Positions 1 to 64,000 of a DNA stretch of 64,000 bases are shown here, piece after piece. Made by a program: the position numbers and the translations under genes. Source of the DNA: Conexivisphaerales archaeon. Its GTDB lineage: Archaea; Thermoproteota; Nitrososphaeria; Conexivisphaerales; DTJL01. Numbering within the stretch: position 1 is the first letter of the stretch; each line of letters opens with the position of its first letter. Where the stretch lies: assembly GCA_038728585.1 (NCBI GenBank), contig JAVYTR010000009.1, positions 1 through 64,000 on the forward strand. Reading direction: 5' to 3'. The notes beneath the pieces were generated by a model. That model did not search any database and had not been told where the DNA came from. It worked only from the letters and a program-made list of their open reading frames with translations.

Positions 1-2
1 CG

Positions 3-1232
3 AATCTGCTCAGCAAGGAATCTGTAAGAGAGCTGGCAAGAAAAGTGACAAAGAATGCAAAGGCATCTGTGAAAGGGTTCAGAAAGAGGGTTGGGCTGAG
101 CGAAGAAAAGGCATACAAGGCGAAGTGGGGAGCGGTGGAAAGGGAGCTTCTAGAAAATGTCGAGATAGCTACTATGATATCCTCTCTGAAGGAGATAGAG
201 AACGACCTTACAGCCTCCTTCGGGAAAGAAGCCTTACCTTTCAGACTGATGGCTCTTCACCTGTCAGCCGAGGAGAAATTCTATGCAAACACAGATGGCA
301 GCAGGATAGAAAGCAGAGTACCCAGGGTTGGTCTCTTCGCAATACTGACAGGTATCGAATCAGGTAATGTCGTTCAGAGGTTCGTCCAGACAGGAAGGTC
401 CGGAGGCTGGGAGGTCTTCGAGGAGGGCAGATTCAGGGAGAGGGTCAAGGAAGAGGCATCTACTGTGCTCAAGATACTGAAATCTGCTGAGAAATTCCAG
501 CCTGGCAAGTTCGATGTTATAGTCGGACCTGAGGTCGCTGGCATCATGACCCACGAATCTGTCGGTCATCCTGGAGAAGCTGACAGAATTCTTGGCAGGG
601 AGGGTGCCCAGGCAGGTGAATCATACCTTTCTTCATCGGATATTGGAAGGCAGGTCGGTAACGAAAACGCCACGATTATAGACGACCCAACCATACCAGG
701 CAGCTCCGGCTATTACCTTTATGACGACGAGGGTGTCAAAGCAAAGAAGAGAGTTCTCATCAGTAAGGGAAAGATAAACGAATTCCTGCACAACAGGGAG
801 ACTGCCAAGGAGTTGGGCCTTAACAGCAACGCTGCAGCGAGAGCGAACCAGTATTCCGTTGAGCCTATAGTCAGAATGGCCAACACATACGTGGAGCCAG
901 GCGATATGCAGTTTGAAGAGATGGTCAAGGAGGTGAAGGATGGGGTCATCATAAAGAACTTCATGGAATGGAACATAGATGACAAAAGGTTCAACCAGAG
1001 ATATGTAGGGCATGAAGCATACAGAATAATAAATGGAGAGATCAGAGGTATGGTAAGAAACCCGATCCTTGAAGTAACCACGCCAAGACTCTGGAGCAGC
1101 ATAGCTGCGAAGAGCAGGGACCTGATATTCGATTCTGCCACCTGTGGCAAAGGAGACCCATCTCAAGGGATTCCCGTATGGCATGGAGGTCCGTACATGC
1201 TGTTGAAGGATATGCATCTGGGGGCAAGGTGA
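3..1232 (+). CDS. tldD: TldD-family metallopeptidase (partial, N-terminus outside window)
   Basis: Zinc-dependent peptidase subunit of the TldD/TldE family, which degrades unfolded peptides and processes some ribosomal peptides. The metal-binding HExxxH motif is visible as HESVGH at 552-569. The frame is open to the left edge. The GTG at 45 is internal rather than a convincing start, because family members are about 450-480 residues and only about 410 are present. The stop overlaps the next gene (GTGA), so the two are translationally coupled, as expected for a heterodimer. Family assignment is secure. The substrate is unknown. Confidence 0.93.
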   Translation, partial: NLLSKESVRELARKVTKNAKASVKGFRKRVGLSEEKAYKAKWGAVERELLENVEIATMISSLKEIENDLTASFGKEALPFRLMALHLSAEEKFYANTDGSRIESRVPRVGLFAILTGIESGNVVQRFVQTGRSGGWEVFEEGRFRERVKEEASTVLKILKSAEKFQPGKFDVIVGPEVAGIMTHESVGHPGEADRILGREGAQAGESYLSSSDIGRQVGNENATIIDDPTIPGSSGYYLYDDEGVKAKKRVLISKGKINEFLHNRETAKELGLNSNAAARANQYSVEPIVRMANTYVEPGDMQFEEMVKEVKDGVIIKNFMEWNIDDKRFNQRYVGHEAYRIINGEIRGMVRNPILEVTTPRLWSSIAAKSRDLIFDSATCGKGDPSQGIPVWHGGPYMLLKDMHLGAR

Positions 1233-2581
1233 TTGGCTTGAGCATCGAAAAGAGCACCGAAGAAAAGATAGATGAACTTCTAGATTGGATATCTGGTAAG
1301 TGCAGACAGCTCAACGTAGAAACCTTCGACATACTGGGCTACAGCAGCATAGTCGGCCAAGTCAGATTCAGCAACAACAGCATAACAACAGTGAACTACG
1401 TCGCAAATACTGAGTCTATGCTTTATATGACAAAGGCAAGAAAGAGGATAATGGGTCTTATAACTTCCACAGAAAGGGATGCTGTGGAAAAGCTGGTTGA
1501 AAGGCTTTACACATCGATGGTAAACGGCTCGCCCGATTCAGAATTTGCTCCTCTTCCAAAGGGTCCTTTCTCCTACGTGAACCTTGTAACCTCAGACGAA
1601 GTTCTACAGCTCGAGAGTTCGGACCTTGCTTCGAGGGCTATAGATGCTGCGGTAACAGCTGGAGCAAAGAGGGTAGCAGGCTCGCTGCAGGGAGCTGTTG
1701 AAAGAATAAGGCTCCTCACAAGTAGCGGAGTTGATGCAAGTGATACCAAGTCAGAATACACTCTCAACATCAGAGCCTTTGTCGAAAAGGATGCAAGCGG
1801 ACACGGAATAGCTGTGTCACCCAGGCTGAAAGGTCTCGATGTTGAAGCTGCGGGAAGAACAGCAGGTGAGAATGCCAAGAAAGCTGTATCTCCCAAGCAG
1901 GTGGAGCAGGGCAAGTATACGGTTCTGATAGGCAGGACAGTCTTTGCTAACCTTACAGAGGCAGTAGGTTATTCTTCTTCAGCCTTCAGCATAGAGAGCG
2001 GTCTGTCATTCCTGCCTGAGAAGCTCGGTGAAGAGGCTGCCAACAGCTCTTTCAGCTTGGTTGACCATGGGCAGATTGAGGGAGGAGTCGGTTCAAGGAG
2101 GTTCGACGACGAAGGCCTGCCCACAAGGAAGAATACAATAATAGACAGAGGGATAATGAAGACTCATCTGCACAATTCAACGACTGCAATGAGGTGGAAG
2201 ACAACTTCCACAGCAAACGCTGGTCTCATAGAGCCTCATCCCTGGAACCTTGAGGTCTCTGCTGGCGACTCATCTCTGGATGAGATGATAAAGGAAACCA
2301 AAAGAGGAATATACATAACCAACAACTGGTACACAAGGTATCAGAATCACAAGCTAGGAGAATACAGCACACTCCCCAGGGACTATGCTGCATACATAGA
2401 GAACGGAGAGATAAAATACCCTGTTGCAGGCTTCAGGGTAAGTGATGCCATACCCAGGCAGCTGAAATCCTTAAGGCTGATAGGAAAGGAGAGGAGCTGG
2501 GTCAAGTGGTGGGAAGTGCATACTCCTGTCCTCTGCCCGGATGTGCTGGTCGATGAAGTAACAGTAACAAGGGCAACGTAG
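1229..2581 (+). CDS. tldE: TldE/PmbA-family peptidase subunit
   Basis: Partner subunit of TldD, about 450 residues, in the PmbA/TldE branch that lacks the HExxxH motif. The C-terminal half shows the family pattern around GLPTRKNTIIDRG and the NNWYTR segment. I place the start at GTG 1229, which overlaps the TGA of tldD and has a G-rich stretch just upstream. An in-frame start at 1178 would overlap tldD by 55 bases and is less likely, and TTG 1238 is also possible. In archaeal and bacterial homologues the TldD/TldE heterodimer holds the active site on TldD. Confidence 0.9.
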   Translation: MIGLSIEKSTEEKIDELLDWISGKCRQLNVETFDILGYSSIVGQVRFSNNSITTVNYVANTESMLYMTKARKRIMGLITSTERDAVEKLVERLYTSMVNGSPDSEFAPLPKGPFSYVNLVTSDEVLQLESSDLASRAIDAAVTAGAKRVAGSLQGAVERIRLLTSSGVDASDTKSEYTLNIRAFVEKDASGHGIAVSPRLKGLDVEAAGRTAGENAKKAVSPKQVEQGKYTVLIGRTVFANLTEAVGYSSSAFSIESGLSFLPEKLGEEAANSSFSLVDHGQIEGGVGSRRFDDEGLPTRKNTIIDRGIMKTHLHNSTTAMRWKTTSTANAGLIEPHPWNLEVSAGDSSLDEMIKETKRGIYITNNWYTRYQNHKLGEYSTLPRDYAAYIENGEIKYPVAGFRVSDAIPRQLKSLRLIGKERSWVKWWEVHTPVLCPDVLVDEVTVTRAT

Positions 2582-2603
2582 CATATCAGAAAGCGAAGAG
2601 CAG

Positions 2604-3581
2604 CTATGCAAAATGGCAGGCAACTTTGTGCCCCTTCACTTCTCTCAATTCCGGCTCCTTTGCAGCGCAGATGGATTCAGCAATCGGACACCTTGGGTGG
2701 AACCTGCAACCTGAAGGTGGGCTTATAGGGTTGGGTATCTCCCCTGCCGGGATCCTCTTGATCCTTCTGTTCTCCGGGTCAGGCACAGGGACTGCGTTCA
2801 GCAATGCTTGAGTGTAAGGATGCAAGGGAAGGCTGAAGACCTGCTGGACGCTTCCTTCTTCTACTATCTTACCTAGGTACATGACTGATACAGCATCACA
2901 CATATACTTCGCAACAGCCAGGTCATGTGTTATCATCAGCATAGTCAGTCCCAGTTCCTTCCTCAGGTCAACAAGCAGCTGCATTATCTGGGCCCTGACT
3001 GAGACATCTACCATGGCAACAGGTTCATCAGCAACAACATAGCTTGGGTTTGTTACGAGTGCTCTTGCGATGACTACTCTCTGTCTCTGCCCTCCGCTCA
3101 GCTGATGGGGGTATCTGTCGTAGAATGATTCTGCAGGAGAAAGCCCAACTTTTTCCAAGATTTCCCTTGCCCTTTCTCTTCTCTGCTGAGAGGATGGCCC
3201 ATCTCTTCTGTAGCGAAGCGGGTCAGCCACTTGCTCTCCGACCTTCATCTTCGGGTTGAGGGAAGATGTCGGGTCCTGGAATATGATTGCCATCTTTTCT
3301 CTAGTTTCTCTGAATTCATCTTCGTTCATCTCCCATACATCTCTGCCTTCAAAGTAGACTTTTCCAGAGGTGGGTTGAAGCAGCGCTGTTGTGAGTCTGC
3401 CTGTTGTGCTCTTGCCGCTCCCCGATTCCCCGACAAGACCGTGAATGCTTCCCTGCTTCACGGAGAAGCTGATTCCATCCACTGCCTTGACATATTGTTT
3501 GTTCCTGGAGAAGATCTGTTCTATGAAGCTCTTCTGAACGGGAAAGTACTTTTTCAGTTCAACAACTTCAAGATATGACAA
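2604..3581 (-). CDS. oppF: Oligopeptide ABC transporter ATPase, OppF/DppF type
   Basis: ATP-binding subunit of a peptide importer acting on the cytoplasmic face. It shows Walker A (GESGSGKST), the ABC signature (LSGGQRQR), a Walker B ending VVADEP, the H-loop (MITHD) and the C-terminal oligopeptide-transporter domain with CRFHPRCP. The D-loop region reads VAMVDVS rather than the usual SALDVS, a mild deviation. The TTG at 3581 has a GGTGA Shine-Dalgarno seven bases upstream. A GTG at 3608 is in frame but has no such site and overlaps the previous gene. Last gene of the importer operon. Confidence 0.9.
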   Translation of the reverse strand: MSYLEVVELKKYFPVQKSFIEQIFSRNKQYVKAVDGISFSVKQGSIHGLVGESGSGKSTTGRLTTALLQPTSGKVYFEGRDVWEMNEDEFRETREKMAIIFQDPTSSLNPKMKVGEQVADPLRYRRDGPSSQQRRERAREILEKVGLSPAESFYDRYPHQLSGGQRQRVVIARALVTNPSYVVADEPVAMVDVSVRAQIMQLLVDLRKELGLTMLMITHDLAVAKYMCDAVSVMYLGKIVEEGSVQQVFSLPLHPYTQALLNAVPVPDPENRRIKRIPAGEIPNPISPPSGCRFHPRCPIAESICAAKEPELREVKGHKVACHFA

Positions 3582-3597
3582 TCGGACTTCACCATAC

Positions 3598-4572
3598 CTA
3601 CCTCGCACTCTTGTCGAGCAGATGGCAGGCAGCGTAAGAATTTGCTGAAACCTCTTTCAGCTTCGGCACCTCAACCCTGCATCTGTCAAAAGCAAAAGGA
3701 CATCTCGGATGAAAAGGACAGCCTGAAGGGGGAGAGGTCAGGTCTGGAGGGTTACCAGGAATTGTCTTAAGCACCTGGTCATTCACGGCTATATTGGGTA
3801 TTGACTGAATCAGCATGGATGTATAAGGATGCATCGGATTTCTGAACAGATTTCTTGTTTCGGATATCTCAGCTATTCTGCCAGCATACATCACAGCCAC
3901 CCTGTCACAAACTTCTGCAACAATCCCCATGTTGTGTGTTATAAGTATCAGAGAGAGCTGATACTTCTCCTTCAATCTCCTCATCAATTCAAGTATCTGT
4001 GCCTCCACCATAACATCAAGAGATGTTGTAGGCTCATCTGCTATTATAAGCAGGGGTTCCAGAGCCAAAGCTAGAGCTATCATCACTCTCTGCCTCATCC
4101 CTCCGCTGAACTGATGTGGATATTCCTTCAGTCTTGAAGCACTGATACCAACGTCTGAAATCAGCCTTTCAGCCATCTTCCTTGCCTCCTCTCTTCCGAC
4201 CTTTGGCCTGTGCTCTGTTATGTATTCTATGAAATGCTCTTCTATGTTCTTAACGGGATTGAGCGATGTCATCGGATCCTGAAAGATCATGGCTATCTTC
4301 TCTCCTCTCAGCTTTCTGACCTCCTCTTCCTTCATCTGAAGCAAGTCGTTACCCTCGAATAGAATCCTGCCTGAGACTATTCTTCCAGGGGGCTGAATCA
4401 GTCTCATGATTGCGAGGCCGAGCGTCGACTTGCCGGACCCAGACTCTCCGACCAGGCCAAGGGTCTCCCCCTTTTTCAGATATATCGATACATCTTGCAC
4501 AGCCTTTGCTACCCCTCTCTCGCTTCTGTATTCCACGTTGAGACTTTCTATGCTCAGAAGTGTCTGCATCAA
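3598..4572 (-). CDS. oppD: Oligopeptide ABC transporter ATPase, OppD/DppD type
   Basis: Second ATPase of the peptide importer. Walker A GESGSGKSTLG, signature FSGGMRQRV, Walker B LIIADEPTTSLD and H-loop ITHN are intact. The C-terminal cysteine-containing oligopeptide domain (CPFHPRCPF) is present. The start is TTG at 4572 or the adjacent ATG at 4569. The GAGGTGA ribosome-binding site overlaps the stop codon of the upstream permease, so the two are coupled. OppD and OppF form the heterodimeric motor under the OppB/OppC pore. Confidence 0.92.
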   Translation of the reverse strand: MMQTLLSIESLNVEYRSERGVAKAVQDVSIYLKKGETLGLVGESGSGKSTLGLAIMRLIQPPGRIVSGRILFEGNDLLQMKEEEVRKLRGEKIAMIFQDPMTSLNPVKNIEEHFIEYITEHRPKVGREEARKMAERLISDVGISASRLKEYPHQFSGGMRQRVMIALALALEPLLIIADEPTTSLDVMVEAQILELMRRLKEKYQLSLILITHNMGIVAEVCDRVAVMYAGRIAEISETRNLFRNPMHPYTSMLIQSIPNIAVNDQVLKTIPGNPPDLTSPPSGCPFHPRCPFAFDRCRVEVPKLKEVSANSYAACHLLDKSAR

Positions 4573-4581
4573 ATCAATACT

Positions 4582-5487
4582 TCACCTCAGCTTTGGATTG
4601 CTCCTTTCTGCCATTCCCTCGCTGACAAGCGAAAAGCCTAGAGCCGAAAGAACTATCATCGTCCCTGAGAAGAATATATCCCACCAGAAACCCGAAGCAA
4701 GTCCCTGCCTGCCATAGGTCAGGTCGATACCCCAGTCTGGGAGAGTGACAGGTAGCCCAAGGCCTATGAAGTCAAGCCCAGCTGTTGTCAGTATCGAGTC
4801 TGCGAAGTTTATCGTTGCAACAACGATTACTGACGCTATTACGTTAGGCCATATGTATCTGAAAAGAACAGCTATCCTGCTCGCCCCTATCGACCTTGCA
4901 GCCTCCACATAAGGAAGCTCCTTGATAGTCAGAACCTGGCTTCTGATCACCCTGAAGTATGTTGGCACGTATACTACAGCAATTGCAAGTGCATCGTTTA
5001 TTACAGAGGGCCCGAAGATGCTTACTATCATGATTGCTAACACAAGGCTGGGAAATGCGTAAATGCTATCCATCACAAGTGACACAACTCTATCAACATA
5101 TCCTCCTGCATAAGGTGCAAACAGGCCTATCGGTATGCCTATAGCCATACATATTGCAACAGCAGTCACAGCTACTAGAAGTATAAATCTGCCTCCCCAT
5201 ATGATTCTGCTGAGCACATCTCTACCATAAAGGTCTGTCCCCATCGGGAACTGCTTGCTTGGTGGAGAATTGGGAGGCCCTATATCCAGCGCAGTAGGAT
5301 TGTGAGGAGATATGTAAGGAGCCAGAATAGACATGGCTGTTATGAAGGTTATGATTGCCAGGCCTGCCACTATGAAGCCCCGTCCACTGCCCTTTCCGAG
5401 AGAAGATGTCAGCGGCCTGAAAAGCAGACCTGCGAGTGAGAAGCTTCTCTTCAGGTCAAGGTGGCCATCTTCCTTCTCAGCTTGCAT
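4582..5487 (-). CDS. oppC: Oligopeptide ABC transporter permease, OppC/DppC type
   Basis: Inner-membrane permease of about 301 residues with an OppC-type N-terminal anchor, the conserved FPMGTDLYGRDVLSR segment and the cytoplasmic EAA loop (EAARSIGAS) that docks on the ATPase. The start ATG overlaps the upstream stop (TGATG). Five to six membrane segments are evident. Position between oppB and the ATPase genes is the standard order for this transporter class. Confidence 0.92.
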   Translation of the reverse strand: MQAEKEDGHLDLKRSFSLAGLLFRPLTSSLGKGSGRGFIVAGLAIITFITAMSILAPYISPHNPTALDIGPPNSPPSKQFPMGTDLYGRDVLSRIIWGGRFILLVAVTAVAICMAIGIPIGLFAPYAGGYVDRVVSLVMDSIYAFPSLVLAIMIVSIFGPSVINDALAIAVVYVPTYFRVIRSQVLTIKELPYVEAARSIGASRIAVLFRYIWPNVIASVIVVATINFADSILTTAGLDFIGLGLPVTLPDWGIDLTYGRQGLASGFWWDIFFSGTMIVLSALGFSLVSEGMAERSNPKLR

Positions 5488-6521
5488 CAGTACCTCACCC
5501 TGGGGTCCAGATATGCATAGAGTATATCGACTATGAGACTGACAAAAGAGATCAGTATAGCGAGAAACACAACTGTCCCCTGAATAGCGGTGTAATCCCG
5601 AAAGTTTATTCTGTCGACAAGATAGCTACCCAGGCCAAGTATGTTGAATTCTGTTTCTGTCAGTATTGCCCCGCTGAGTAATAGCGCAAACTGCAGTCCC
5701 ATTATGGTGATTATCGGCAGAAGTGCGTTTCTCAGTGCATAGGAGTAGACCACTGTGCTTTCTTTTAGCCCTCTGGCTCTGGCAGCAGTGACAAAGTCGC
5801 TTCTTATCGTCTCCATCATATTGGTCCTTGTCATTCTCACGAATACTCCAGATATAACAAGACCCAGGCTTAGAGATGGTAAGAGGAGATACTTGAGAGC
5901 AGTAAAGAATTCAGGCAGGTTTCCTGACAAAAGACTATCTATGGTATAGAGCCCTGTCTGAATGTGAATATTTCCTATGGTCAGTCCCGCTGGGATCATC
6001 CCTATATCTGTTCTCCCGCCAACAGGCAGCACTCCCAACCAGACACCGAATATTATCTGAAGTATCATCCCCAAGAAGAAGACTGGAAATGAATAGATGA
6101 ATATCCCGTACACCTTTATGGCCCCATCAGCTATGCTTCCTCTTCTTCTCGCTGCAAAGGATCCAAGCAGCACTCCTACTATTATCGCAACTATCGTTGA
6201 ATATATAGCAAGCTCGAGAGTGGCAGGGAAACGTGACATTATCTCAGGTCCGACCGGCTCAAACGTGCCTGCCATCGAGAGGCCCAGATTGCCGTGCAAA
6301 AGGTTCCAGACGTAATCTATATACTGCTGCCATATAGGCTTGTCAAGGCCAAGCATGTGCGTATACTGAGCTACGAGTGCTGGGTCTGCATTCTTTTCAA
6401 ACTTCAGCAGAACAGGATTGCCTGGCAGGATCCTCATCACGAAGAAGACTATAGTCAGAAGCAAGAAGACCATAGGTATGGTTAGGAGCACTCTGGTGAC
6501 TATGTAGGCGCGAAGACCCAT
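5487..6521 (-). CDS. oppB: Oligopeptide ABC transporter permease, OppB/DppB type
   Basis: First permease of the importer, 344 residues. It has an N-terminal transmembrane helix, an extracytoplasmic loop with the MLGLDKPIWQQY signature typical of OppB/DppB, further membrane helices and the EAA loop (TAARARGLKES). With OppC it forms the translocation pore. It lies about 50 bases after the binding-protein gene, consistent with one transcript. Confidence 0.92.
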   Translation of the reverse strand: MGLRAYIVTRVLLTIPMVFLLLTIVFFVMRILPGNPVLLKFEKNADPALVAQYTHMLGLDKPIWQQYIDYVWNLLHGNLGLSMAGTFEPVGPEIMSRFPATLELAIYSTIVAIIVGVLLGSFAARRRGSIADGAIKVYGIFIYSFPVFFLGMILQIIFGVWLGVLPVGGRTDIGMIPAGLTIGNIHIQTGLYTIDSLLSGNLPEFFTALKYLLLPSLSLGLVISGVFVRMTRTNMMETIRSDFVTAARARGLKESTVVYSYALRNALLPIITIMGLQFALLLSGAILTETEFNILGLGSYLVDRINFRDYTAIQGTVVFLAILISFVSLIVDILYAYLDPRVRY

Positions 6522-6570
6522 AAAAAAATCCCTTATGAGGAGGTTTTTACGTCTTTCTTTTCTGGCGAGG

Positions 6571-8220
6571 CTAAGTTGTAGCTGTTATGGTGTAGTACCT
6601 GAATATTGTCGTAGGGTCAAGTATTATTCCTGTTACGTGTGTAGTGCTGACTGCTATTGTTGTACCCTGGAATAATGGAACCAAAGGAGCATCCTGTGCA
6701 GTCAGCATCTGTATCTGTGAGTAGATCTGCTGAAGCTGAGCTGTGTTGGAAGTCTGTGCAGCCTGTTCTATCAGGTTAGTCATGTTCTGATTGACATAGT
6801 GACTGTGCAGGAAGCCTATTCCATCAGCAGGCAGAAACGGTGCAGTATAGTCATAAGGATCTATGAAGTCAGGATACCAGCCGTATATGTATACCTGCAA
6901 CTGGTCTGCTGAAGTGCTCTGCTTGTAATTGGACCAAGGTAAAGCTTGAAGCGTTACCTGCACTAAACCTGTCTTCTGCCATGCAGCCTGAAGCTGAGCA
7001 GCGATTCCGTCAGTAGATGCGTAATGCCCGGTTGGATAAGTCAGTGTAAATTTGAGCGGGTTGCTTGCACTGTAACCTGCCTGTTGAAGCAGTTTCACTG
7101 CATAAGAAATGTTGGTATCTCCGTAGACAGACTTGAAGGAATCGATGTGATAACTCATTCCTATTGGTATCATGCTGAAGAGTGGCACAGCCTGGCCATA
7201 GAAGACGCCTTGAGTTATGGCTGTCCTGTTTATCGCTGCAGCCAGTGCCTGCCTTACAAGCACGTTGTTGAAAGGTGGAGACTTCTCGTTGAAGACTACG
7301 TATTGTATAAACTGACCCGGACCTGTCCATACTTTAAAGCTGGGGTTGTTCTGATAGCTCGTTATGTCGCTTGCAGCCAGCTGCCTGTACGCTATGTCAA
7401 CCTGCCCGCTCTTCATTGCTAGGTTGAGCGATGTCGAGTCAGAGTAGAATCTGATAACTATATTCTTCGTCTTCGGATATCCGCCAGATGCATTCCAGTA
7501 GTTTGGATTAGCTGTGAGGTTCATCACTATATCCTTACCTGCTGTCCTGACCCATCCAGCAAGCATGTATGGGCCGAGGCCGTTTGGATTTTCTGTTGCT
7601 ACGTTGCCTGTATAGTTGACTATAGAGTGCATCGGTGCTACCTTCGGATTGACAGGATACATCGGGGTAAAAGCGACAAGAGCCAGAAATGCAGAGAACG
7701 GAATGTTCAGCTTGAACTGAACCTGATAGGGGCCTAGGACTGTTGTGCTGTTGATTATCGCGTCATAGCCGACACCAGCGAAGGGGCCTTCAGGCTCATC
7801 GATTGCAAACTGTCTATCTATGCTGTACTTGACCACAGAGGCGTTGAATGGAGTACCGTCAGCGAATTTGACACCCTGTCTGAGAGTGAACGTCCAAACC
7901 TTCTGGTCCGGTGAAACAGTCCAGGTTGTTGCCAGAGCTGGAACTATGTTCGTCGTGCCTGGGGCATAGTCTACGAGCCCATCGCCTATATTCTGAATTA
8001 TATTGATACCGAAGTAGTCATAGGCATCTGCCGGGTCGATGGTTGTCTGCACAGAATCAGTAGTTCCTACAACTATAGTATCCTTGGTACTGGTAACTGG
8101 CTTCTGACCAGATGTGGCGAAATAGATGGCCGCTGCTGCAGCTATCACTATTATCACTACAACAACGGCAACAACCGCGCCAGAAACAGCTCTATGTTTT
8201 ATGCTAAGTTTCCCTTTCAT
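6571..8220 (-). CDS. oppA: Oligopeptide ABC transporter substrate-binding protein (SBP family 5)
   Basis: Extracytoplasmic solute-binding protein of the peptide/nickel-binding family 5, about 549 residues. After a basic N-terminus there is one long hydrophobic helix of valines, isoleucines and alanines that acts as signal or membrane anchor. The mature part contains the family pattern around WTFTLRQGVKFADGTPF. I choose ATG 8220 over ATG 8244, because a TATA box centred at 8247 lies 27 nt upstream of 8220, which gives a leaderless transcript and a cleaner signal sequence. First gene of the importer operon. The substrate could be peptides or another small solute. Confidence 0.9.
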   Translation of the reverse strand: MKGKLSIKHRAVSGAVVAVVVVIIVIAAAAAIYFATSGQKPVTSTKDTIVVGTTDSVQTTIDPADAYDYFGINIIQNIGDGLVDYAPGTTNIVPALATTWTVSPDQKVWTFTLRQGVKFADGTPFNASVVKYSIDRQFAIDEPEGPFAGVGYDAIINSTTVLGPYQVQFKLNIPFSAFLALVAFTPMYPVNPKVAPMHSIVNYTGNVATENPNGLGPYMLAGWVRTAGKDIVMNLTANPNYWNASGGYPKTKNIVIRFYSDSTSLNLAMKSGQVDIAYRQLAASDITSYQNNPSFKVWTGPGQFIQYVVFNEKSPPFNNVLVRQALAAAINRTAITQGVFYGQAVPLFSMIPIGMSYHIDSFKSVYGDTNISYAVKLLQQAGYSASNPLKFTLTYPTGHYASTDGIAAQLQAAWQKTGLVQVTLQALPWSNYKQSTSADQLQVYIYGWYPDFIDPYDYTAPFLPADGIGFLHSHYVNQNMTNLIEQAAQTSNTAQLQQIYSQIQMLTAQDAPLVPLFQGTTIAVSTTHVTGIILDPTTIFRYYTITATT

Positions 8221-8240
8221 CACTTTTATATGGTTCAACT

Positions 8241-8252
8241 TCATATATAAGT
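8241..8252 (-). promoter_or_regulatory. TATA box for the oppA operon
   Basis: On the minus strand the sequence reads CTTATATATGA, with its centre 27 nt before ATG 8220. This spacing fits a leaderless archaeal transcript and overlaps the alternative upstream ATG. Confidence 0.6.
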
Positions 8253-8333
8253 ATATTGAATTTCAAACTTATTTTGTCTATTCGGCCTTATTTATAAGGG
8301 AAGAAGAATCTAAAAATTAAAACTCAGGGAAAG

Positions 8334-8343
8334 CTTATAAATC
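8334..8343 (+). promoter_or_regulatory. TATA box for the thermosome gene
   Basis: CTTATAAATC, centred about 25 nt before position 8363. It predicts a transcript starting at or next to a short upstream open frame and a leader of about 40 nt before the thermosome start. Confidence 0.6.
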
Positions 8344-8362
8344 TAATATATCAGGTGTGAAG

Positions 8363-8401
8363 ATGCATTATTCGCAAAGTGCAAAGGAGGAGTGGAGATA
8401 A
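8363..8401 (+). other. Short upstream open frame (12 codons) in the thermosome leader
   Basis: ATG at 8363 sits at the predicted transcription start and opens a 12-codon frame (MHYSQSAKEEWR) ending in TAA one base before the thermosome ATG. The frame contains the GGAGG ribosome-binding site of the thermosome gene. It could be a leaderless leader peptide coupling translation, or chance. No homology is claimed. Confidence 0.3.
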
Positions 8402-8402
8402 T

Positions 8403-10073
8403 ATGTCCGCAACAGCTATACCGGCTGTGACTTCCTCCGGCCAGCCTGTCCTCATTCTGAAAGAGGGTAGTGCTGAGACCAAGGGGAGGGAGGCGCAGCG
8501 TAACAACATAACCGCAGCCACTTTGGTGGCTGAAATAGTCAGAACCAGTCTCGGGCCAAGAGGAATGGACAAAATGCTTGTCGACACTCTGGGCGATGTA
8601 ACCATAACCAACGACGGAGCGACGATTCTCAAAGAGATAGATGTACAGCATCCAGCTGCAAAGATGATGGTAGAGATAAGCAAGGCCACAGACAGCGAAG
8701 TAGGCGATGGTACTACAAGCACAGTAGTCCTTGCAGGAGCTCTGCTGGAGAAGGCGAAGTCACTTATCGACAAGGATGTCCATCCTACTATCATAGTTGA
8801 TGGCTACAGAAAGGCTGCGCAGACTGCAATGAAAGAATTAGACAAGATTTCAATCAAGGTCTCACCTGATGACAGAAATACACTTCTGAAGATAGCCAGA
8901 ACATCTCTGGCAACAAAACTGGTATCCAGAGATTCTGCTCATCTGGCAAACCTGATCGTGGATGCTCTTCTGCTAGTAGCTGACAAAAATCAGGAAGGGA
9001 AGTACAAGGTAGACATAGACAACGTGAAGGTAGAGAAGAAGCCTGGAGGCTCAATCCTCGACACACAGCTCGTCAGAGGAATTGTGGTTGACAAGGAAGT
9101 GGTCCATGCAGGGATGCCAAAGAGGGTCGAAAACGCCAAGATAGCTCTTATAAACGCGCCGCTTGAGATAGAGAAGACAGAGTTCGATGCAAAGATAAAC
9201 ATCAGTGACCCGGCTCAGATGAAGGCATTCCTGGATGAAGAGGCGAACATGCTGAGAGATATGGTAGAAAAGATCAAGCAGGTAGGTGCAAACGTAGTTG
9301 TCTGCCAGAAGGGGATAGATGATATAGCACAGCATTATCTAGCCAAGTCAGGAATTCTAGCTGTAAGAAGGGTAAAGATGAGCGACATGGAGAAGCTGGC
9401 AAAGGCTACAGGAGGCAGAATAGTTACAACGCTCGAAGAGATAACTGAATCTGACCTAGGATTCGCAGCTCTTGTTGAGGAAAGGAAGATCGAGGAAGAC
9501 AAGTGGGTATTCATAGAGGGCTGCAAGAACCCCAAGGCAGTTACAATTCTTGTAAGGGGAGGAGGGCAGAGAATAGTCGACGAGGCTGAAAGAAGCGTTC
9601 ATGATGCGATCATGACTGTCAAGGACGTTCTTGAGAAGCCAGCAGTAGTTGCAGGTGGGGGCGCTCCTGAAGCAGAGCTTGCCTTGAGGTTGAGGGACTT
9701 CGCAAGCAGTCTGCCTGGGAGGGAGCAGCTAGCCGTTCAGAAGTTTGCAGAGGCACTGGAATCGATTCCTCTTACAATTGCAGAGAACGCAGGTATGTCA
9801 CCCCTTGACGTGCAGGTTGAACTGGCTTCAGCTCACAGCCAGGGCAAACTTTGGTACGGTGTCGATGCTCTTGCAAACAAGGTTGGAGACATGTATGCCA
9901 AGGAGATAATAGAACCTGTTTCAGTCAAGGAGCAGATAATCAAATCAGCTACAGAAGCAGCTTCCATGATACTTCGCATTGATGATGTGGTCAGCGCAGG
10001 CAAGACCAAGACACCTTCGCCTCCATCTGGCGGAAAGGGCGGAATGGAAGGCGCCGGCGGCGAAGAAGACTAG
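8403..10073 (+). CDS. thsA: Thermosome (group II chaperonin) subunit
   Basis: ATP-dependent cytosolic chaperonin subunit of 556 residues that assembles into a double-ring folding chamber. Diagnostic motifs are TSLGPRGMDKML, NDGATIL, GDGTTS (about residues 101-106) and the GGGAPEAELA segment of the returning ATP-binding domain. The C-terminal tail is Gly/Met-rich and acidic, as usual. The start at 8403 follows GGAGG and matches the family N-terminus, whereas an in-frame codon at 8379 lies before the ribosome-binding site. It is monocistronic, between divergent oppA and a downstream T-rich tract. Confidence 0.96.
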   Translation: MSATAIPAVTSSGQPVLILKEGSAETKGREAQRNNITAATLVAEIVRTSLGPRGMDKMLVDTLGDVTITNDGATILKEIDVQHPAAKMMVEISKATDSEVGDGTTSTVVLAGALLEKAKSLIDKDVHPTIIVDGYRKAAQTAMKELDKISIKVSPDDRNTLLKIARTSLATKLVSRDSAHLANLIVDALLLVADKNQEGKYKVDIDNVKVEKKPGGSILDTQLVRGIVVDKEVVHAGMPKRVENAKIALINAPLEIEKTEFDAKINISDPAQMKAFLDEEANMLRDMVEKIKQVGANVVVCQKGIDDIAQHYLAKSGILAVRRVKMSDMEKLAKATGGRIVTTLEEITESDLGFAALVEERKIEEDKWVFIEGCKNPKAVTILVRGGGQRIVDEAERSVHDAIMTVKDVLEKPAVVAGGGAPEAELALRLRDFASSLPGREQLAVQKFAEALESIPLTIAENAGMSPLDVQVELASAHSQGKLWYGVDALANKVGDMYAKEIIEPVSVKEQIIKSATEAASMILRIDDVVSAGKTKTPSPPSGGKGGMEGAGGEED

Positions 10074-10105
10074 AGAAGCCGATTTCATTTTCACCAAACT
10101 TCATT

Positions 10106-10137
10106 ATAATCATTTTTACCTTTTTCTTTTTCATTCC
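10106..10137 (+). terminator. T-rich terminator after the thermosome gene
   Basis: Several T-runs (TTTTT, TTTTT, CTTTTT) follow the thermosome stop within about 60 bases. Archaeal intrinsic termination uses such tracts without a required hairpin. Confidence 0.5.
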
Positions 10138-10150
10138 CTTAGCATAGGAA

Positions 10151-10160
10151 TTTTTATAAC
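10151..10160 (+). promoter_or_regulatory. TATA box upstream of the ACT-domain regulator
   Basis: TTTTTATAAC, with its centre about 27 nt before TTG 10184, consistent with a leaderless transcript. Confidence 0.5.
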
Positions 10161-10183
10161 AGCATAAACCATAACCATCATCA

Positions 10184-10690
10184 TTGTGGAACAGTGTCAA
10201 AAGCTCATTTCAGAACAGAAAGGCAGGCCTGGAAATAGCCAAGCTTATGTTGCTGAACGGGATAAGGATAGACAGTTCAGGAAAATTTTACGTAGGCAGT
10301 GTAGCAATATCTGACATGGCTATTGCGAGAGCTGCTGGGGTTGATAGGAGAGCTGTAAGAGAGACTGCAAGGTTCATCATGTCAGAGCCCCAGCTGATGT
10401 CAATACTTGGCAAAATCAGGCCCTCAGGTAGCAGTCTTGTTGAGGTTGCAAAACAGCTCGGTTTTTCAGTTCTTGTTGTTGAATCAGACCCTCATGCAAG
10501 CGGTGTCATAGCAGAGGTATCAAACGTCATAGCGAAGTACAAAGTTGTGATTAGGCAGGCGTTGGCTGATGACCCAGACCTGGTTCCCGAGCCCAGACTG
10601 ACTCTGGTGCTTGAAGGGAGTCTTCCCTCTGATGCTATAGATGAGATAAGAAGACTATCGTGTGTAAGGTCTCTTAAACTCCAGAACTGA
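10184..10690 (+). CDS. Regulator of amino acid metabolism with ACT domain (COG2061-like)
   Basis: Protein of 168 residues. The N-terminal half is a winged-helix-like region (IARAAGVDRRAVRETARFI) and the C-terminal half an ACT domain that normally binds amino acids (SGVIAEVSNVIAKYKVVIRQ). This layout matches the archaeal family annotated as an ACT-containing regulator of amino acid metabolism. The start is TTG 10184: the MWNSVK beginning fits the family and the TATA spacing supports it. Target genes are unknown. It ends two bases before the convergent neighbour. Confidence 0.75.
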   Translation: MWNSVKSSFQNRKAGLEIAKLMLLNGIRIDSSGKFYVGSVAISDMAIARAAGVDRRAVRETARFIMSEPQLMSILGKIRPSGSSLVEVAKQLGFSVLVVESDPHASGVIAEVSNVIAKYKVVIRQALADDPDLVPEPRLTLVLEGSLPSDAIDEIRRLSCVRSLKLQN

Positions 10691-10692
10691 TT

Positions 10693-11253
10693 CTATGCCT
10701 GCTTTTCGAGCATCTTTGTGAAAGTCCATACAGCAGTGCTTATTATTTCGTTCAGCCTTGCCTTGTCCCTGAAGCCTCTCACAGTTATGCTTCTTATCCT
10801 TCCACCTTCCTCTTCTATGTCGAACTGCAGAACCTTATCCTTATCCAGCTTCCCCTGCTCGACCTGCTTTTCGTCATCAGCCCTCATACCTCCCAGTATC
10901 TTGTTGACAAAATAATTCCTGAAAGGCTGGGTGCTCGACCTTAGAACCACATCCGCTGCAACATTGATCCTGAGCTGGTCGTCTGAAATTTCAGCCTCAC
11001 CCAGCAGATAACCATCTCTCTGCCTCTTCAACTGCCTCCTCTCAATCTGCTTTTGAGGTTCTAAAGGTGGCTGAGGTGCAGGCATACCAGCAGGCACAGC
11101 AGCTGCTTTGACAAAGCTTTTTTCGCTCAACTGTTTATCAACGATAACCATCAGCTTCTTGAGAAATTCCAGCTCTTCTTCCATACTCCTGATTCTGTCC
11201 TCTATCCACTGCCTAAGGTCAGCAAGTTCCTTCACTTCAGCCTCGGAACTCAT
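10693..11253 (-). CDS. Conserved hypothetical protein with N-terminal coiled coil
   Basis: Protein of 186 residues that I do not assign to a named family. Residues 1-45 are strongly helical and charged with heptad spacing, likely a coiled coil. A Pro/Gln-rich linker follows, and residues 80-186 look like a compact alpha/beta domain rich in charged residues (NVAADVVLRSST, RSITVRGFRDKARLNEI). It is cytosolic. It lies just downstream of the TBP gene on the same strand with a 50-base gap, so it may be co-transcribed with it. A role in transcription or chromatin is only a guess from context. Confidence 0.7.
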   Translation of the reverse strand: MSSEAEVKELADLRQWIEDRIRSMEEELEFLKKLMVIVDKQLSEKSFVKAAAVPAGMPAPQPPLEPQKQIERRQLKRQRDGYLLGEAEISDDQLRINVAADVVLRSSTQPFRNYFVNKILGGMRADDEKQVEQGKLDKDKVLQFDIEEEGGRIRSITVRGFRDKARLNEIISTAVWTFTKMLEKQA

Positions 11254-11305
11254 CGCTCACACCTGCATTATTATTTAGAAGGTTTACGTATTTAAACCAA
11301 TTCAA

Positions 11306-11863
11306 TCAATATATCATGAGGTTCTCTTTTTCCAACGTGACATGCAGGTTGTTCACAGCTTGGTAGACCTCTTCTTCTTTCTTTGCTCCTGTGCAGACCA
11401 GTTTTCCAGATGCGAAAAGAAGTATAACAGTTTTTGGCTCAAGCATTCTGTGTATTAATCCAGGGAATTGCTCAGGTTCATACATTGACCTGGGCAGTGT
11501 TAAGGCTGCTTCCTCCAGCTTAACTCTGCCTCCAAGACTGGCAGATGCCACTATATTCTGTATATCTATCACCGCTTCGTTCTTAATGTCAATACCTCCC
11601 TTTCTCAGCTTCTGCACCACAGTGTTTACAGCCTTGAAGGCCTGAGATTCAGACTTTGCACCCGTGCATACCATCTTTCCTGAGCTGAAGATGAGCGTAG
11701 CTGTCTTTGGCACCTTCAGCCTGAACACAAGGCCAGGAAACTGCTCCGGATGGTATTCCACATCGGGAAAGACCCTCTGGATCTGCAGAAGGTCAATGTT
11801 TTGATTTACGCTGGCCGAGGCCACAACGTTCTCTATCGATATAACGGGAGTTGTTTGAGGCAT
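11306..11863 (-). CDS. tbp: TATA-box binding protein (TBP)
   Basis: General transcription factor of 185 residues that binds the TATA box and recruits TFB and RNA polymerase. The two direct repeats of the TBP saddle are obvious: each has (I/V)(S/D)I(E/Q)N(V/I)VASAS, then EQFPGL, then an (S/A)SGK(M/L)VCTGAK block, at about residues 7-90 and 98-180. It starts with ATG 11863, 24 nt from a TATA box, so it is probably leaderless and may be autoregulated. Confidence 0.96.
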   Translation of the reverse strand: MPQTTPVISIENVVASASVNQNIDLLQIQRVFPDVEYHPEQFPGLVFRLKVPKTATLIFSSGKMVCTGAKSESQAFKAVNTVVQKLRKGGIDIKNEAVIDIQNIVASASLGGRVKLEEAALTLPRSMYEPEQFPGLIHRMLEPKTVILLFASGKLVCTGAKKEEEVYQAVNNLHVTLEKENLMIY

Positions 11864-11882
11864 TTATATCCCTATTTAAAGG

Positions 11883-11892
11883 GTTTATAAAA
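11883..11892 (-). promoter_or_regulatory. TATA box for the TBP gene
   Basis: The minus strand reads TTTTATAAAC, centred about 24 nt upstream of ATG 11863. This suits a leaderless TBP mRNA. Confidence 0.55.
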
Positions 11893-12324
11893 CTTGTATT
11901 TAAACATATAATTTTTACATCTCCATCATACTGTTTTGATAAAGAAAACCAACCTGCCATTGTTGGGGAAAGGAATGTTGGTTCTAACAGTTCCCCATGG
12001 CTTTCATTGCTTCATGAGGACTAAACAGCGCGAAGACCTGGGCAGGATAAAAGAGCGCACATAGAGAACTGAACAGGCTGATTTGTAGATGGCATCAATC
12101 TGAGCCAAAATAGGTTAGATATTACGAGGAACCAAACCAGCCATTTTCAAAACAATCCAGAACTGAAATGACCACATCTTGCCTTTCTTTCCTTTCCTTT
12201 TCTTTTTCAAGGCTCTTAGCCATCTCTCTCTGCTAAAATGATTCAGAATAAATTTGCCACAAACAGAGTGTTCATAGTAACTTGCTGTATGACAATAATG
12301 CCTCCCTAATCTGATTCACTCGGC
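11893..12324 (+). other. Intergenic region of about 430 bp, possible non-coding RNA
   Basis: No protein-coding frame is supported. On the plus strand there is a TATA-like stretch around 11898-11914. Two interleaved inverted repeats follow (AACCAAC 11947-11953 with GTTGGTT 11977-11983; GGGGAA 11965-11970 with TTCCCC 11991-11996), and a pyrimidine tract with T-runs lies at about 12181-12208 and could end a transcript. I tested for SRP RNA and RNase P RNA signatures by eye and did not find them. Confidence 0.25.
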
Positions 12325-12840
12325 CTATATGTTATCTAAATGACTTTCATCACTTATCGCTTGGGGTTTGCTACTCAGATAGTAGTCAAGTAAGATTAGA
12401 ATTATCAAAGCTCCAGAGAAAAGATACTTCGTTGCTGTATCGGTGAATATCCCCATCCCCTCTATCAGCATTACGACTTTACCAACAAGCAGAGAATTTG
12501 TAATCTGCCTGGGACCTGTTATATTCTGGTCAGGAATAGGATTGTTATCACCTTTAACTATCACGTAAGGAGGGTTTGCGTTATCATAAACAGCAATCAC
12601 TCTATGAATTATCAACGTCCCTTCAAACCTGTAGACTACTATATCACCCACATGAAGTGAACTGACGCTGGTTGGGACTACTATGGCAAGGTCTCCTGTA
12701 TGAATTGCAGGTAGCATGCTTATCCCTACAACAGGAAGAGCAACATTCACATCGTTCAGGACGCTTATACCTACAATTATGACCGAAAATGCAATCGCTA
12801 TGTTAAGAAGAAGGGAAACAATCCTTCTCTTTGCAGCCAT
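12325..12840 (-). CDS. sipS: Archaeal signal peptidase I (S26B, Sec11-like)
   Basis: Membrane-bound peptidase that removes signal peptides from exported proteins. It has an N-terminal membrane helix, the catalytic serine in GISMLPAIHTGD, the histidine in GTLIIHRV (where bacteria have lysine) and the aspartate in VKGDNNPIPD, then a C-terminal membrane helix. The length of 171 residues is typical. I choose ATG 12840, with a TATA-like element centred about 26 nt upstream. An in-frame TTG at 12936 would add 32 untypical residues. Confidence 0.88.
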   Translation of the reverse strand: MAAKRRIVSLLLNIAIAFSVIIVGISVLNDVNVALPVVGISMLPAIHTGDLAIVVPTSVSSLHVGDIVVYRFEGTLIIHRVIAVYDNANPPYVIVKGDNNPIPDQNITGPRQITNSLLVGKVVMLIEGMGIFTDTATKYLFSGALIILILLDYYLSSKPQAISDESHLDNI

Positions 12841-12971
12841 ACGCTCAGCCCATTGCGATATCCGTTTAAGCGTTATCAACGCATCGCCTGTATCGCCATT
12901 AGGTTTCAGCAAGAACGCAATGAAACTCAACTTCAAATATCTGTAATTTCTCTACCCAGCCGAGCGGTAAG

Positions 12972-13307
12972 ATGCAATTCCACGCAACCCTGGTTGCTCT
13001 GACGCTGACCGTAGGGGGCCTGATGCTTCTACTCTTCGCCTTCAACCCTGTAATCTTCTCTCTTGTTGTGGTGCTCGGCGTTGTTCTGCTAGTAGATGGC
13101 ATTTACCTGGCAGGAGGGGGAATGCTCTCTTCTCCAGATACAGGTCAGAAGAGGTTCTACTTTCTGTGGGGGGCTGTGATGCTTATATTCGGCGCTACTC
13201 TAATCCTAACAACAACCTACAGCCTGTTCAGGCTTATACCTTATGTAATAGGCCTCCTTCTTCTTCTGCTCGGTATAATAGCGCTCTGGGGAGCAGGCAG
13301 CAGATAG
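12972..13307 (+). CDS. Small four-helix membrane protein, unknown function
   Basis: Protein of 111 residues, almost entirely hydrophobic, with about four transmembrane helices in two hairpins separated by a short polar loop (SSPDTGQKR). No catalytic or binding motif is visible. The ATG is preceded by a weak purine-rich site. It lies between divergent signal peptidase and the nuclease gene with no clear operon partner. The gene is plausible from its length and helix pattern. Confidence 0.6.
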   Translation: MQFHATLVALTLTVGGLMLLLFAFNPVIFSLVVVLGVVLLVDGIYLAGGGMLSSPDTGQKRFYFLWGAVMLIFGATLILTTTYSLFRLIPYVIGLLLLLLGIIALWGAGSR

Positions 13308-13376
13308 CATTAGCTAACCTAACATCTTTTTCGTATGCAGCATATATACCTCCAGCTTATGGTCTATTGCTGACAA

Positions 13377-14486
13377 ATGTCTTCTTCAGAGGCAGACGTG
13401 GTAAAGGAGGCTCTTAGGGAAGGGCTGATGCAGATATGGAAGGAGGAAAGCGAGGACCATGTGAGGCAGGTAGGAGAATATTATCCAAGCAACATAGGCT
13501 ACTGCCTCAGGAAACAGTATTATGACTACGTATTGGCTAAGCCGCCTGCAGTCGAGACTCTTGCAGTCTTTGCAACAGGTAAGGGTATACACGAAGCCGT
13601 TGCTGAAGCTCTCTCCAAGTCTGACAAGGTCAAGATAGAGCATGTAGAGCTACCTGTTCATCTGCAGATTAACGATTTTGTCAGGCTGACAGGTAGAATA
13701 GATGTTCTAATAGCTGAAGTGATGGGTAAAAGGGCAATTCTAGAAGTGAAATCCACATCGAAGATACCTGACGAACCTCACTACACTCATATGCTTCAGC
13801 TGCAAGCATATCTGCATGCGATGAGCCTGGAGACGGGGCTTCTACTCTACTGGGATAAGAGGTCTGGAGAGATAGAATGTTTTACAGTTCAGAAAGATCC
13901 TGCATGGCTGCAGAAGATAGGGGAGAGAGCTATAATGCTGGACCAGTATCTCAGGAGCAATGTAGCTCCCCACAGGGAAGCCTTCATGGAGGGAAAGTAC
14001 TGGGAATGCGACAGGTGCTCCTACTATGCAGAATGCCAGCCTTTTGCGCTTGAAAACACGGACCCTGAGAGCAAGCTTGCACTCTTGGGTATCACGGTCC
14101 ATGCTGAGTATGCAAAAATAGAGCTTGTCTCACCAACTTTGCAGGAGCTGAAGGATATCTGCCAGAAAAGGAAACAGCTTGGTGAGAAAGTCATCATCCT
14201 GTTTGATGCTGATTCTTCTCAACTAGATCGTCTTTCAGAACTTCTGGAAAAAGCAAAAATCATGTATGACGTACTTATTCCTCAACCTAGCTCATACAAG
14301 TCAGCCACATTCTGGAAGCTGGAGCTCGCAAGGAGGCTTGCTAAGAACTACAGGATAGTCTACTACGCAGACTCCTCTGACTTTCCAGAAGATGAAGCGA
14401 TCAAATTCTCTGCCAGCACGGAAAGGTTGGGTTCAAACAACAGGCAGTATAACAAAAGCAGCCACTCAAAAACTCAGCCATACTGA
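13377..14486 (+). CDS. Cas4/RecB-like PD-(D/E)XK nuclease with extra C-terminal domain
   Basis: The N-terminal 225 residues match Cas4-type exonucleases: Cys43 in a YCLRKQYYDY context, His72, Asp109 in GRIDV, Glu123-x-Lys125 in LEVKS, Gln141 in QLQAY, and a Cys triad at 211, 214 and 220. Together with Cys43 these could hold an iron-sulfur cluster. Residues 230-369 form a second alpha/beta domain with FDADSSQ that I do not recognise and that Cas4 lacks. No CRISPR array or other cas gene is in the window, so a DNA-repair role is more likely than adaptation. A TATA box lies at 13342-13349. Confidence 0.8.
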   Translation: MSSSEADVVKEALREGLMQIWKEESEDHVRQVGEYYPSNIGYCLRKQYYDYVLAKPPAVETLAVFATGKGIHEAVAEALSKSDKVKIEHVELPVHLQINDFVRLTGRIDVLIAEVMGKRAILEVKSTSKIPDEPHYTHMLQLQAYLHAMSLETGLLLYWDKRSGEIECFTVQKDPAWLQKIGERAIMLDQYLRSNVAPHREAFMEGKYWECDRCSYYAECQPFALENTDPESKLALLGITVHAEYAKIELVSPTLQELKDICQKRKQLGEKVIILFDADSSQLDRLSELLEKAKIMYDVLIPQPSSYKSATFWKLELARRLAKNYRIVYYADSSDFPEDEAIKFSASTERLGSNNRQYNKSSHSKTQPY

Positions 14487-14513
14487 AATAGCTCCTCTCT
14501 GCAGGTTGAACTG

Positions 14514-15431
14514 TTGATCGAATTAGCTGCAGGCATAAGGTATCTGGCGACTGTGGGAATGCCTCCAACAACCGCTGTGTACCTTATTAGTGATGAAAGA
14601 GAGCAGCAGAGCTGCATCATCGAGCCAGGCCCAAACTCTGCCAGTGAATCAGTCCTCAGGCATGTGAGAGAAGCAGAAGTTAACGAAGCCAAAGTCAGCA
14701 AGATAATCGCTACACATATCCATCTGGACCATGCTGGCGGTTCAAGGGCGCTCCTTGAAAATTTCCCTGGCAGCAGGTTGCAGATATACAGGGGTGCAGC
14801 AAAACACCTGATAGACACATCCCAGCTCGCACAGTCTGCTAAGCAGGTGCTGGGCCCTCTATTCGACATTTGGGGCGGGATTCCTTCCGTTCCTGCAGAT
14901 AGAATTGATGAAGTTAACGAAAATGACATCATAAGGGTTGGCTCTTTCAGGTTGAGGGTTGTCTACACACCAGGCCATGCTCCTTACCACATGAGTCTTT
15001 TCGAGGAGAATAGCAGAATCCTCCACACCGGTGATGCTGTTGGGATGTACGTGAAGAACAGGCGTACTCTGTGGCCAGCTAGCCCTCTTCCCACTTTCAG
15101 GTATGACATGGAGATTCAATCACTCCAAAAGATAAGGGCTCTAGGTGCGAAGGCTCTGATGATACCTCATTATGGACCTATAGATAATGTTTCAGAATTC
15201 CTTGAGATGAATATGAACATATATGAAGCATGGCACAACGTTCTTTCGGCTCTTGATGACTCATATGATGTCGAAGCTGCAGCAAGGAAGCTTGTACAGA
15301 GTATCGACTCGTACAGCTGGATTCCGGCTGAACCTCAATTCTGGTTCACGCTTAAGATGCATGTTGCGGGTTTTCTCGAGTATGAAAGAAGGCAGAAGCA
15401 GGCAGAAGGCAGAGGAAAAGGTCTCCGGTAA
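14514..15431 (+). CDS. Metallo-beta-lactamase fold hydrolase
   Basis: Cytosolic zinc hydrolase of 305 residues. The metal site is complete in outline: HIHLDH (HxHxDH), TPGHAP, HTGDA and a late histidine in IPHYGP. The glyoxalase II-like order suggests a thioester or lactone substrate, but specificity cannot be read. The start is TTG 14514 with an AGGTTG site nearby. The 3' end overlaps the next gene by about 50 bases, implying coupled translation with the HAD phosphatase that follows. Confidence 0.82.
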   Translation: MIELAAGIRYLATVGMPPTTAVYLISDEREQQSCIIEPGPNSASESVLRHVREAEVNEAKVSKIIATHIHLDHAGGSRALLENFPGSRLQIYRGAAKHLIDTSQLAQSAKQVLGPLFDIWGGIPSVPADRIDEVNENDIIRVGSFRLRVVYTPGHAPYHMSLFEENSRILHTGDAVGMYVKNRRTLWPASPLPTFRYDMEIQSLQKIRALGAKALMIPHYGPIDNVSEFLEMNMNIYEAWHNVLSALDDSYDVEAAARKLVQSIDSYSWIPAEPQFWFTLKMHVAGFLEYERRQKQAEGRGKGLR

Positions 15432-16065
15432 AAGAATCTCCTACCTCTCCCTTGACTTCGAAGGTACTTTGGTGAATTCGGGCTATCCCGAATGGTACTG
15501 GAAAGAGCTTATACCTTATCTGTATTCGAAGAAGAAAGGTGTACCTCTTCAGGAGTCAAAAAACCTGATTCTGCACGACTATGAAACAGTTGGCCCAGAT
15601 AAGGCCGAATGGTATACGCCTATCTTCTGGTTCAAGAGGTACCAGATGGAGGATGAGTATGAAACCTCGATTCAAGCCCTAAAATCAAGGATAAAGCCGT
15701 TTCCTGACATCAAACGGTTAAAATTGCCATATGGGATAAAACTGATTATCTGTTCTGGGGCCTGGACAGATATCATCCGTGCTGTTCTGGAGGAGCAGAA
15801 TATTGGAGTGTATGGAATATTCGTCCCTTCTTCTTTCAACATGACTAAGAAAAATCCCGATTTTTACAGGCATGTATGCCAGATCCTTAACGAAACTGAC
15901 CCGTCGGTATTTCTGCACATTGGCGATGATGTTCAATACGATTATTTTTCCCCCAGAGAAGCAGGTTGGAATTCAATACTTCTAGATAGAGAAGGTAAGA
16001 TAGACCAAAAGGGGATAAAGAAGATAAAATCTCTTTCAGAATTAAATCAGTTCTTTGCTGTATGA
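15382..16065 (+). CDS. HAD-superfamily hydrolase
   Basis: Haloacid dehalogenase-type phosphatase of about 227 residues. Motif I reads DFEGTL, so the general acid/base aspartate is replaced by glutamate. Motif II lies in LIICSGAW, motif III is a lysine in MTKKNPDFY, and motif IV is GDDVQYD. I start it at ATG 15382, just before the fold begins. The longer open frame from 15223 would overlap the preceding gene by 209 bases and adds non-homologous sequence. Substrate unknown. The Asp-to-Glu change may reduce phosphatase activity or mark a subfamily. Confidence 0.75.
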   Translation: MKEGRSRQKAEEKVSGKRISYLSLDFEGTLVNSGYPEWYWKELIPYLYSKKKGVPLQESKNLILHDYETVGPDKAEWYTPIFWFKRYQMEDEYETSIQALKSRIKPFPDIKRLKLPYGIKLIICSGAWTDIIRAVLEEQNIGVYGIFVPSSFNMTKKNPDFYRHVCQILNETDPSVFLHIGDDVQYDYFSPREAGWNSILLDREGKIDQKGIKKIKSLSELNQFFAV

Positions 16066-16138
16066 GCCTCCTGTTGTGCCAGACGATCTTTTTTGGCTGT
16101 CATAGGGGTCATCTGTTTCTGTTTCTGCTAATGTCTTT

Positions 16139-16172
16139 GATTCTGGCTTTAATTCTGTCTTTATTTTTCTCC
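16139..16172 (+). terminator. T-rich terminator after the HAD gene
   Basis: A pyrimidine-rich tract ending in TTTATTTTTCTCC lies about 70-100 bases past the HAD stop and before the opposite-strand tRNA. Confidence 0.35.
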
Positions 16173-16213
16173 AGTTATCTAAAACAACCAAAGATTATGC
16201 CGTAAAGATGGGT

Positions 16214-16285
16214 AGGAGGGGATGGGATTTGAACCCATGTATACTCGCTCTGCAGGCGAGCTCGTAACCGCTCCGACACCCCTCC
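16214..16285 (-). tRNA. trnC: tRNA-Cys (anticodon GCA)
   Basis: A full cloverleaf is readable on the minus strand. The acceptor stem GGAGGGG pairs with CCCCTCC. The anticodon stem CTCGC/GCGAG encloses loop CTGCAGA with anticodon GCA. The T-arm is ATGGG-TTCAAAT-CCCAT. The discriminator base is U73, an identity element for tRNA-Cys. The CCA end is not encoded and there is no intron. Confidence 0.95.
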
Positions 16286-16288
16286 ACG

Positions 16289-17158
16289 CTAAGGGTTCAG
16301 TTTCTTCAGCATTTCAAGAATTGCTGAAAAATCTTTATCTGCATAGCCAAGGTTCACTGCAGCCATAAAATTGGACCTGCATTCCTCAGTCAGCGGCATG
16401 AAGATATGACCATCTTCTGCAGTTTCATCAATAAGGTTCAGGTCTTCGAATAGATGTTTGAGCAGAAATGTGGGCTTGAAATCCGACTTCACCATTGCAG
16501 GCCCTTTTTGCTCGCTCAGTACCGTCTTGTAGCCTGTTGAGTTCAGTATCTGAATGAAGAGAGATGGGTCTACGCCGTTCTTCTCAGAGAAGATGAGCGC
16601 TTCAGCCAGCGATTGAGTAGATATCGCTATGATCTGATTAAGGGCAAGTTTGGCTGCAAGTGCTGTTCCAACTCTCCCAGTGTAGAAGACCTTGGAGGAG
16701 AAGCTCTTCAGCACATCCAGAGCATCCTCATACCTCTCCCTGTCTCCCGCTGCCATAGCTATAAGCTGCCCCTGCTGAGCAGCTGCAGGTGTTCCAACCA
16801 CAGGAGCCTCTATGTAATGTACATTCTTTCTCTTCAGCCTCTCCATCGCTTTCTTCGAAGCTGAGGGCAGTATAGTGCTGCAGTTGATTATAGTCTTACC
16901 TGCTGCGAGTCTTTCATACATCCCCTGTGAAGAAAATAGTACGTCTTCAAATGCCTGAGTATCTGCAAGCATGAGGACTATAGGGTCTCCCTTTTCGGCA
17001 ACCTCCCTGTGTGTTGATGTTATCTCAGCCTTACCCCTCAAAGGTTCAGCTTTGACCTTTGTTCTGTTGTAAGCTACAAGCTGGTAGCCTGACTGTACAA
17101 GCCTGCTTGCCATCGGCAGTCCCATGCTGCCAAGACCTACAAAACCTACTATCTTCAT
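16289..17158 (-). CDS. Beta-hydroxyacid dehydrogenase (3-hydroxyisobutyrate dehydrogenase family)
   Basis: NAD(P)-dependent oxidoreductase of 289 residues. The N-terminal Rossmann motif is GFVGLGSMGLPMA. The substrate-binding stretch EAPVVGTPAAAQQGQL and the catalytic lysine segment (GTALAAKLALNQ) are in place. Members act on 3-hydroxyisobutyrate, tartronate semialdehyde, succinic semialdehyde or glyoxylate, and the sequence does not settle which. The start ATG has a GAGGAAA site, and a TATA box (AGTATATAAAAAC) lies around 17195-17207. Confidence 0.88.
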   Translation of the reverse strand: MKIVGFVGLGSMGLPMASRLVQSGYQLVAYNRTKVKAEPLRGKAEITSTHREVAEKGDPIVLMLADTQAFEDVLFSSQGMYERLAAGKTIINCSTILPSASKKAMERLKRKNVHYIEAPVVGTPAAAQQGQLIAMAAGDRERYEDALDVLKSFSSKVFYTGRVGTALAAKLALNQIIAISTQSLAEALIFSEKNGVDPSLFIQILNSTGYKTVLSEQKGPAMVKSDFKPTFLLKHLFEDLNLIDETAEDGHIFMPLTEECRSNFMAAVNLGYADKDFSAILEMLKKLNP

Positions 17159-17243
17159 AAAAGAATTTCCTCTAACCAGTCAAGTAATTCGAGTTTTTAT
17201 ATACTTTATTCTAGCAGGACCAAAAGGGAGCTGATTTTCCAGC

Positions 17244-17669
17244 TCATTCTGCAGCTCTGACAGAGTAGTAGATCTTGTTCAGAGATGGCTCAACGACGGA
17301 GAGCTTCTTTCTCAAAAGCTCAGGGTCTGCCTGTGAAGCATGAACAGGGTAACCGTTCTTTGACTGGTTCAGCACAGAAAGCACACTCTCCCTGAGGTAG
17401 TTCAGCCTTGATTCCTGCTCTTTGGTTACAGGGTATCTGGTCTCTCCTGTTGCTGTCAGCACCATCGCAAACGGGTTTGGTCCCATCTTGTGCTCAACCT
17501 TGAGATTTGTGAACCCTGCCTTCTTCAGATACCTCTTGATGACGTGTCTCATCCTGCTCGGAATTATGCCGTTAGTCTGGACTTCCAGTAGCTTTAGCTT
17601 CCCTTTAGCCCCTTCCTTGGCCTCCTGTATATCAGGTTCTTTTGTGTATATTAGTTCAGGTCCGCTCAT
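17244..17669 (-). CDS. Conserved hypothetical basic protein
   Basis: Protein of 141 residues, lysine/arginine-rich and cytosolic. It contains a predicted helix RMRHVIKRYLKKAGF followed by a strand-rich segment and a C-terminal helix. I do not recognise the family. The own promoter region holds TATA-like elements at 17681-17692 and 17706-17716. It is transcribed away from ilvE. A nucleic-acid-binding role is possible from the charge but is not supported by a motif. Confidence 0.6.
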   Translation of the reverse strand: MSGPELIYTKEPDIQEAKEGAKGKLKLLEVQTNGIIPSRMRHVIKRYLKKAGFTNLKVEHKMGPNPFAMVLTATGETRYPVTKEQESRLNYLRESVLSVLNQSKNGYPVHASQADPELLRKKLSVVEPSLNKIYYSVRAAE

Positions 17670-17909
17670 GTTATAACGCCGTTATATTATCTCTCAGTGG
17701 TGATATTTATACCTTGCGATTTCTGATTTCGTACAATATTATTAAAAATTTTTTATCATCTGCATCAATTCGCATGCACTATTTATAATTAGTCTTTATT
17801 GGCTCACATTTGAACAATTATTACAACAATTTCCTGAATATGCAAAGCGTTGAAATTATTCCGGTCGTTTAAATAGTGGTAACTGCAATTAATAAACGGT
17901 GGGGGGATT
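17670..17909. promoter_or_regulatory. Divergent promoter region of the 141-residue protein gene and ilvE
   Basis: AT-rich spacer of 240 bp. For the plus strand, GTTTAAATA at 17867-17876 is a good TATA box for ilvE and predicts a start near 17900. For the minus strand the TATA-like sites lie at 17681-17692 and 17706-17716. No clear operator palindrome is seen. Confidence 0.45.
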
Positions 17910-18884
17910 TTGGCGGACCAAAAGGCGGATTATGTGTGGTTTAACGGGAAGCTCGTGCCCTGGGAAGATGCAAAGGTTCATGTTCTGACGCATGCATTCA
18001 ATTATGGTACTGCCGCATTCGAAGGTATAAGGGCCTACCCTTACAACGATGAAATGTACATATTCAGGCTGAGAGAGCACCTGCAGAGGCTTCAAAACTC
18101 CTGCAAAGTCTACGGCTTCAAGCTGGACTATACGCTGGAGCAGCTTGAGGAGGCCTGCAAGTCTCTAATAAGGGAGAACAGGTTTCATGTCAAGACGTAC
18201 ATAAGGCCTCTGGTTTATGTTGCTGGTGTTGGAGTGGGGATAGGGTTTCCAAATCAGCCTATAGGTGTTGCAATAGCTGCTGTTCCCTTCGATGTCTACT
18301 TCAAGGAGGGAAGCGGAGTGCATGCGATGGTATCGAGCTGGAGGAGGATACATGAGGAGAGCCTGCCACCTTCAGCCAAGATAGCTGGCCACTATGCTAA
18401 TTCTGTTCTTGCAAAGATGCATGCGCTTGAAAACGGATATGGAGAAGCGATAATGCTTGACGCCGAAGGAAATGTGTCAGAGGGGACAGGGGAAAACATC
18501 TTCATTGTGAGAGACAGCAAGCTGATCACCCCTTCACTTAGCTCTGGCATACTTGAAGGAATAACAAGAAAGACGGTTATAGAACTGGCGCAGGAAGAGG
18601 GTATCGAAGTGGTGGAGAGAGAAGTCACGAGGGTCGAACTGTACACAAGCGAAGAGGCATTCTTCACAGGTACTGCTGCAGAGATAACTCCGATACTGAG
18701 TGTTGACAAGAGACCAGTAGGCGATGGGAAGCCTGGCAAGATTACGAGAAGAATGATCGACCTGTATGCTAAGGCGGTTGTAGGAAAGCTGGAAGGTCAC
18801 GAAGACTGGGTGACACCTGTCTACAGAAAGGTTTCAGCTGGGGAATCAAGGAGACTCGGGGCGAAGGTAAGTCAGGTTTCATAG
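17910..18884 (+). CDS. ilvE: Branched-chain amino acid aminotransferase
   Basis: PLP-dependent class IV aminotransferase of 324 residues that interconverts Val, Leu and Ile with their 2-oxo acids. Visible hallmarks are HAFNYGTAAFEGIRAY, the catalytic lysine in PPSAKIAGHYANS, EGTGENIF and the TGTAAEITP loop. It starts with TTG 17910 after a GGTGGGGGG site. The last six bases overlap the convergent thymidine kinase gene. Confidence 0.95.
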   Translation: MADQKADYVWFNGKLVPWEDAKVHVLTHAFNYGTAAFEGIRAYPYNDEMYIFRLREHLQRLQNSCKVYGFKLDYTLEQLEEACKSLIRENRFHVKTYIRPLVYVAGVGVGIGFPNQPIGVAIAAVPFDVYFKEGSGVHAMVSSWRRIHEESLPPSAKIAGHYANSVLAKMHALENGYGEAIMLDAEGNVSEGTGENIFIVRDSKLITPSLSSGILEGITRKTVIELAQEEGIEVVEREVTRVELYTSEEAFFTGTAAEITPILSVDKRPVGDGKPGKITRRMIDLYAKAVVGKLEGHEDWVTPVYRKVSAGESRRLGAKVSQVS

Positions 18885-19475
18885 GCCAAAATCCGCAGGC
18901 TTCACAAAGCATGCTCTGCACCTAGGTTCATAAAGTTCCTTCCCTCCTATCTTTACTCTTTCACCAAATACTTCCTTACCCGCAACCACCCTCTGTGTAA
19001 AATATGCATCATCGCTCCCGCATTTTGCACAGACCGCGTTGAGGCTCTGGACATAGTCTGCTCTTGCCATCAATTCCATAGCAATTCCAAACGGAAGCCC
19101 AGCATGGTCTCTGTTCAAAACTGATACATAGACAGATTTGCCCGAAAAGGCGAGTTCATCCAGTTTTTCTGGAAGTGCAGTGCTGCTTGGCCAGAACTGC
19201 GCTTCGTCGACCCCTATTGCATTCACGCCTCTGGCATATCCTGTCATGGCTTCTATCCCTCTTTCATCGAGCGAGATCACCTTTGCCGGCAGCCTTGCAC
19301 CCTTGTGTGTGACAACTTCTGCCTGAGAGTACCTGCTGTCTATCTCTGGCTTAAACAGCTCTATCTTCCTTCCAGCTATCATCTCTCTTTCCAAAAGCTC
19401 TATCAGCCTAGATGTCTTGCCAGAAAACATAGGTCCACTGATGACAACAAGCTTTCCCTTTCTATTCTCCTGCAC
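18879..19475 (-). CDS. tdk: Thymidine kinase (type II)
   Basis: Phosphorylates thymidine in nucleotide salvage. The P-loop GPMFSGKTS, the Walker B aspartate in IGVDEAQFW, the substrate lasso and a zinc site of two CxxC pairs (CAKC and CRAC) identify the family, and 198 residues is standard. The start is GTG 19475. It is an isolated gene, convergent with ilvE. Confidence 0.93.
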   Translation of the reverse strand: MQENRKGKLVVISGPMFSGKTSRLIELLEREMIAGRKIELFKPEIDSRYSQAEVVTHKGARLPAKVISLDERGIEAMTGYARGVNAIGVDEAQFWPSSTALPEKLDELAFSGKSVYVSVLNRDHAGLPFGIAMELMARADYVQSLNAVCAKCGSDDAYFTQRVVAGKEVFGERVKIGGKELYEPRCRACFVKPADFGL

Positions 19476-19570
19476 GGCATCTGCAGCGATAAATCATGAA
19501 TAAAAATTATACAGTTTCAATCAAAGGGTAAAGGCTTAATACCCTCATCATTTGGGGTTGTGTATTCCAC

Positions 19571-19972
19571 GTGGTTGTATATATGCCCCAAGCCGGTAGG
19601 GCCGAGGCGCCCGCAAAGTCGAAAACGAGCGCAAAGCCTGCTTCAAGGAGGACAAAGGCCCCAGAAGGAAAGCCTGTAAGGCCTGCCAGAACTACAAGAA
19701 GAACCCCTGAAAGAAAGCTTAAGGTTGAAGAGATAAAGCAGGGGAAGATAGGCCCTGACCATCTGACACGTTTTGAAAGGGCAAGAATACTGGGGGCAAG
19801 AGCCTTGCAGCTCAGCTACGGCGCTCCTCCTCTAGTGCCCCTACCTCCTGGCCTCACAGACCCTATCAGCATAGCCAAGCTTGAACTTGAAAGCAAGGCC
19901 CTGCCTATCTCCATAAGGAGAACATTACCGACCGGGGAGTACCAGAATATACCAGTTGCAGACCTTCTCTGA
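19571..19972 (+). CDS. rpoK: DNA-directed RNA polymerase subunit K (Rpb6/omega homologue)
   Basis: Small assembly subunit of archaeal RNA polymerase. The C-terminal part carries the family core ([37 protein letters not shown]). The first 55 residues are a basic Lys/Pro/Ala-rich extension of low complexity. The start is either GTG 19571 or ATG 19583. A TATA-like GCTTAATACC near 19533-19542 fits both. The downstream Alba gene has its own promoter-like element. Confidence 0.93.
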
Positions 19973-20034
19973 TGATATATATTTCGCAAAGCTTAAAGAC
20001 GACTTGCTCTCGCCTCAATTCTCCGGAATCTAAA

Positions 20035-20478
20035 ATGCCAAGAAAAACAACAAAGAAAAACAGCAACAGTAAGAACCAAAACCTGAACCAGGGTCAAAGC
20101 CAGAGTCAGGAACAAGCTGTGGATGATTCGGAAGACGAACAGAAAGGGGTTGCAACCCCTCCAGTTGAAACTTCGGAAGAAAAAGCAAGCCAGCAAGGAC
20201 AGAGGTCTGTCCCTCCAAACCACATATTCATAGGAAAGAAGCCGGTGATGGGCTACGCGCTTTCTGCAGTGATGCAGCTTACACAGTACGACACCGTTGT
20301 TCTGAGGGCAAGAGGCAAGGCAATTTCAACAGCAGTGGACGTCGCTCAGGTGGCTACAAGAAGGCTCGGAAACGGACAGTTCGAAGTCAAGAACATATCG
20401 ATTGGGACTGAAGTGGTAGGCGAGGGGCCAGAACAAAGGAACGTTTCAACAATAGAGATAGTGATAGGCAAGAAGTAG
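20035..20478 (+). CDS. albA: Alba chromatin/RNA-binding protein with long N-terminal tail
   Basis: The Alba domain occupies the last 90 residues: NHIFIGKKPVMGYALSAVMQ (the lysine before PVM is the acetylation-type site), ARGKAISTAVDVAQV and EIVIGKK. The first 55 residues are a Lys/Asn/Gln-rich then acidic low-complexity tail, longer than in classic 10-kDa Alba. I start at ATG 20035. An in-frame ATG at 19972 overlaps the rpoK stop and lies before the putative TATA element GCTTAAAGACG (19991-20001). Confidence 0.9.
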   Translation: MPRKTTKKNSNSKNQNLNQGQSQSQEQAVDDSEDEQKGVATPPVETSEEKASQQGQRSVPPNHIFIGKKPVMGYALSAVMQLTQYDTVVLRARGKAISTAVDVAQVATRRLGNGQFEVKNISIGTEVVGEGPEQRNVSTIEIVIGKK

Positions 20479-20671
20479 GCAGGGTGGCAGTGCAACTATA
20501 GCTTCCTTGCAAGGTCGCAGCTTGGTCCGCCAAGAACATCTGCTTGCATCTTTTTCACATCGGCCTACCTATTGTCTATTCTACTTTACCCTTCTCTTCC
20601 ATTCTCTACTTCAGTCAAATAAGCCGGGGTGATAGGTTTATCAATAAGTTACCGTAAAGTCTGCCTCAAGT
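20479..20671 (+). other. Spacer with promoter of the MTHFR-like gene
   Basis: No gene is seen. The T-rich stretch ATCTTTTTCAC near 20548 could end the alba transcript. A weak TATA-like element, TTTATCAATAA at 20636-20646, precedes ATG 20672 by about 28 nt. Confidence 0.3.
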
Positions 20672-20731
20672 ATGAAGGTAACAAGCGCCTTTGGCGAAGC
20701 TGTTTTTTTTAAAAAAGTCAAAGGAGGCTGA
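20672..20731 (+). other. Leader open frame (19 codons) overlapping the MTHFR-like gene start
   Basis: ATG 20672 opens a 19-codon frame (MKVTSAFGEAVFFKKVKGG) that crosses a T8A6 run and stops at TGA 20729-20731, inside the likely ribosome-binding and start region of the next gene. It may be a leader peptide. Alternatively it is the true N-terminus of the next protein, separated by a one-base shift in the A-run. See findings. Confidence 0.35.
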
Positions 20732-20733
20732 GG

Positions 20734-21642
20734 CTGGCCATAAGTACTTCAGACGAAGACCTGAATTGGTTCGCAGATAGCAAACACCCTGTGATAGCTG
20801 AACTCCCAGCCTGGGCTGAAGCTGATATTCATACTCTGAAGGATTTCATGAGTTCGCTTGAATCACTGGTAGATGCTGTCCTTGTTCCTGACCTCCCAAC
20901 TGGAAGGATAAGGAAGGATTCTCTTTTGACTATAAGCAGGATAAGGAGTTTTTCTGACGTAGATATCATAGCAGGTATCAGTTCAAGACACAGGAGTCTT
21001 GAAGCGTCAGTTGCAAGACTGATTGCTCTGTGGGAGATGCAGGTGAAGAGCGTTTATGTTGTAATGGGCGACCCTACACCCTCATCATCATCAAAATCAA
21101 AAGCATACAATTATGCAAAAGCTACCCAGCTGATCGCTCTAGCGAAGGACCTTTCAAACAACGGAAAGACGATGAATCTCATCCTCTCAGAAAAAGTAAG
21201 CGAGGTACCCAAGTTCAAAGTCGGTTCAGCCCTCCTGCCATCAAGGGAGGATGAATGTACTCTGCTGGAGAAGAAGGTCAAAGCAGGCACTGACTATCTG
21301 ATAACACAGGTGATGTTCGACCATGGGCCTCTCGCTTCCTTCATCAATTCATGCGGCAAAAGAGTTAATTTTGAGAACCTTCCAATCTTCGTTTCTTTAC
21401 CTCTTGTTTCGAAACCGTCATCTCTGACAAAGCTGGAGTCTCTAGATGGCGTTACATTACCTGCCAAGATGAAGAAGGAACTCTTATCTGCAGAATCTAT
21501 TGAATCAAAATCGGTAGAATTGGCTCTTGAGACTTTCAGCAGGTGCAGAGAACTCAAAATCAAGAAACTGGGAGCATACATACTTCCACTCCCAGGCAGC
21601 AGAATGGAAGTAAAGCTGGCAGAAGAGCTAAGAAAGCTCTGA
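20734..21642 (+). CDS. Methylenetetrahydrofolate reductase-like protein
   Basis: TIM-barrel protein of about 302 residues resembling MetF: ITQVMFDHGPLASFI matches the conserved ITQ-x-FFD strand, VYVVMGDP matches the ALRGDPP-type loop, and VFVSLPLV lies late. The enzyme family reduces methylene-tetrahydro-folate/pterin with FAD. Residues around the FAD site are only partly conserved, so the reaction is uncertain. No ATG/GTG/TTG occurs between the ribosome-binding site GGAGG (20723-20727) and GTG 20791. CTG 20734 is ideally spaced, which makes an unusual start likely. Confidence 0.7.
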   Translation: MAISTSDEDLNWFADSKHPVIAELPAWAEADIHTLKDFMSSLESLVDAVLVPDLPTGRIRKDSLLTISRIRSFSDVDIIAGISSRHRSLEASVARLIALWEMQVKSVYVVMGDPTPSSSSKSKAYNYAKATQLIALAKDLSNNGKTMNLILSEKVSEVPKFKVGSALLPSREDECTLLEKKVKAGTDYLITQVMFDHGPLASFINSCGKRVNFENLPIFVSLPLVSKPSSLTKLESLDGVTLPAKMKKELLSAESIESKSVELALETFSRCRELKIKKLGAYILPLPGSRMEVKLAEELRKL

Positions 21643-21713
21643 ACCTTTCAGACATGGGCCGAAGAAAAGGATAAAGCCTTTTCCCCCTATGCATCAAACA
21701 GGAGCAGATTGTA

Positions 21714-22097
21714 TTGAAATACAGACTGATGGACCTCCTTGCCTGTCCTATCGATAAAGCTTTCCCTTTGAAGCTTACAGTCATAGCTGAAGAAAAGGGA
21801 AAAGAGGTCCAGAGGGACAAGATAGGTTGTGAGCTTTATTGCTCTTTCAAAGATACGATGCTGAAAGACCCCCCTGCTGATTGGGTCAGCAACTGCAGAA
21901 TATGCATTGGTATCAACATCAAGGAAGCAGTACTCATATGTCCAACCTGCGGCAGGTGGTACCCTGTTCTAGAAGCAATACCCAGAATGCTACCTGACGA
22001 GCTAAGGTCAAGAAAGGATGACGAGGACTTTTTATCAACTTTCTCGTCAGTCCTGCCAAAGGAAGTGCTCGCCAGAGGACCTGTCGGGAAAGCCTAG
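21714..22097 (+). CDS. Trm112-like zinc-ribbon protein
   Basis: Small protein of 127 residues resembling Trm112, the obligate activator of several tRNA, rRNA and release-factor methyltransferases. It begins KYRLMDLLACPIDK and ends its core with CPTCGRWYPVLEAIPRMLP, the typical zinc-ribbon and hydrophobic motif. Cysteines near the start and in CPTC would ligate zinc. TTG 21714 follows a GGAG site. Confidence 0.83.
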   Translation: MKYRLMDLLACPIDKAFPLKLTVIAEEKGKEVQRDKIGCELYCSFKDTMLKDPPADWVSNCRICIGINIKEAVLICPTCGRWYPVLEAIPRMLPDELRSRKDDEDFLSTFSSVLPKEVLARGPVGKA

Positions 22098-22104
22098 CAG
22101 CATG

Positions 22105-22962
22105 TCAGCTTAAGATTTCTGAAACCTTTCTGTAAAGGATCTCGTTCGAAGCTGCGTAATAGGCGAAGGTCTGCTTTGTGTCAAGCCTCATATCTTCAAG
22201 CCCTTCCAGACTGAAGGGACATTTGGCAGTCTTCAGAAGGAAGAGGGAGGGAAAGCAGTCAAAGCTCCTGAGCTTACCTCCTGAGCAGACATATGCATCT
22301 ATTCTACCGGAAGCTATGTAGGCAGTTTCAAGAGCAGCTGTGCTGAAGACCCTTGGATATCTGACCATCCGCATCAGCCTGTTGACCCTGCTCATCTTCT
22401 CCTCGGATAGCATGAAGAATTTTGAGTCAAAAGACACTACAGCATCTTCGAGATTGCTGATTCTGCTGGGTTGAGCAAGCCTCCAGTCTTCAAATACCTT
22501 GCTACCATCTCCCCACACCATTCTAGAGTTTGAATGGTCTATCACCCCTGCTGCAACTATACCCGAAAATTCCCTGCTTTCGGAAACTGCAACTGATGTT
22601 GAGAATAGGCCTACGCCTCTTTTCGCATTGGTGCTTCCGTCAACAGGGTCAAGTAGAATGTAAACCCCTCTGCCATTCTTTACTCCAGCCTCTTCGGAGA
22701 TTATGTTCGGGTTTTCAAAGTATTCCTTCGCAACAGAGATCACAGCATCCTCAGCAACCCTATCGACCTTGTAGGTTGTATCTCCGTATGCTCCTTTCCC
22801 GAGCGAAAGCCCTGCATCCTGGCTTTTTTCTATGTTCAGAACAGCCTGGTGAGCTGCGAACAGGCAATCCTTCACGAAAGAGAGATAATCAGATATTTGC
22901 AAAGCAACTTCAACGGCTCCTTTGAGACTTTTTCTTCCCCTTGCCGGTTGATAAGAGTTCAA
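22105..22962 (-). CDS. Inositol monophosphatase / fructose-1,6-bisphosphatase family protein
   Basis: Mg-dependent sugar phosphatase of up to 285 residues. Metal-binding motifs: ISEEAG (glutamate), DPVDGSTN (the family DPxDGTxN with Ser for Thr) and the late GGKLRSFD, which stands in for the usual WDxAA. Archaeal members often act on both inositol-1-phosphate and fructose-1,6-bisphosphate. The TTG at 22962 overlaps the upstream gene by 53 bases. A later TTG at 22902 would avoid this and still leave the fold intact. It is transcribed after the MCM-like gene. Confidence 0.8.
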   Translation of the reverse strand: MNSYQPARGRKSLKGAVEVALQISDYLSFVKDCLFAAHQAVLNIEKSQDAGLSLGKGAYGDTTYKVDRVAEDAVISVAKEYFENPNIISEEAGVKNGRGVYILLDPVDGSTNAKRGVGLFSTSVAVSESREFSGIVAAGVIDHSNSRMVWGDGSKVFEDWRLAQPSRISNLEDAVVSFDSKFFMLSEEKMSRVNRLMRMVRYPRVFSTAALETAYIASGRIDAYVCSGGKLRSFDCFPSLFLLKTAKCPFSLEGLEDMRLDTKQTFAYYAASNEILYRKVSEILS

Positions 22963-24235
22963 GGGATGAAATAGCCATGTTGAGCAGCTGGTATGCTTCT
23001 TTGTAGTCTAAATCTTCAACTCTTTCCCTTAGGTTCAGCTTTGCTTCAGCCATTGCCAGCCTGCTAGCTACGTAGTTCATATCCGGCGAAAAACCTGTCA
23101 AACCTTCATGTTTAACGTTTTTCATCTCTAAGTTTTGCGGAGCTGCTGTAATCCTCAGCTCTCTTTCCATAGTCCTTGCAAGAAGCTTGTCTATTTCTGA
23201 GAGGTCAGCTTCGCTGTTCCTCAGCTGCTCAGGCATCTGTACCAACCTATCCTTACCCTCTCTATCAGGCATCACCATCGCTATATCAAAGAGACCAAGC
23301 AGGTCAGGTTCCAGCTTCTCCAATTCTGCTGCCCAGCAATTCAGTATTATTGCTCCCCTTTTAGACCATGCATCGTCATCAGGCATCAACTTCGGATAAG
23401 CCATTGCCTCTAGTAGCTGCCCCCTTTCCTCCCCTTCAGCCCTTGCCCAGTCATCGACCATAATCATCCATCCTTCTCTGCACAGAGAAGCTGCTTCAGC
23501 CAGCTTCTCCTGTGAAGAATTTCCAAGCGTAAGATGTTTCACTCTCGGGAAAAGATTCCTTATAAGCAGCTGCGTCGATGTCTTGTTTGCTGAACCAGCC
23601 TTCCATATTACCATCAGATTCAGTGCCCTTGCCAGATGGAGCCTGAGGCACAGCTTGGAAAGGAGAAGGATGTCCTTCGATGAGGAAAAAGCCTTAGTCA
23701 GCAAATCATCAAGTTCCTTCAAACTTCTCCATTTTGAGACGACAACCCTCTGCTTCCTCAGCTCCTGAAGGAGAGAAGCGTTTGCCTTGTATTCGTTCCA
23801 CTGGGCCTGTGCAAAAGGATACTGCTCAGGCTTCAACCTTATTGTTATTTCGTATTCATCTCCTCTTTCTCTGACATCAGTATCGACATAGATGTAATAT
23901 ACCCCAAGCCTGCCCAGAACCGATTTCAGAGTGGCTTCCCTGTCATAGTTCTTCGCCGCACTAACAAAGATCGCATCATTCCTTACCTCTATACCTCTTA
24001 TCACCTCATCAGCAACCACAGTCCTTGCGTGAAGAACCCATCTCGGAAAATCTTCACCGAGTTTCGTGAACCTTTCATCGTAAGGGTCAAGTCTGGCAAG
24101 GTCCGCAAGGTTCCTGACGTTATGGTCGAGCAGAGTTCTTGAAGCTATGCTTCCCAGGCCAGGCACAGTATTTATGCTCTGGTACCCTTTGGGAACCAGT
24201 CTGTTAGAATTCCCGGCCAAGCTTTCAGGAAGCAT
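22910..24235 (-). CDS. Degenerate MCM-related AAA+ protein with N-terminal helix-hairpin-helix
   Basis: Protein of 441 residues. Residues 22-45 form a helix-hairpin-helix (VPGLGSIASRTLLDHNV). Residues 205-425 align in order with the MCM helicase motor: a Walker A-like KAGSANKTS (211-220; MCM has GDPGTAKS), PRVKHLTLGNSS, a Walker B-like MIMVDDWA (257-264), LLEAMA (274-279), an arginine-finger block reading LLGLFDIAMVM instead of LLSRFDLIFVL, and an MCM lid helix (RLAMAEAKLNL). The Walker A lysine is kept, but the arginine finger and the MCM insert hairpins are lost. It probably binds DNA or acts as a regulatory paralogue. It sits immediately downstream of ileS. Confidence 0.65.
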   Translation of the reverse strand: MLPESLAGNSNRLVPKGYQSINTVPGLGSIASRTLLDHNVRNLADLARLDPYDERFTKLGEDFPRWVLHARTVVADEVIRGIEVRNDAIFVSAAKNYDREATLKSVLGRLGVYYIYVDTDVRERGDEYEITIRLKPEQYPFAQAQWNEYKANASLLQELRKQRVVVSKWRSLKELDDLLTKAFSSSKDILLLSKLCLRLHLARALNLMVIWKAGSANKTSTQLLIRNLFPRVKHLTLGNSSQEKLAEAASLCREGWMIMVDDWARAEGEERGQLLEAMAYPKLMPDDDAWSKRGAIILNCWAAELEKLEPDLLGLFDIAMVMPDREGKDRLVQMPEQLRNSEADLSEIDKLLARTMERELRITAAPQNLEMKNVKHEGLTGFSPDMNYVASRLAMAEAKLNLRERVEDLDYKEAYQLLNMAISSLELLSTGKGKKKSQRSR

Positions 24236-24244
24236 ACTGCACCA

Positions 24245-27200
24245 TTAGATATCTATGTATATAGTTCTGCCGTCAAGCTCCGACTCTTCCCAATCCTTTA
24301 TGTTATCCTTCTCTTTATCTACAATCTCAAGCTTCTCTGCTCTTATCAAGTATAGCAGTCTTTCCTTGCCCTTAAGCAGAGCCTGCCTCACCTCTTCATC
24401 AACACCAGCTATCCTTGCAACAGGCAGCATCTCAGTAGGCTTGTAACCTTTCTTCTTCCTGAGAGCCTGAAACCTTCTTGCAACGTCTCTAAGCAGCCCC
24501 TCTGCTATCAGTTCCTTATCCCTGAATGTATCAAGGGAGACAATGTATTCATTACCGATCGCTGCACTGTATCCTTCCTTTCCACTCACTTCGAAAATCA
24601 GGTCCTCCTTCGTCAGCAGTATCAGCTGGTCATCAACGTTGACTTTGACTACTGCTGAAGGTTCTTTCTGCAAAGCCTTGTATATTTCTTCACCATTGGA
24701 TGCCAGATACTCAACAAGCTTGCCGAACATTCTTCCTGCCTTCTTGGCACTCTCCTTCTGGATTCTTGCCTTCAGCTCTATCCCTCCTTCCGTAGGGCCT
24801 CTTACCCAGACAACTTCATGTACGTTTGCAAGCTCCTTCAGAAGTGTTTCAACCTCGTTGCTCAGCTTCTTCCCGTAGTAGAAAAGCTTCCTGAGCGGCC
24901 ACCTTCTCTTCAGACCACTCTTCATCCTTGCAGAATACGATAAAGATAAAACGGCGTATAGCCTCGAAAATTCTTCCTCCAGCTTCTGGTCTTCTGCACC
25001 TTCTTCTTCAGGATAGGTTGTTGATGCTAGAGGCTCTCTTGAGCCGAACACGCTTTTGTGAAGATACTCAGTGACAAACGGAACAAACGGGTGCATAAGC
25101 CTGTCGCAGACCTCCAGGGAATATCCGATTGCAGTATAGACTGCAAACCTCTTCATTCTTCCTTCCTCAGAATCGTCCCAAAGTATGCTCCTTGTCAAAG
25201 GAACATACTTCTGGCTCAGGTCTTCTATGAGAAAATTTTCGAACTCCCTTGCCGCTTCATGGAATCTTCTTGCCTCCACAGCCTCCCTGACTCTTCTTGT
25301 CAGTCTGTTCACCTTGCTCAGTATCCACTTTTCAGCCACACCAGCCTGAAGTGATTCTCCACGCCTCAGCTTCTCGACAGAGTCTCTGCTGTAAGAGTAG
25401 TTGTCAAAAGAGGAGTTTATTGCATAGTAGACATGCAGGTGGTAAAGTGTATTAAGGACCTGATAAGGCCTCTCTTTCATCTCTTCTTCAATGTAGGAGA
25501 TAGGCTCTGCTGGTGCAGCCTTCCAGAGCATATAGAACCTGAGAAGGTCGACTGAATTTCTTGTCAGTGCATCCAACCCACCCACATAGTTCCCTTTGCT
25601 CTTGCTCATCTTTTCGCCCTTGGCATCCAGAACATGCCCCTGGAACAGAAAAGACCTGTAAGGAGCCTGAGGCTTACCTGTAAGAAGGACGTTCTCTACA
25701 AGCAGTGTGTAGGCCCAGCCCCTCGTCTGGTCTATGCCTTCCGTAAGAAAAGGTACAGGTACTCTCAGCCTGTATTCATCTTCTCCAAGCCCCGCATAAG
25801 GCGCTGCTCCGCTGTTGTGCCAGGTGTCAAGGACAAAAGGTTCTCTGTATGACTTTCCTCCACACTTCTGACACCTGATTACAACCCTATCTATCCATGG
25901 CCTGTGAAGTTCAAAATTTTCGCCGTCAGGTAGCTCTACTGCATTCTTCACAATCTCACTCCTGCTGAAAAGAAAACTCTTGTTACCGCAGCTCCTGCAG
26001 ACCCATACAGGCAAAGGAGCTCCCCATACTCTTTCCCTTGTTATATTCCAAGGTCTTCCTTCCCTTATTATGTTCAGAAATCTGTTCTTCGGCGATTCAT
26101 AGTAGTATTCTACTTTCTGTGCGGCTTGAAGGGTCAGGTCCTTGATCCTGTCGATCCAGTAGAAGTATTCTCTCCTTGCCATGTATATCAGCCTGTGCCC
26201 TGACCTCCAGCACAGAGGGTATTCGTGGACTATCTTCTTAGCATCGACAAGGAGTCCCTTCTTTCTCAACAATTCAACAACAGGCTGGTCTGTGTCTCTT
26301 GCGAATTTTTGTGCAAATACTCCAGCTTCTTCGGTAAAGCTGCAGGAGTCGTCGAAAGGATTGAATACAGGCAGAGACCTCTTCCTTGCAACCTCGTAAT
26401 CTTCTTCGCCGTTGGCTGGAGAAAGGTGGACAAGCCCAGAGCCTGTGGTTATATCGACAAACTCTTCAGCAACAACGAAATGAACCTTCCTGCTATCGAA
26501 AAGAGTTCTCTGTCCGGAAACTTCTTCAAGAAGCGGCGGCAAGTATCTTATCCCTTCCAGCTCCTTCCCCTTTTTTCTGCTCAGTATCTCGCCGAAAGAA
26601 ACCTTAAGCTCATCCCTGAGCGCTTCAAGTCTCTTCTCAGATACTATCCATACTTCATCATAAACTTTCACATAAACGTAGTATTCATCAGGGTGAACAC
26701 CTACCAGCTCGTCCGTGATGATTGTAAAAGGCATGGTTGTCCATACAAGCAGGTAAAGCTGGTCCTGCCTATCATCGATAACCTTGGCCTTGTAATAAAC
26801 AGAAGGGTCATCCACCTGCTCATAGCCGAGCCCAACCTCTTCATGAGAAAGAGAGGTCTGGCAGCTTGGGCAGTAAGGAACCACCTTGTAGCCCTCGCCA
26901 AGCAATCCTGACTTGTATGCAGCCTCAAGGTATTTCCATTCCCTCTCTATGTATTCATCCTTATACGTCCAGTAAGCTCTCTCATCGTCCATCTGTAGCC
27001 CAAGCAGTCTGTCGCACTGCAACCAGTACTGATGATACTTCATTATGAGAGCCTTGCAAGTCTCGACTATCTTGCTCTCTCCAACAGCCTTGAGGTTCTC
27101 TATCTTGCTTCCAGTAAGCCCCAGCTCCTTCTCAGCTTCTAGTTCAACGGGCAGGCCTTGAGTATCCCATCCACAGTTGAAGATGACCTTAGTACCTTTC

Positions 27201-27427
27201 ATGCTTTCGAACCTGTGCCAGAGGTCCTTCATTATTCTACCCCTTACGTGACCGACGTGTGGAAGTCCGTTGAGAGTGGGAGGCCCTTCGACCCATCCGA
27301 TAGTCCTTTCAGTCTTTCTTTCCCTTAGCAGCTTCTTCAGGTCAATCTCTTCCCAGTAATTTCTAACCGTCTCTTCGACGAACGCAGCATCATACTGCTC
27401 TTTCAGTTCGAACCTGCTTGCAGGCAT
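24245..27427 (-). CDS. ileS: Isoleucyl-tRNA synthetase
   Basis: Class I aminoacyl-tRNA synthetase of about 1060 residues charging tRNA-Ile. The HIGH motif reads HVGH at residues 57-60 and KMSKS lies near residue 606. The zinc-type cysteine pairs (CRSC, CQKC) and the editing domain (MPFTIITDELVGVHP) are present. ATG 27427 is preferred to the in-frame TTG 27448, because a TATA box (GAATATAACC on the minus strand, 27455-27464) lies about 32 nt upstream. Length and order are normal for archaeal IleRS. Confidence 0.97.
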   Translation of the reverse strand: MPASRFELKEQYDAAFVEETVRNYWEEIDLKKLLRERKTERTIGWVEGPPTLNGLPHVGHVRGRIMKDLWHRFESMKGTKVIFNCGWDTQGLPVELEAEKELGLTGSKIENLKAVGESKIVETCKALIMKYHQYWLQCDRLLGLQMDDERAYWTYKDEYIEREWKYLEAAYKSGLLGEGYKVVPYCPSCQTSLSHEEVGLGYEQVDDPSVYYKAKVIDDRQDQLYLLVWTTMPFTIITDELVGVHPDEYYVYVKVYDEVWIVSEKRLEALRDELKVSFGEILSRKKGKELEGIRYLPPLLEEVSGQRTLFDSRKVHFVVAEEFVDITTGSGLVHLSPANGEEDYEVARKRSLPVFNPFDDSCSFTEEAGVFAQKFARDTDQPVVELLRKKGLLVDAKKIVHEYPLCWRSGHRLIYMARREYFYWIDRIKDLTLQAAQKVEYYYESPKNRFLNIIREGRPWNITRERVWGAPLPVWVCRSCGNKSFLFSRSEIVKNAVELPDGENFELHRPWIDRVVIRCQKCGGKSYREPFVLDTWHNSGAAPYAGLGEDEYRLRVPVPFLTEGIDQTRGWAYTLLVENVLLTGKPQAPYRSFLFQGHVLDAKGEKMSKSKGNYVGGLDALTRNSVDLLRFYMLWKAAPAEPISYIEEEMKERPYQVLNTLYHLHVYYAINSSFDNYSYSRDSVEKLRRGESLQAGVAEKWILSKVNRLTRRVREAVEARRFHEAAREFENFLIEDLSQKYVPLTRSILWDDSEEGRMKRFAVYTAIGYSLEVCDRLMHPFVPFVTEYLHKSVFGSREPLASTTYPEEEGAEDQKLEEEFSRLYAVLSLSYSARMKSGLKRRWPLRKLFYYGKKLSNEVETLLKELANVHEVVWVRGPTEGGIELKARIQKESAKKAGRMFGKLVEYLASNGEEIYKALQKEPSAVVKVNVDDQLILLTKEDLIFEVSGKEGYSAAIGNEYIVSLDTFRDKELIAEGLLRDVARRFQALRKKKGYKPTEMLPVARIAGVDEEVRQALLKGKERLLYLIRAEKLEIVDKEKDNIKDWEESELDGRTIYIDI

Positions 27428-27484
27428 GCTTGCGCCGTCTTCTCTCAAGCATGAGGTTATATTCTTTAGTGCTTTACTTGCGTG

Positions 27485-28201
27485 TTACGTGCCTCTCTTG
27501 TTTCCATAGAGAAGTATGTGCAGCCTCGGACTGTATCCGAATCCATACTCTTTACACATTTCAGCTATCCATACACTTCTCGAAAGGATGGTTTCTTTAT
27601 CCACCCCTTCCGGCATCAACAGAACTTTTTCCGCAGGCAGGTTGTATCTTTTGACCAAGTCAAGAACTTCATCTATATCATTTTTTTCACAGACGACGAA
27701 CTTGAACCATGCCCTTCCTGAGCCGACAAATTCTTCAAGAGCCTCTCTGCTCACCCTTCCAGACATTTGGCTATTACTCAGTTTAGGAGACACGTTAAAG
27801 AATTCTACAACCTGAATCAGCTCTTTCAAGGGTTTGATTGTACCGTTCGTCTCCACCTCGATGCTGTAGGACATATCGTATAGATTCTTCAGAGCAGGAA
27901 GAAGCGATTGCTGGTGAAGAAGCGGCTCCCCTCCAGTTACTACAATATGTCTGCATCTGTATCTGGTCAGCTCTTTTCTTATCTGTTCAAAAGTCATGAG
28001 GCTGTAATCCTTTCCCTCCTTTGCTTCAGCCTGTCCAAGCCAGGTGTATTTGCTATCGCACCAGCTGCATGAAAGATTGCAGAAATAAGTTCTTACAAAG
28101 ACGCTTGGCCTTCCGGCATGCACACCTTCACCTTGTATGCTGTAGAATATTTCAGATATCGGTATCTTTTCCCCTCTGATGAGCCTCAGTTCAGTGACCA
28201 T
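27485..28201 (-). CDS. queE: 7-carboxy-7-deazaguanine synthase (QueE)
   Basis: Radical-SAM enzyme that makes the 7-deazaguanine core used for archaeosine in tRNA. The N-terminus FYSIQGEGVHAGRPSVFVR and the cluster motif CNLSCSWCD (CxxxCxxC) are diagnostic, followed by VVTGGEPLLH and EVETNGT. The 238-residue length is typical. No other archaeosine gene (queD, queC, tgt) is in the window. Confidence 0.93.
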   Translation of the reverse strand: MVTELRLIRGEKIPISEIFYSIQGEGVHAGRPSVFVRTYFCNLSCSWCDSKYTWLGQAEAKEGKDYSLMTFEQIRKELTRYRCRHIVVTGGEPLLHQQSLLPALKNLYDMSYSIEVETNGTIKPLKELIQVVEFFNVSPKLSNSQMSGRVSREALEEFVGSGRAWFKFVVCEKNDIDEVLDLVKRYNLPAEKVLLMPEGVDKETILSRSVWIAEMCKEYGFGYSPRLHILLYGNKRGT

Positions 28202-28357
28202 ACAGAAGACCAGGCCTTGAACGATTGACCCTGCTTCTTTATCTATTTTAATCTAAAATGGATTCTCTAAACCCTGTATCAAATTTGTTAAGTCAAGTCA
28301 AGTCAGCATGCTGTATCATTTTGAGCCTTAGTCTCCCTGCATACATAAAACATTTAA

Positions 28358-28368
28358 TTATTTATACC
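28358..28368 (+). promoter_or_regulatory. TATA box for ubiX
   Basis: TTATTTATACC, with its centre 25 nt before GTG 28389, giving a leaderless mRNA with a GTG start. Confidence 0.55.
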
Positions 28369-28388
28369 AGCGATTCTTTGCTCCAACT

Positions 28389-28961
28389 GTGAAATTCGTA
28401 GTTGCAATAACAGGTGCAAGCGGTTCAGTCTATGGAATAAGGGTTCTTGAGATGCTCAAAGAGTTGAAGATAGAGACCCATACAATCATAAGCAAGGCGG
28501 CACAGTTGACGCTGACATATGAAACAGGGAAGAAGATGGAAGCGGTGAAGAAGCTTGCATCTTTCTTCTACGAGGAAGACGAGTTAGATGCACCGATGGC
28601 AAGCGGCTCGTTCAAGCACGACGGGATGATGATAGTACCCTGCAGCACAAAGACGCTATCTGCAATAGCAACTGGCTACGAATCCAACCTGATAGCAAGG
28701 GCTGCGATGGTGACGCTGAAAGAGAGGAGGAAGCTTCTTCTGCTGCTGAGAGAGACTCCTCTCACCATAATACACATCAAGAACATGCTTGAAGCTGCAA
28801 CTGCTGGGGCGATAATAATGCCTGCTTCTCCTTCGTTTTACACTATGCCTTCCTCCGTGGATGAGATGGTTAGCCAAGTTGCCGGAAGGGTGCTCGACGT
28901 TATGGGGGTGCAGCATGAACTGATAAAAAGGTGGAAAGGTGCAAAGGGGGTGTCAGATTGA
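28389..28961 (+). CDS. ubiX: UbiX-family flavin prenyltransferase
   Basis: Makes prenylated FMN, the cofactor of UbiD decarboxylases. The N-terminal VVAITGASGSVYGIR, the VPCSTKTLSAIATGY loop and the late PASPSFYTMPSS segment match UbiX/Pad1. The length is 190 residues. GTG 28389 is probably leaderless. Downstream comes the phosphoesterase gene after only three bases. No UbiD partner is in the window. In archaea the pair serves mevalonate or quinone metabolism. Confidence 0.92.
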   Translation: MKFVVAITGASGSVYGIRVLEMLKELKIETHTIISKAAQLTLTYETGKKMEAVKKLASFFYEEDELDAPMASGSFKHDGMMIVPCSTKTLSAIATGYESNLIARAAMVTLKERRKLLLLLRETPLTIIHIKNMLEAATAGAIIMPASPSFYTMPSSVDEMVSQVAGRVLDVMGVQHELIKRWKGAKGVSD

Positions 28962-28964
28962 AAG

Positions 28965-29657
28965 ATGAAGTATGCCTTTCTCTCGGATATACACTCGAAT
29001 CTGGTAGCACTTCAGGCAGTGCTGAACGACCTTTCCGGAAGGGCAGACAGGATATTCGTGCTCGGAGATATTGTAGGTTATGGGCCTCAGCCTTCTGAAG
29101 TCCTCGAATGGGTCAGGTCGAACGCCGCTGCTTCGGTTCAGGGAAATCATGATTATGCTGTTGGCACTGGAGACACAGCCTGGCTCAATACTGCTGCTGC
29201 ATTCGCAGCTGAATGGACAAGGAAGATGCTCAGCTTCGAACAGCTGAACTATCTTGCATCTCTTCCCCATAAACACAGGTTTGAAGTTGACGATCAAAAG
29301 TTTCTACTTGTACATGGTAGCCCTGATGATCCCCTGCACGAATACGTCTTCCCTCAGACCCATGAATCACTTTTCGACCACTATCTGAATAAGGAGAGGG
29401 TTTCAGTATTGGCGATGGGGCATACTCACTATCCCTTTTCTAGCAATACCGAAAAAGGCACTGTATTCAACCCTGGAAGTGTCGGGCAACCCAGAGATGG
29501 AGACCCCAGGGCGAGCTATGCGATTGTAGAAGTCTCTTCAGGCGGTATCAGGGTTGAGAACAGAAGGGTTGAGTATGATATCAAACAGACTGCAGACCTG
29601 ATATACAAAGCCGGGCTTCCAAGGAAGTTCGGGGACAGACTCTTTCAGGGAGTCTGA
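28965..29657 (+). CDS. Calcineurin-like metallophosphoesterase (YfcE/MJ0936-like)
   Basis: Dinuclear-metal phosphodiesterase of 230 residues. All five motifs are intact: SDIHSN, GDIVGYGP, GNHD, VHGSP and GHTHYPF, followed by NPGSVGQPRDGDP. Relatives hydrolyse phosphodiesters of unknown physiological origin. It is coupled with ubiX. Its last 13 bases overlap the convergent Cgi121 gene. Confidence 0.9.
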   Translation: MKYAFLSDIHSNLVALQAVLNDLSGRADRIFVLGDIVGYGPQPSEVLEWVRSNAAASVQGNHDYAVGTGDTAWLNTAAAFAAEWTRKMLSFEQLNYLASLPHKHRFEVDDQKFLLVHGSPDDPLHEYVFPQTHESLFDHYLNKERVSVLAMGHTHYPFSSNTEKGTVFNPGSVGQPRDGDPRASYAIVEVSSGGIRVENRRVEYDIKQTADLIYKAGLPRKFGDRLFQGV

Positions 29658-30124
29658 GCCTTTGCTCTAGGTTTAAACCTGTCAACACCGACCATCGCAG
29701 CTCTGCTTATGGCGTAGTCGTCATCATCCGACTTGTCAGGCAAGTCGTAAGCATTCTTTGCATCTTTCAAGCCTTTCATCAACAAAGGCAGTGCATCTTC
29801 TACTTTGTCCTTATCTCCTGCGATGACTAGGTATGCTTTGCTACCTCTCTTTGCCCCTGCAACTGACACTGCTCTTTCTATCTGGTCTTCTCCAGCTATC
29901 CTCATCAGAAGCTCTACTCCCATATCTCTGGCAAGAGACTGACAAGTCCTTCTAGCATATAGAGTCTGATAGAGAGTCGTCCTGACTTGGTTAATGCTTT
30001 TTATAAAAGCTGGGTCGAAAGATTGGATGAACAACTCGTTGAACTTCTGTCTAAGGCTTTTCAGTTCGTCCTGAGGAGAATGAGATGCAGTATAGCTGAT
30101 CAGCCTTACGTCAAGTCTTTCCAA
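29645..30124 (-). CDS. cgi121: KEOPS complex subunit Cgi121
   Basis: Protein of 159 residues matching the Cgi121/TPRKB fold: a central block of helices (RRTCQSLARDMGVELLMRIAG) with the GEDQIERAVSVAGAKRG motif. In KEOPS, Cgi121 binds the tRNA 3' end and helps install the t6A modification. The C-terminal 40 residues are an acidic and basic tail beyond the fold. It starts three bases after the MoaD-like gene, so both are probably made from one message. Confidence 0.75.
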   Translation of the reverse strand: MERLDVRLISYTASHSPQDELKSLRQKFNELFIQSFDPAFIKSINQVRTTLYQTLYARRTCQSLARDMGVELLMRIAGEDQIERAVSVAGAKRGSKAYLVIAGDKDKVEDALPLLMKGLKDAKNAYDLPDKSDDDDYAISRAAMVGVDRFKPRAKAQTP

Positions 30125-30127
30125 TGA

Positions 30128-30367
30128 CTAGCCACCATGCACAACGGGTAAGAGTACCACGCTATCCTGTTCAGACAGTTGACAGTTGCCTTCAATGGCA
30201 CTTAGCTCTGTCCCGTTAAGAAGAATTACAAGCTCTCCCCTTTTTTTCATGTCAAGTACATTACTGGGAAGTGATTGCAAGAGGTCATCTAGACTCTTGG
30301 CTTCAAAAATCCTCGATGCCCAACCGCATTCTTTGGCAGCGACACCAATTGCCTTCACAGTCACCAT
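30128..30367 (-). CDS. MoaD/ThiS/SAMP-like ubiquitin-fold protein
   Basis: Beta-grasp protein of about 79 residues ending in the diglycine VVHGG, which is activated by an E1-like enzyme for sulfur transfer (molybdopterin, tRNA thiolation) or protein conjugation. The pattern VTVKAIGVA...LVILLNGTEL...DSVVLLPVVHGG is the MoaD family. I start at ATG 30367. A codon five residues upstream is in frame. Pairing with Cgi121 hints at a tRNA-modification role, which is inference. Confidence 0.82.
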   Translation of the reverse strand: MVTVKAIGVAAKECGWASRIFEAKSLDDLLQSLPSNVLDMKKRGELVILLNGTELSAIEGNCQLSEQDSVVLLPVVHGG

Positions 30368-30416
30368 TGCTTCCACCTCCACCCTAGCAGGATAAATCGC
30401 TTCTGCCTATTTTGCT

Positions 30417-31268
30417 CTATTCGTATGTAAACAGCGTTTCGTTGTACACTCTGCCTTGATATGAAGAGCCAGGTTTTAGCAAAGTCACCTTTCTCTTCTC
30501 AAGCATCCTTTCAAGTTCGGAATTGGCTTTAGCCTCGTCTCCCTGAAGCAGATTTTGTAGAGGGAAGTTGACCCCAACCGGTCTTACCGGGATTTCATGT
30601 CTTGTGCTCTTCGCAGGGAATAGGTCACCTGACTTTGCAGATTCAACTATTTGTTCCTTTCTAGGTGCCCTGGGATAAAGAAAACATCTCTTCGACTCAA
30701 TCAGCTCTTCAACCCTGTTATCTGCTACGATGCTGACCTCTATACCTTTTGCATTCAGAACTCTGTCGAATCTTCTTACAAGACCCTTGGGGAATGAGTC
30801 TGCTCCTTCAGATTGTGAATCTAGAGCTAGGCCAAATGCCTCGTTGCCTGATACAAGGACAGCACTAGCCTTTCCTTTATCAACGACTTTCATGGCAATG
30901 CGAGTTTCAAGATGTTGGGTGGCTCCGATTTCCTCAGCTATACTTCTGCATGCTGCTGAATTTCCCTCAAGCATTCTGAGCCATCTGCCGACCCTGATTC
31001 TTGTATCGTTGTAGTCGACAAAGCACACAACACAGAGTCTGGCACCTATCGTTTCGAGCGATTTATACCTGTGCATCCCATCGAGAATCACTCCAGTTGC
31101 TCTGTCAACTATGATCGGGTCTCTCTGCATCGAATCCCTTACTATAGCATCTGAAAGAGTGGTGACTTCATCATGCAAGGTTTCTTCATGCGGAAAGAGG
31201 CCCTTCAGAGGAGATACAGCAATGTCTGCCTTGAATCCCTTGAATTCAAGGATAGTATGCTGAGTCAA
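30417..31268 (-). CDS. ParB-fold protein, probable free serine kinase (SerK-like)
   Basis: Protein of 283 residues whose N-terminal half is a ParB/sulfiredoxin fold: LFPHEET, RDPIIVDRATGVILDGMHRYKSL. Archaeal ADP-dependent serine kinase SerK and the staphylococcal SbnI share this fold and an essential glutamate in the HEE-type motif. SerK makes O-phosphoserine for cysteine synthesis. I favour that role over DNA partition because no ParA is nearby. It starts with TTG overlapping the eS17 stop (TTGA). Confidence 0.65.
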   Translation of the reverse strand: MTQHTILEFKGFKADIAVSPLKGLFPHEETLHDEVTTLSDAIVRDSMQRDPIIVDRATGVILDGMHRYKSLETIGARLCVVCFVDYNDTRIRVGRWLRMLEGNSAACRSIAEEIGATQHLETRIAMKVVDKGKASAVLVSGNEAFGLALDSQSEGADSFPKGLVRRFDRVLNAKGIEVSIVADNRVEELIESKRCFLYPRAPRKEQIVESAKSGDLFPAKSTRHEIPVRPVGVNFPLQNLLQGDEAKANSELERMLEKRKVTLLKPGSSYQGRVYNETLFTYE

Positions 31269-31504
31269 CTCGCAGGTGCTGCACCTTTAACTTCAACCTG
31301 CTCCTTCTTCTCCTCTCCTTCCTTCTTCTCCTCTTCCTTCAGCTTGAAGTACCTTGTTATGTAGCCTGCAATTTCGTTTCTGAGTGACTTCGACCTGAAA
31401 ATAGCTAACTCAGTCAGTACCTTTTTGTTAGCTTCATAATCTGATGTAAATTTATCTGGAAACTGGTTGATCAGCTCTGTTGCCAGCCTCCTTACCCTGT
31501 TCAT
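31265..31504 (-). CDS. rps17e: Ribosomal protein eS17
   Basis: Small-subunit ribosomal protein of 79 residues. The core reads ATELINQFPDKFTSDYEANK and SKSLRNEIAGYITRYFK, which are family signatures. The C-terminal 25 residues are a Lys/Glu-rich tail. The N-terminus is slightly short (MNRVRRLATEL against the usual GRVRTKxVKRxAxEL). An in-frame TGA upstream confirms ATG 31504. Confidence 0.88.
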   Translation of the reverse strand: MNRVRRLATELINQFPDKFTSDYEANKKVLTELAIFRSKSLRNEIAGYITRYFKLKEEEKKEGEEKKEQVEVKGAAPAS

Positions 31505-31549
31505 TCCAGAACACTCGCCTCAGCTTCATATTTTGAGTATTTAAAACTC

Positions 31550-32287
31550 TTATTGATGGATTGGTCTTTTGATATACCTGCTGAAATTCAGCTCAATCTC
31601 TTTTTCTATTTCTACCGCGTCAGATTTTTTCAAAAAGCTTATCGAAAAGACTACGCTGGAAATAAACCTGGAATCGGTCTCAGCGCCTTCAAAGCAGCCC
31701 GAATATCTGACTGGGGCATCGGATTCTGTAAGGATATTCTCCAGCGGGCATTTGATCATCAGCTTCTGCAATCTTTTGGAATAAACGCTGGCTGGCCCAA
31801 ACCCGACAAAATAACCCTTATCACACACTCTTGTAAGCTCGGAATCTGTTCCATCGAACCAGTGGAAGAGCACCCCCTGCAGCCTATAGCTATCGAGAAT
31901 CTCAATGATATCCTTCAGCCTTCCTCGCGAATGCAAATTGACAGGCTTTGACAATCTTTCAGCCATCTCTAGCTGTTGTCTGAAATTTTCTATAACAGAT
32001 TGTTCCTCAACTCTTCTGTCAAGACCTATTTCACCTACACCATCTATAAGCTCTGACTGAGCAGTTATCAGTTTCAAAACCTCGCTTATATCGCTCTGTT
32101 CAGAGTTTGGATGTAGGCCGATAAAGGCAAAAACAGCCTCACTCATCTCTCTTTTTAGTCTCAACACTTCGGCCGCATCCTGCGATGAAGTCGAATTGAT
32201 TGCAACACGAAGCTCTCCCCTCTTAATAAACTCCTTAACATTAAGCAGATGATCGCCCGTATGGACATGTGCGTCTATAAGACCCAT
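31550..32287 (-). CDS. tatD: TatD-family metal-dependent hydrolase
   Basis: Amidohydrolase-fold nuclease or hydrolase of 245 residues. Metal ligands appear in DAHVHTGD, GEIGLD, NLHSRG, FHWFDG and LTESDAP. Relatives are DNases or D-aminoacyl hydrolases. ATG 32287 lies 26-27 nt from a TATA box shared with the divergent histone gene, and the mRNA is probably leaderless. Confidence 0.87.
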   Translation of the reverse strand: MGLIDAHVHTGDHLLNVKEFIKRGELRVAINSTSSQDAAEVLRLKREMSEAVFAFIGLHPNSEQSDISEVLKLITAQSELIDGVGEIGLDRRVEEQSVIENFRQQLEMAERLSKPVNLHSRGRLKDIIEILDSYRLQGVLFHWFDGTDSELTRVCDKGYFVGFGPASVYSKRLQKLMIKCPLENILTESDAPVRYSGCFEGAETDSRFISSVVFSISFLKKSDAVEIEKEIELNFSRYIKRPIHQ

Positions 32288-32308
32288 AGCACCTATAGCT
32301 CAGACGTA

Positions 32309-32317
32309 GTTATATAC
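32309..32317. promoter_or_regulatory. Shared, symmetric TATA box for divergent tatD and histone genes
   Basis: GTTATATAC contains the palindrome TATATA at 32311-32316. Its centre (32313.5) is 26.5 nt from the histone ATG at 32340 and 26.5 nt from the tatD ATG at 32287. One TATA box could thus direct leaderless transcription both ways. Confidence 0.65.
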
Positions 32318-32339
32318 CTGTGTCTGACAAAGCGGTCGC

Positions 32340-32561
32340 ATGTCGGAAACAGAGTTTGGGGCAGCAGGAATCTACAGAATCCTGAAGAAGGCAGGAGCTG
32401 AAAGAGTTGGTGATGATGCCGTGATCGAGCTGAGAACGGCCTTGGAAGATATAGGCATGAAAATAAGCGTGAAGGCGGTTGAGCTTGCTTTGCACGCCGG
32501 CAGGAAGACTGTCAGAGGAAATGATGTAAGATTAGCTGTAAAGACGTTCCTGGAAAGATGA
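32340..32561 (+). CDS. hmf: Archaeal histone
   Basis: Single histone fold of 73 residues: AAGIYRILKKAGAERVGDDAV, helix 2 with ELRTALEDIGMKISVKAVELA, and the DNA-contacting HAGRKTVRGNDVRLAVKTF. No tail is present. It packages DNA alongside the Alba protein encoded at 20035-20478. The predicted mRNA is leaderless. Confidence 0.96.
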   Translation: MSETEFGAAGIYRILKKAGAERVGDDAVIELRTALEDIGMKISVKAVELALHAGRKTVRGNDVRLAVKTFLER

Positions 32562-32642
32562 TGTGCAGAGAAGAGAAGCTAATATGCTGACATGTTATAC
32601 AACAAAGAATTAAAAATGACACCATGACCGGGTGTAGTCGGT

Positions 32643-32735
32643 GCTCCGGTAGTATACCTCATGGGCTGAAAGTCCGGTCAAGTATCTCGGCCTCTCGAGC
32701 CGATAACCCGGGTTCAAATCCCGGCCGGAGCACCA
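32643..32735 (+). tRNA. trnE: tRNA-Glu (anticodon CTC) with enlarged D-loop or intron
   Basis: The acceptor stem GCTCCGG pairs with CCGGAGC, followed by A73 and an encoded CCA. The anticodon stem TCGGC/GCCGA encloses CTCTCGA with anticodon CTC. The T-arm is CCGGG-TTCAAAT-CCCGG. The D-stem GTAT/GTAT (with two G-U pairs) encloses 26 nt, whereas about 11 (AGTCCGGTCAA) would be normal. The surplus of about 15 nt (32660-32674 or one base later) may be a non-canonical intron. A standard bulge-helix-bulge was not found. Confidence 0.88.
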
Positions 32736-32741
32736 TAACCC

Positions 32742-33153
32742 ATGCGTTCAAATCCCCACCTTAATCCAGCACCTGCGTTAAAAGCCGTTCAATCGCATTG
32801 TGTCATGAACTCCGCAGACGGCATCTGCAACTATGATTATTCTCTTTCTCATGCGAAGAAACTACTTCATGATTTTGTTTCTATAAATCAGGGAGACAAA
32901 GAATTGTTCGTTGATCCTGTAGAACATCTGGCTTCTTGTGGAGTATCGAAGGGCAGGCTGGCCAAGTACATCTACCATCTAAAAAATTGCCTTGATTCTG
33001 CTTAGTTTAGAAGCCGAGAGAGCTTCTAGGCAAGATACAGAGAGGTTGATGAACAGACTGCTTTCATCGAACTATACTCCAAGCACAATCGGCGACTATG
33101 TACTCGACCTGAAGACATTCTTCAAATTCGTCAAATATGGCAACTTAACTTAG
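32742..33153 (+). pseudogene. Frameshifted N-terminal part of an archaeal tyrosine recombinase
   Basis: The first frame (32742-33005) ends GVSKGRLAKYIYHLKNC. The reading then continues in the +1 frame near 32990 as ERASRQDTERLMNRL and STIGDYVLDLKTFFKF, stopping at 33153. Together they resemble the arm and core-binding domain of archaeal integrases (helical SAM-like domain). The catalytic domain with its Arg-His-Arg-Tyr set is not recognisable downstream. The gene is dead or heavily truncated. Confidence 0.6.
32745..32773 (+). repeat. Degenerate copy of tRNA-Glu 3' end directly after the tRNA
   Basis: The sequence reads GTTCAAATCCCCACC and then, after six bases, CAGCACC. It parallels the T-arm and acceptor end of the adjacent tRNA (GTTCAAATCCCGGCC...AGCACC). 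It is probably the scar of an earlier integration. Confidence 0.4.
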
Positions 33154-33845
33154 ACAGAGACGCTCCATAAGGCCCAGAACATAGGACTGACGATCTAAGG
33201 TGATACCTGCATTGCGCATTCGAATTCATGAATCAGGAAGTCGATTCAAGTCGGAGGAATCCTGTGATCTTGACGCGCTAAACGTTTCTTTTCCTCTTAG
33301 CACGCCTTCCCAGGGGGACCCGCTAGAAGACAAAGAGCCAGCTTCCTCAAAGTCGCGCGCTAAATACTCGATTCCCATTGATAATTGTCCTACCCAATAG
33401 GGAAAAGACACACCAACAGAAATTGAATTTATCGCCAGAGTTGTGGTAGTTCGAATGAAGAGACAAGGCTTCCCTGACACGTTGGCAAGGTGCCATCAGG
33501 ACGATAATGCCATTCATATGCTGGAGCGGTAGTTGTCTCTGAGATTCAAAAAGATTACTCGTGCTTTGACTTTCCGAAAAGATCTTCCCACTGTTCACAT
33601 TATTAATGAGGCTCGAAAAATCAAAGCGTAAGTATTAATCATACGATGGATGGCCATTGGAATTCTCACGCCGCGGAGCTGTATACCGTGCCTGTGGTTT
33701 CGACTCGGCTATTCGCTTCCTTTCTCAAGATTTCAATCATTCGACCTTTGTCCCATTGCTTGTTACGCGTTATGCGGTAGAATGTTACGTAATCTAGCTT
33801 TGGAATCTTTAAATATGGGTTTAGGGTTGAAAAATTGATAACGAC
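33154..33845 (+). other. Gene-free stretch of about 690 bp within the element
   Basis: No intact coding frame is supported. A short reading around 33205-33275 contains HESGSR, faintly like the catalytic-arginine region of integrases, but it is too short to claim. A TATA box CTTTAAATATG at about 33806-33816 precedes the next gene. Confidence 0.35.
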
Positions 33846-35309
33846 ATGGCAAGGGGCAGTTTTGAACTAGCTTCGACAGTAGTTCTCTTGCTGCTCCTCG
33901 TAGTCGGGCTAATTTCGGGAATGTGGCTTGTTCCAGGTCTGCAAGTAAATTCTCATGCATACACCTCTAATTCTGTAACAACCTTCTCTGGTGGCACAGC
34001 AACTTCGCAGCATCCTGGTACACTGCTTCCTGGGTTCATCACAGCAACTTCCCAGCATCCTGGTACACTGCTTCCTGGGTTCATCACAGCAACTTCCCAG
34101 CATCCTGGTACACTGCTTCCTGGGTTCATCACAGCAACTTCCCAGCATCCTGGTACACTACTTCCAGGAACCGCCTCGAGTTCTTCTTCTGTCGATTGGG
34201 CAATCGGGGGATACAGTACGAGCACAGGTAATTCAATCGAAAGCACTGCTTGGGACAATCTTCCATCAAACCCAAGTTTGACTGGCGTGAATTACGTTCT
34301 TTTCATGGTCAATGACCCGTTTGCGAGCGTCGGTACACTAAACTATCAAGGAACAGTCTATACGATAATTGGCGTTGTTTTTCAAGGAATGATCCTTTAT
34401 TCACCTTCGACTTCCTACGCTTATCCTGACATGACAGTTATCTTCCTAATCAAATATGGAACAAACACTTACTTGGCATATAATTCATCTTCATGGGGAA
34501 ATACAAATCTCGGTTCTGGGAAGATGACAGATTCAATAAGCTATACGACCTACAATGGCGTGACTGGTTGGTGGTGGTATATCACAACCTCGGGGAGCAC
34601 TTATTACATCATGGCGATTACCTCTTCTGGGTTTTATTACAACATGGAACCAACAGGCACCACGGAGACTCCGAGTGGATTTACTTTTACTATTACAAGT
34701 GTTGGGTCCACTTCCAGTCAACAAAGTGGGGCCGACGACACTTTTGACCCGTCAGTAGCGATAGAAGTAAACGAAACAACATCTGGCAATTTTCTAAGCG
34801 ATAATCCTTTCTTCGATGCTGAAGCCAATGTTGGAAGCGGTCAGTTCTACTATTTGGGGTTCCCGTCGACCTCTGATTTCAATATTGGTCAAAACAGTCC
34901 GCCCTCTTCGGCATACGCATCTGGAGTCAAGATAGGTGCAAAGTATTACGACGAGTTTGGTACATCTTCTGGAATAGACAATTACATGCATACCTATCAG
35001 AACATTGCTGATTCGGTTGAGACACAAACCGTAACCACCGATCTCCCCAATCTTAACATTCCCTACTACTACCTCACAATGTCTGGAACTGGGAAAGGTT
35101 CTTGGTCTCTCAGCCCCGGTGATGGTTGGACAAACAACGGGCAGTTGATACAAATAACCGCTACTCCAATCGGTTGCACCACTTTCAACAAGTGGACAGG
35201 TTCAGGGACCGGTTCTTACACGGGGACGAATAACCCCGCAACTATTACGATGAATAGTAACATTTCGGAAGTTGGTTCCTTCAGTAACTACTGCTCTCCG
35301 ATAGGATGA
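33846..35309 (+). CDS. Secreted or surface protein with tandem 15-residue repeats
   Basis: Protein of 487 residues. Residues 9-31 are a hydrophobic signal or anchor helix. Residues 51-110 are four copies of a 15-residue unit (TATSQHPGTLLPGFI). A Ser/Thr/Gly/Tyr-rich beta domain follows, and the last 70 residues resemble InlB-type bacterial repeat domains (GSWSLSPGDGW, FNKWTGSGTGSYTG). It is likely extracellular and possibly adhesive or S-layer associated. Function unknown. It is carried by the tRNA-associated element, so it is probably acquired. Confidence 0.75.
   Translation: MARGSFELASTVVLLLLLVVGLISGMWLVPGLQVNSHAYTSNSVTTFSGGTATSQHPGTLLPGFITATSQHPGTLLPGFITATSQHPGTLLPGFITATSQHPGTLLPGTASSSSSVDWAIGGYSTSTGNSIESTAWDNLPSNPSLTGVNYVLFMVNDPFASVGTLNYQGTVYTIIGVVFQGMILYSPSTSYAYPDMTVIFLIKYGTNTYLAYNSSSWGNTNLGSGKMTDSISYTTYNGVTGWWWYITTSGSTYYIMAITSSGFYYNMEPTGTTETPSGFTFTITSVGSTSSQQSGADDTFDPSVAIEVNETTSGNFLSDNPFFDAEANVGSGQFYYLGFPSTSDFNIGQNSPPSSAYASGVKIGAKYYDEFGTSSGIDNYMHTYQNIADSVETQTVTTDLPNLNIPYYYLTMSGTGKGSWSLSPGDGWTNNGQLIQITATPIGCTTFNKWTGSGTGSYTGTNNPATITMNSNISEVGSFSNYCSPIG
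33996..34175 (+). repeat. Four tandem 45-bp repeats inside the surface-protein gene
   Basis: Units start at 33996, 34041, 34086 and 34131. Units 1-3 differ by one base in the part I compared (TTCGCAG against TTCCCAG), and the fourth diverges at its 3' end. Near-identity at the DNA level implies recent expansion. There are no spacers, so this is not CRISPR. Confidence 0.9.
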
Positions 35310-35380
35310 CGCTGACGAATCATCGAGCCTATTTTGAGTAGTTTGTAACATTACTTTAGTATCGGTTTCTATGTTGAGCA

Positions 35381-35432
35381 TATCGAGTTGGAGATTCGAA
35401 CCCGAAGATTCCTAATCCCAGCCGGATCACCA
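35381..35432 (+). repeat. Decayed tRNA-Glu 3'-half copy (candidate att site)
   Basis: The end AATCCCAGCCGGATCACCA matches the tRNA end AATCCCGGCCGGAGCACCA with two substitutions. Upstream blocks TCGAG, AACCCG and TTC also occur in the same order as in the tRNA, with small indels. It has no cloverleaf of its own. It marks the distal border of the putative element. Confidence 0.6.
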
Positions 35433-35693
35433 AGAGAACATCTTACTGCCAAATAACAGGATTTATACCTGCCCTCATTACATCCTTTCCCCTAGAACCG
35501 CAACCATCGGCCAGAGTCTAGAAACGTTGAGAATTCCTCGTATTCTTCCTTTCTGTTGAAGAGGTCTTGACCTTTCTTTGAGATATAAATCGAATAGCAA
35601 TTAGTTAATTAGGTAACTAGTTACCTAGATAATCTAAAAATGTTATGCCGCTGTTACTTATGTCGAGTTCGTCTCTAATCCTTACAGGTCGGT

Positions 35694-36275
35694 CTAAACA
35701 CGCCTAACCACAGCCCACCTGCTGAATATGCTCTCGTCCTCTTTCATTACTTGAAAAATGGAAAGAAGTTCTCTCCATTCATTTTCTGAAACCGCTCGGG
35801 GGTCATTCGCAAAAGGCTGCTTTGCAACCTCAACATATGCTAATGCTGAAGGTTTCATGATTCTTGACATTTCCTCAGCTGCTGCAGAATGTTCTGCCAT
35901 GCAACATATGGTTCCGTTTGAAAGGACGAAATCCACAGAATTATCTTCGATCATATGAAGGTCAGCTGCGGAACCCTTTTCAGCAATTATCACGTCATTC
36001 AGCTTTAACCTCAAAGCCTTCTCCTTAACTCTTTCAATCGCTCTTTCGTCAGAGTCGATGGCGTAAACTTTACCTCTCTTGCTGACCATTTTTGCCATTG
36101 GAATCGTATAGTAGCCCGGCCCAGATCCTATATCCGCTGCAACATAGCCTTCTTTTACAAATTCTACCAGTTTTTTCTCCGGTGGCCAGAGGAGTCTTCT
36201 AAGAGGGTTGTTCATGATAAACGGAGGAAAATGCCTATCAGGAACAATGTCATCTTTAGCTTCCTTGGTTTGCAT
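35694..36275 (-). CDS. Class I SAM-dependent methyltransferase
   Basis: Protein of about 193 residues. Motif I is VAADIGSGPGYYT, the acidic strand-2 end is YAIDSDERAI, and motif IV is VDFVLSNGTICC. A second cysteine lies beside the first in the putative acceptor region. The fold matches UbiE/arsenite-type small-molecule methyltransferases, but no substrate motif is decisive. ATG 36275 is favoured over TTG 36320 because a TATA box (GATTTAAAAAG, minus strand) is 26-28 nt upstream. Confidence 0.8.
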   Translation of the reverse strand: MQTKEAKDDIVPDRHFPPFIMNNPLRRLLWPPEKKLVEFVKEGYVAADIGSGPGYYTIPMAKMVSKRGKVYAIDSDERAIERVKEKALRLKLNDVIIAEKGSAADLHMIEDNSVDFVLSNGTICCMAEHSAAAEEMSRIMKPSALAYVEVAKQPFANDPRAVSENEWRELLSIFQVMKEDESIFSRWAVVRRV

Positions 36276-37107
36276 TCTGGAGTTTTTGTGTCTTACACTT
36301 TTTAAATCTTGCTTGGACAATTATCCTTCTTTCATCTGCTGCAAGTCCTGACAAGGGTATAGTAAAAAGAAGCCAATATGAAGACATTCTTGTGTGATAG
36401 ATTCAAGGAAATGCTTAAGCGCCAGACGCAATAATGCAGCAGATATATTCTCTGCTCGACCGGATAGCTTTGCCTTAGGAGTCGCAATCAGCGATGAATC
36501 ATCAAGCGGTTATGTTGGAAGGAATGGAACAACGCCTACAGTCTGGATTCTTACGTTCAGGTTGTTTTAGATACTGAGTATGTCTTGAGAATCTAACACG
36601 TCGTTAGAAGCTAAATGAATCTTCAATAAAACATCTTTTTGCGTTATCAAGAAAAGTACGCAAAGATTGCTGAGCTGTGCATGCTCGATTCGGATATTCT
36701 ATTTGGCATGATGTATCTAGAATCGAACGGTCACAGCTAGGCAAGAATGAAATGTTTCTTATAAGTAATGGTAGCAAGAAAGAACCGATTGAAACGATAA
36801 TTTAGCACTTCCGAAGTTCTCCGATTCGTTTCGCCTGTTTGAACTGAATAAGTAAGTTTATGCTTCGTCAGCCTTCACCAAATTAGTCGAAGAGCCTCAA
36901 AACAAGGTTTCCCAAAAATCTGTAAACCCAAGACTTATCCTTCCATGTGTCCAGCGTTGTCAGCGCGATGAACAGAGGTACACGTTTCCCCGCGACGTCT
37001 GTATGTATTGTTGTCTCTCGAACTTACCCAGCAGCTTCCAGCGTTATAATTGAAGCTCTTGGGGATCCGATTGACCTGCTGGATTATGTAACTGGAGTGG
37101 CTATAAT
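36276..37107. other. Gene-poor stretch of about 800 bp
   Basis: No intact gene is supported. Short readable islands, such as ISDESSSGYVGRNG near 36490-36530 and LGDPIDLLDYVTG near 37055-37095, lack starts and are interrupted by stops. They look like decayed coding sequence. A GGAGTGG site at the end serves the next gene. Confidence 0.35.
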
Positions 37108-37572
37108 ATGAGTCTCTTGTCAGTAGTCATTGCTTGGTTCCATATCTTCTTTGCAATAGCCTGGATAGGTTCTGCAGTATTTTTCGCATTCGTACTTACC
37201 CCTGTCCTTTCTTCTCTGTCCCAGGGGGCCAGGGGCGAATTCTTCGGAAAGGCCATACCTCGGGTGGAAAAATTTGAGATAATTGTATCGACGATGACAA
37301 TAGCGTTCGGGGCCCCACTCCCGTTTATTCTGTCTGAGCAGAGCATTTTCATCAAGGTTGGTGCAGGTTTAGGTATTCTTACGTGGTTGTTCGGAATAGC
37401 CGTGATGGCTCCGTTGTCAAAACAGCTCGTGTCTGCGATTAACGGACAGGCCAGCGGACAACTGGCAGTGGAAATTTCACGAGTGTCAAAGAAATTCGGT
37501 ATTGCTTCCTTTATCGACCTTGTTTTAATGCTGATGACCTTCAGCGCAATGGTAGCAGCGGGCTTCCTATAG
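37108..37572 (+). CDS. Four-helix membrane protein (CopD/DUF2269-like)
   Basis: Integral membrane protein of 154 residues. The first helix contains WFHIFFAIAWIGSAVFF, a histidine-bearing pattern shared with small CopD-like or DUF2269 proteins. Three further helices follow at about residues 50-68, 75-95 and 125-150. Relatives are proposed to handle copper or heme, but this is not established here. ATG 37108 follows GGAGTGG. It is isolated among non-coding sequence. Confidence 0.7.
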   Translation: MSLLSVVIAWFHIFFAIAWIGSAVFFAFVLTPVLSSLSQGARGEFFGKAIPRVEKFEIIVSTMTIAFGAPLPFILSEQSIFIKVGAGLGILTWLFGIAVMAPLSKQLVSAINGQASGQLAVEISRVSKKFGIASFIDLVLMLMTFSAMVAAGFL

Positions 37573-38311
37573 CCTTCTTATGCTTGACTACTGCAATTAC
37601 TTTTTTCTCAACTATACACTTCTTCGTTGTTGTGTCTGCTGCAAAAACTTCTTTCTTCTATCCCTCCTCGGAAACCCAAACTTCCAAGCGTCTCAGTCAC
37701 TACTACATGTCAGAATCTCATCTTGGCTAGTCTGCACAGAGAACCAGCAGAGTGGTCATCAGGCCTTTTCACATGTAATGATCCGAGTCTCGAAGGCTAT
37801 TGCACATGTAGTCTTTGTTGAGCCGAACACGAAGCTTATTATTGTGTAAATTTCGTCCTAGAGATTCGAGCGAATCATAGGTTTGCTCGTACGAGACTGA
37901 CATGAATCGTCATAAACTCCACTTCTAAATTAGAGTCACATGCTCTTTCGTAAAGTAAACTTTTATGCAATACAGTCAAGGGATTTTGTTAGGATGTGAT
38001 GTTATGGATTGCTTCCTCATTGTCCTACTACCCAAGCCAAGTGCATACAAAATCAGAGGTCGAATCTTCCAATCACATTTCTCTTGCTGTTCAACTTCAA
38101 CTGATTTTACGCTTCGGAAGAGTCTTTCATGTACCTCATGCTTTCCTATACAACCTTACGGCTTTCCACATGTTAGTTACACAGCATAGCTTTAACTAAC
38201 AGACTATGTATGCCAGAAAAGTCAATTCTGAAGCAATATTAACTTCAAATTATCCAAATTACCCATGTTTATTGCACTAGACATAAATAAATAATTTCCC
38301 AAACCATAATT
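37573..38311. other. Gene-poor stretch of about 740 bp
   Basis: Nothing convincing is encoded. An open stretch at about 37996-38199 lacks a ribosome-binding site and ends without a recognisable fold. A TATA box, CATAAATAAATAA at about 38282-38294, lies 25-26 nt before the next ATG. Confidence 0.35.
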
Positions 38312-38890
38312 ATGGCTAGAATTAATTTATCTGTAGACGAGAAGGTATTCGAAGAATTTTCATATCAAGCTCAAAGACAGAATAAGACTTTATTTGCGTT
38401 TGCAAACGAGTCTCTTTCAGTAATCTCTAAGGTTTCTTCAGAGGGAGGTTCACCTCAGCAGCTTGAAGAGCTGTGGAAAGTATCAACTGTTTGCAGGCAG
38501 GTTGATGTCATGACTTTACCGGTTGATTTCCTAGATATACTTGTGGAGAAACTTTACGAGTATGATAAAGAATGGACGCTTGACGCTTTTTCGCAGCTTG
38601 GTTCTTCTTTAGTAGGCCTCTTCAAGATGGTGGTTGGCAACGTAGAAGAGCTGGATAGTCTGGCGAAGGATTTCGCTCTCATCCTTCCTATAAAAAGGTT
38701 CAAAATAACAAGGATAAACGATTCATCAATACAGATAGATGTAATCGGTGCTGGTAGAAAGATCTACTCCACAGAATGTTCCTTTGAATTCCTGAAGTCT
38801 TTATTGAGCGGGTATGGCTGGGACATCACTGAAAAGGAGATAGGTGTTGGGACTATTAGAGCAGTCGCAACCAGACGAAACTATCCATAG
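38312..38890 (+). CDS. Unknown protein with ribbon-helix-helix-like N-terminus
   Basis: Protein of 192 residues. The start MARINLSVDEKVFEEFSYQA followed by a helix resembles a ribbon-helix-helix DNA-binding domain, though the second helix is not typical. Residues 60-192 are a helical then strand-rich domain without known motifs. The predicted mRNA is leaderless (TATA 25-26 nt upstream). It could be a transcription regulator of the island, but the evidence is limited to the N-terminal pattern. Confidence 0.6.
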   Translation: MARINLSVDEKVFEEFSYQAQRQNKTLFAFANESLSVISKVSSEGGSPQQLEELWKVSTVCRQVDVMTLPVDFLDILVEKLYEYDKEWTLDAFSQLGSSLVGLFKMVVGNVEELDSLAKDFALILPIKRFKITRINDSSIQIDVIGAGRKIYSTECSFEFLKSLLSGYGWDITEKEIGVGTIRAVATRRNYP

Positions 38891-39100
38891 CAGAAATTTG
38901 CAGAAAAAGAATCGAAGCACCAGCAATTAGGCAAGTAGTTTGAATTCATACATCATGACAGATGTGTCACTTCTACATTTTCATCATATAATATCACTTT
39001 CTCGTATGCTCTGAACTGTTTAAAAAAAGGAACGTCAGAATGCATACACCACAACGGATACTGACTTATAGACGGTTAACCTAATATATTACGAGGAAAC

Positions 39101-39472
39101 ATGCTAAGGAGTTTGGCTGAACCAGACAAAGATTCAGAGAAAGACTTGTCTGAGCGTAACCTTTCACTTTCGTCCTGCAAGCAGTCATACTCCGAACACC
39201 TGACTTTCTCTTCCCGTCACTCGAGGGAACAAAACAGCGAAGAGAGAAGAAACAAGAAGCCTGAAGACAGGCGAGAGAGGTCCAGACTTCTAGTAATTGG
39301 TCGCATCCTGAGCATGCTGGTCTTCGGAGCTTTGATCATAGACATTTCTTCAGCTGCAAGATTAGTTCTTGGAACTTTATTCCTCACATGTGGATGCTTT
39401 GATGTATTTATGAACATCCTAAGAAGAGAGAGCACCCAGGCTGAAGAAGAAGAGCTCATGCGCTACGTCTAG
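39101..39472 (+). CDS. Small membrane protein with charged N-terminal region
   Basis: Protein of 123 residues. The first 60 are highly charged and Ser-rich, the next about 45 form one or two membrane helices (LLVIGRILSMLVFGALII and LVLGTLFLTCGCFDVFM), and the tail is acidic. The start ATG has a GAGG site four bases upstream and a TATA-like AATATATTAC before it. The family is unknown. The gene is plausible but unproven. Confidence 0.45.
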   Translation: MLRSLAEPDKDSEKDLSERNLSLSSCKQSYSEHLTFSSRHSREQNSEERRNKKPEDRRERSRLLVIGRILSMLVFGALIIDISSAARLVLGTLFLTCGCFDVFMNILRRESTQAEEEELMRYV

Positions 39473-39621
39473 CAGAGTGCAGAGTTGGATTCTTACAGTT
39501 ATACGTTAGTTTTTAGCATTTAAAAAGTCATACATTCATTTCAACATACGAAATAGCATCTTACGTTCAGCTTAACGGTTAGTGTTTTATTGGCAAGCTG
39601 TGTTGTTAGTAACAGACCGTA

Positions 39622-41103
39622 ATGAGCCAAATCGATTCGTCACAAACGAAGGTTAGTTTGTTTGAAAACGTCACAACCTGCAGGTTTGTCTTCTTCTGGT
39701 CTGTTGCGTGGGGAATAGCCATCATGGCACTAAGCCCGGTAGTTGACTATCTGACCCCATTCCTGAACCCTACATACGCTAACCAGTGGACCCCAGACGT
39801 TTACTGGAGGTTGGTTCTATACTGGCATGGAGGGATATTCATCCCGTGGATAACTGCGCTGGCAGTGCTTGTATGCATGCTCTTTGACCTGAACAAAATG
39901 CATGGCTTTACAGGAAGTCTGGTGAGAGAGTCTGTCTTTGTCGGCGGATTGATTGCGCCTCCTTTGGCAGGTATAGCTGGTATCTTTGATATCTACGACA
40001 GATTTGCATTAGGTATACCGCTCTGGGCGCAGATAGCTGCCTTCCTGATAGGCGACGAGATGGCAATAGCTCTTATCGTTGCGATGGTCAACAGAGGAAG
40101 GGAGACAATCCATGGGATGAGGCGTATAGGGCTTAATTATCTGACAACGCTGATTGCAGTCTTTGCTGCACTGATGTCAGCAATTCTTGGTCACATAGCT
40201 GGATGGATAACATGGTTTGGGCCCTGGCCATCGTTTGTGCCGCAGTACATTAATTCAACTCTATATCAATCGCTCGGCTACTATAATAGCTCCGCAGTAA
40301 TAGTGTTCACTGAAAACGCTGTTGGTTCTCATTCGCATCTCATGCTTCCATCACTGATGGCAGGAGTTGTTGCGCTCGTTGCCACATACTATGGCTATGG
40401 AAAAGGTTGGAGTGCTAAGGTGAATCGCCTGGCATCAGTTGGATTCCTTGTAATGATTGTAGGGATGCTGTCAGCACTTTGGGTGTATACAGTTTCAGGC
40501 GTGGGTAATTATTCCATTCCTACACTTTTTACCAGCGATAATGGGGTGAACGGAATAGCTGCAGACGACCTTCTTACAGGACTCATAGGCCTGGGCGCCT
40601 TCTTCGTCTTTGTGTCTCTGTTATTAGCTTCCAGAAATAGTGATGTAGGTAGCATGCCAAGAAATAAAGATGTGGTCTATCTTTCGATAATCGTAGCATG
40701 GATTCTGATATACCTTGTGATACCTGTAACTGGCTACTATATCGAGCTGAATCAGACTTTCTACAGTGCCGCTGGTATTTCGTTCGACGAGGCATATTCA
40801 AGGTTCCATCAGGACTTTGGCTTCTTCGTTCTACCAGCTCTTGTTACTGTTGCCCTTGGACTTGAAATGCTGGGTATAGCTGGAAAGAGAAGCCTCTACG
40901 CTGGAGCCCTTTTGATTGCAGGAGAGCTTATTGCTTTTGTCTTCGGAGAAATGTATGCTATGGTCAGCTTGAGCAGTCTTTTCTTCTATGGGGCAATTGC
41001 TGGTGGAATTCTTATGGGCCTAGGCGCACTTGTCGGAATAGCAGCGATAGTCAGGGAGGAGAGGCCTAGCAAGACTAAAGAGTTGGTTATGGTTCAGAAG
41101 TGA
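39622..41103 (+). CDS. Polytopic membrane protein with conserved-looking histidines
   Basis: Protein of 493 residues with about 12 membrane helices. Histidines sit in striking contexts: WHGGIFIPW (69), ILGHIAGW (191), GSHSHLML (237 and 239) and FHQDFGFF (396). The HxH resembles helix X of heme-copper oxidases, but the CuB histidine pair and HPEVY motif are absent, so I do not call it an oxidase. Heme or metal binding is possible. It ends 18 bases before the TFB-like gene and lies upstream of the hydrogenase operon. Confidence 0.7.
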   Translation: MSQIDSSQTKVSLFENVTTCRFVFFWSVAWGIAIMALSPVVDYLTPFLNPTYANQWTPDVYWRLVLYWHGGIFIPWITALAVLVCMLFDLNKMHGFTGSLVRESVFVGGLIAPPLAGIAGIFDIYDRFALGIPLWAQIAAFLIGDEMAIALIVAMVNRGRETIHGMRRIGLNYLTTLIAVFAALMSAILGHIAGWITWFGPWPSFVPQYINSTLYQSLGYYNSSAVIVFTENAVGSHSHLMLPSLMAGVVALVATYYGYGKGWSAKVNRLASVGFLVMIVGMLSALWVYTVSGVGNYSIPTLFTSDNGVNGIAADDLLTGLIGLGAFFVFVSLLLASRNSDVGSMPRNKDVVYLSIIVAWILIYLVIPVTGYYIELNQTFYSAAGISFDEAYSRFHQDFGFFVLPALVTVALGLEMLGIAGKRSLYAGALLIAGELIAFVFGEMYAMVSLSSLFFYGAIAGGILMGLGALVGIAAIVREERPSKTKELVMVQK

Positions 41104-41121
41104 CCAAAAGGGTGGGGCGAA

Positions 41122-41718
41122 CTGGACGTTGAAAGGGGCGAAGTAGATAGGCTGCTTTCGTATGTTGATTCTGTTGCATCTAGGCTGAACATACCGGATA
41201 ATGCGAGAGATGAAGCAAAGGATGTTCTGAGAATTATACTTCAATCAGGAAGGAAGCAGTTTGTTGCAGCTGCTGTAGCATCATGCCTGTACCTAGCATG
41301 CAAGAAATATCAGCTGCCGATAACGATGCAGGAAATAGGTAACGCAGTAGAACCCAAGGTAAATAGACACGTCATAGGAAGAAAATGCACAAGTCTGTAT
41401 AGGCTGCTCTATTCCGATTCGCCTCCGAAGACGATGCCGCCTGAAGCTTACGTCTACCGGATAGCTTCTGCGCTGAAATGCTCACATTCAGTCGTTCAAC
41501 ATTCTCTAGAACTGATCAGATGGGCGAAAGCTGCAGGAAGCCTTGTGTCAGGCAAGCACCCAGCTGTAATCGCAGCTGCAGCGCTCTACCTCTCAGCAAT
41601 GAAACACGGAGACGCTTTACCACAGGCAGAGTTAGCGTCGAAGGCTGGCCTAGCAGATTCCAAATCGCTCAGGAGAGTCATTGCTATACTCGAAAAGGTT
41701 GATGTAGAGCACCCCTGA
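41122..41718 (+). CDS. TFB-like transcription factor without zinc ribbon, probable CTG start
   Basis: Two cyclin-fold repeats of TFB are clear: LLSYVDSVASRLNIPDNARD to AAAVASCLYLACKK, then AYVYRIASALKCSHSVVQHS to VIAAAALYLSAM. The N-terminal zinc ribbon and B-finger that contact RNA polymerase are missing. In frame, from the upstream TGA (41101) to ATG 41326, there is no ATG, GTG or TTG, and ATG 41326 would delete half of the first repeat. CTG 41122 has GGTG seven bases upstream. It may act as a competitor or specialised factor. Confidence 0.75.
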   Translation: MDVERGEVDRLLSYVDSVASRLNIPDNARDEAKDVLRIILQSGRKQFVAAAVASCLYLACKKYQLPITMQEIGNAVEPKVNRHVIGRKCTSLYRLLYSDSPPKTMPPEAYVYRIASALKCSHSVVQHSLELIRWAKAAGSLVSGKHPAVIAAAALYLSAMKHGDALPQAELASKAGLADSKSLRRVIAILEKVDVEHP

Positions 41719-41956
41719 TGTGTTGGCAGACATTTGGTCATACATATTTACATTCATTCACAGTGGACATCGACTTGACAATACAAGAAATCTGATGTTT
41801 ATCACTGCATCTGCACTATTGTGCACGAATGTACAGGCTGCCAGGCACAGGTTTTGAAAAACAATTACAAAAGTTTAATCCTTATTACAATTATTTCAAA
41901 ATACACCATAAAGGCTATTATCCTGAATCACCACATCAAAAGCTAGGGGCTGTCAC
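41719..41956 (+). promoter_or_regulatory. Promoter region of the hydrogenase operon
   Basis: AT-rich spacer of 238 bp. AGTTTAATCC at about 41869-41878 is a plausible TATA box, giving a leader of roughly 60 nt. A second AT-rich element lies near 41893-41905. No clear operator palindrome is seen. Confidence 0.4.
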
Positions 41957-42484
41957 TTGAAGGGCGGCGATACCGGTAAAAAAGATGATATCGGTTCCCG
42001 CTGGCGTGACGACCTTAAGGCTATCCTCAGGCAGCGTCCCTGTGAGCTCGTTGGTATAGGAAATCCGATCAGAAGGGATGACTCTGCTGGATTATTTGTG
42101 ATAAGACATTTGAGGAAGAAATATGGAAAGCATCCTAGCGAAGGAGTAGTAATCCATGACCCGATTACTGCACCGGAATTGGTCAGGTTGAAACTCTCAT
42201 ACAAGAATGCGAGGGTCATTGTTTTTGACTCTGCAGAGATGAACATGAAACCAGGAAGCATAATGCTTGCAAACATATCTGATTCAAGGTATGGATTCTT
42301 TGCAACCCACAACATACCGCTGAAGCTGATTCCATACTTCGCTGAACACCCTGAAAAGACATGGATAGTGGGGATACAGCCTGAAGACGTTTCGATCGGA
42401 GAAGGACTTTCAAACACAGCAATGAAATCTGTGAAAGAATTGGTATCATTCTTTGGCATCATATTCGAAGGTGAAGCTGAATGA
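41957..42484 (+). CDS. hycI: [NiFe]-hydrogenase maturation endopeptidase (HycI/HyaD family)
   Basis: Peptidase family M52, 175 residues. It removes the C-terminal extension of the hydrogenase large subunit after nickel insertion. Motifs: VGIGNPIRRDDSAG, the VFDSAEM strand with a metal-ligand-type acid, FATHNIP with the histidine, and VGIQPE. TTG 41957 starts the operon and the 3' end overlaps the NuoA-like gene by four bases. Its presence supports a working [NiFe] site in the large subunit encoded at 43711-44949. Confidence 0.87.
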   Translation: MKGGDTGKKDDIGSRWRDDLKAILRQRPCELVGIGNPIRRDDSAGLFVIRHLRKKYGKHPSEGVVIHDPITAPELVRLKLSYKNARVIVFDSAEMNMKPGSIMLANISDSRYGFFATHNIPLKLIPYFAEHPEKTWIVGIQPEDVSIGEGLSNTAMKSVKELVSFFGIIFEGEAE

Positions 42485-42825
42485 GCGAAGCTGATGTCAT
42501 CTTGGCACCTATTCTGATCATACTGGTCGACCTTCTTGCCTTTTACCTGTTTGGAAGGCTGGGAAAGAAGAGTTACGGCGAGGGAACGAAATATGAGCCT
42601 TTCACTGGGGGAGAAAGAGAAGCACCAACCAGAGGGCTCTATCAGTCCAACCTCTTCGTATTTGCAGCGATGTTCCTTGTGGTTGAGGTCTTCGCTTTAC
42701 TGATAGCAGGTTCATACCTGGCACAAGCTCCATACTACCCTCTGCTCTTTTTGCTGGGGGGAAGCGGTGTCATTCTGCTTGTTGTGTGGTGGTTGATAAT
42801 TGTAGGAGGTGTCAGGTTCACTTGA
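42481..42825 (+). CDS. nuoA: NuoA-like membrane subunit
   Basis: Protein of 114 residues with three membrane helices. The loop after helix 1 holds the NuoA pattern YEPFTGGEREAPTRGLY, and helix 2 has an acidic residue in FLVVEVFALL. In complex I, NuoA lies at the quinone-chamber and membrane-arm junction. A separate NuoA is unusual in group 4 hydrogenase operons. Its start overlaps hycI (ATGA). Confidence 0.85.
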   Translation: MSEADVILAPILIILVDLLAFYLFGRLGKKSYGEGTKYEPFTGGEREAPTRGLYQSNLFVFAAMFLVVEVFALLIAGSYLAQAPYYPLLFLLGGSGVILLVVWWLIIVGGVRFT

Positions 42826-43259
42826 CACTGAGGGACTGGGCCAGAAAGAGGTCGATCTGGGTCTTTGATGTGAACGCTGCTTCTTGCAACGGTTGTGATA
42901 TCGAAATCCTCGATGCGTTCACTCCTCGCTACGATGTCGAAAGGCTCGGTGTTGTGCTTGTTCCCAGCCCGAGACACGCAGATGTTCTTCTGGTTACTGG
43001 CACAGTCAATTCGATGATGAAGGAGAGGCTCAGAACCATATACGAACAGATGCCTGAACCTAAGTATGTTGTAGCTGTGGGTGCATGCGCTCTGGGAGGG
43101 GGCGTCTACAAGGGATGCTACAACGTAGGGCATGGTGTCGACAAGGTGATTCCTGTAGACCTGTACATACCAGGCTGCCCCCCGAGACCGGAAGCAATCA
43201 TATATGGGATAGTAAAGCTTGTCACAGGTGAACCTCCAGACCCCAAGGAGGAGAGCTAG
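42822..43259 (+). CDS. Group 4 [NiFe]-hydrogenase small subunit (NuoB/EchC-like)
   Basis: Protein of 145 residues carrying the proximal [4Fe-4S] cluster. Ligands are Cys22 and Cys25 (SCNGCDIEIL), Cys89 (VGACALGGG) and Cys119 (PGCPPRPE). CNGCDIE is the form found in Ech/Mbh/Hyc hydrogenases, whereas complex I NuoB has adjacent cysteines (ACC). The start is TTG 42822, overlapping the NuoA stop (TTGA), with GGAGGTG upstream. An in-frame codon at 42786 is not needed. Confidence 0.92.
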   Translation: MTLRDWARKRSIWVFDVNAASCNGCDIEILDAFTPRYDVERLGVVLVPSPRHADVLLVTGTVNSMMKERLRTIYEQMPEPKYVVAVGACALGGGVYKGCYNVGHGVDKVIPVDLYIPGCPPRPEAIIYGIVKLVTGEPPDPKEES

Positions 43260-43718
43260 ATGATCGAGGAGAAGCTGGTTGAAATAGCAAAGGAGGTTTC
43301 AGGAAACGTTTCAAGGACAAGGAAGTCTTTCATACTCAAGGTGAACCCGGAAAAGGTAAGTGATGCATGTCAGAAGGTTGCAGGGTTGAATGACTTTTAC
43401 CATCTCTCGACCATTACCGGCGTGGATATAGGAGAACATATAACTGTCATGTACCATTTCTGGAAGGGTAGGGATTTCATAACAGTCTCAACCGATGTCC
43501 CGAAGTCAAATCCTCACCTGCCAAGCATAAGCTCGTCTCTACCCTCTTCGCTCCTTTACGAGGCAGAGGTGAAGGACCTACTGGGAGTCATATTCGACGG
43601 AAACCCCCTGATGGGAACCAGGCTGATTCTGCCAGATATCTATCCTGAGGATGCGCCACCTCCTCTTACGAAGGAGGCAGACTCTGAAAAGATAAGGAAG
43701 ATGATGGAGCTTGAGTGA
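43260..43718 (+). CDS. nuoC: NuoC-like (30-kDa) hydrogenase subunit
   Basis: Protein of 152 residues matching the complex I 30-kDa/HycE N-terminal family: HLSTITGVDIGEHITVMYHF, then EAEVKDLLGVIFDGNPLM with the RDxxGI-type region varied, and DIYPEDAPPPL. It connects small and large subunits on the cytoplasmic arm. The ATG directly follows the previous stop, and its 3' end overlaps the large-subunit start by eight bases. Confidence 0.85.
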   Translation: MIEEKLVEIAKEVSGNVSRTRKSFILKVNPEKVSDACQKVAGLNDFYHLSTITGVDIGEHITVMYHFWKGRDFITVSTDVPKSNPHLPSISSSLPSSLLYEAEVKDLLGVIFDGNPLMGTRLILPDIYPEDAPPPLTKEADSEKIRKMMELE

Positions 43719-44949
43719 AGATAGCAAGGAGAGAAGAGAAGCAGGAGCGGGGCTGATGGAGTACTCTCCAGAGAACCTTGTTCCGTTTGGACCGGTTCAT
43801 CCATCCCTAAAAGAACCGGAGTACTTCAAGCTGATCCTTGAAGGGGAGAAGATAGTTGAAGTCTATCCAAGGATTGGTTATGTCCACAGGGGGATAGAGA
43901 GGGCGGCCCAGGACAGGACATGGGTTAAGAACATATACCTCTTCGAAAGGATCTGCGGTATCTGTAGCTTTGCCCACAGTTTGGCCTACACAGAGGGGAC
44001 AGAATCCCTTACGGAATTTCAGATTCCGTTGAGGGCCAAGTATCTGAGGCTGATTATAGCTGAGCTTGAGAGAATTCACAGTCATTTACTCTGGCTGGGT
44101 CTGGTAGGATACTGGACAGGTTTTGATACCCTCTTCATGTGGATCTGGAAGGATAGGGAGCATATTCTTGACCTGCTTGAAGCAATCACAGGGAACAGGG
44201 TTCACAAGTCTTTTTCAACACTCGGCGGTGTAAGAAAGGACCTCACTCCTGGCCTTGCTGAAAAGCTGAAGCATGAGACCAGATTCATAACAGAAAGGGC
44301 GAGATACTACGAAGAGCTTCTACATACAGAGGAGACGCTGATAAGCAGAACAAGGGGGGTGGGTAATCTTACCAAGCAGGTTGCGGAGAGACTCTGTCCT
44401 GTTGGACCATTATTACGCTGCTCTGGCATTGCGAGGGATGTGAGAAAAGAGGACCCATATGCAGCATACGAATACGTCCAGCCAGACGTTAAGACATCGA
44501 ATGCAGGTGATGTCGAATCTCTTCTTTCTATAAGGCTTGCTGAAGTGGTGGATTCGTGCAGGATGATTGACGAAGCACTAGAAAGACTACCAGAAGGTCA
44601 GATAAGAATTCCTTTCCCCAGAATCATACCTAGGGGAGATGCGTATTTCCATGTAGAGGCTCCAAGAGGCGAGCTCTTCTACTTCATAAGGTCTCTAGGT
44701 ATGGCGAAGCCCGAAAGGGTCAAAATAAGGACACCAACATTAGCAAATCTCCTGACGGCAGCCGAGATGCTTAAGGGAAGACCACTTGCAGATGTGCCTG
44801 TAGTTCTGACCGGTATCGACCCATGCTTCGGCTGCATGGATAGAATCACTGTTATAGATGTAGACAAGAGCAAGGAATGGTCCGTCAGCGGGGAAGAGCT
44901 CAGAATATACGGAATAGAATACTACAAGAGGAAGGTGGGCAGATGTTGA
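43711..44949 (+). CDS. Group 4 [NiFe]-hydrogenase large subunit (NuoD-like) with intact nickel ligands
   Basis: Catalytic subunit of 412 residues. The L1 motif is RICGICSFAH (Cys82, Cys85, His89) and the L2 motif DPCFGCMDR (Cys372, Cys375). These four cysteines ligate Ni-Fe in hydrogenases and are lost in complex I NuoD. A 34-residue tail follows Arg378 and is the expected target of the upstream HycI-type protease. FPRIIPRGDAYFHVEAPRGE is the conserved group 4/NuoD segment. The start is TTG 43711, or ATG 43756 with a GGAG site. Confidence 0.93.
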   Translation: MSEDSKERREAGAGLMEYSPENLVPFGPVHPSLKEPEYFKLILEGEKIVEVYPRIGYVHRGIERAAQDRTWVKNIYLFERICGICSFAHSLAYTEGTESLTEFQIPLRAKYLRLIIAELERIHSHLLWLGLVGYWTGFDTLFMWIWKDREHILDLLEAITGNRVHKSFSTLGGVRKDLTPGLAEKLKHETRFITERARYYEELLHTEETLISRTRGVGNLTKQVAERLCPVGPLLRCSGIARDVRKEDPYAAYEYVQPDVKTSNAGDVESLLSIRLAEVVDSCRMIDEALERLPEGQIRIPFPRIIPRGDAYFHVEAPRGELFYFIRSLGMAKPERVKIRTPTLANLLTAAEMLKGRPLADVPVVLTGIDPCFGCMDRITVIDVDKSKEWSVSGEELRIYGIEYYKRKVGRC

Positions 44950-45917
44950 ACCTTCTGCAGCTAATTCAGATCCTTGTCTTTCCTGGCCTTACGTTCTTTG
45001 TATGGGTCGCATTTGCGTTCGAATGGCTGGAGAGAAAGACGGCAGCAAGAATGCAGGGTAGAGTAGGGCCTATGGTTGCTGGTCCCTTTGGGTTGTTGCA
45101 GCCCGTTGCTGATTTCTTCAAGCTTGCATCAAAGGAGATTATAATCCCCAGGCATTCAGAGAATTTTGTACTGTCATGGGGGCCACCCTTGTACTTTGCA
45201 GCACCAGCTATAGGCAGTATATTCATACCAGTTCTCAGCTCCAGCTCTACAATCAATCATCCTCTAGACGTTCTCTTCGTGCTCTTTATCCTGACTTTTT
45301 CGACACTGATGGCTTCTCTTTTGGGTTATTCTACTGCAGGAAGGTTCTCTACCATAGCTGTAGGAAGGCTGGTGGTTCAGTATACGAGTTATGAAATACC
45401 GCTGATCCTTTCAGTCATTTCCCCTGCGATTCTTGCAAAGAGCCTTTCGATGAGCTCCGTAGTTGCTGCACAGTCTCAGCGGTGGTTCGTAATCTCCTCT
45501 CCTCTTGCTTTTGCAGTCTTCATAATAGCCTCGCTGGCAGAGCTGGAAAAGCCTCCGTTTGACATACCGAGTGCGAAGACGGAAATAGTGGCAGGCTGGA
45601 TGACAGACTTTTCCGGAAATGCTCTTGCTTACATCAAGCTGACAAAGAGCCTCAGCTATGTATTTCTTTCTGCTCTAGCTGTAACACTGTTTCTGGGCGG
45701 GCCGAACGGGCCAGTACTCTTTGAAGATTCGATTCTTCAGTACGCTCTCAACGCCTTCTACTTCACGACAAAGCTCTTCTTAGTTGGCTTCTTGATCTTC
45801 GCAATAAAGACAGCGCTTGCAAGGATAAGAATCGACCAGGCGGCAGAGCTTTTCTGGACAGTTCTCACTCCACTCAGCCTCATTCAGGTTGGTCTGGCTG
45901 TACTACTAGGGTGGTAA
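44943..45917 (+). CDS. nuoH: NuoH-like membrane subunit
   Basis: Membrane subunit of 324 residues anchoring the peripheral arm (also HycD/EchB/MbhM family). The hallmarks WLERKTAARMQGRVGP, GPFGLLQPVADFFKL and LAELEKPPFDIPSAKTEIVAG are all present, with about eight helices. The acidic and basic loop residues of the E-channel are visible (ELEKPPFD, AKTE). I start at ATG 44943, overlapping the large-subunit stop. The in-frame upstream extension lies inside that gene. Confidence 0.93.
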   Translation: MLNLLQLIQILVFPGLTFFVWVAFAFEWLERKTAARMQGRVGPMVAGPFGLLQPVADFFKLASKEIIIPRHSENFVLSWGPPLYFAAPAIGSIFIPVLSSSSTINHPLDVLFVLFILTFSTLMASLLGYSTAGRFSTIAVGRLVVQYTSYEIPLILSVISPAILAKSLSMSSVVAAQSQRWFVISSPLAFAVFIIASLAELEKPPFDIPSAKTEIVAGWMTDFSGNALAYIKLTKSLSYVFLSALAVTLFLGGPNGPVLFEDSILQYALNAFYFTTKLFLVGFLIFAIKTALARIRIDQAAELFWTVLTPLSLIQVGLAVLLGW

Positions 45918-45920
45918 AAA

Positions 45921-46316
45921 ATGTTCAGAAGGAGAATAGGCAAAGCGATGGGAGAAATGTTCAGGACTGCAATGCAGCAGCCTGTAACCGTAAAATATCC
46001 GTTTGGTCCTGTAATAGTTGCAGAGAGGTTCAGAGGAAAACTCGAGATAGACCCGGTCAAGTGCACCGGGTGTGGAGTATGTGAGATAGTCTGTCCTGCC
46101 GGGGTTATAACGATGGCGCATGTGGGCAAAAGAAAGATAGGCGACAGAGAGATAGAAGTCAAGAAGCCTGTCTTCGACTTGTACTCATGCATATCTTGCG
46201 GTCAGTGCGTCGATGACTGCAGGTTCGGAGCTCTGGCTTTGACAAATAACTTTGAGCTCGCAGTGTTTGATAAGAATTCCCTTGTGATGAAGAAGGCGTT
46301 GAAAGTTGTACAATGA
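45921..46316 (+). CDS. nuoI: NuoI-like 2x[4Fe-4S] ferredoxin subunit
   Basis: Protein of 131 residues with two clusters: Cys48, 51, 54 and 58 (CTGCGVCEIVCP), and Cys90, 93, 96 and 100 (CISCGQCVDDC). An N-terminal amphipathic stretch contacts the membrane in homologues. It wires electrons between a donor, most likely ferredoxin, and the proximal cluster of the small subunit. It lies four bases after nuoH. Confidence 0.92.
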   Translation: MFRRRIGKAMGEMFRTAMQQPVTVKYPFGPVIVAERFRGKLEIDPVKCTGCGVCEIVCPAGVITMAHVGKRKIGDREIEVKKPVFDLYSCISCGQCVDDCRFGALALTNNFELAVFDKNSLVMKKALKVVQ

Positions 46317-46785
46317 GATAATCATAACCTCTCTTTGTGCTGGTTTACTGCTTACTTCGTTCTTTGGCCTTGCTTCCAAAAAGGTCTCTACAACGCTGAT
46401 AATGCTGTTTTATTCGAGTATATTCCTCGGAATAATTCTGACAGTTTTAGGCGATGCACTGCTCGGCCTTCTTCACATGGTCACCTACGCAGGAGCTCTT
46501 TCCGTGATGCTCCTATCCGTCATTCTGATAACGGGTCAATCAGACCTTTCTTTGCATTCGAGAAGTGCAGCAAAGGTTGCAGGTGCAGTAGCGATAGCCA
46601 TAGCTGCAGTCGCATCATTCCTTATGTTTGACAGCTCTGGAGCACTACAGGTCTTTCCACAGGATGTTTCGCTCCAGCTCTTTTCCTTCCTCTGGCAGTT
46701 CAGACCGTGGGACCTGCTGATCCTGGTCATGCTGTTCATGTCTTCGATGCTTGTCCTTGTGAATCTATTCTCCAAGGGTGATTGA
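46306..46785 (+). CDS. nuoJ: NuoJ-like membrane subunit
   Basis: Protein of 159 residues with about five helices. Helix 3 carries GLLHMVTYAGALSVMLLSVI, the NuoJ pattern with a pi-bulge tyrosine. TTG 46306 overlaps the ferredoxin gene and the 3' end overlaps nuoK. In complex I this subunit links the quinone site to the antiporter modules. Confidence 0.88.
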   Translation: MYNEIIITSLCAGLLLTSFFGLASKKVSTTLIMLFYSSIFLGIILTVLGDALLGLLHMVTYAGALSVMLLSVILITGQSDLSLHSRSAAKVAGAVAIAIAAVASFLMFDSSGALQVFPQDVSLQLFSFLWQFRPWDLLILVMLFMSSMLVLVNLFSKGD

Positions 46786-47101
46786 ATTGTCTTTTGAGCA
46801 AACAATTCTCTATGTAACAGGCATAGCTTTAATCATGATGGGAACGTTTTCAATATTTGCGTCGAAAAATCTGATAAAGAGCATAATTTCATACCAGACA
46901 GTTGTCTTCGGCGTCAACCTATCTCTTTTTGCTTCCAGCTTATCGTTCACAGGTGCACAGAGGCTACTCGGTGATACGTTCGTCTTCATCTCAATAGTTG
47001 TAGGCGCTGCAGTAGAGGCAGCAGGATTGGCAATAATCATAACGGTCTTCCGCAAATTCAAGACTCTAAACCCTGCAGAAATCAGGAGGCTTATGCATTG
47101 A
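46778..47101 (+). CDS. nuoK: NuoK-like membrane subunit
   Basis: Protein of 107 residues, three helices (MnhC/NuoK/HyfE family). It contains NLIKSIISYQTVVFGVNLSLF and the acidic residue of helix 3 in VVGAAVEAAGLAIII, part of the proton path. GTG 46778 overlaps the nuoJ stop, and TTG 46787 is an alternative. The gene ends in a TTGA overlap with nuoL. Confidence 0.9.
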   Translation: MIELSFEQTILYVTGIALIMMGTFSIFASKNLIKSIISYQTVVFGVNLSLFASSLSFTGAQRLLGDTFVFISIVVGAAVEAAGLAIIITVFRKFKTLNPAEIRRLMH

Positions 47102-48822
47102 ATGAGCTCTTCTTCCTTGCCCCATGGCTTGTCTGGCTTCTACCTCTTTCATCAGTTCCCTTTGCCCCTTTAGTTGCCAGGCTGGGTCATAAGCCAGTAT
47201 GGATATATAGCTTGGCTGTATCTATGGCCTCGCTCGTCTTTGCTTCAGTAAGTGCATACACCTATCATGCTGCTACCTCTTCTTCGATTGCAGAGTGGGT
47301 TTCTCTTCTCTCTGTTCAAATTCAGATAGATGTAGACGGTCTTTCTTTGCTGATCTCTCTGCTGGTCTCGTTTCTGGTTACCCTAGTGCTGATATATTCC
47401 CTTTCATACATAAAGACAGGGTATGCAAGGTACTACTCTCTGATTCTTCTCTTTGCAGGTTCTATGCTCGGGCTCGTGATGGCAGGTAATCTGATACAGT
47501 TTTATTTCTTCTGGGAGCTGGTTGGAATCTGCTCTGCCTTGCTGATAGCATTCTGGTATGAAAGCGACAAGGCAAGAAAGGCAGGGATGAAGGCATTCAT
47601 AGTGACAAGAATAGGTGATGCTTCACTTCTTCTGGCAATATTCGTAGCCTATTCACTTTTAGGAGTTACCAGCTTTTCAGGTATTCTTTCCAGTTTTGCA
47701 AGCCTGCCCAAAAATTATGTATTGCTGTTTGGAATTCTTGCTTTCATAGGAGCCATGGGCAAGTCTGCTCAGGTACCTCTACATGGATGGCTGCCCGATG
47801 CAATGGAGGGTCCGACAACAGTCTCCGCTCTGATTCACGCTGCCACAATGGTCAATGCAGGAGTGTATCTTATCATAAGGCTTGCGCCCATGTATTACTC
47901 AAACACGATTCTTTCCTCCATGGTCTTAGCAATAGGTCTGCTCAGCGCCTTTGTAGGAGGGCTTGGCGCTCTTGGCTCAGATGATGTGAAGCGTGTTCTT
48001 GCTTATTCGACGATCAGCCAGCTCGGGCTGATGTTCGTTGCAATAGGGCTGAATACAGCCTCTTCTGCAACCTATCACCTAATTTCTCAGGGCCTCTTCA
48101 AGGCTCTCGGCTTTCTTTCGGCTGGTGCAGTCATAGAGAGCTTAGGAACCAGAGACATGAACGAAATGGGTGGATTATGGAGGTCGATGAAGATAACATA
48201 CTCTGGATTCCTTCTTTCAGTCTTGGCTATGTCAGGACTGCCACCTTTGGTCGGGTTCTGGAGCAAAGAATCAATCATTTCAGCTTCGGGAGAAGGTCCT
48301 CTCTTCTACACACTTCTGGTCTCGTCGATACTTACAGCCTCCTACTCCTTCCGTGCACTTTTGAAGGTCTTTCATGGTCGGGCCAAAAGCATAGTTGAAT
48401 CAAAGGACCCTCATCCAAGCATGTCTCTGCCTATCATCATCCTTTCAGTATCAGTTGTTATTGCATGGCTACCTCTAGAAATGCAAAACCTCGTTGCCTT
48501 CAGTTCTCTTCTTCCTTTGCCAGCCTACTATACTTCAATTCTGGCCATAGTCATTGGCTTCGCACCATGCCTGCTCGCATACCAGCTGTACTCCGCTAGG
48601 ATGAAAGAAATCATGATGACAAACTTGATTTTGCAAAGATTGAAGGGATTGCTCCGTGGTGGTCTGGGCTTTGATTCATTTTACAGCAATGTAGCTATTT
48701 CATTCAGCTCGATTGCAAAGGCTGTGGCTAGAATACAATCAGGAATTCTTCAGTACAACGTTGCGCTCATCTTCGCGGCTCTATTCATCCTTCTGCTTCT
48801 TGGGGCGGTGCATCTGATATGA
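47098..48822 (+). CDS. nuoL: NuoL-like antiporter subunit
   Basis: Ion-translocating subunit of 574 residues. It shows FYFFWELVGICSALLI (key glutamate), GKSAQVPLHGWLPDAMEGPTT, the lysine in DDVKRVLAYSTISQLG and ESIISASG. The C-terminal region (FDSFY, QSGILQYN) and length match NuoL proteins with the lateral helix, rather than short Mrp antiporters. It starts with TTG after AGGAGG. Confidence 0.93.
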   Translation: MNELFFLAPWLVWLLPLSSVPFAPLVARLGHKPVWIYSLAVSMASLVFASVSAYTYHAATSSSIAEWVSLLSVQIQIDVDGLSLLISLLVSFLVTLVLIYSLSYIKTGYARYYSLILLFAGSMLGLVMAGNLIQFYFFWELVGICSALLIAFWYESDKARKAGMKAFIVTRIGDASLLLAIFVAYSLLGVTSFSGILSSFASLPKNYVLLFGILAFIGAMGKSAQVPLHGWLPDAMEGPTTVSALIHAATMVNAGVYLIIRLAPMYYSNTILSSMVLAIGLLSAFVGGLGALGSDDVKRVLAYSTISQLGLMFVAIGLNTASSATYHLISQGLFKALGFLSAGAVIESLGTRDMNEMGGLWRSMKITYSGFLLSVLAMSGLPPLVGFWSKESIISASGEGPLFYTLLVSSILTASYSFRALLKVFHGRAKSIVESKDPHPSMSLPIIILSVSVVIAWLPLEMQNLVAFSSLLPLPAYYTSILAIVIGFAPCLLAYQLYSARMKEIMMTNLILQRLKGLLRGGLGFDSFYSNVAISFSSIAKAVARIQSGILQYNVALIFAALFILLLLGAVHLI

Positions 48823-50255
48823 TCTTTGTTGTAACACTTACCGAGATCCTTTTCACTTCATCTGCTGCATGCCTTGGACTTGACTTCTTTTCGAAGAAAC
48901 TTGGCAGGTATAGGCCCTACGCAATAGGCATTTTTACAACAGCAGCCCTTCTTCTCTCTTTGGCAATCATGCTCTTGAACTGGTCCAGTTATTTGGGGAA
49001 GACAATCACATCCCAGCCGGTTGCTTCTGCATATTCATCGATTTTCCTCTCTGACAGCTACACACTCTTCATCATCTTTCTTGTTCTGATAATATCGATT
49101 GCTTCTTCAGTCTATTCAGCATTTTGGCTCAAACCTGAAAGCAACGTGGGTCCCTACTTCTCTCTGCTTCTTGTACTCACCTGCTCTATCATAGGGGTTG
49201 CATCTGCAGGAGACCTGCTGACGCTATTTCTCTTCTGGGAAGGCATGAGTCTAGCCTCCTACGGCCTTGTCAGCTTCAGGAAGAACTACGAATTTGCACT
49301 CGAAGCTTCCCTGAAGTATTTCTTCATAGTTGGCCTAGGTAGCCTTGTAGCTCTTTTCGGCATATCGATCATATACTCCCTTACAGGTAATCTTCAGCTT
49401 GCTTCACTTGGGTTGCTCGATATGTCGAATCCGCTATCGTCTTTGGCTCTTGCTATGACGGTACTAGGTTTCGGTGCAGAGGCTGCGGTTGTGCCATTAC
49501 ACACATGGCTCCCAGACGTCTACTCTGCAGCTTCGTCTCCTGTTGTTACGATGATTTCTGGCACGGTAACAGCGATGGGGGTCTTGGGACCTTTCAAGAT
49601 CCTTCAACCTTTAGCATTAACTTCATCTGGTTCTCCACTCAGCTTCAGGTTGCTTCTGATTCTGGTTAGTTTATTTACTATGCTGATAGGCAACCTTGGA
49701 GGGCTCTACCAGACAAACCTGAGAAGAATGCTTGGATACAGTTCGATCGCCCAGACAGGCTATTTGCTGTCTGCACTTTCAACATTCAGCTCAGCTGGGC
49801 TTGTAGCAGTGATATTCCTGATATGGAACCATGGAGTCCTCAAATCTAGTTTCTTTGCTCTGTCAGGTTCTGTTGAGGAAGGATATGAAGGCGCAGACTT
49901 CGAAAGACTAAGAGGGATAGGGAAGCAGAGCAAGCTCCTTGGAACACTTTTCACTCTGTCATCGCTCGGGATGGTAGGCGCGCCTCCTTTCGGTCTCTTC
50001 TGGGGTGAACTGCTGATAGTTGAATCGCTCGTCCTTGCAGGGGGGCCTTATTTGCTGCTAGCTGCAGCTGTTGCTCTGAACATAGTGGTCTCGATTGGCT
50101 ACTACTACAGGGTGATAAACACGGTGGTATTTGGAGAACCCTCTTCAAGCACCTCAGGATACAGAGCAGACCTTCTCTCTGTATCGTTGCTCCTCCTTTC
50201 CATCAGTCTGATGACTGGGCTGATGCCCCAGCTGTTCCTTGGCCTCATTACATGA
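48819..50255 (+). CDS. NuoM/N or MrpD-like antiporter subunit
   Basis: Second antiporter-like subunit, 478 residues and about 14 helices. Motifs: LFLFWEGMSLASYGLVSF (glutamate), LKYFFIVGLGSL (lysine), VPLHTWLPDVYSAASSPV and NLRRMLGYSSIAQTGYLLS. It is closest in pattern to NuoN/MrpD/HyfF. It is the last gene of the operon (ATGA overlap with nuoL). The operon has only two antiporter-type subunits, whereas complex I has three. Confidence 0.88.
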   Translation: MIFVVTLTEILFTSSAACLGLDFFSKKLGRYRPYAIGIFTTAALLLSLAIMLLNWSSYLGKTITSQPVASAYSSIFLSDSYTLFIIFLVLIISIASSVYSAFWLKPESNVGPYFSLLLVLTCSIIGVASAGDLLTLFLFWEGMSLASYGLVSFRKNYEFALEASLKYFFIVGLGSLVALFGISIIYSLTGNLQLASLGLLDMSNPLSSLALAMTVLGFGAEAAVVPLHTWLPDVYSAASSPVVTMISGTVTAMGVLGPFKILQPLALTSSGSPLSFRLLLILVSLFTMLIGNLGGLYQTNLRRMLGYSSIAQTGYLLSALSTFSSAGLVAVIFLIWNHGVLKSSFFALSGSVEEGYEGADFERLRGIGKQSKLLGTLFTLSSLGMVGAPPFGLFWGELLIVESLVLAGGPYLLLAAAVALNIVVSIGYYYRVINTVVFGEPSSSTSGYRADLLSVSLLLLSISLMTGLMPQLFLGLIT

Positions 50256-50303
50256 GTTGAGGTTAGACTTAAAAGAGGTCAAAACATATTAGAGTGCAGT
50301 CTG

Positions 50304-50642
50304 GTGTTGTTGTTGAAAAGGTCTAGGCTGATAGCTGACATAAGCAGTTTTGAGCAGGCGGAAAGGGTCGAAACAACAATAAAGACAGGCTACTCTGAAC
50401 CAATACTCGAAAACTTGGCTCAATGGATAGCTGTTGAGGAAGACTTGGTTAGCAGCTACGAACAGATGAAGGACACTCTGGAGACTGCTGAATCAAGACG
50501 ACTGGCTGGGAAGCTTGCTGAGGATTCAAAAGAATTGATACATCAGCTGCACGAACTGCAATCCAAGCTTGTCATTCTTGACGAAAGGCAGGCTCAGAGG
50601 ATCAAGGAAGTTTCTGTACATATCAAACAGAAACCTATCTAA
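50304..50642 (+). CDS. Helical hypothetical protein downstream of the hydrogenase operon
   Basis: Protein of about 112 residues, all-helical and charged (EPILENLAQWIAVEEDLVSSY, ESRRLAGKLAEDSKELIHQL). This resembles ferritin-like or four-helix-bundle proteins without clear metal ligands. It begins in a GTG-TTG-TTG-TTG run at 50304-50315. A TATA-like ACATATTAG at 50283-50291 suggests the last TTG (50313) could be leaderless. It is separate from but close to the hydrogenase operon. Confidence 0.6.
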   Translation: MLLLKRSRLIADISSFEQAERVETTIKTGYSEPILENLAQWIAVEEDLVSSYEQMKDTLETAESRRLAGKLAEDSKELIHQLHELQSKLVILDERQAQRIKEVSVHIKQKPI

Positions 50643-51411
50643 ACACAGTTTTCAGTTTTGTCATCATTTTATTGACTTTATCCAAGTCGTAGACTGTGTA
50701 GGCCTCTATGTTCCTAGCTTGAGCCTCTGTCAGCCTCTGGCAAGCAAAATTCCAGTGAATCGACACCTTTTCGCCCGTCTTTAGTCTCGTGAAAGAGTCG
50801 ATGCTCCCGTCATATCTCACTCTTGTGATGACAGGCTTTGCCAAAGATATTCCTCTTTCATCCTTCACCAGTGGCCTTCTGAGAACTACAAGCTCTTTAC
50901 GCCGTATCTCCTTCACTTCCCCACATGAGACCCTGCAGTTATCCATCTGCTCTACTATTCTTTTTTCACTTTCGACGGTCGGACCTCCTTTCACCATCGG
51001 AAAAGCCAGACTCATCATAACGTACATCGTGTGATGAGGGAGCAAGTCTGCTTCCCCAGCTTTGAATACCTTCTTCACAGCTTCCCTGTCTCTTCTCTTG
51101 AGCGTTGAATGTGTAAACCTGTAGAAATCTTCAACCCTTACCTTCTCCAGAAGCCTGTTTCCTATCCAGTATGCCTCAGGTACCTCATAGTCGAAGACAT
51201 CTTTGCCAGTTGATTCAGCTATCATGCGAATGAAAGGATAAGCAGCTTCAAACTTCATCAGGTCAGAAATCAATTGTTCAGAGACCTTGCCTTCTTGCAG
51301 GTGCTCAAGTATTCTCCCTCCTTCATCAGGGCCGCAAAATCCCAAGCTGTTCGGCATGTAAGCATGCTTGGCATGCAGAATTATCCCTTCCTTCTTCTCT
51401 TTTATCTTCAT
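50635..51411 (-). CDS. Probable hydrogenase-associated protein (DUF6390-like)
   Basis: Protein of about 258 residues. The N-terminal AKHAYMPNSLGFCGPDEG recalls the family I know as DUF6390, found in [NiFe]-hydrogenase gene clusters, and later PHHTMYVMMSLAFP and IHWNFACQRL add His and Cys candidates. Assignment is from memory of the motif and tentative. ATG 51411 overlaps the hypC stop (ATGA), so both are co-translated. This context supports a hydrogenase role. Function unknown. Confidence 0.6.
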   Translation of the reverse strand: MKIKEKKEGIILHAKHAYMPNSLGFCGPDEGGRILEHLQEGKVSEQLISDLMKFEAAYPFIRMIAESTGKDVFDYEVPEAYWIGNRLLEKVRVEDFYRFTHSTLKRRDREAVKKVFKAGEADLLPHHTMYVMMSLAFPMVKGGPTVESEKRIVEQMDNCRVSCGEVKEIRRKELVVLRRPLVKDERGISLAKPVITRVRYDGSIDSFTRLKTGEKVSIHWNFACQRLTEAQARNIEAYTVYDLDKVNKMMTKLKTVFR

Positions 51412-51656
51412 CTGACACCTGCTCCCTGAGCTGAAGCAATGGCTCTTCTCAGCTCCCTCCATGCTTCTCTTCTCTTCTTCGCCTCTCTTTCACTTAACTT
51501 TGCTAGGGCGATACTGCCAAAGACCTCAACAAAACAACCTCTCTTGACCTTGAGCATAGATACATCAATCCCGTCAGAGACTCTTCCATCAAAGAACTCA
51601 ACTCTCGCCATCTTACCTTCTGCTAACAGAACCTTACCGACGCGAGAGATGCACAT
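51408..51656 (-). CDS. hypC: Hydrogenase maturation chaperone HypC/HupF
   Basis: Protein of 82 residues. It begins MCISRVGKVLLAEGKMARVE, with the essential Cys2 of HypC, then SMLKVKRGCFVEVFGSIALAKLSE, the OB-fold pattern. HypC carries the Fe(CN)2CO unit with HypD and delivers it to the large subunit. The start at 51656 is 26 nt from a TATA box. An upstream in-frame extension would displace Cys2 and is rejected. Confidence 0.87.
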   Translation of the reverse strand: MCISRVGKVLLAEGKMARVEFFDGRVSDGIDVSMLKVKRGCFVEVFGSIALAKLSEREAKKRREAWRELRRAIASAQGAGVR

Positions 51657-51676
51657 CAACACTAAATAGCAGGATA

Positions 51677-51688
51677 GGATATAAAATT
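51677..51688 (-). promoter_or_regulatory. TATA box for hypC
   Basis: The minus strand reads AATTTTATATCC, with its centre 26 nt before ATG 51656. A leaderless hypC mRNA is predicted. Confidence 0.6.
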
Positions 51689-51705
51689 CTTTTGAAGTAT
51701 CCAAA

Positions 51706-52887
51706 TCATTTCTTTCTAAAGACCAAATGGACTGCAATCACGCTCATGAGAGCAGAGGGTATGACCGCATCGAGCGAGAGAGCTCTTCCGACCCCCAGGT
51801 AGAAAAGGTATCCTGAAAGGGCAGGAGCAAGGACAGTAGCTACTGACTGAGATGTGGTAGTCAGCCCCAGAGAAGAGCCTGTCATCTTTCCAGCATATTC
51901 CGTGGCCAGAGCCTGCATCACAGGGAAGACTGATGAGCTGAAAAATCCCATCACCAACGCTCCGCCGAAAGATATCTCGAAATATGGCACGAAGAAGAAT
52001 ACAAGATAAGCCAGAACGACAAGAAGAGAGCTGATAAGAAGAGCCTTTTCCCTTCCTATAAGGTCTGACACCCTTCCCATAGCAGCCTTGCCCAGAGCTC
52101 CAGATGCAAGTACAAGAGAGCTCAGCAGGGCAGAGGGCAGGACACTAAAATGCATAACCTTGTAGAAATAGTAAGGTAAGAAGACTGATTGCCATACTGA
52201 TGCCCAGGTTGCTAGAAAAGCAAATACCATTATTGCATTGACCTCCTTCTTCTTGACCACCTGCAAAACTGCAGAACTTCTGCTGCCAGTATCTTCTTTC
52301 TCCTTTCTTACTCTTACCTCATCTGTGAGAAGCATGGCAACGATGACAGGTATTGCTGCAAGAGGTGGTAAAAGAAACGCATACCTCCAGCTTCCTAAGA
52401 ATGTAAATGCCAGTGCTCCCGCTGTAACCCCAGCTATCGAGCCTGCATCAAACCCCACATAAAATGTGCCAAGTGAGATACCCTTCTTTCCAGCAAATCT
52501 TTCAGCAACTGCCGCCATAGCAACTGGCCAGAAAAGTCCTTCGCCTACACCGCTTATCAGCCTGAACAAAAAGGCAGAGAAGAAGTTCTGTGCAAATCCA
52601 ATCATCCATGTGAAGACTGTAAAGATTGTTAGTCCGGCTAACATTATCTTCTTCCTGCCTATCAGGTCCGAAATATACCCTGCAAACATAACAACAGCAA
52701 GCACTCCTGCATACTGTGCGGAACCGAGGAAGCCAACCTCAGTCTTTGTCAACGATAAGTCTGTCTCCATAACACTCAGAACGCTCGAAAGGATGCTTCT
52801 GTCCAGAGCATACATCGCATAGCCTGCTGAAAGCGTGAAAAGAAAGAAGACGCTTCCCCTTTGCCACGATGCTGCAGCGTCCAACAA
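51706..52887 (-). CDS. Major facilitator superfamily transporter
   Basis: Membrane transporter of 393 residues with 12 predicted helices. MFS motif A is GYISDLIGRKK between helices 2 and 3, repeated as GRVSDLIGREK in the second half. The central loop (RVRKEKEDTGSR) is charged. It resembles the sugar-phosphate/aromatic-acid symporter branch, but no specificity determinant is visible. TTG starts are adjacent at 52887 and 52884. Confidence 0.88.
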   Translation of the reverse strand: MLDAAASWQRGSVFFLFTLSAGYAMYALDRSILSSVLSVMETDLSLTKTEVGFLGSAQYAGVLAVVMFAGYISDLIGRKKIMLAGLTIFTVFTWMIGFAQNFFSAFLFRLISGVGEGLFWPVAMAAVAERFAGKKGISLGTFYVGFDAGSIAGVTAGALAFTFLGSWRYAFLLPPLAAIPVIVAMLLTDEVRVRKEKEDTGSRSSAVLQVVKKKEVNAIMVFAFLATWASVWQSVFLPYYFYKVMHFSVLPSALLSSLVLASGALGKAAMGRVSDLIGREKALLISSLLVVLAYLVFFFVPYFEISFGGALVMGFFSSSVFPVMQALATEYAGKMTGSSLGLTTTSQSVATVLAPALSGYLFYLGVGRALSLDAVIPSALMSVIAVHLVFRKK

Positions 52888-52999
52888 ATTATCCTTTCAC
52901 AGCTGCTGATAAAAGACTTTTGATATTCACAAAACTTCCTTCCTTCTGCTTTCAATTTTGTTGGGCACACTTATTAGCAATTCAACGTTAACTTCCTGC

Positions 53000-53389
53000 A
53001 TGCACGAATATGTTTATGCAGACAGGATTCTGCAGACTGTGATTGAATACATGAAGAAGGAGGAGAATCAAAATCAAAATCAAGATCAGAACCAGAACCA
53101 GAACCAGAAGGTGAAGCTCATTCATGTAAAGGTAGGAGAACTCCTTGACCTGAGTAGCCAGTCGCTCAACCTTGCATACAGCATACTTTCGAAGGGGACA
53201 ATAGCTGAAGGGTCAAAATTGAAGGTAAGTATCGAGAAGGGTTCAGTTCTGTGCACTTCGTGTGGCTTCAACGGCAGACTTGAAGTCAAGGGTTCTCATG
53301 CAGTCGACCCCGTCTTTGCCTGCCCAAAGTGCGGATCTCCTCTGAAGATAGAAAAGGGGAACAGTGTAGAGATAACTGGCATGGAGTAG
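53000..53389 (+). CDS. hypA: Hydrogenase nickel-insertion protein HypA with Asn/Gln insert
   Basis: Protein of 129 residues. It starts MHEYVYADRI with the nickel-binding MHE N-terminus, and zinc ligands are Cys85, 88, 108 and 111 (CTSC, CPKC). Residues 22-36 are an Asn/Gln repeat encoded by imperfect hexanucleotides, inserted between the first helix and the strand VKLIHVKVGEL. ATG 53000 is 27 nt from a TATA-like ACTTATTAGC. An upstream in-frame start would bury His2 and is wrong. Confidence 0.88.
   Translation: MHEYVYADRILQTVIEYMKKEENQNQNQDQNQNQNQKVKLIHVKVGELLDLSSQSLNLAYSILSKGTIAEGSKLKVSIEKGSVLCTSCGFNGRLEVKGSHAVDPVFACPKCGSPLKIEKGNSVEITGME
53065..53108 (+). repeat. Hexanucleotide repeat inside hypA
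   Basis: Tandem AATCAA/AACCAG-type units encode alternating Asn-Gln (with one Asp-Gln). It is a likely site of slippage and length variation. Confidence 0.8.
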
Positions 53390-53544
53390 TCTCAGCACAA
53401 TTTTGCATGCAAAAACACGCATCTGTATATATAATTTCAACAAAAGTCCACGATGTAACAAATATTTCTTCAAATAAGTGCCGAATGCTCAATGTTTTCA
53501 CACAACATTTAATAGTGCACCGAAGCCTATTCTCGCTGATACAC

Positions 53545-54441
53545 ATGATTATTCGTGTCCGCTTTCATGGTAGAGGTGGACAAGGTGCAAAGACTGCAAG
53601 TCGAATTCTGGGTACATCCTGTTTCATCGAGGGGCTAAATGTGCAGGATTCTCCTGTCTACGGCGCGGAAAGAAGGGGTGCTCCTGTTACAGCCTTCACA
53701 AGGATATCTGATGAACAGATACTCGAAAGGGGATACGTCTTTGACCCTGACCTTATAGTGGTCATGGACCCAACCCTTCTTGACAGCCCAGCTGCAAGGG
53801 TAACTGATGGGATAAGAAAGAAAGGCGTAATCTTCCTGAATTCTCCTTCTGTTACCCACATAACAAAACAGAACATTGCATCAGACTTCAGGCTGGTCAA
53901 TTTTGACCTGACAAATGCTGCCATGGAGATGCTGGGCAAGCCGATAATAAGTTCTGCTTCAGCCGCGGCTGCAGCCAGGCTGATAGGTATGGTGAAGGAG
54001 AGCTCGCTCGAGCAGGCTATAGAAACTGAGCTCGAAGAAATAGGTTTGAGCGAAGAGACGATAGAAAAGAACGTTCTGCTTGGAAGAAAAGTATTCTCTT
54101 CACTCGAACCTGTCGAGCTGATGACTGAGGAGTCTTCAAGAGAACTGAAGATAGCTCCTCTTGAGCTGATACTTGAAGGAAACGGCCTGGAGGATATAAC
54201 GGCAGCTGGAAACTCCAGCGTCTCAAGGACAGGCAGCTGGAGGATATTCAAGCCAGTCGTTGACTACGAGAAATGCACCGCATGTACAGTATGCTATGCC
54301 TACTGTCCAGAATCTGCCCTAACTCTAAGACAAGACGGTAAGCCCGTGATAGATTACGATAATTGCAAGGGCTGCCTAATCTGTTACAGGGAATGTCCGC
54401 CTAAGGCTATCACGCTTGAAAGGGAGGTGGTTGCATTTTGA
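53545..54441 (+). CDS. porGD: 2-oxoacid:ferredoxin oxidoreductase, fused gamma-delta subunit
   Basis: Protein of 298 residues. The gamma domain opens VRFHGRGGQGAKTASRIL and holds the SPVYGAERRGAPV segment. The C-terminal 65 residues are a delta-type ferredoxin with CTACTVCYAYCP and CKGCLICYRECP. The gamma-delta fusion is seen in several archaea. ATG 53545 matches the family start, and the open frame upstream to 53329 overlaps hypA and is not part of it. First gene of the por operon. Confidence 0.93.
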   Translation: MIIRVRFHGRGGQGAKTASRILGTSCFIEGLNVQDSPVYGAERRGAPVTAFTRISDEQILERGYVFDPDLIVVMDPTLLDSPAARVTDGIRKKGVIFLNSPSVTHITKQNIASDFRLVNFDLTNAAMEMLGKPIISSASAAAAARLIGMVKESSLEQAIETELEEIGLSEETIEKNVLLGRKVFSSLEPVELMTEESSRELKIAPLELILEGNGLEDITAAGNSSVSRTGSWRIFKPVVDYEKCTACTVCYAYCPESALTLRQDGKPVIDYDNCKGCLICYRECPPKAITLEREVVAF

Positions 54442-55670
54442 CATCGACAAGAAGCATGCTGATGACTGGCAATCTCGCAGCAGCTTGGGGAGCTAGACTG
54501 GGCAGGGCAGATTACATACCTGCTTACCCGATAACGCCTCAAACTGAGATCATAGAAACTATTGCGAAGTGGGTCAGAACGGGAGAAATCGATGCAAAGC
54601 TGGTGCAGATGGAGTCTGAGCATTCGATGCTCACAGCTGCAGGGGCTGCTTCTCTTGCCGGGGCAAGAGTTTTCACAGCTACGTCCAGCCAGGGCCTTCT
54701 TTATGCTCTTGAAATGCTGTACAACATAGCAGGCTGGCGTGCTCCAATGGTGCTTGTGAACGTTGCGAGAGCACTTGCAGCGCCGATAACGCTAGAGCCA
54801 GACCATAACGATATCCTTGCAGCAAGAGATAGCGGTTTTCTGCAGTTTCATGCAGAAACATGTCAGGAAGTTCTTGACCTCATACTTCTCGCATACAGGG
54901 TTGCTGAGGACAGCTCTGTCCTCTTGCCAGCGATAGTCAACCTCGATGGTTTCTACCTATCTTTTACAAGAGAGAAGGTAGACCTGCCAAGCGAAGAGGA
55001 TGCAGCAGCGTTTCTGCCTGACTACAAGCCTGTAAACCCTTTCAGCGCTAGCAATCCTGTATCAAAAGGAGCAACTGTACTGAACGGCGCACTTTACAGT
55101 TACTTCAAGTATCATATGCACGCTTCTTCACTCAGGGCGAGGGATGTATTCGAGAAAGCATCAGCTGAATTCGAAAGAATGTTCGGAAGAAGCTATTCCC
55201 CTGTAGAGACTTTTATGGCTGATGATGCGGAGATAGTTCTGGTCATTTCCAACTCCTTCTCAACGATAGGAAAACAGGCTGTGAAGAGGCTGAGGAACAG
55301 GGGAATCCAGGCAGGTCTCATTAAACTCAGGATGCTGAGACCATTTCCGTCATCGCTAGTAGCGAGATACCTGTCAGGAAGGAGGGGAGTAGCTGTCTTC
55401 GACCAGAACATTTCTCTCGGCTTTGGCGGGATAATCTATTCAGAGGTTCTCACTTCTCTTTACCACAGGAGGAACAGACCACAGCTGATACTGCCGGTCA
55501 TAGGTGGACTTGGAGGCAAACAGATAACCATAGAGGAGATGGAGAGAATATTTGAAGCCACAAAGAACGAACTGGGTTCAGAATCTCCAGAGCCGCTCTT
55601 TCTGATGAGAAGCGAGGAGCTTGAAAGAACGATGAATCTGGTCAAGACTGCAAAGGAGGTGCATTCGTGA
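54438..55670 (+). CDS. porA: 2-oxoacid:ferredoxin oxidoreductase alpha subunit
   Basis: Protein of 410 residues. Motifs: YIPAYPITPQTEIIE, MESEHSMLTAAGAASLAGAR, TATSSQGLLYALEML and the C-terminal RMLRPFPSSLV. These are the pyruvate/2-oxoisovalerate-type PFOR alpha hallmarks. TTG 54438 overlaps the previous stop. It oxidises a 2-oxoacid to acyl-CoA and CO2 with ferredoxin as acceptor. The exact substrate is not decided, and pyruvate is most likely. Confidence 0.93.
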   Translation: MTSTRSMLMTGNLAAAWGARLGRADYIPAYPITPQTEIIETIAKWVRTGEIDAKLVQMESEHSMLTAAGAASLAGARVFTATSSQGLLYALEMLYNIAGWRAPMVLVNVARALAAPITLEPDHNDILAARDSGFLQFHAETCQEVLDLILLAYRVAEDSSVLLPAIVNLDGFYLSFTREKVDLPSEEDAAAFLPDYKPVNPFSASNPVSKGATVLNGALYSYFKYHMHASSLRARDVFEKASAEFERMFGRSYSPVETFMADDAEIVLVISNSFSTIGKQAVKRLRNRGIQAGLIKLRMLRPFPSSLVARYLSGRRGVAVFDQNISLGFGGIIYSEVLTSLYHRRNRPQLILPVIGGLGGKQITIEEMERIFEATKNELGSESPEPLFLMRSEELERTMNLVKTAKEVHS

Positions 55671-56635
55671 TGGAGCTTCAGTCCAAGTACAGAACACTGA
55701 GAGACGTGCCCCAGCTGGACTATCTGTCTCCGGGAGGTTCGCTCTGTGCTGGCTGCGGAGGTCTTCTTGCTGTAAGGCTCTTCCACAAGGTGCTTGGTAA
55801 GAATGTTGTCTGGGTCAATGCAGCTGGCTGCATGACCATAATGGTCAACTACCCATTGGTGCCTTTGAAATCCAACTGGCTATACACAGCATTTGCAAGT
55901 GCTCCCGCAGGTGCGCAGGGGATAAGGGATGCTCTGGACATTCTGATAAAGAAGGGAAAGATACCTGAGTCAGAGGATCTAAAGGTTGTCGTAGTCACTG
56001 GGGACGGAGCAGCCTACGACATAGGTCTTCAATCAACGTCGGGAGCGATATACAGAAACCTAGACTTCTACTACCTTTGCTATGACAACCAGGCTTATGG
56101 GAATACAGGTTTTCAGGTATCATCAGCTACCCCCGTAGGCTCATCTACAGCCACAACTCCAGCTACCCCCTCTCAGCCAGCTGGTAACATACAGAAAAGA
56201 AAGGACCTGTTTGAAATATGGAGAGCTCACAACCCTCCATACATAGCTACTTTATCTTCATCTTATGCAGTCGACTTCCTGAAGAAGGTGGAAAAAGGGT
56301 CAGGCTTCAGAGGACCAAAGCTGTACATATCTCTTGCAGGTTGTCCCACTGGCTGGGGATACGACCCCAGGGAGACAATAAGGGAAGAAAAGCTGGCAGT
56401 AGATACTGGAATATGGCCTTTGAAGGAGGCGGTTGAAGGAAAGGTCAGGCATACAGTTGTACCCAGAGCGCTAAGGCCGGTTGAAGAATACCTGGCAACT
56501 CAGGCAAGGTATCAGCACCTATTCACTCCTACCAAGAGAATAGATGTGATCAGACAGATACAGAATGATGTCAACAGCTACTGGGAAGGAGTTGCAGACA
56601 GGGAAGGTTTCGATATCAAGCTTGTCGAAACATAG
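55667..56635 (+). CDS. porB: 2-oxoacid:ferredoxin oxidoreductase beta subunit
   Basis: TPP-binding subunit of 322 residues. Cluster cysteines are in CAGCGG and in the later AAGC and AGCPTGW. The TPP motif is VTGDGAAYDIGLQ through DNQAYGNTGFQ. The start GTG 55667 overlaps the porA stop, with ATG 55670 next. The C-terminus has a PorB-type extension (RHTVVPRALRPVEEYL). It completes the three-gene por operon. Confidence 0.94.
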   Translation: MMELQSKYRTLRDVPQLDYLSPGGSLCAGCGGLLAVRLFHKVLGKNVVWVNAAGCMTIMVNYPLVPLKSNWLYTAFASAPAGAQGIRDALDILIKKGKIPESEDLKVVVVTGDGAAYDIGLQSTSGAIYRNLDFYYLCYDNQAYGNTGFQVSSATPVGSSTATTPATPSQPAGNIQKRKDLFEIWRAHNPPYIATLSSSYAVDFLKKVEKGSGFRGPKLYISLAGCPTGWGYDPRETIREEKLAVDTGIWPLKEAVEGKVRHTVVPRALRPVEEYLATQARYQHLFTPTKRIDVIRQIQNDVNSYWEGVADREGFDIKLVET

Positions 56636-56778
56636 GAAGTGTTCATAATGCATTTCTCTGACAAACGCCTCAAAGAGGCAGAATCAGCTTTCAGCCTTCT
56701 GTTAGCTGGGGTCTCTGCCTTTGTCTGATTTTGAGGTTGATGTTGAGGCGAGTTAGATAAACAGCCTGGTGTATCAAG

Positions 56779-58494
56779 ATGCTGAAGACAAACCATGATA
56801 TTGTAATAGTCGGATCTGGTCTTGCTGGTCTAAGGGCTGCGATTCAGGCAGCGATGACATCGGGAGGCAAACTGGATATTGCCATAGTGTCAAAGCTGCT
56901 GCTGATGCGTTCTCACAGCGTTGCTGCTGAAGGAGGTACAGCTGCGGTTCTGTACACAGACGAAGGTGACAGCACAGAGCTTCATGCGTTTGATACCATA
57001 AAAGGTTCAGACTATCTAGCTGACCAGGATGCTGTGGAAGTCTTTGTGAAGGAGGCTCCTGCTGAAATACTGAGGCTAGAACACTGGGGTATGCCTTGGA
57101 GCAGGAGGGAGGATGGAAGGATAGCTCAGAGGCCTTTTGGAGGTCATTCGTTTCCCAGAGCCACATACGCCGGAGACAGGGTTGGCTTTTACGAAATGCA
57201 TACTCTCTACAGCACTCTGATGAAGTACGATAACATCCACATCTATGAAGAGTATTACATGACAGACTTGGTAATAGAAGATGGGGTATGCAGGGGGATA
57301 ATAGCCATAGACATAAAGAACGGAGAGGTAATAGGCATATCAGCAAAGTCAACCATACTTGCAACAGGCGGGCTTGGAAGGCTTTACGGCTTTACAACCT
57401 ACAGCCACACAGTTACAGGCGATGGAGCAGCTACGAGCTTCAGGGCTGGCCTGCCCCTGAAGGACATGGAATTCATTCAGTTCCATCCAACTGGCCTGGT
57501 ACCATCAGGGATACTTCTCTCAGAAGCTGTTAGGGGCGAAGGAGGCATGCTGCTGAACAACAAAGGAGAAAGGTTCATGCAGAGGTATGCACCGCAGAAG
57601 ATGGAACTGGCTCCAAGGGATATAATTTCGAGGTCTATAGTCAGGGAGATTCAGGAAGGGAGAGGTTTCAAGGGACCAAATGGTCTGGATTATGTCCTGC
57701 TGGATTTCAGCGGCATAGGAAAGCAGAAGATAATGGAAAGGCTCACCATGATGGTTGAGATAGGAGAGAGCTTTGCAGGTATCAACCCTGCTGAATCGCC
57801 TCTACCAGTCAGGCCTGCAGCTCACTACAGCATGGGGGGCATAAGCACAGATGTAAACGGAAGAACACCTGTTGCAGGGTTGTGGGCGGCAGGAGAGGCA
57901 GCTTCAGTCAGTGTGCATGGAGCAAACAGGCTTGGCTCGAATTCGACGATAGCTTGCCTTGTCTTTGGAGCAAGAGCTGGCAAGGATGCAGCAGAGTATG
58001 CCATGAAGCAGGAGCAGAAATCCAGTTTTCCAGATTCAGCTGTTGCTGATGCAGAGGCTAGAATATTTGATGGTATGATAGCAAACGAGAGAGGAGAAGA
58101 CCCGTATGAGATAAAGAATGAGCTTCACGAGGTTATGGACAGGTATGTCTACGTCTTCAGGGATGAAAAGGGGCTTACAGAAGCTTTGAGGAAGGTGAAG
58201 GAGCTCAAGGAGAGGGCAAAGAAGATAAGGGTTGATGACAGGTCAAGAAGGTTCAACTCCAACCTGATAGGCGCTCTTGAAACCAGCAACCTTGTCCTCC
58301 TTGCTGAAGTTGTGGTGCAGGCAGCATTGATGAGAAAGGAGTCAAGGGGAGCCCACGCCCGGGTTGATTATCCTGCGAGGGATGACGCGAACTACCTGAA
58401 GCATTCTCTGAGCTACTTTACATCCGACGGGCCAAGAATAGAATACGTTCCAGTCAAGTTAACAAAATGGGCTCCTCAGGAGAGGAGGTATTAG
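56779..58494 (+). CDS. sdhA: Succinate dehydrogenase/fumarate reductase flavoprotein subunit
   Basis: Protein of 571 residues with an N-terminal FAD Rossmann motif (IVGSGLAGLRAAI), the flavin-histidine region (SHSVAAEGGTAAV), substrate residues in QFHPTGL, EAVRGEGG, RPAAHYSMGGI and HGANRLGSNS. It oxidises succinate in the TCA cycle. A TATA-like TTAGATAAA about 23 nt upstream suggests a nearly leaderless start. It is first in an A-C-D-B operon. Confidence 0.95.
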   Translation: MLKTNHDIVIVGSGLAGLRAAIQAAMTSGGKLDIAIVSKLLLMRSHSVAAEGGTAAVLYTDEGDSTELHAFDTIKGSDYLADQDAVEVFVKEAPAEILRLEHWGMPWSRREDGRIAQRPFGGHSFPRATYAGDRVGFYEMHTLYSTLMKYDNIHIYEEYYMTDLVIEDGVCRGIIAIDIKNGEVIGISAKSTILATGGLGRLYGFTTYSHTVTGDGAATSFRAGLPLKDMEFIQFHPTGLVPSGILLSEAVRGEGGMLLNNKGERFMQRYAPQKMELAPRDIISRSIVREIQEGRGFKGPNGLDYVLLDFSGIGKQKIMERLTMMVEIGESFAGINPAESPLPVRPAAHYSMGGISTDVNGRTPVAGLWAAGEAASVSVHGANRLGSNSTIACLVFGARAGKDAAEYAMKQEQKSSFPDSAVADAEARIFDGMIANERGEDPYEIKNELHEVMDRYVYVFRDEKGLTEALRKVKELKERAKKIRVDDRSRRFNSNLIGALETSNLVLLAEVVVQAALMRKESRGAHARVDYPARDDANYLKHSLSYFTSDGPRIEYVPVKLTKWAPQERRY

Positions 58495-58498
58495 GAAA

Positions 58499-58966
58499 TT
58501 GCTTCAGAACAGGGCTGGGATATACAGAGGCTGGCTGAAATTCTGGAACAGGAACTGGGAGAGGTGGCTTTACACGATGCATAGGATAACTGGAGTTGGT
58601 GTAGGGGTTTACTTCGTCGCCCATATATGGGAGACAAGCAACTCTGCAACTGCCTTTATTGATGTCTCCAGAGGGGGATCGCCGATAGTCTGGAGCAGCC
58701 TCATGAACTATCTCTCGAACGAATTCTTCCATACAGGCCTCCTGCTGGTGGTGCTCGCAGCAACATTCCATGCTATGAACGGTGTGAGGCTGTTCATGGC
58801 GGAGCAGGGTCTGCTGATAGGCAGGCCCAAGCCTCCAACATTTCCTTACGTTGCCTCTAGCCTGAAGGGAGGACAGAGGTATCTTGGGGCAGCGATAGTT
58901 GTCACAAGCCTTCTACTGACAGTATATGCCTTCTACCAGCTATTCATAATCGGACTGGGGTGGTAA
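58499..58966 (+). CDS. sdhC: Succinate dehydrogenase membrane subunit C (cytochrome b)
   Basis: Protein of 155 residues with three helices. TMHRITGVGVGVYFVAHIWE contains the quinone-site and heme-type His/Arg pattern, and TFHAMNGVRLFM gives a second His. TTG 58499 follows AGGAGG. It anchors SdhAB and passes electrons to quinone. Confidence 0.87.
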   Translation: MLQNRAGIYRGWLKFWNRNWERWLYTMHRITGVGVGVYFVAHIWETSNSATAFIDVSRGGSPIVWSSLMNYLSNEFFHTGLLLVVLAATFHAMNGVRLFMAEQGLLIGRPKPPTFPYVASSLKGGQRYLGAAIVVTSLLLTVYAFYQLFIIGLGW

Positions 58967-58969
58967 ACG

Positions 58970-59314
58970 ATGAAGCAATCGAAACTGATGCTACTTCAGT
59001 ACCTGACTGGAATAGGGATATTGTTTTTGGGAGCTCTGCATTTTGCACTGCTCAGCTTCGCTGGAGGCGGCTACAAGAATGCGCTAGAGTTCACATCGGT
59101 TGTAGCAGTATACACAACGTTTGGTGTACCGTTTGAACTCTTCCTTGCCTTCCTGACATACCACATCTTCTATGGCTTCAGAAGAGTGCTTTGCGAACTG
59201 CACCAAGGGAAAGTGTATGAGAATGTGGTTACCTGGCTGATGATTATTGCAGGAGGTGCCACCTTTCTCTGGGGGACCAGGACTATACTGGTCTTTATGG
59301 GGGTGATACATTGA
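58970..59314 (+). CDS. sdhD: Succinate dehydrogenase membrane subunit D
   Basis: Protein of 114 residues with three helices. GALHFALLS and TYHIFYGFRRVL hold candidate heme-ligand histidines and a quinone-site arginine. It is adjacent to sdhC and overlaps sdhB by a TTGA junction. The two-anchor-protein, heme-containing layout fits quinone-linked type A/B-like enzymes, but the exact type is not decided. Confidence 0.85.
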   Translation: MKQSKLMLLQYLTGIGILFLGALHFALLSFAGGGYKNALEFTSVVAVYTTFGVPFELFLAFLTYHIFYGFRRVLCELHQGKVYENVVTWLMIIAGGATFLWGTRTILVFMGVIH

Positions 59315-60108
59315 CTGAGCAGGCAGTTTCAGAGGTCAACCTGCCAGAAAAGACACTGAAGATAAAGGTCTTCAGGTATTCGGAGGATGGGGAAGAAAGC
59401 TACTCGTCATACGAGGTAAAAGTCAGGAATGGAATGACCCTGCTGGATGGGCTCCTTCATATAAAGGAGAAACTAGACCCAACCCTTACCTTCAGGTACA
59501 GCTGCAGAATGGGGATATGTGGCTCATGCGGTGTAGTTGCCAATGGTAAAGAAAAGCTTTCCTGCAAGACTCAGCTGATAGATTACGATCAGCAGGTTGA
59601 AGTAAGGCCTCTCAACAACCTGCCCGTGATAAAAGACCTTGTCGTTGAGTTCAAGCCCATAACAGATAAAAACAGGAGCATAAAACCATACCTTATCAGA
59701 GACGATATAGACAAGAACCTGAACAGGGAATTCAGGCAGAGTCCAGATGAGCTGAACAATTATCTCAGCTTCGCAAACTGTATTATGTGCGGCCTCTGCT
59801 ACTCAGCCTGTCCTACGAATGCAACTGACGAGCTTTATCTGGGTCCACAGGCTCTTGCAAAAGCATACAGGTACATAGCTGACTCAAGGGATTCCGGTGC
59901 CAAAGAGAGGATGGAGATAATAAACGAAGACCATGGAGTCTGGAGCTGCCACTTCGCCGGAAGCTGCAGCGACGTCTGCCCCAAGGGAGTCGACCCTGCC
60001 TTTGCAATACAGCAGCTGAAGGCCTTGGCACTATTCAGAAGCTCAGCGTTGAAAAGGAAGAAACCAGCCGAGACAGTTGACAAGGCAAGAGAATCAGTTC
60101 AGGTGTAG
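59311..60108 (+). CDS. sdhB: Succinate dehydrogenase iron-sulfur subunit
   Basis: Protein of 265 residues. [2Fe-2S] ligands are in CRMGICGSCG plus a later Cys, [4Fe-4S] in CIMCGLCYSACP and the third cluster in CHFAGSCSDVCP. It transfers electrons from SdhA to quinone. A C-terminal extension of about 25 charged residues follows the last cluster region. Confidence 0.94.
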   Translation: MTEQAVSEVNLPEKTLKIKVFRYSEDGEESYSSYEVKVRNGMTLLDGLLHIKEKLDPTLTFRYSCRMGICGSCGVVANGKEKLSCKTQLIDYDQQVEVRPLNNLPVIKDLVVEFKPITDKNRSIKPYLIRDDIDKNLNREFRQSPDELNNYLSFANCIMCGLCYSACPTNATDELYLGPQALAKAYRYIADSRDSGAKERMEIINEDHGVWSCHFAGSCSDVCPKGVDPAFAIQQLKALALFRSSALKRKKPAETVDKARESVQV

Positions 60109-60111
60109 ATA

Positions 60112-60160
60112 AACTGAACAAAACAGAAAGGAAAAGAAAAGACACGAAAAGGCAGTTATC
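60112..60160 (-). terminator. T-rich terminator of the sulfur module (minus strand)
   Basis: Read on the minus strand, the region downstream of the DUF1641 stop holds several T-runs (CCTTTTCG, TCTTTTCTTTTCC, CTGTTTTG). It lies between convergent operons. Confidence 0.45.
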
Positions 60161-60173
60161 TAGATAAGCTGAG

Positions 60174-60632
60174 CTAACTCTGCACGTATCTTCCGAAGAC
60201 CTTCAGAAACGCGAAGAGAGCAGCCATACCTTTCTGCACATCAGGGTCCCTGAGCTGTTTCATCAACCCCAGAACTCCTTTCACCCTTTCAGCCTTGGAC
60301 ATCGATTCTTCAAGCTCCACGCTGTGGTCCAGAACTGCTGATATGATCTTTTGCATCTCAGGCGAGCCCAGTTTGGAAAGAAGCTCGATGCCATTGCTGG
60401 CCAGAGAAGCTGCCCCCGCAACCATTTCATCTGAAAGCATCCCCTTGCTGTTTGCTATTGCGCAAGCAAGAGAGAAGATTGTATCAAGTGCACCCATCTG
60501 GTCCAGCTGCTGAACCAGCAGGGCACTCTTCTTCATAACAGGCAACAGATCCACCATCTGACTGAGAGCTTCCAGGTTTTCTGGCTTTGAAAGCTTCTGC
60601 ATCACCCTCTCAACGCTTTCGGTCTTCTCCAT
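60174..60632 (-). CDS. DUF1641 protein
   Basis: All-helical protein of about 152 residues. The pattern LDQMGALDTIFSLACAIAN and GLMKQLRDPDVQKGMAALFAFLKVFG is typical of DUF1641, a family that travels with sulfide:quinone oxidoreductase-like flavoproteins and formate dehydrogenases. ATG 60632 begins six bases after the SQR stop. It has no enzymatic motif and is probably a partner or scaffold of the flavoprotein. Confidence 0.8.
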   Translation of the reverse strand: MEKTESVERVMQKLSKPENLEALSQMVDLLPVMKKSALLVQQLDQMGALDTIFSLACAIANSKGMLSDEMVAGAASLASNGIELLSKLGSPEMQKIISAVLDHSVELEESMSKAERVKGVLGLMKQLRDPDVQKGMAALFAFLKVFGRYVQS

Positions 60633-60637
60633 AATGC

Positions 60638-61798
60638 TCACACTCCGAATCCTGGAAGCATCCCCTTGGCTGTGACAGTCCAGTAAAGCCTGTTGTAAAC
60701 CAGCTTGTACCAGTAGCATGCGAAGGTTGCAGGAGGAGGCTTCGGAGGATGTTCATAATCGAACAGAAGCATAGTTGCTTCACCTATACCAGTAATTATA
60801 AAGCACATAACCTTGCCATCGTACCGAAGTGTTGGTGCGAAGCCGTTTATATCGTCCCATATGTTTGTTGCTACAACTGCGGCTTCAAAGTCAGCTGCGG
60901 AACCTGCCTTTGAGACAGGAAGGTCTGTGCCATCTCCTATCGCGTATGCATCATCGTACCCCTTCACATTTAGGCTGTATCTGTCTGTAGGTATCCATCC
61001 GCCTTTGTCAGCTATACCTGACTTCTTTACAACATCAGCTCCAGTATGAGGAGGAGTCAAAACTGCTAGATCATACTTCACAGTTTCTCCCTCAAGAGAC
61101 CTTATCTCCTTCTTCTCGGGGTCTACAGATTCGACGTTGAACAGAAGGCTAACCTCAATCTTTCTGTTCTCCATCATTCTCTGAACTTCTTCAGCTACGT
61201 TCGGGATTGTGAAGGGTCTAGGTAACGGATATACATAGCTGACCTGCACCTTGTCCCTTAAACCAAGCCTTGTAAAATATGAATCCACAAGAAAGGCGAA
61301 TTCTATCGGCGCTGTAGGACATTTGAACGGGATCCCTGCCACAGCTGTTACTAATTTCCCTCCCTTGAACCTGCCCAGAGCTTCTCTGAGCTTGTATGCG
61401 TTGTCGAGTGTGTAAAAGTCATACCCTGCCTTTTCGAGACCTGGAACCTGTGAATAATCAGGTTTCGCTCCCGTGGCTATAACCAAGTAATCGTATTCAA
61501 GCCTTGTCGAGTCTGAATACACTGCTCTGTTTGCCAAGTCAATCTTTGTCGCACTCTCCTGTCTGAACCTTACCTTTTCTGCAAGAAGGCTTCTTTCTGG
61601 CCTGACTGCCTCATTCCTGTGCATTATTCCGAAGGGGATGAGCAAATATGCAGGCTGGTAGATGTGCAGGGAGGAAGGGTCTATGACAGTTATTTCGACT
61701 TCTCCCTTTACAAGCTGGTCGTGCAGCCTATGGGCCAAATTGTTTGCAACTATGGTCCCGCCAGTGCCCCCACCAACAACCAGAACCTTTTTTGGCAA
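60638..61798 (-). CDS. sqr: Sulfide:quinone oxidoreductase-like flavoprotein
   Basis: FAD-dependent disulfide-oxidoreductase family, 386 residues. N-terminal VLVVGGGTGGTIVANNLA binds FAD, ATGAKPDY and YAIGDGTDLP are the second and third FAD motifs, and a redox-type Cys lies in GIPFKCPTAPIEFAF. Relatives oxidise sulfide or other thiols and reduce membrane quinone. The second essential cysteine of classical SQR is not obvious, so the donor may differ. It is co-transcribed with dsrE, tusA and DUF1641. Confidence 0.85.
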   Translation of the reverse strand: MPKKVLVVGGGTGGTIVANNLAHRLHDQLVKGEVEITVIDPSSLHIYQPAYLLIPFGIMHRNEAVRPERSLLAEKVRFRQESATKIDLANRAVYSDSTRLEYDYLVIATGAKPDYSQVPGLEKAGYDFYTLDNAYKLREALGRFKGGKLVTAVAGIPFKCPTAPIEFAFLVDSYFTRLGLRDKVQVSYVYPLPRPFTIPNVAEEVQRMMENRKIEVSLLFNVESVDPEKKEIRSLEGETVKYDLAVLTPPHTGADVVKKSGIADKGGWIPTDRYSLNVKGYDDAYAIGDGTDLPVSKAGSAADFEAAVVATNIWDDINGFAPTLRYDGKVMCFIITGIGEATMLLFDYEHPPKPPPATFACYWYKLVYNRLYWTVTAKGMLPGFGV

Positions 61799-61805
61799 GA
61801 GGCAC

Positions 61806-62045
61806 TCACCTCTTCTTCTTCACTCTGATTCTGTCATAACCCTGTTCGTGAACCACGCCGAGAAATTCATGTCCTGCCTTTTCAGCCCACTTCGGTATAT
61901 CCCTCTGAGAGCCTGTATCCGATGACCAGACTTCAATTATCTCTCCCACAGAGCTCTCCTTGACCGCCCTTATCAGCTCCATCAGCGGGCCTGGGCAGAA
62001 GCTACCCCTTGCATCTATAACTTTGACCTTCTCCTGTTCGTTCAT
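61806..62045 (-). CDS. tusA: TusA-like sulfur carrier
   Basis: Protein of 79 residues. VIDARGSFCPGPLMELIRAV holds the CPxP motif, whose cysteine accepts sulfane sulfur as a persulfide. The rest, GEIIEVWSSDTGSQRDIPKW, fits the two-layer fold. ATG 62045 follows GAGAGGTGA. It probably exchanges sulfur with the adjacent DsrE protein. Confidence 0.9.
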   Translation of the reverse strand: MNEQEKVKVIDARGSFCPGPLMELIRAVKESSVGEIIEVWSSDTGSQRDIPKWAEKAGHEFLGVVHEQGYDRIRVKKKR

Positions 62046-62057
62046 AGGACTCACCTC

Positions 62058-62474
62058 TCAAATGAAGAGAGTGAATTTCGCATCCCTAGCTATGTCGACA
62101 AACTCTCCCACAGCTATAACATCATCTACAATATCTGCAAGGTCTTCTTTCTTCATTCCCATCAGGTCGTAGGTCATGGCGCACGCATGAACCCTTACGT
62201 TTCCGACTTCCTTCGCCTTCTTCAGAGTATCAAACCATGATGGGACATTCTTGCTCTTCATCAGCTCCATCATCATGGGAGCCATTTCTTCATAGTCCCT
62301 GCTGAACTTCATGTTCTTCGGTATCATTTCCTTTCTGAAAGAATTCAGACCCCAGAATGTCAAGAATATCTCTACGTCCATCCCCATCGCTACAGCCCCT
62401 GAGGCGATTATTCCTACTGGCATCAGTCTGTCGACCGTGCCAGAAAATACTACCATTGCTAATTTTTCTGGCAT
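62058..62474 (-). CDS. dsrE: DsrE-family sulfur-transfer protein
   Basis: Protein of 138 residues. The Rossmann-like MVVFSGTVDRLMPVGIIASG, GMDVEIFLTFWGL and the candidate active cysteine in VHACAMTYDLMG match the DsrE3/YrkE-like group. It has an acidic, Met-rich middle segment. First gene of the operon, with a TATA-like CTTATAG about 34 nt upstream. Inferred to hand sulfur to TusA. Confidence 0.85.
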   Translation of the reverse strand: MPEKLAMVVFSGTVDRLMPVGIIASGAVAMGMDVEIFLTFWGLNSFRKEMIPKNMKFSRDYEEMAPMMMELMKSKNVPSWFDTLKKAKEVGNVRVHACAMTYDLMGMKKEDLADIVDDVIAVGEFVDIARDAKFTLFI

Positions 62475-62599
62475 ACACTCTCGATAAAATCGACCTTACA
62501 AAACTATAAGAAGCCTTCCGAATAAAAGTGTGCAAATATGTCTATTGTAATTATTTTGTATGCTCATTGATATTAACCAAAAAATTACAAATATTGTCC

Positions 62600-63559
62600 A
62601 TGAGCCAGAATGCTGATGAACTGAAACGCTATATAGCAAGCAGTACAAAGCGAGTAACGATGATTTCCAAGCTTCAGTCTTGGGTCAATGAAGCGCTCGA
62701 ACCATCACTTCTCATAAGTGTTCTTCTTGTTTCTCTTGGCGCAGCATTTTCCTGGTATCGGGGCAGCCTCAACCTGCTACTGGTATCTGTTACGATGATC
62801 GCAGCTGTGCTGATCCAGATTTCGGTTAATGTGCTTAACGATTACTTTGATTTCATGAACGGAGTAGATGTGCACACAGAAAAGACACCGTTCAGTGGTG
62901 GTAGCAAGCTCCTTGTTCAGGGGGTCTTGAAACCTGTACACGTTTATCAGCTTGGACTGGCATCTCTGTTTGTAGCTATTGCAATAGGTGTATACCTTGC
63001 ATTTGCCAGAACTCTTCTTCTCATTCCGCTCATTGCTGAAGCTGCACTGAGCACATACATCTACACTCCATTTCTTGCAAGACACTACCTCGGTGAATTT
63101 TTCACGGGGCTGAATCTGGGCCCCCTTTCTCTCCTCGGCACCTACATGGTGCTTACGACTAGGCTATCTTTAGCTCCCCTTGCTGTCGGGATAGTTCCAG
63201 GTATAATGATAGCGAACGTCTTGCTTATGAATGAGATTCCAGATATAGACGCTGACAGTAAGGGAGGAAGAAGGAACATAGCAACCTTTCTTGGCAGAGA
63301 GAAGGCTTCCATCTTCTCCTTCTGTCTCGGGTTGATTGCTTACATTATTTTGGTCCCACTTCTGGCATTTAGAGTATTGCCCAGCACTGCCCTTCTTGCC
63401 TTTCTTTCTCTTCCTCTCTTCATTAAGGCAGGGTTAGGAGTGTTGAAACATAACTCTTCTGCAAGGGAGATAGCACCATACCTCGGGCTGAACATTATAT
63501 CAACACTTCTGGTCATGCTCTTGCTTTCTGCATCTTTTTATCTGGCGAGGGTGGTTTAG
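62600..63559 (+). CDS. menA: UbiA-family prenyltransferase (MenA-like)
   Basis: Membrane prenyltransferase of 319 residues with about nine helices. Its first Asp-rich motif NVLNDYFDFMNGVD and second NEIPDIDADSKGGRRN bind the prenyl diphosphate through Mg. The pattern is closest to MenA, which prenylates 1,4-dihydroxy-2-naphthoate for menaquinone. Other aromatic acceptors are possible. ATG 62600 is the sensible start, and sequence upstream to 62528 does not resemble the family. It supplies the quinone used by SDH and SQR (inference). Confidence 0.87.
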   Translation: MSQNADELKRYIASSTKRVTMISKLQSWVNEALEPSLLISVLLVSLGAAFSWYRGSLNLLLVSVTMIAAVLIQISVNVLNDYFDFMNGVDVHTEKTPFSGGSKLLVQGVLKPVHVYQLGLASLFVAIAIGVYLAFARTLLLIPLIAEAALSTYIYTPFLARHYLGEFFTGLNLGPLSLLGTYMVLTTRLSLAPLAVGIVPGIMIANVLLMNEIPDIDADSKGGRRNIATFLGREKASIFSFCLGLIAYIILVPLLAFRVLPSTALLAFLSLPLFIKAGLGVLKHNSSAREIAPYLGLNIISTLLVMLLLSASFYLARVV

Positions 63560-64000
63560 ATGAAGATTGCATCTTTAAAGCTAAGTTACGTTTCAGCTTC
63601 TATACCTCTTGCATATCTTCTGTGGTTCGTAACTTTCTACCTGAGACCTTTCAATTTCTGGTTTGACATATCTCTATCTTCGTTGATTCTTTTTCTCGTT
63701 GTAATTACATCTGGAAGAAAGATTCCGCTTGTAAGGAAGGGGCTGGGGATGCAGTCGTTCGTGGCTGTACTTTCGGCATTGATTCTTTATCTTGTCTTCT
63801 TCTTCGGTAACAGGCTCACTTATCTCTTACCATCAGCAGGCAGTTATGTTCAGTCTATCTATGCATTGGCACTAGGTACAAACCCTCTTCTTCTTTCCGT
63901 CTTGCTCATCTTTCCAATAGCGTCTGGTGAAGAGGTCTTCTGGAGAGGATTTGTGCAGACCAGCTTCTCTGAGAGGTACGGCAACAAAACAGGCTACCTG
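63560..64000 (+). CDS. CPBP-family intramembrane metalloprotease (partial, runs off the window)
   Basis: The ATG directly follows the menA-like stop. At least four hydrophobic helices are seen, then the CPBP (CAAX protease) motif GEEVFWRGF, which is the EExxxR metal and catalytic motif. The protein is cut at 147 residues by the window edge. The histidine motifs would lie beyond it. Substrates of archaeal members are mostly unknown. Confidence 0.82.
   Translation, partial: MKIASLKLSYVSASIPLAYLLWFVTFYLRPFNFWFDISLSSLILFLVVITSGRKIPLVRKGLGMQSFVAVLSALILYLVFFFGNRLTYLLPSAGSYVQSIYALALGTNPLLLSVLLIFPIASGEEVFWRGFVQTSFSERYGNKTGYL

Follow-up and report, generated by a model that had tools for sequence, protein, structure and literature searches.

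A probable non-motor MCM relative with a helix-hairpin-helix domain in a Conexivisphaerales archaeon

INTRODUCTION

The archaeal MCM is usually regarded as a single, self-sufficient homohexamer. In its canonical form, this helicase (Pfam PF00493 and PF17855; 690 amino acids [aa]) has an intact ATPase site, an arginine finger, a sensor 2, a helix-2 insert, a winged helix and an MCM N-terminal domain. Inactive relatives are already known. Methanopyrus kandleri MCM2 (PDB 3f8t) is an inactive MCM homolog; this archaeal paralog has internal deletions and no conserved Walker A (PMC2933578), and it retains the MCM-type N-terminal A/B/C architecture (PMC4619765). In eukaryotes, the MCM-like protein MCMBP, which has no Walker A, promotes the assembly of MCM2-7 (PMC9018068). 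The M. kandleri protein establishes that inactive archaeal MCM homologs exist, and MCMBP provides a precedent for the use of an MCM core as an adaptor.

The window analyzed here is a stretch of 64,000 nucleotides from a Conexivisphaerales archaeon (genome G000; contig JAVYTR010000009.1). A preliminary description, made from the sequence alone, had placed at positions 22910-24235 a degenerate, non-helicase MCM paralog fused to a helix-hairpin-helix (HhH). The open reading frame (ORF) is confirmed on the minus strand, with an ATG start and 441 aa, and profile comparisons, reciprocal Pfam matches and motifs support the identification of its product, called protein X below, which is very probably an MCM-derived non-motor protein. 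Judged by its sequence, protein X is a variant of the known class represented by M. kandleri MCM2 and MCMBP, with a replaced N-terminal part (Table 1).

TABLE 1 Features of the protein X locus, in window coordinates
Feature	Position	Strand	Basis or remark
CDS of protein X, whole	22910..24235	-	441 aa, intact frame, ATG 9 nt past ileS stop
HhH domain, residues 19-78, VPGLGSIA hairpin	24002..24181	-	Pfam, hhalign, AF2
Alpha/beta domain without assignment, residues 79-165, b-b-a-b-b-a	23741..24001	-	AF2 model
Degenerate MCM AAA+ core and lid, residues 166-428	22952..23740	-	hhalign, PDB MCM matches, Foldseek
Walker A remnant KAGSANKT (canonical GDPGTAKS)	23579..23602	-	Motif alignment
Walker B remnant MIMVDD, catalytic Glu to Asp	23450..23467	-	Motif alignment
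Former arginine-finger site LLGLFD (canonical LLTRFD/LLSRFD)	23285..23302	-	Motif alignment
MCM lid match, PF17855	22973..23062	-	Pfam
Sensor-2 Arg lost directly upstream of lid match, TPRQLE to SPDMNY		-	Motif alignment
Basic C-terminal tail GKGKKKSQRSR where MCM has winged helix	22913..22951	-	Sequence
ileS, upstream neighbor, co-directional with protein X gene	24245..27448	-	
Inositol-monophosphatase-like gene, suhB type, downstream neighbor	22105..22962	-	Start uncertain

RESULTS

Homology of the C-terminal part to MCM

Searches of Pfam, NCBIfam and PDB with the single protein X sequence returned nothing convincing, and a family profile was required: Pfam yielded only MCM_lid (E = 0.0056, under the curated cutoff), and no PDB sequence was matched. 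The family comprises five members, three from the window's order (G000, G001 and G005) and two from a single genus, which belongs to a different family of the class (G202 and G257). A profile of all five (A2) matches canonical MCMs of ~690 aa from other archaea at positions 247-435, with E values down to 3e-17. When this profile was compared with all PDB sequences, the best ~57 matches were almost all MCMs (top, 6raw chain 7, E = 2.2e-11), M. kandleri MCM2 was matched directly (E = 1e-4), and the HhH of Pol beta was matched weakly (E = 0.001).

Alignment of the family with 19 canonical archaeal MCMs by hhalign scored 97.9% (pairwise E = 4.6e-13) over 261 columns that begin before Walker A and end past the lid, and single MCMs scored 94 to 97%. 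The controls were low (1.9% for MoxR, an AAA+ protein encoded in the same genome, and ≤0.3% for shuffled MCM), indicating that the MCM motif order read earlier in the C-terminal part is real and far beyond chance. The order of the AAA+ core from P-loop to lid is thus common to protein X and the canonical helicase, and the profile matches are reciprocal: the Pfam MCM_lid model detects all five family copies, three of them under its cutoff, with the G202 copy reaching 38.1 bits against a cutoff of 27.4. Profile similarity to MCM exceeds that to other AAA+ families, and no other ATPase family gave a better match in the profile-profile check that had been proposed at the outset. The structure prediction proposed alongside it gave an AAA+-like AlphaFold model whose best Foldseek matches are MCM chains (E = 1.6e-6); because the AAA+ half of this model has a pLDDT near 60 and low TM-scores, the fold comparison serves as supporting evidence only. 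Placement of protein X on a tree of MCMs was unreliable, with branches of 5 to 9 changes per column, and nothing more is resolvable than that it falls outside the sampled MCM clusters.

Loss of motor residues

No member of the family combines a complete Walker A with a complete Walker B. The Walker A of the relatives reads GEDSANRT in G001, DKDSLNRS in G005 and APSVGAKT in both G202 and G257, and their Walker B reads LDE, IDD, LEG and LAG, respectively (VDD in protein X; canonical, IDE). All five members have altered P-loop glycines, as the preliminary description had seen for protein X, and the Walker A lysine that it reported is indeed kept in protein X but is an arginine in G001 and G005. 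The Lys-Thr pair of this motif persists in G000, G202 and G257. Every member has lost the arginine finger T/SRFD, which reads GLFD in protein X (the SRFD-to-GLFD change noted earlier is upheld by the five-member alignment) and GLIN, GLFH or EYCH elsewhere, and every member lacks the sensor-2 Arg; the sensor-1 Asn is kept only in G202 and G257. Because the residues lost differ between members, the alignment suggests that erosion of the motor was partly independent among them.

The helix-2 insert block is deleted in 5 of 5 members. The deletion of the insert hairpins, as originally claimed, therefore holds for this block but not for the presensor-1 hairpin region, which has its full length in G202 and G257, almost its full length in G001 and G005, and is only shortened in protein X. 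The C-terminal winged helix is absent, protein X stopping after the lid, and where MCM has its N-terminal A, zinc and OB domains, protein X has an HhH and an alpha/beta domain. Protein X, at about 440 aa, is accordingly far from a replicative MCM helicase, having neither Walker A GxxxxGK[ST] with Walker B hhhhDE, nor an arginine finger with a sensor-2 Arg in the lid, nor the helix-2 insert together with the presensor-1 hairpin, nor the N-terminal A/zinc/OB domains with a winged helix.

Protein X also differs from the inactive relatives. M. kandleri MCM2 joins an inactive AAA+ to an MCM N-terminal architecture, whereas in protein X the AAA+ appears inactive from its motifs and that N-terminal part is absent. 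The Pfam family of MCMBP was matched neither by protein X (E up to 10) nor by any of the five members (E up to 1), and the likeness to MCMBP would lie in a common adaptor logic. In the portions of the literature available to us, an HhH head is described neither for MCMBP nor for M. kandleri MCM2.

The front half

Modeled alone with AF2, the front half reached a pLDDT of 88.5 and a pTM of 0.82, with the HhH above 90, and this confident model agrees with the earlier view that the MCM N-terminal domains are replaced by an HhH and an unassigned region. The hGhG hairpin lies between two helices and is intact in all five members (VPGLG, VPGLG, LPGIG, VAGLG and VAGLG); Pfam HHH_5 was detected in one relative (E = 0.0003). 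The HhH domain is the best-conserved part of the family, with 70% identity between protein X and G001. Among relatives outside the G202/G257 pair, identities are 28 to 70% in the front half versus 20 to 31% in the AAA+ half. Protein X would bind DNA through this HhH module, as its sequence suggests.

The HhH aligned with the thumb of archaeal Y-family polymerases at 96.7% by hhalign (column-shuffled controls, ≤1.3%) and also matched Pol beta (E = 0.002) and the RadA of its own genome (E = 7e-4). All three have in common with protein X the hairpin and the helices that follow it; unlike them, protein X has no polymerase or RecA domain after its HhH. Since all three match, the HhH is not traced to one source. 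Capture of a Y-family thumb plus little finger was rejected as the origin of the front half: the thumb aligns with the HhH, the little finger gave no significant hhalign alignment with the front half, and the HhHs of RadA and Pol beta match as well. HhH matches of ~366 aa were taken for RadA by their length, but most turned out to be Y-family polymerases. A PF00817 search of the window's order found Y-family polymerases in 13 of 20 genomes, G005 and all four genomes examined of family f2 being without one. A RadA-like gene of G000 (L153, contig C6 around 91711-91827) lies in a 596-aa frame, which exceeds the usual RadA and may contain an intein.

The alpha/beta domain had no significant match in Pfam, PDB sequences or Foldseek, and a fold search with the front domain returned only weak matches, to designed proteins and ribosomal L23-like folds.

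Distribution and selection

Among 61 related genomes, a search at the protein level recovered two relatives: G001, of the same family, with 39% identity, and G005, of the same order, with 28%. When about 85,000 GTDB species were scanned by a pattern-based method with protein X as the single query, one locus was obtained, in Thaumarchaeota archaeon Centralia_MAG_53, whose protein agrees with that of G001. Searching 400 genomes of the class with a three-row profile added G202 and G257 (E about 1e-50), and the five-row profile A2 found no further member in 201 genomes of the order of G202 and 398 genomes of the phylum. Within the family of G202, protein X is present in two of the five genomes examined. 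The survey called for by the preliminary description thus shows a very narrow family, in a class and phylum that were sampled but not exhaustively. A mobile-element origin was rejected, there being no relative among viral contigs, plasmids and phages.

The ORF is intact in all five genomes (424 to 453 aa). Between the G202 and G257 copies (92% identity), the Nei-Gojobori method gives a dN/dS of 0.077 for the whole protein, 0.079 for the front and 0.076 for the AAA+ half; four neighboring genes have higher values (0.10 to 0.21). A ratio of about 0.08 indicates strong purifying selection rather than a decaying pseudogene.

Genomic context and canonical MCM

The string ileS-X-suhB occurs in G000, G001 and G005, and in the window the suhB-type gene overlaps the protein X gene if TTG 22962 is its start. 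In two genomes of the same family (G002 and G003) and three of another (G004, G007 and G009), ileS directly adjoins suhB, with no X gene between them, and a profile search found no copy elsewhere in G002 or G003. On the IleS tree, read without the G003 row, G005 is separate from the G000/G001 pair. The same position in two families, together with the separate placement of G005, points to ancestral presence followed by losses, favoring an X gene in the common ancestor of the two families that was later lost in some genomes. In G202 and G257 the gene is at another location, with a downstream membrane-protein gene common to both; a transposase-like ORF (L122:9148-9576) lies directly upstream of X in G257 and is absent there in G202.

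An intact canonical MCM coexists with protein X in G000, G001, G202 and G257. None was found in G005, probably because the assembly of this genome is incomplete (86%, in 300 contigs). The canonical MCM of G000 (L009:478-4707, minus strand; contig C1, about 385977-390206) is a 1,409-aa ORF that apparently contains two inteins: the first interrupts Walker A (VGDPG/TGKS), and the second follows STAAGL. A GINS-like ORF of 182 aa lies directly upstream. The canonical MCM of G001 (contig C9:48838-54054) lies in a 1,796-aa frame that is matched in four segments, which suggests three inteins.

DISCUSSION

Judged from its sequence, protein X is an MCM paralog turned pseudo-ATPase, in which the hydrolysis residues acting in cis (Walker A glycines and Walker B Glu) and those acting in trans (arginine finger and sensor 2) have been lost. 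The HhH module would tether it to DNA, and the MCM-shaped core would be a docking surface, most likely for the canonical MCM or for the CMG assembly, such that the protein would serve as a DNA-tethered adaptor, an assembly or loading factor, or a brake rather than as a motor. The most economical reading would be a DNA-binding adaptor that retains its dead core for docking or oligomerization. As a whole, a non-motor, DNA-binding, MCM-derived adaptor that docks on MCM has somewhat less than an even chance of being correct, and docking on MCM as its mechanism is put forward tentatively. The DNA-binding type of front domain, selection on the AAA+ half and the coexistence of canonical MCM in four of five genomes argue for the adaptor. 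Against it stand the neighbors ileS and suhB, which give no pointer to replication, the dispensability of the X gene in close relatives, and the faster divergence of the AAA+ half than of the front half, a pattern not expected of an MCM interface under tight conservation.

This last pattern, along with the absence of replication neighbors and the HhH profile matches to Y-family and X-family repair polymerases, would also fit a stand-alone DNA-binding or repair protein whose HhH and alpha/beta domains act on damaged or branched DNA, with the MCM core as an oligomerization scaffold off the replisome. Such a role is possible rather than probable: the AAA+ half is strongly constrained between G202 and G257 and the MCM lid is present in all five members, which exceeds what a generic linker would need, and the alpha/beta domain has no repair relative. 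A non-catalytic subunit of a hetero-hexameric MCM ring would account for the retained MCM fold and lid, and several archaea have multiple MCMs (PMC3972481), but the arginine finger and sensor 2 needed for the neighbor's site are gone in all members, as are the helix-2 insert and the N-terminal collar by which MCM rings are closed. With residues in cis and in trans, collar and insert all lost, a working ring subunit is very improbable.

Scarcely better placed is a nucleotide-binding switch, in which some members bind ATP without hydrolysis and change shape; the Walker A Lys-Thr pair of G000, G202 and G257 and the sensor-1 Asn of the latter two would suit it, yet the lysine is replaced by arginine in G001 and G005, the P-loop glycines are altered throughout, and the loss pattern varies from one member to another; nucleotide use is therefore not a trait of the family as a whole. 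Eroded motifs and a patchy distribution might even suggest a decaying pseudogene or a misread frame, an explanation that can be practically dismissed given five intact ORFs and the same operon position in two families, and that is refuted for the G202/G257 pair by its dN/dS.

More specifically, the adaptor might be a lineage-specific regulator of replication or repair, joining a dead MCM docking domain to a DNA-recognition head of HhH and novel fold, acting on the homohexameric MCM and representing a counterpart of the MCMBP type with an independent architecture; in this specific form the proposal is rather unlikely. Dead-helicase relatives of this kind, derived from MCM and carried beside a normal MCM by a few archaea, are rare, and they may have a regulatory role in replication or repair. 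An ATPase-dead MCM relative that is under selection and has its own DNA-binding head suggests that in some archaea a regulator evolved from the helicase, comparable to eukaryotic MCMBP. With an MCM core that has eroded through the loss of different residues in each lineage, protein X would offer a small, testable system for the control of helicase assembly by a pseudo-MCM.

Follow-up and report, generated by a model that had tools for sequence, protein, structure and literature searches.

The iron of [NiFe] hydrogenases carries cyanide and carbonyl ligands, and the established route to it runs through HypC and HypD together with HypE and HypF. HypD, HypE and HypF are held to be essential for the [NiFe] cofactor (PMC12134894). 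The membrane-bound hydrogenase Mbh of Pyrococcus furiosus (PDB 6cfw) resembles the enzyme described here in its nickel site, proton-donor Glu, three-loop coupling, ferredoxin-type NuoI and probably one full proton pump, but differs in having an Mrp-derived module and MbhI, which comprises TM1, loop 1, TM2 and a short lateral helix (PMC7684303) and whose TM1 and loop 1 are regarded as the counterpart of ND3 (PMC10396290, PMC7684303). A 2018 study described a near-complete nuo set with a CXXC-bearing NuoD from Aigarchaeota (Hua 2018, PMC6053391), and a near-complete cluster with CXXC NuoD is present in W. gerlachensis of the Caldarchaeales (PMC9246946). The Aigarchaeota (Caldarchaeales) clusters are similar to ours in placing a group 4-type CXXC NuoD among nearly all nuo subunits.

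Positions 41957-50255 of the window, the whole stretch of 64,000 nucleotides from an uncultured archaeon that was analysed, hold a gene for a maturation protease followed by ten for complex-I-type subunits (A, B, C, D, H, I, J, K, L, N); the eleven genes lie on the same strand and mostly overlap or are a few bases apart. The original prediction had placed ten complex-I-type genes behind a hydrogenase-maturation protease, and both coordinates and family profile matches agree with it. All eleven genes are real; it had missed a twelfth conserved gene (50304-50642), which follows N in all complete loci of the core clade described below, and genes B and H probably start later than first called, at about 42822 and 44943, respectively. 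At least 14 genomes, most of them from Nitrososphaeria, keep the order of the eleven genes, and therefore the arrangement is not due to chance. The operon and its neighbours are composed as follows.

41957-42484, + strand: HycI-type [NiFe] hydrogenase maturation endopeptidase, conserved first operon gene (TIGR00072 74.1 bits, cut-off 47.45; HycI Pfam 22.6 bits)
42481-42825, + strand: NuoA/ND3-like subunit with three predicted TM helices (profile from 24 homologues)
42786-43259, probable start TTG 42822, + strand: NuoB-like small subunit (PF01058 123 bits; CNGC...C...C proximal cluster)
43260-43718, + strand: NuoC-like subunit (PF00329 70 bits)
43711-44949, + strand: NiFe large subunit, NuoD-like (PF00346 224 bits, PF00374 42 bits; motifs; tree)
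44877-45917, probable start 44943, + strand: NuoH-like subunit (PF00146 275 bits; E-channel loop conserved)
45921-46316, + strand: NuoI-like subunit with two [4Fe-4S] motifs (two Fer4 matches, TIGR01971 and HycF-type matches)
46306-46785, + strand: NuoJ-like subunit (profile against PDB: NuoJ 4e-9, MbhD 2e-6)
46778-47101, + strand: NuoK-like subunit (PF00420 60 bits)
47098-48822, + strand: NuoL-type antiporter subunit with lateral helix and final TM helix (TIGR01974 418 bits, above cut-off; model; Foldseek)
48819-50255, + strand: NuoN-type antiporter subunit (TIGR01770 208 bits, PF00361 196 bits)
50304-50642, + strand: twelfth operon gene, 112-aa helical protein (alignment; position after N in complete core loci)
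50635-51462, probable start 51411, - strand: DUF6390 protein (PF19927 160 bits; predicted C-terminal HypC-like barrel)
51408-51737, probable start 51656 (MCIS...), - strand: HypC-like chaperone (PF01455 29.0 bits, over cut-off; profile against PDB HypC 1.9e-6)
51706-52887, - strand: MFS transporter, cassette member (PF07690 194 bits; conserved in 9 loci)
52958-53389, probable start 53000 (MHE...), + strand: HypA nickel chaperone (PF01155 73 bits)
53329-56635, + strand: 2-oxoacid:ferredoxin oxidoreductase genes (PF01558, PF01855, PF02775; context only)

The large subunit carries all four nickel cysteines (L1 RICGIC and L2 DPCFGC), and both CxxC motifs are kept in every core member with sequence covering the site. 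Its Glu35, which corresponds to MbhL Glu21, and a 34-aa C-terminal extension are kept in all core members; a glutamate at this position donates protons in Mbh (PMC11228991). The small subunit has CNGC...C...C, whereas NuoB proteins from this class carry CC. Hydrogenase rather than complex I motifs in B and D, as originally proposed, are thus present. The best PDB relatives of the large subunit are formate hydrogenlyase HycE and MbhL, ranked above Nqo4, and the window's genome has no other [NiFe] hydrogenase that exceeds the Pfam cut-off.

Phylogenetic analysis places the large subunit among the group 4 [NiFe] hydrogenases and outside the NuoD/FpoD clade with 100/100 support, so the position inside true NuoD that was to be checked is not the one it takes. 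The nuo-like gene order and the matches to NuoD-family models might suggest a true complex I NuoD that regained its cysteines secondarily. However, all 28 cysteine-free NuoD/FpoD rows are split off by a 100/100 branch that excludes the window, by which the tree rules such an origin out; the hydrogenase protease, the C-terminal extension, the CxxC small subunit and a separate NuoD elsewhere in the same genome (C12) likewise make it extremely improbable. The core members form their own 100/100 clade, apart from MbhL, HycE/HyfG and a cluster with Ech-like gene order, in a tree built without the HydDB set.

In the membrane arm, single-sequence Pfam searches gave no match for the A and J proteins. 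The A family profile (24 homologues) matched only NuoA/ND3/Nqo7 in the PDB, with a best value of 1.9e-8, which rules out a chance small membrane protein, and three membrane helices are predicted. The J profile matched mainly NuoJ/ND6, with MbhD/MbsD also among the matches (best 4e-9). NuoH conserves the E-channel loop and NuoL retains all pump residues; in the NuoL model the lateral helix spans residues 499-547, and Foldseek matches complex I NuoL along the entire length. NuoK retains a Glu72-type residue with Gln in place of the Glu36-type one, and in the NuoN-type subunit every core member has Glu at the position of the TM7 Lys. Profiles and model therefore agree with the original view that A, J, K, a lateral-helix NuoL and one further antiporter subunit stand alongside a nickel site.

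The Mrp-derived small subunits and MbhI-type anchor are not in the operon, which has the NuoA, NuoJ, NuoK and NuoL type instead; unlike Mbh, the enzyme would combine a three-helix NuoA with a NuoL that has its own lateral helix. NuoA, the NuoH loop, NuoJ, NuoK, the lateral-helix NuoL and the NuoN type are all shared with respiratory complex I and Fpo. The differences from these two are the nickel cysteines, Glu where Nqo4 has His38, two antiporter subunits rather than three (L, M, N), and an operon without NuoEFG or FpoF. The NuoA is genuine, but its supposed uniqueness among such hydrogenases is ruled out by the deeper relatives: NuoA-like genes near NuoB also occur in deeper Nitrososphaeria group 4 clusters, in Endomicrobia and in ANME-1. 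Other genomes of the class have clusters ordered HycI-A-B-C-D-H-I-J-K or A-B-C-D-H-I-J-K-N-L-L. Their large subunits are about 43-48% identical to that of the window, and the NuoK charge pattern and antiporter set differ.

A living intermediate between membrane-bound hydrogenases and complex I had also been proposed; nickel would then have gone only after the membrane arm had been rebuilt (NuoA, lateral-helix NuoL). The nickel site with a complex-I-like body (NuoA/J/K and the NuoL type) stands, and sisterhood of the core clade to complex I is neither rejected nor supported by the AU test (p=0.138). However, this sisterhood is absent from the best tree, and the branching order of the group 4 clades is weakly resolved. 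Other group 4 clades also have NuoA, which may thus be anciently shared or the product of a later module swap, and the core NuoK keeps Glu72 whereas the sampled deeper relatives keep Glu36, which makes no simple series. Intermediacy is therefore rather unlikely, and the operon is a variant group 4-type enzyme, not a demonstrated intermediate. The structure of such an enzyme, in which nickel stands alongside a three-helix NuoA and a lateral-helix NuoL, could show whether the complex I docking geometry preceded nickel loss.

The outcome that the original prediction missed, and that we regard as unexpected, concerns maturation. In profile searches, HypD, HypE and HypF are absent from the window's genome, which is 99.6% complete, and from nine other operon-bearing genomes, while HypA is over the cut-off in 10/10 of them. 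These ten, mostly MAGs, belong to several families, and the five with known completeness are at 99.6, 96, 95, 91 and 90%. All nine deeper relatives tested, by contrast, possess HypD/E/F over the cut-off. We rule out that HypD was overlooked through divergence, because same-class relatives score >400 bits whereas the window's genome has no candidate at E<=1. For HypE and HypF, the matches in core genomes fall well short of the cut-off, and those of HypF span shared domains only. HypB (TIGR00073) is below cut-off in every genome, even those with full hyp sets, and so does not discriminate. Compared with the HypABCDEF maturation general to [NiFe] hydrogenases (PMC12134894), HypA, a HypC-like protein and the endopeptidase are shared; HypD, HypE and HypF are missing and DUF6390 is present.

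Next to the operon lie HypA, the HypC-like protein, DUF6390 and an MFS transporter. The DUF6390 and HypC-like cassette adjoins the operon in 9/10 HypD/E/F-less genomes, the other one (G304) having no DUF6390 on the operon contig. Two other operon-bearing genomes keep HypD/E/F without DUF6390 near the operon, and one of them has flanking canonical hyp genes. Such genes flank the operon as hypE/F/C and hypA/hypD at L003, and as hypA and hypD at L014, where the contig ends. The HypC-like protein is just over the PF01455 cut-off (29.0 bits) and below that of TIGR00074; it has an N-terminal MC motif with an invariant Cys2 and a profile match to HypC (1.9e-6). For DUF6390, Foldseek on the model gives HypC as best match, at the predicted C-terminal domain, where confidence is good in a model of moderate confidence overall (mean pLDDT 66). 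DUF6390 has no sequence match to HypD, and with the fold search indicating HypC we rejected it as a HypD homologue. The literature searched has no mention of DUF6390 (PF19927), and two papers on non-ammonia-oxidising Nitrososphaeria are silent on hydrogenases.

Taken as a whole, the locus probably encodes a membrane-bound, energy-conserving ferredoxin:proton oxidoreductase, in which a group 4-type [NiFe] hydrogenase sits on a complex-I-type membrane arm, probably with one full proton pump and matured without HypD/E/F, as judged from sequence. The neighbouring 2-oxoacid:ferredoxin oxidoreductase is the likely source of reduced ferredoxin, from which electrons would reach the nickel site by way of NuoI and NuoB, and H2 would form there. 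Loop movement in NuoA, NuoD and NuoH may drive proton export. Since the TM7 lysine of NuoN is missing, pumping is probably limited to NuoL and the junction, which fits the small free energy of electron transfer from ferredoxin to protons. With the three-helix NuoA instead of MbhI, the electron arm presumably docks as in complex I and is not rotated as in Mbh. HypA and HycI would see to nickel insertion and to the processing of the large subunit, and DUF6390 and the HypC-like chaperone may take over the functions of HypD/E/F, fully or partly, as gene content and neighbourhood suggest. Chances are about even that hydrogenases of this clade are built without HypD/E/F, by a DUF6390/HypC-like route to Fe(CN)2CO or with a different nickel centre, and have an electron arm docked in a complex I-like manner through a true NuoA. 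That ten genomes keep the enzyme, nickel chaperone and protease without HypD/E/F suggests either a second route or a metal centre of a new kind, and DUF6390 and the HypC-like protein are the two candidates for alternative maturation.

These absences could alternatively originate from the assemblies, with hyp genes on an unbinned plasmid or island, DUF6390 as an ordinary accessory and a conventional [NiFe] hydrogenase. Most of the genomes are MAGs, and one of them (G308) has another hydrogenase with no Hyp genes, implying that MAG gaps probably occur; its weak HypD match downstream of the operon falls on the twelfth gene and is taken as chance. The two bacterial DUF6390 genes found, in Sulfobacillus and Mycobacterium, are both within hyp clusters with full hyp sets, so that DUF6390 may be accessory rather than a replacement. 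However, all three genes are absent from ten genomes of several families, five of them at the completeness given above, whereas the nine deeper relatives have them, and DUF6390 and HypDEF were never seen together at one archaeal operon among the loci examined. We thus consider missing assembly of the genes quite unlikely, and a shared unbinned element carrying them unlikely as well.

Together with the unusual cassette, the absence of HypD/E/F bears directly on whether the enzyme is hydrogen-active: given their reported essentiality, it could imply that the cofactor is a different one or that the enzyme performs no H2 chemistry. It lowers the claim of a conventional [NiFe] hydrogenase, but not that of an enzyme working like one. 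In the Hyp-less enzymes, HypA and HycI could place nickel on the four cysteines without Fe(CN)2CO, giving a nickel-only site or one whose substrate is not protons; the strict retention of nickel-insertion genes and the four cysteines in the ten genomes is compatible with such a centre. We nevertheless think it unlikely, because a HypC-like protein with Cys2 is retained and we know of no role for HypC-type proteins in nickel-only sites. Moreover, DPCFGCMDR, RICGICSFAH and Glu35 are essentially identical in HypDEF-bearing members (L003 and L010) and HypDEF-lacking ones. Two other operon-bearing genomes keep HypD/E/F without DUF6390 near the operon, and one of them has flanking canonical hyp genes. 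Such genes flank the operon as hypE/F/C and hypA/hypD at L003, and as hypA and hypD at L014, where the contig ends.

The eleven genes of the original prediction are confirmed, and most of them overlap or are spaced by a few bases. The operon and its neighbours are arranged as follows:

39622-41103, 493-aa polytopic membrane protein, upstream of the operon
41326-41718, short protein with a TFIIB repeat, immediately upstream
41957-50255, + strand, the eleven operon genes
50304-50642, twelfth gene, conserved 112-aa helical protein
53329-56635, three genes of a 2-oxoacid:ferredoxin oxidoreductase, just downstream

Pfam and NCBIfam models account for the protease and for B, C, D, H, I, K, L and N; single-sequence Pfam searches gave no match for A and J. 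When a family profile of A built from 24 homologues was compared with PDB chains, all 23 listed matches were NuoA/ND3/Nqo7 (best 1.9e-8), and three membrane helices are predicted. The J profile matches NuoJ (4e-9) and MbhD/MbsD (2e-6 to 3e-6). The large subunit contains RICGICSFAH, DPCFGCMDR, a C-terminal extension of 34 residues and a glutamate equivalent to MbhL Glu21, and the small subunit carries CNGC. The twelfth gene follows N in every complete locus of the core, the clade with the window-type operon, and therefore belongs to the operon; its protein has invariant GY, W, VE.D and Y residues. The 493-aa protein has no Pfam or NCBIfam match, and the TFIIB-repeat protein is a possible transcription factor remnant.

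In two large-subunit trees (105 and 97 sequences), the window's clade groups with four-cysteine enzymes. All 28 cysteine-free NuoD/FpoD rows of the second tree fall on one side of a 100/100 branch, ruling out a position inside true NuoD. The proposed living intermediate is real as a combination of parts, but its place on a line from hydrogenase to complex I is not fixed, nor is the branching order among group 4 clades in either tree. The AU test does not reject a topology in which the core and complex I are sisters (p-AU 0.138), which does not amount to support. The organism's own complex I genes lie elsewhere in the genome, split between NuoB-I-C-D on contig C12 (L080) and NuoH-J-K-L-L-N-N on C3 (L086); the C3 part has four antiporter-type genes. 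A third cluster of the superfamily (C4, L085:5476-12568) resembles Ehr/Hyf-like enzymes; it combines HyfB/HyfF-like antiporters with a CNAC-bearing NuoB and a NuoD-like subunit of 447 aa that lacks the nickel cysteines.

The window comes from contig 9 of a genome of 1.93 Mb (G000, 99.6% complete), whose nearest relative is Centralia_MAG_53 (G016), of the same family and labelled Thaumarchaeota. At least 14 genomes, most of them Nitrososphaeria, carry the operon in full; among them are MAGs with the label Thermoplasmata and some with other labels or no classification. Their large subunits form one clade (100/100).

HypD, HypE and HypF are absent over curated cut-offs from ten operon-bearing genomes (G000, G016, G174, G217, G211, G302, G304, G306, G309 and G310); a HypD (PF01924) search of the window's genome gave no match even at E<=1. 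HypA exceeds its cut-off in all ten and adjoins the operon in most; that of the window begins MHE, as is known for the nickel-binding N terminus of HypA. In the window's genome, no further [NiFe] large subunit exceeds the Pfam cut-off. The sober rival is that the genes are missing only from the assemblies, as may be so in genome G308, which lacks all three and is probably incomplete because another hydrogenase is present there. Against this, the absence extends across ten genomes, five of them 90-99.6% complete (G016 95%, G174 96%, G217 91%, G211 90%), and all three proteins are present in 9/9 deeper group 4-bearing relatives tested. They are also present in the Endomicrobia genome G311 and, separately, in G301 and G307.

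Clustering the flanks of core loci revealed a cassette. Beside the window operon lie DUF6390 (PF19927, 160 bits), an MFS transporter and a HypC-like protein (PF01455, 29.0 bits against a cut-off of 28.5; profile against HypC structures 1.9e-6). DUF6390 and the HypC-like gene adjoin the operon in 9/10 HypDEF-less genomes; the exception is G304, whose entire operon contig has neither. Neither lies beside the operon in genomes G301 and G307 or loci L014 and L011. In G301, canonical hypE, hypF and hypC lie upstream and hypA and hypD downstream; L014 has hypA and hypD downstream before the contig ends, and in G307 the hyp genes sit at another hydrogenase (C7). The tree puts the G301 enzyme beside the branch of the window, with weak support (98/43), so both arrangements seem to alternate inside a single clade.

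For the predicted DUF6390 structure (mean pLDDT 66; 70-94 over most of the last 100 residues), the best match among PDB entries is HypC of T. kodakarensis (E 1.0e-3, probability 1.00, TM 0.62 by target length). Both DUF6390 genes found in a plasmid collection (Sulfobacillus, Mycobacterium) lie inside hydrogenase maturation clusters with HypD/E/F, tying DUF6390 to [NiFe] maturation by genomic context. The literature searched does not mention it. From its complementary pattern with HypD/E/F, we infer that DUF6390 stands in for them in the HypDEF-less core genomes.

A wholly different metal centre in these enzymes is less preferred: members that have HypD/E/F and members that lack them hardly differ in their active-site motifs, which favours another way of making a similar cofactor. 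Since 2-oxoacid:ferredoxin oxidoreductase genes adjoin downstream, the electron donor is likely ferredoxin. The window enzyme would most likely be a ferredoxin:proton oxidoreductase with a cofactor that is finished without HypD/E/F.

Mbh has in MbhI an ND3-like first helix and loop 1 followed by a short lateral helix, and in complex I helices 2 and 3 of Nqo7 position the peripheral arm at another side of the membrane arm (PMC7684303, PMC10396290). Unlike MbhI, the window's NuoA has three predicted helices. The L model (mean pLDDT 81) has its best matches among complex I NuoL chains; segments of a lateral helix span 499-547 and the final TM helix 551-570, with pLDDT lower, about 52-73, over residues 490-574. 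With the predicted helices and this model, the peripheral arm would dock as in complex I. L retains the TM5 Glu, TM7 Lys, His and TM12 Lys. In N, the TM7 Lys is Glu in all core members covering the site, and the TM5 Glu is lost in some. K retains the Glu72-type residue and has Gln in place of Glu36; A has kept a single acidic residue in TM2, and H the E-channel loop. This residue pattern suggests one fully equipped pump, in agreement with the small free energy quoted for Mbh from ferredoxin to H+, 12 kJ/mol per 2 e- (PMC7684303).

NuoA had been taken as special to this operon. This is not borne out, because many related group 4 clusters carry a NuoA-like gene; relatives with 43-48% identity are found in further families of this class, in Endomicrobia and in ANME-1. 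Two Aigarchaeota bins were reported to hold almost complete nuo sets whose NuoD has CXXC (Hua et al. 2018, PMC6053391), and W. gerlachensis to have a ten-subunit Mbh-Mrp complex (PMC9246946). Family f16 (loci L072, L073, L074 and L078) has the operon HycI-A-B-C-D-H-I-J-K, with no L/N-type antiporter gene detected near its end. In the bacterial Endomicrobia (loci L015 and L016), the group 4 cluster runs L-L-L-J-K-A-B-C-D-H-I-HycI, NuoA-like gene included.
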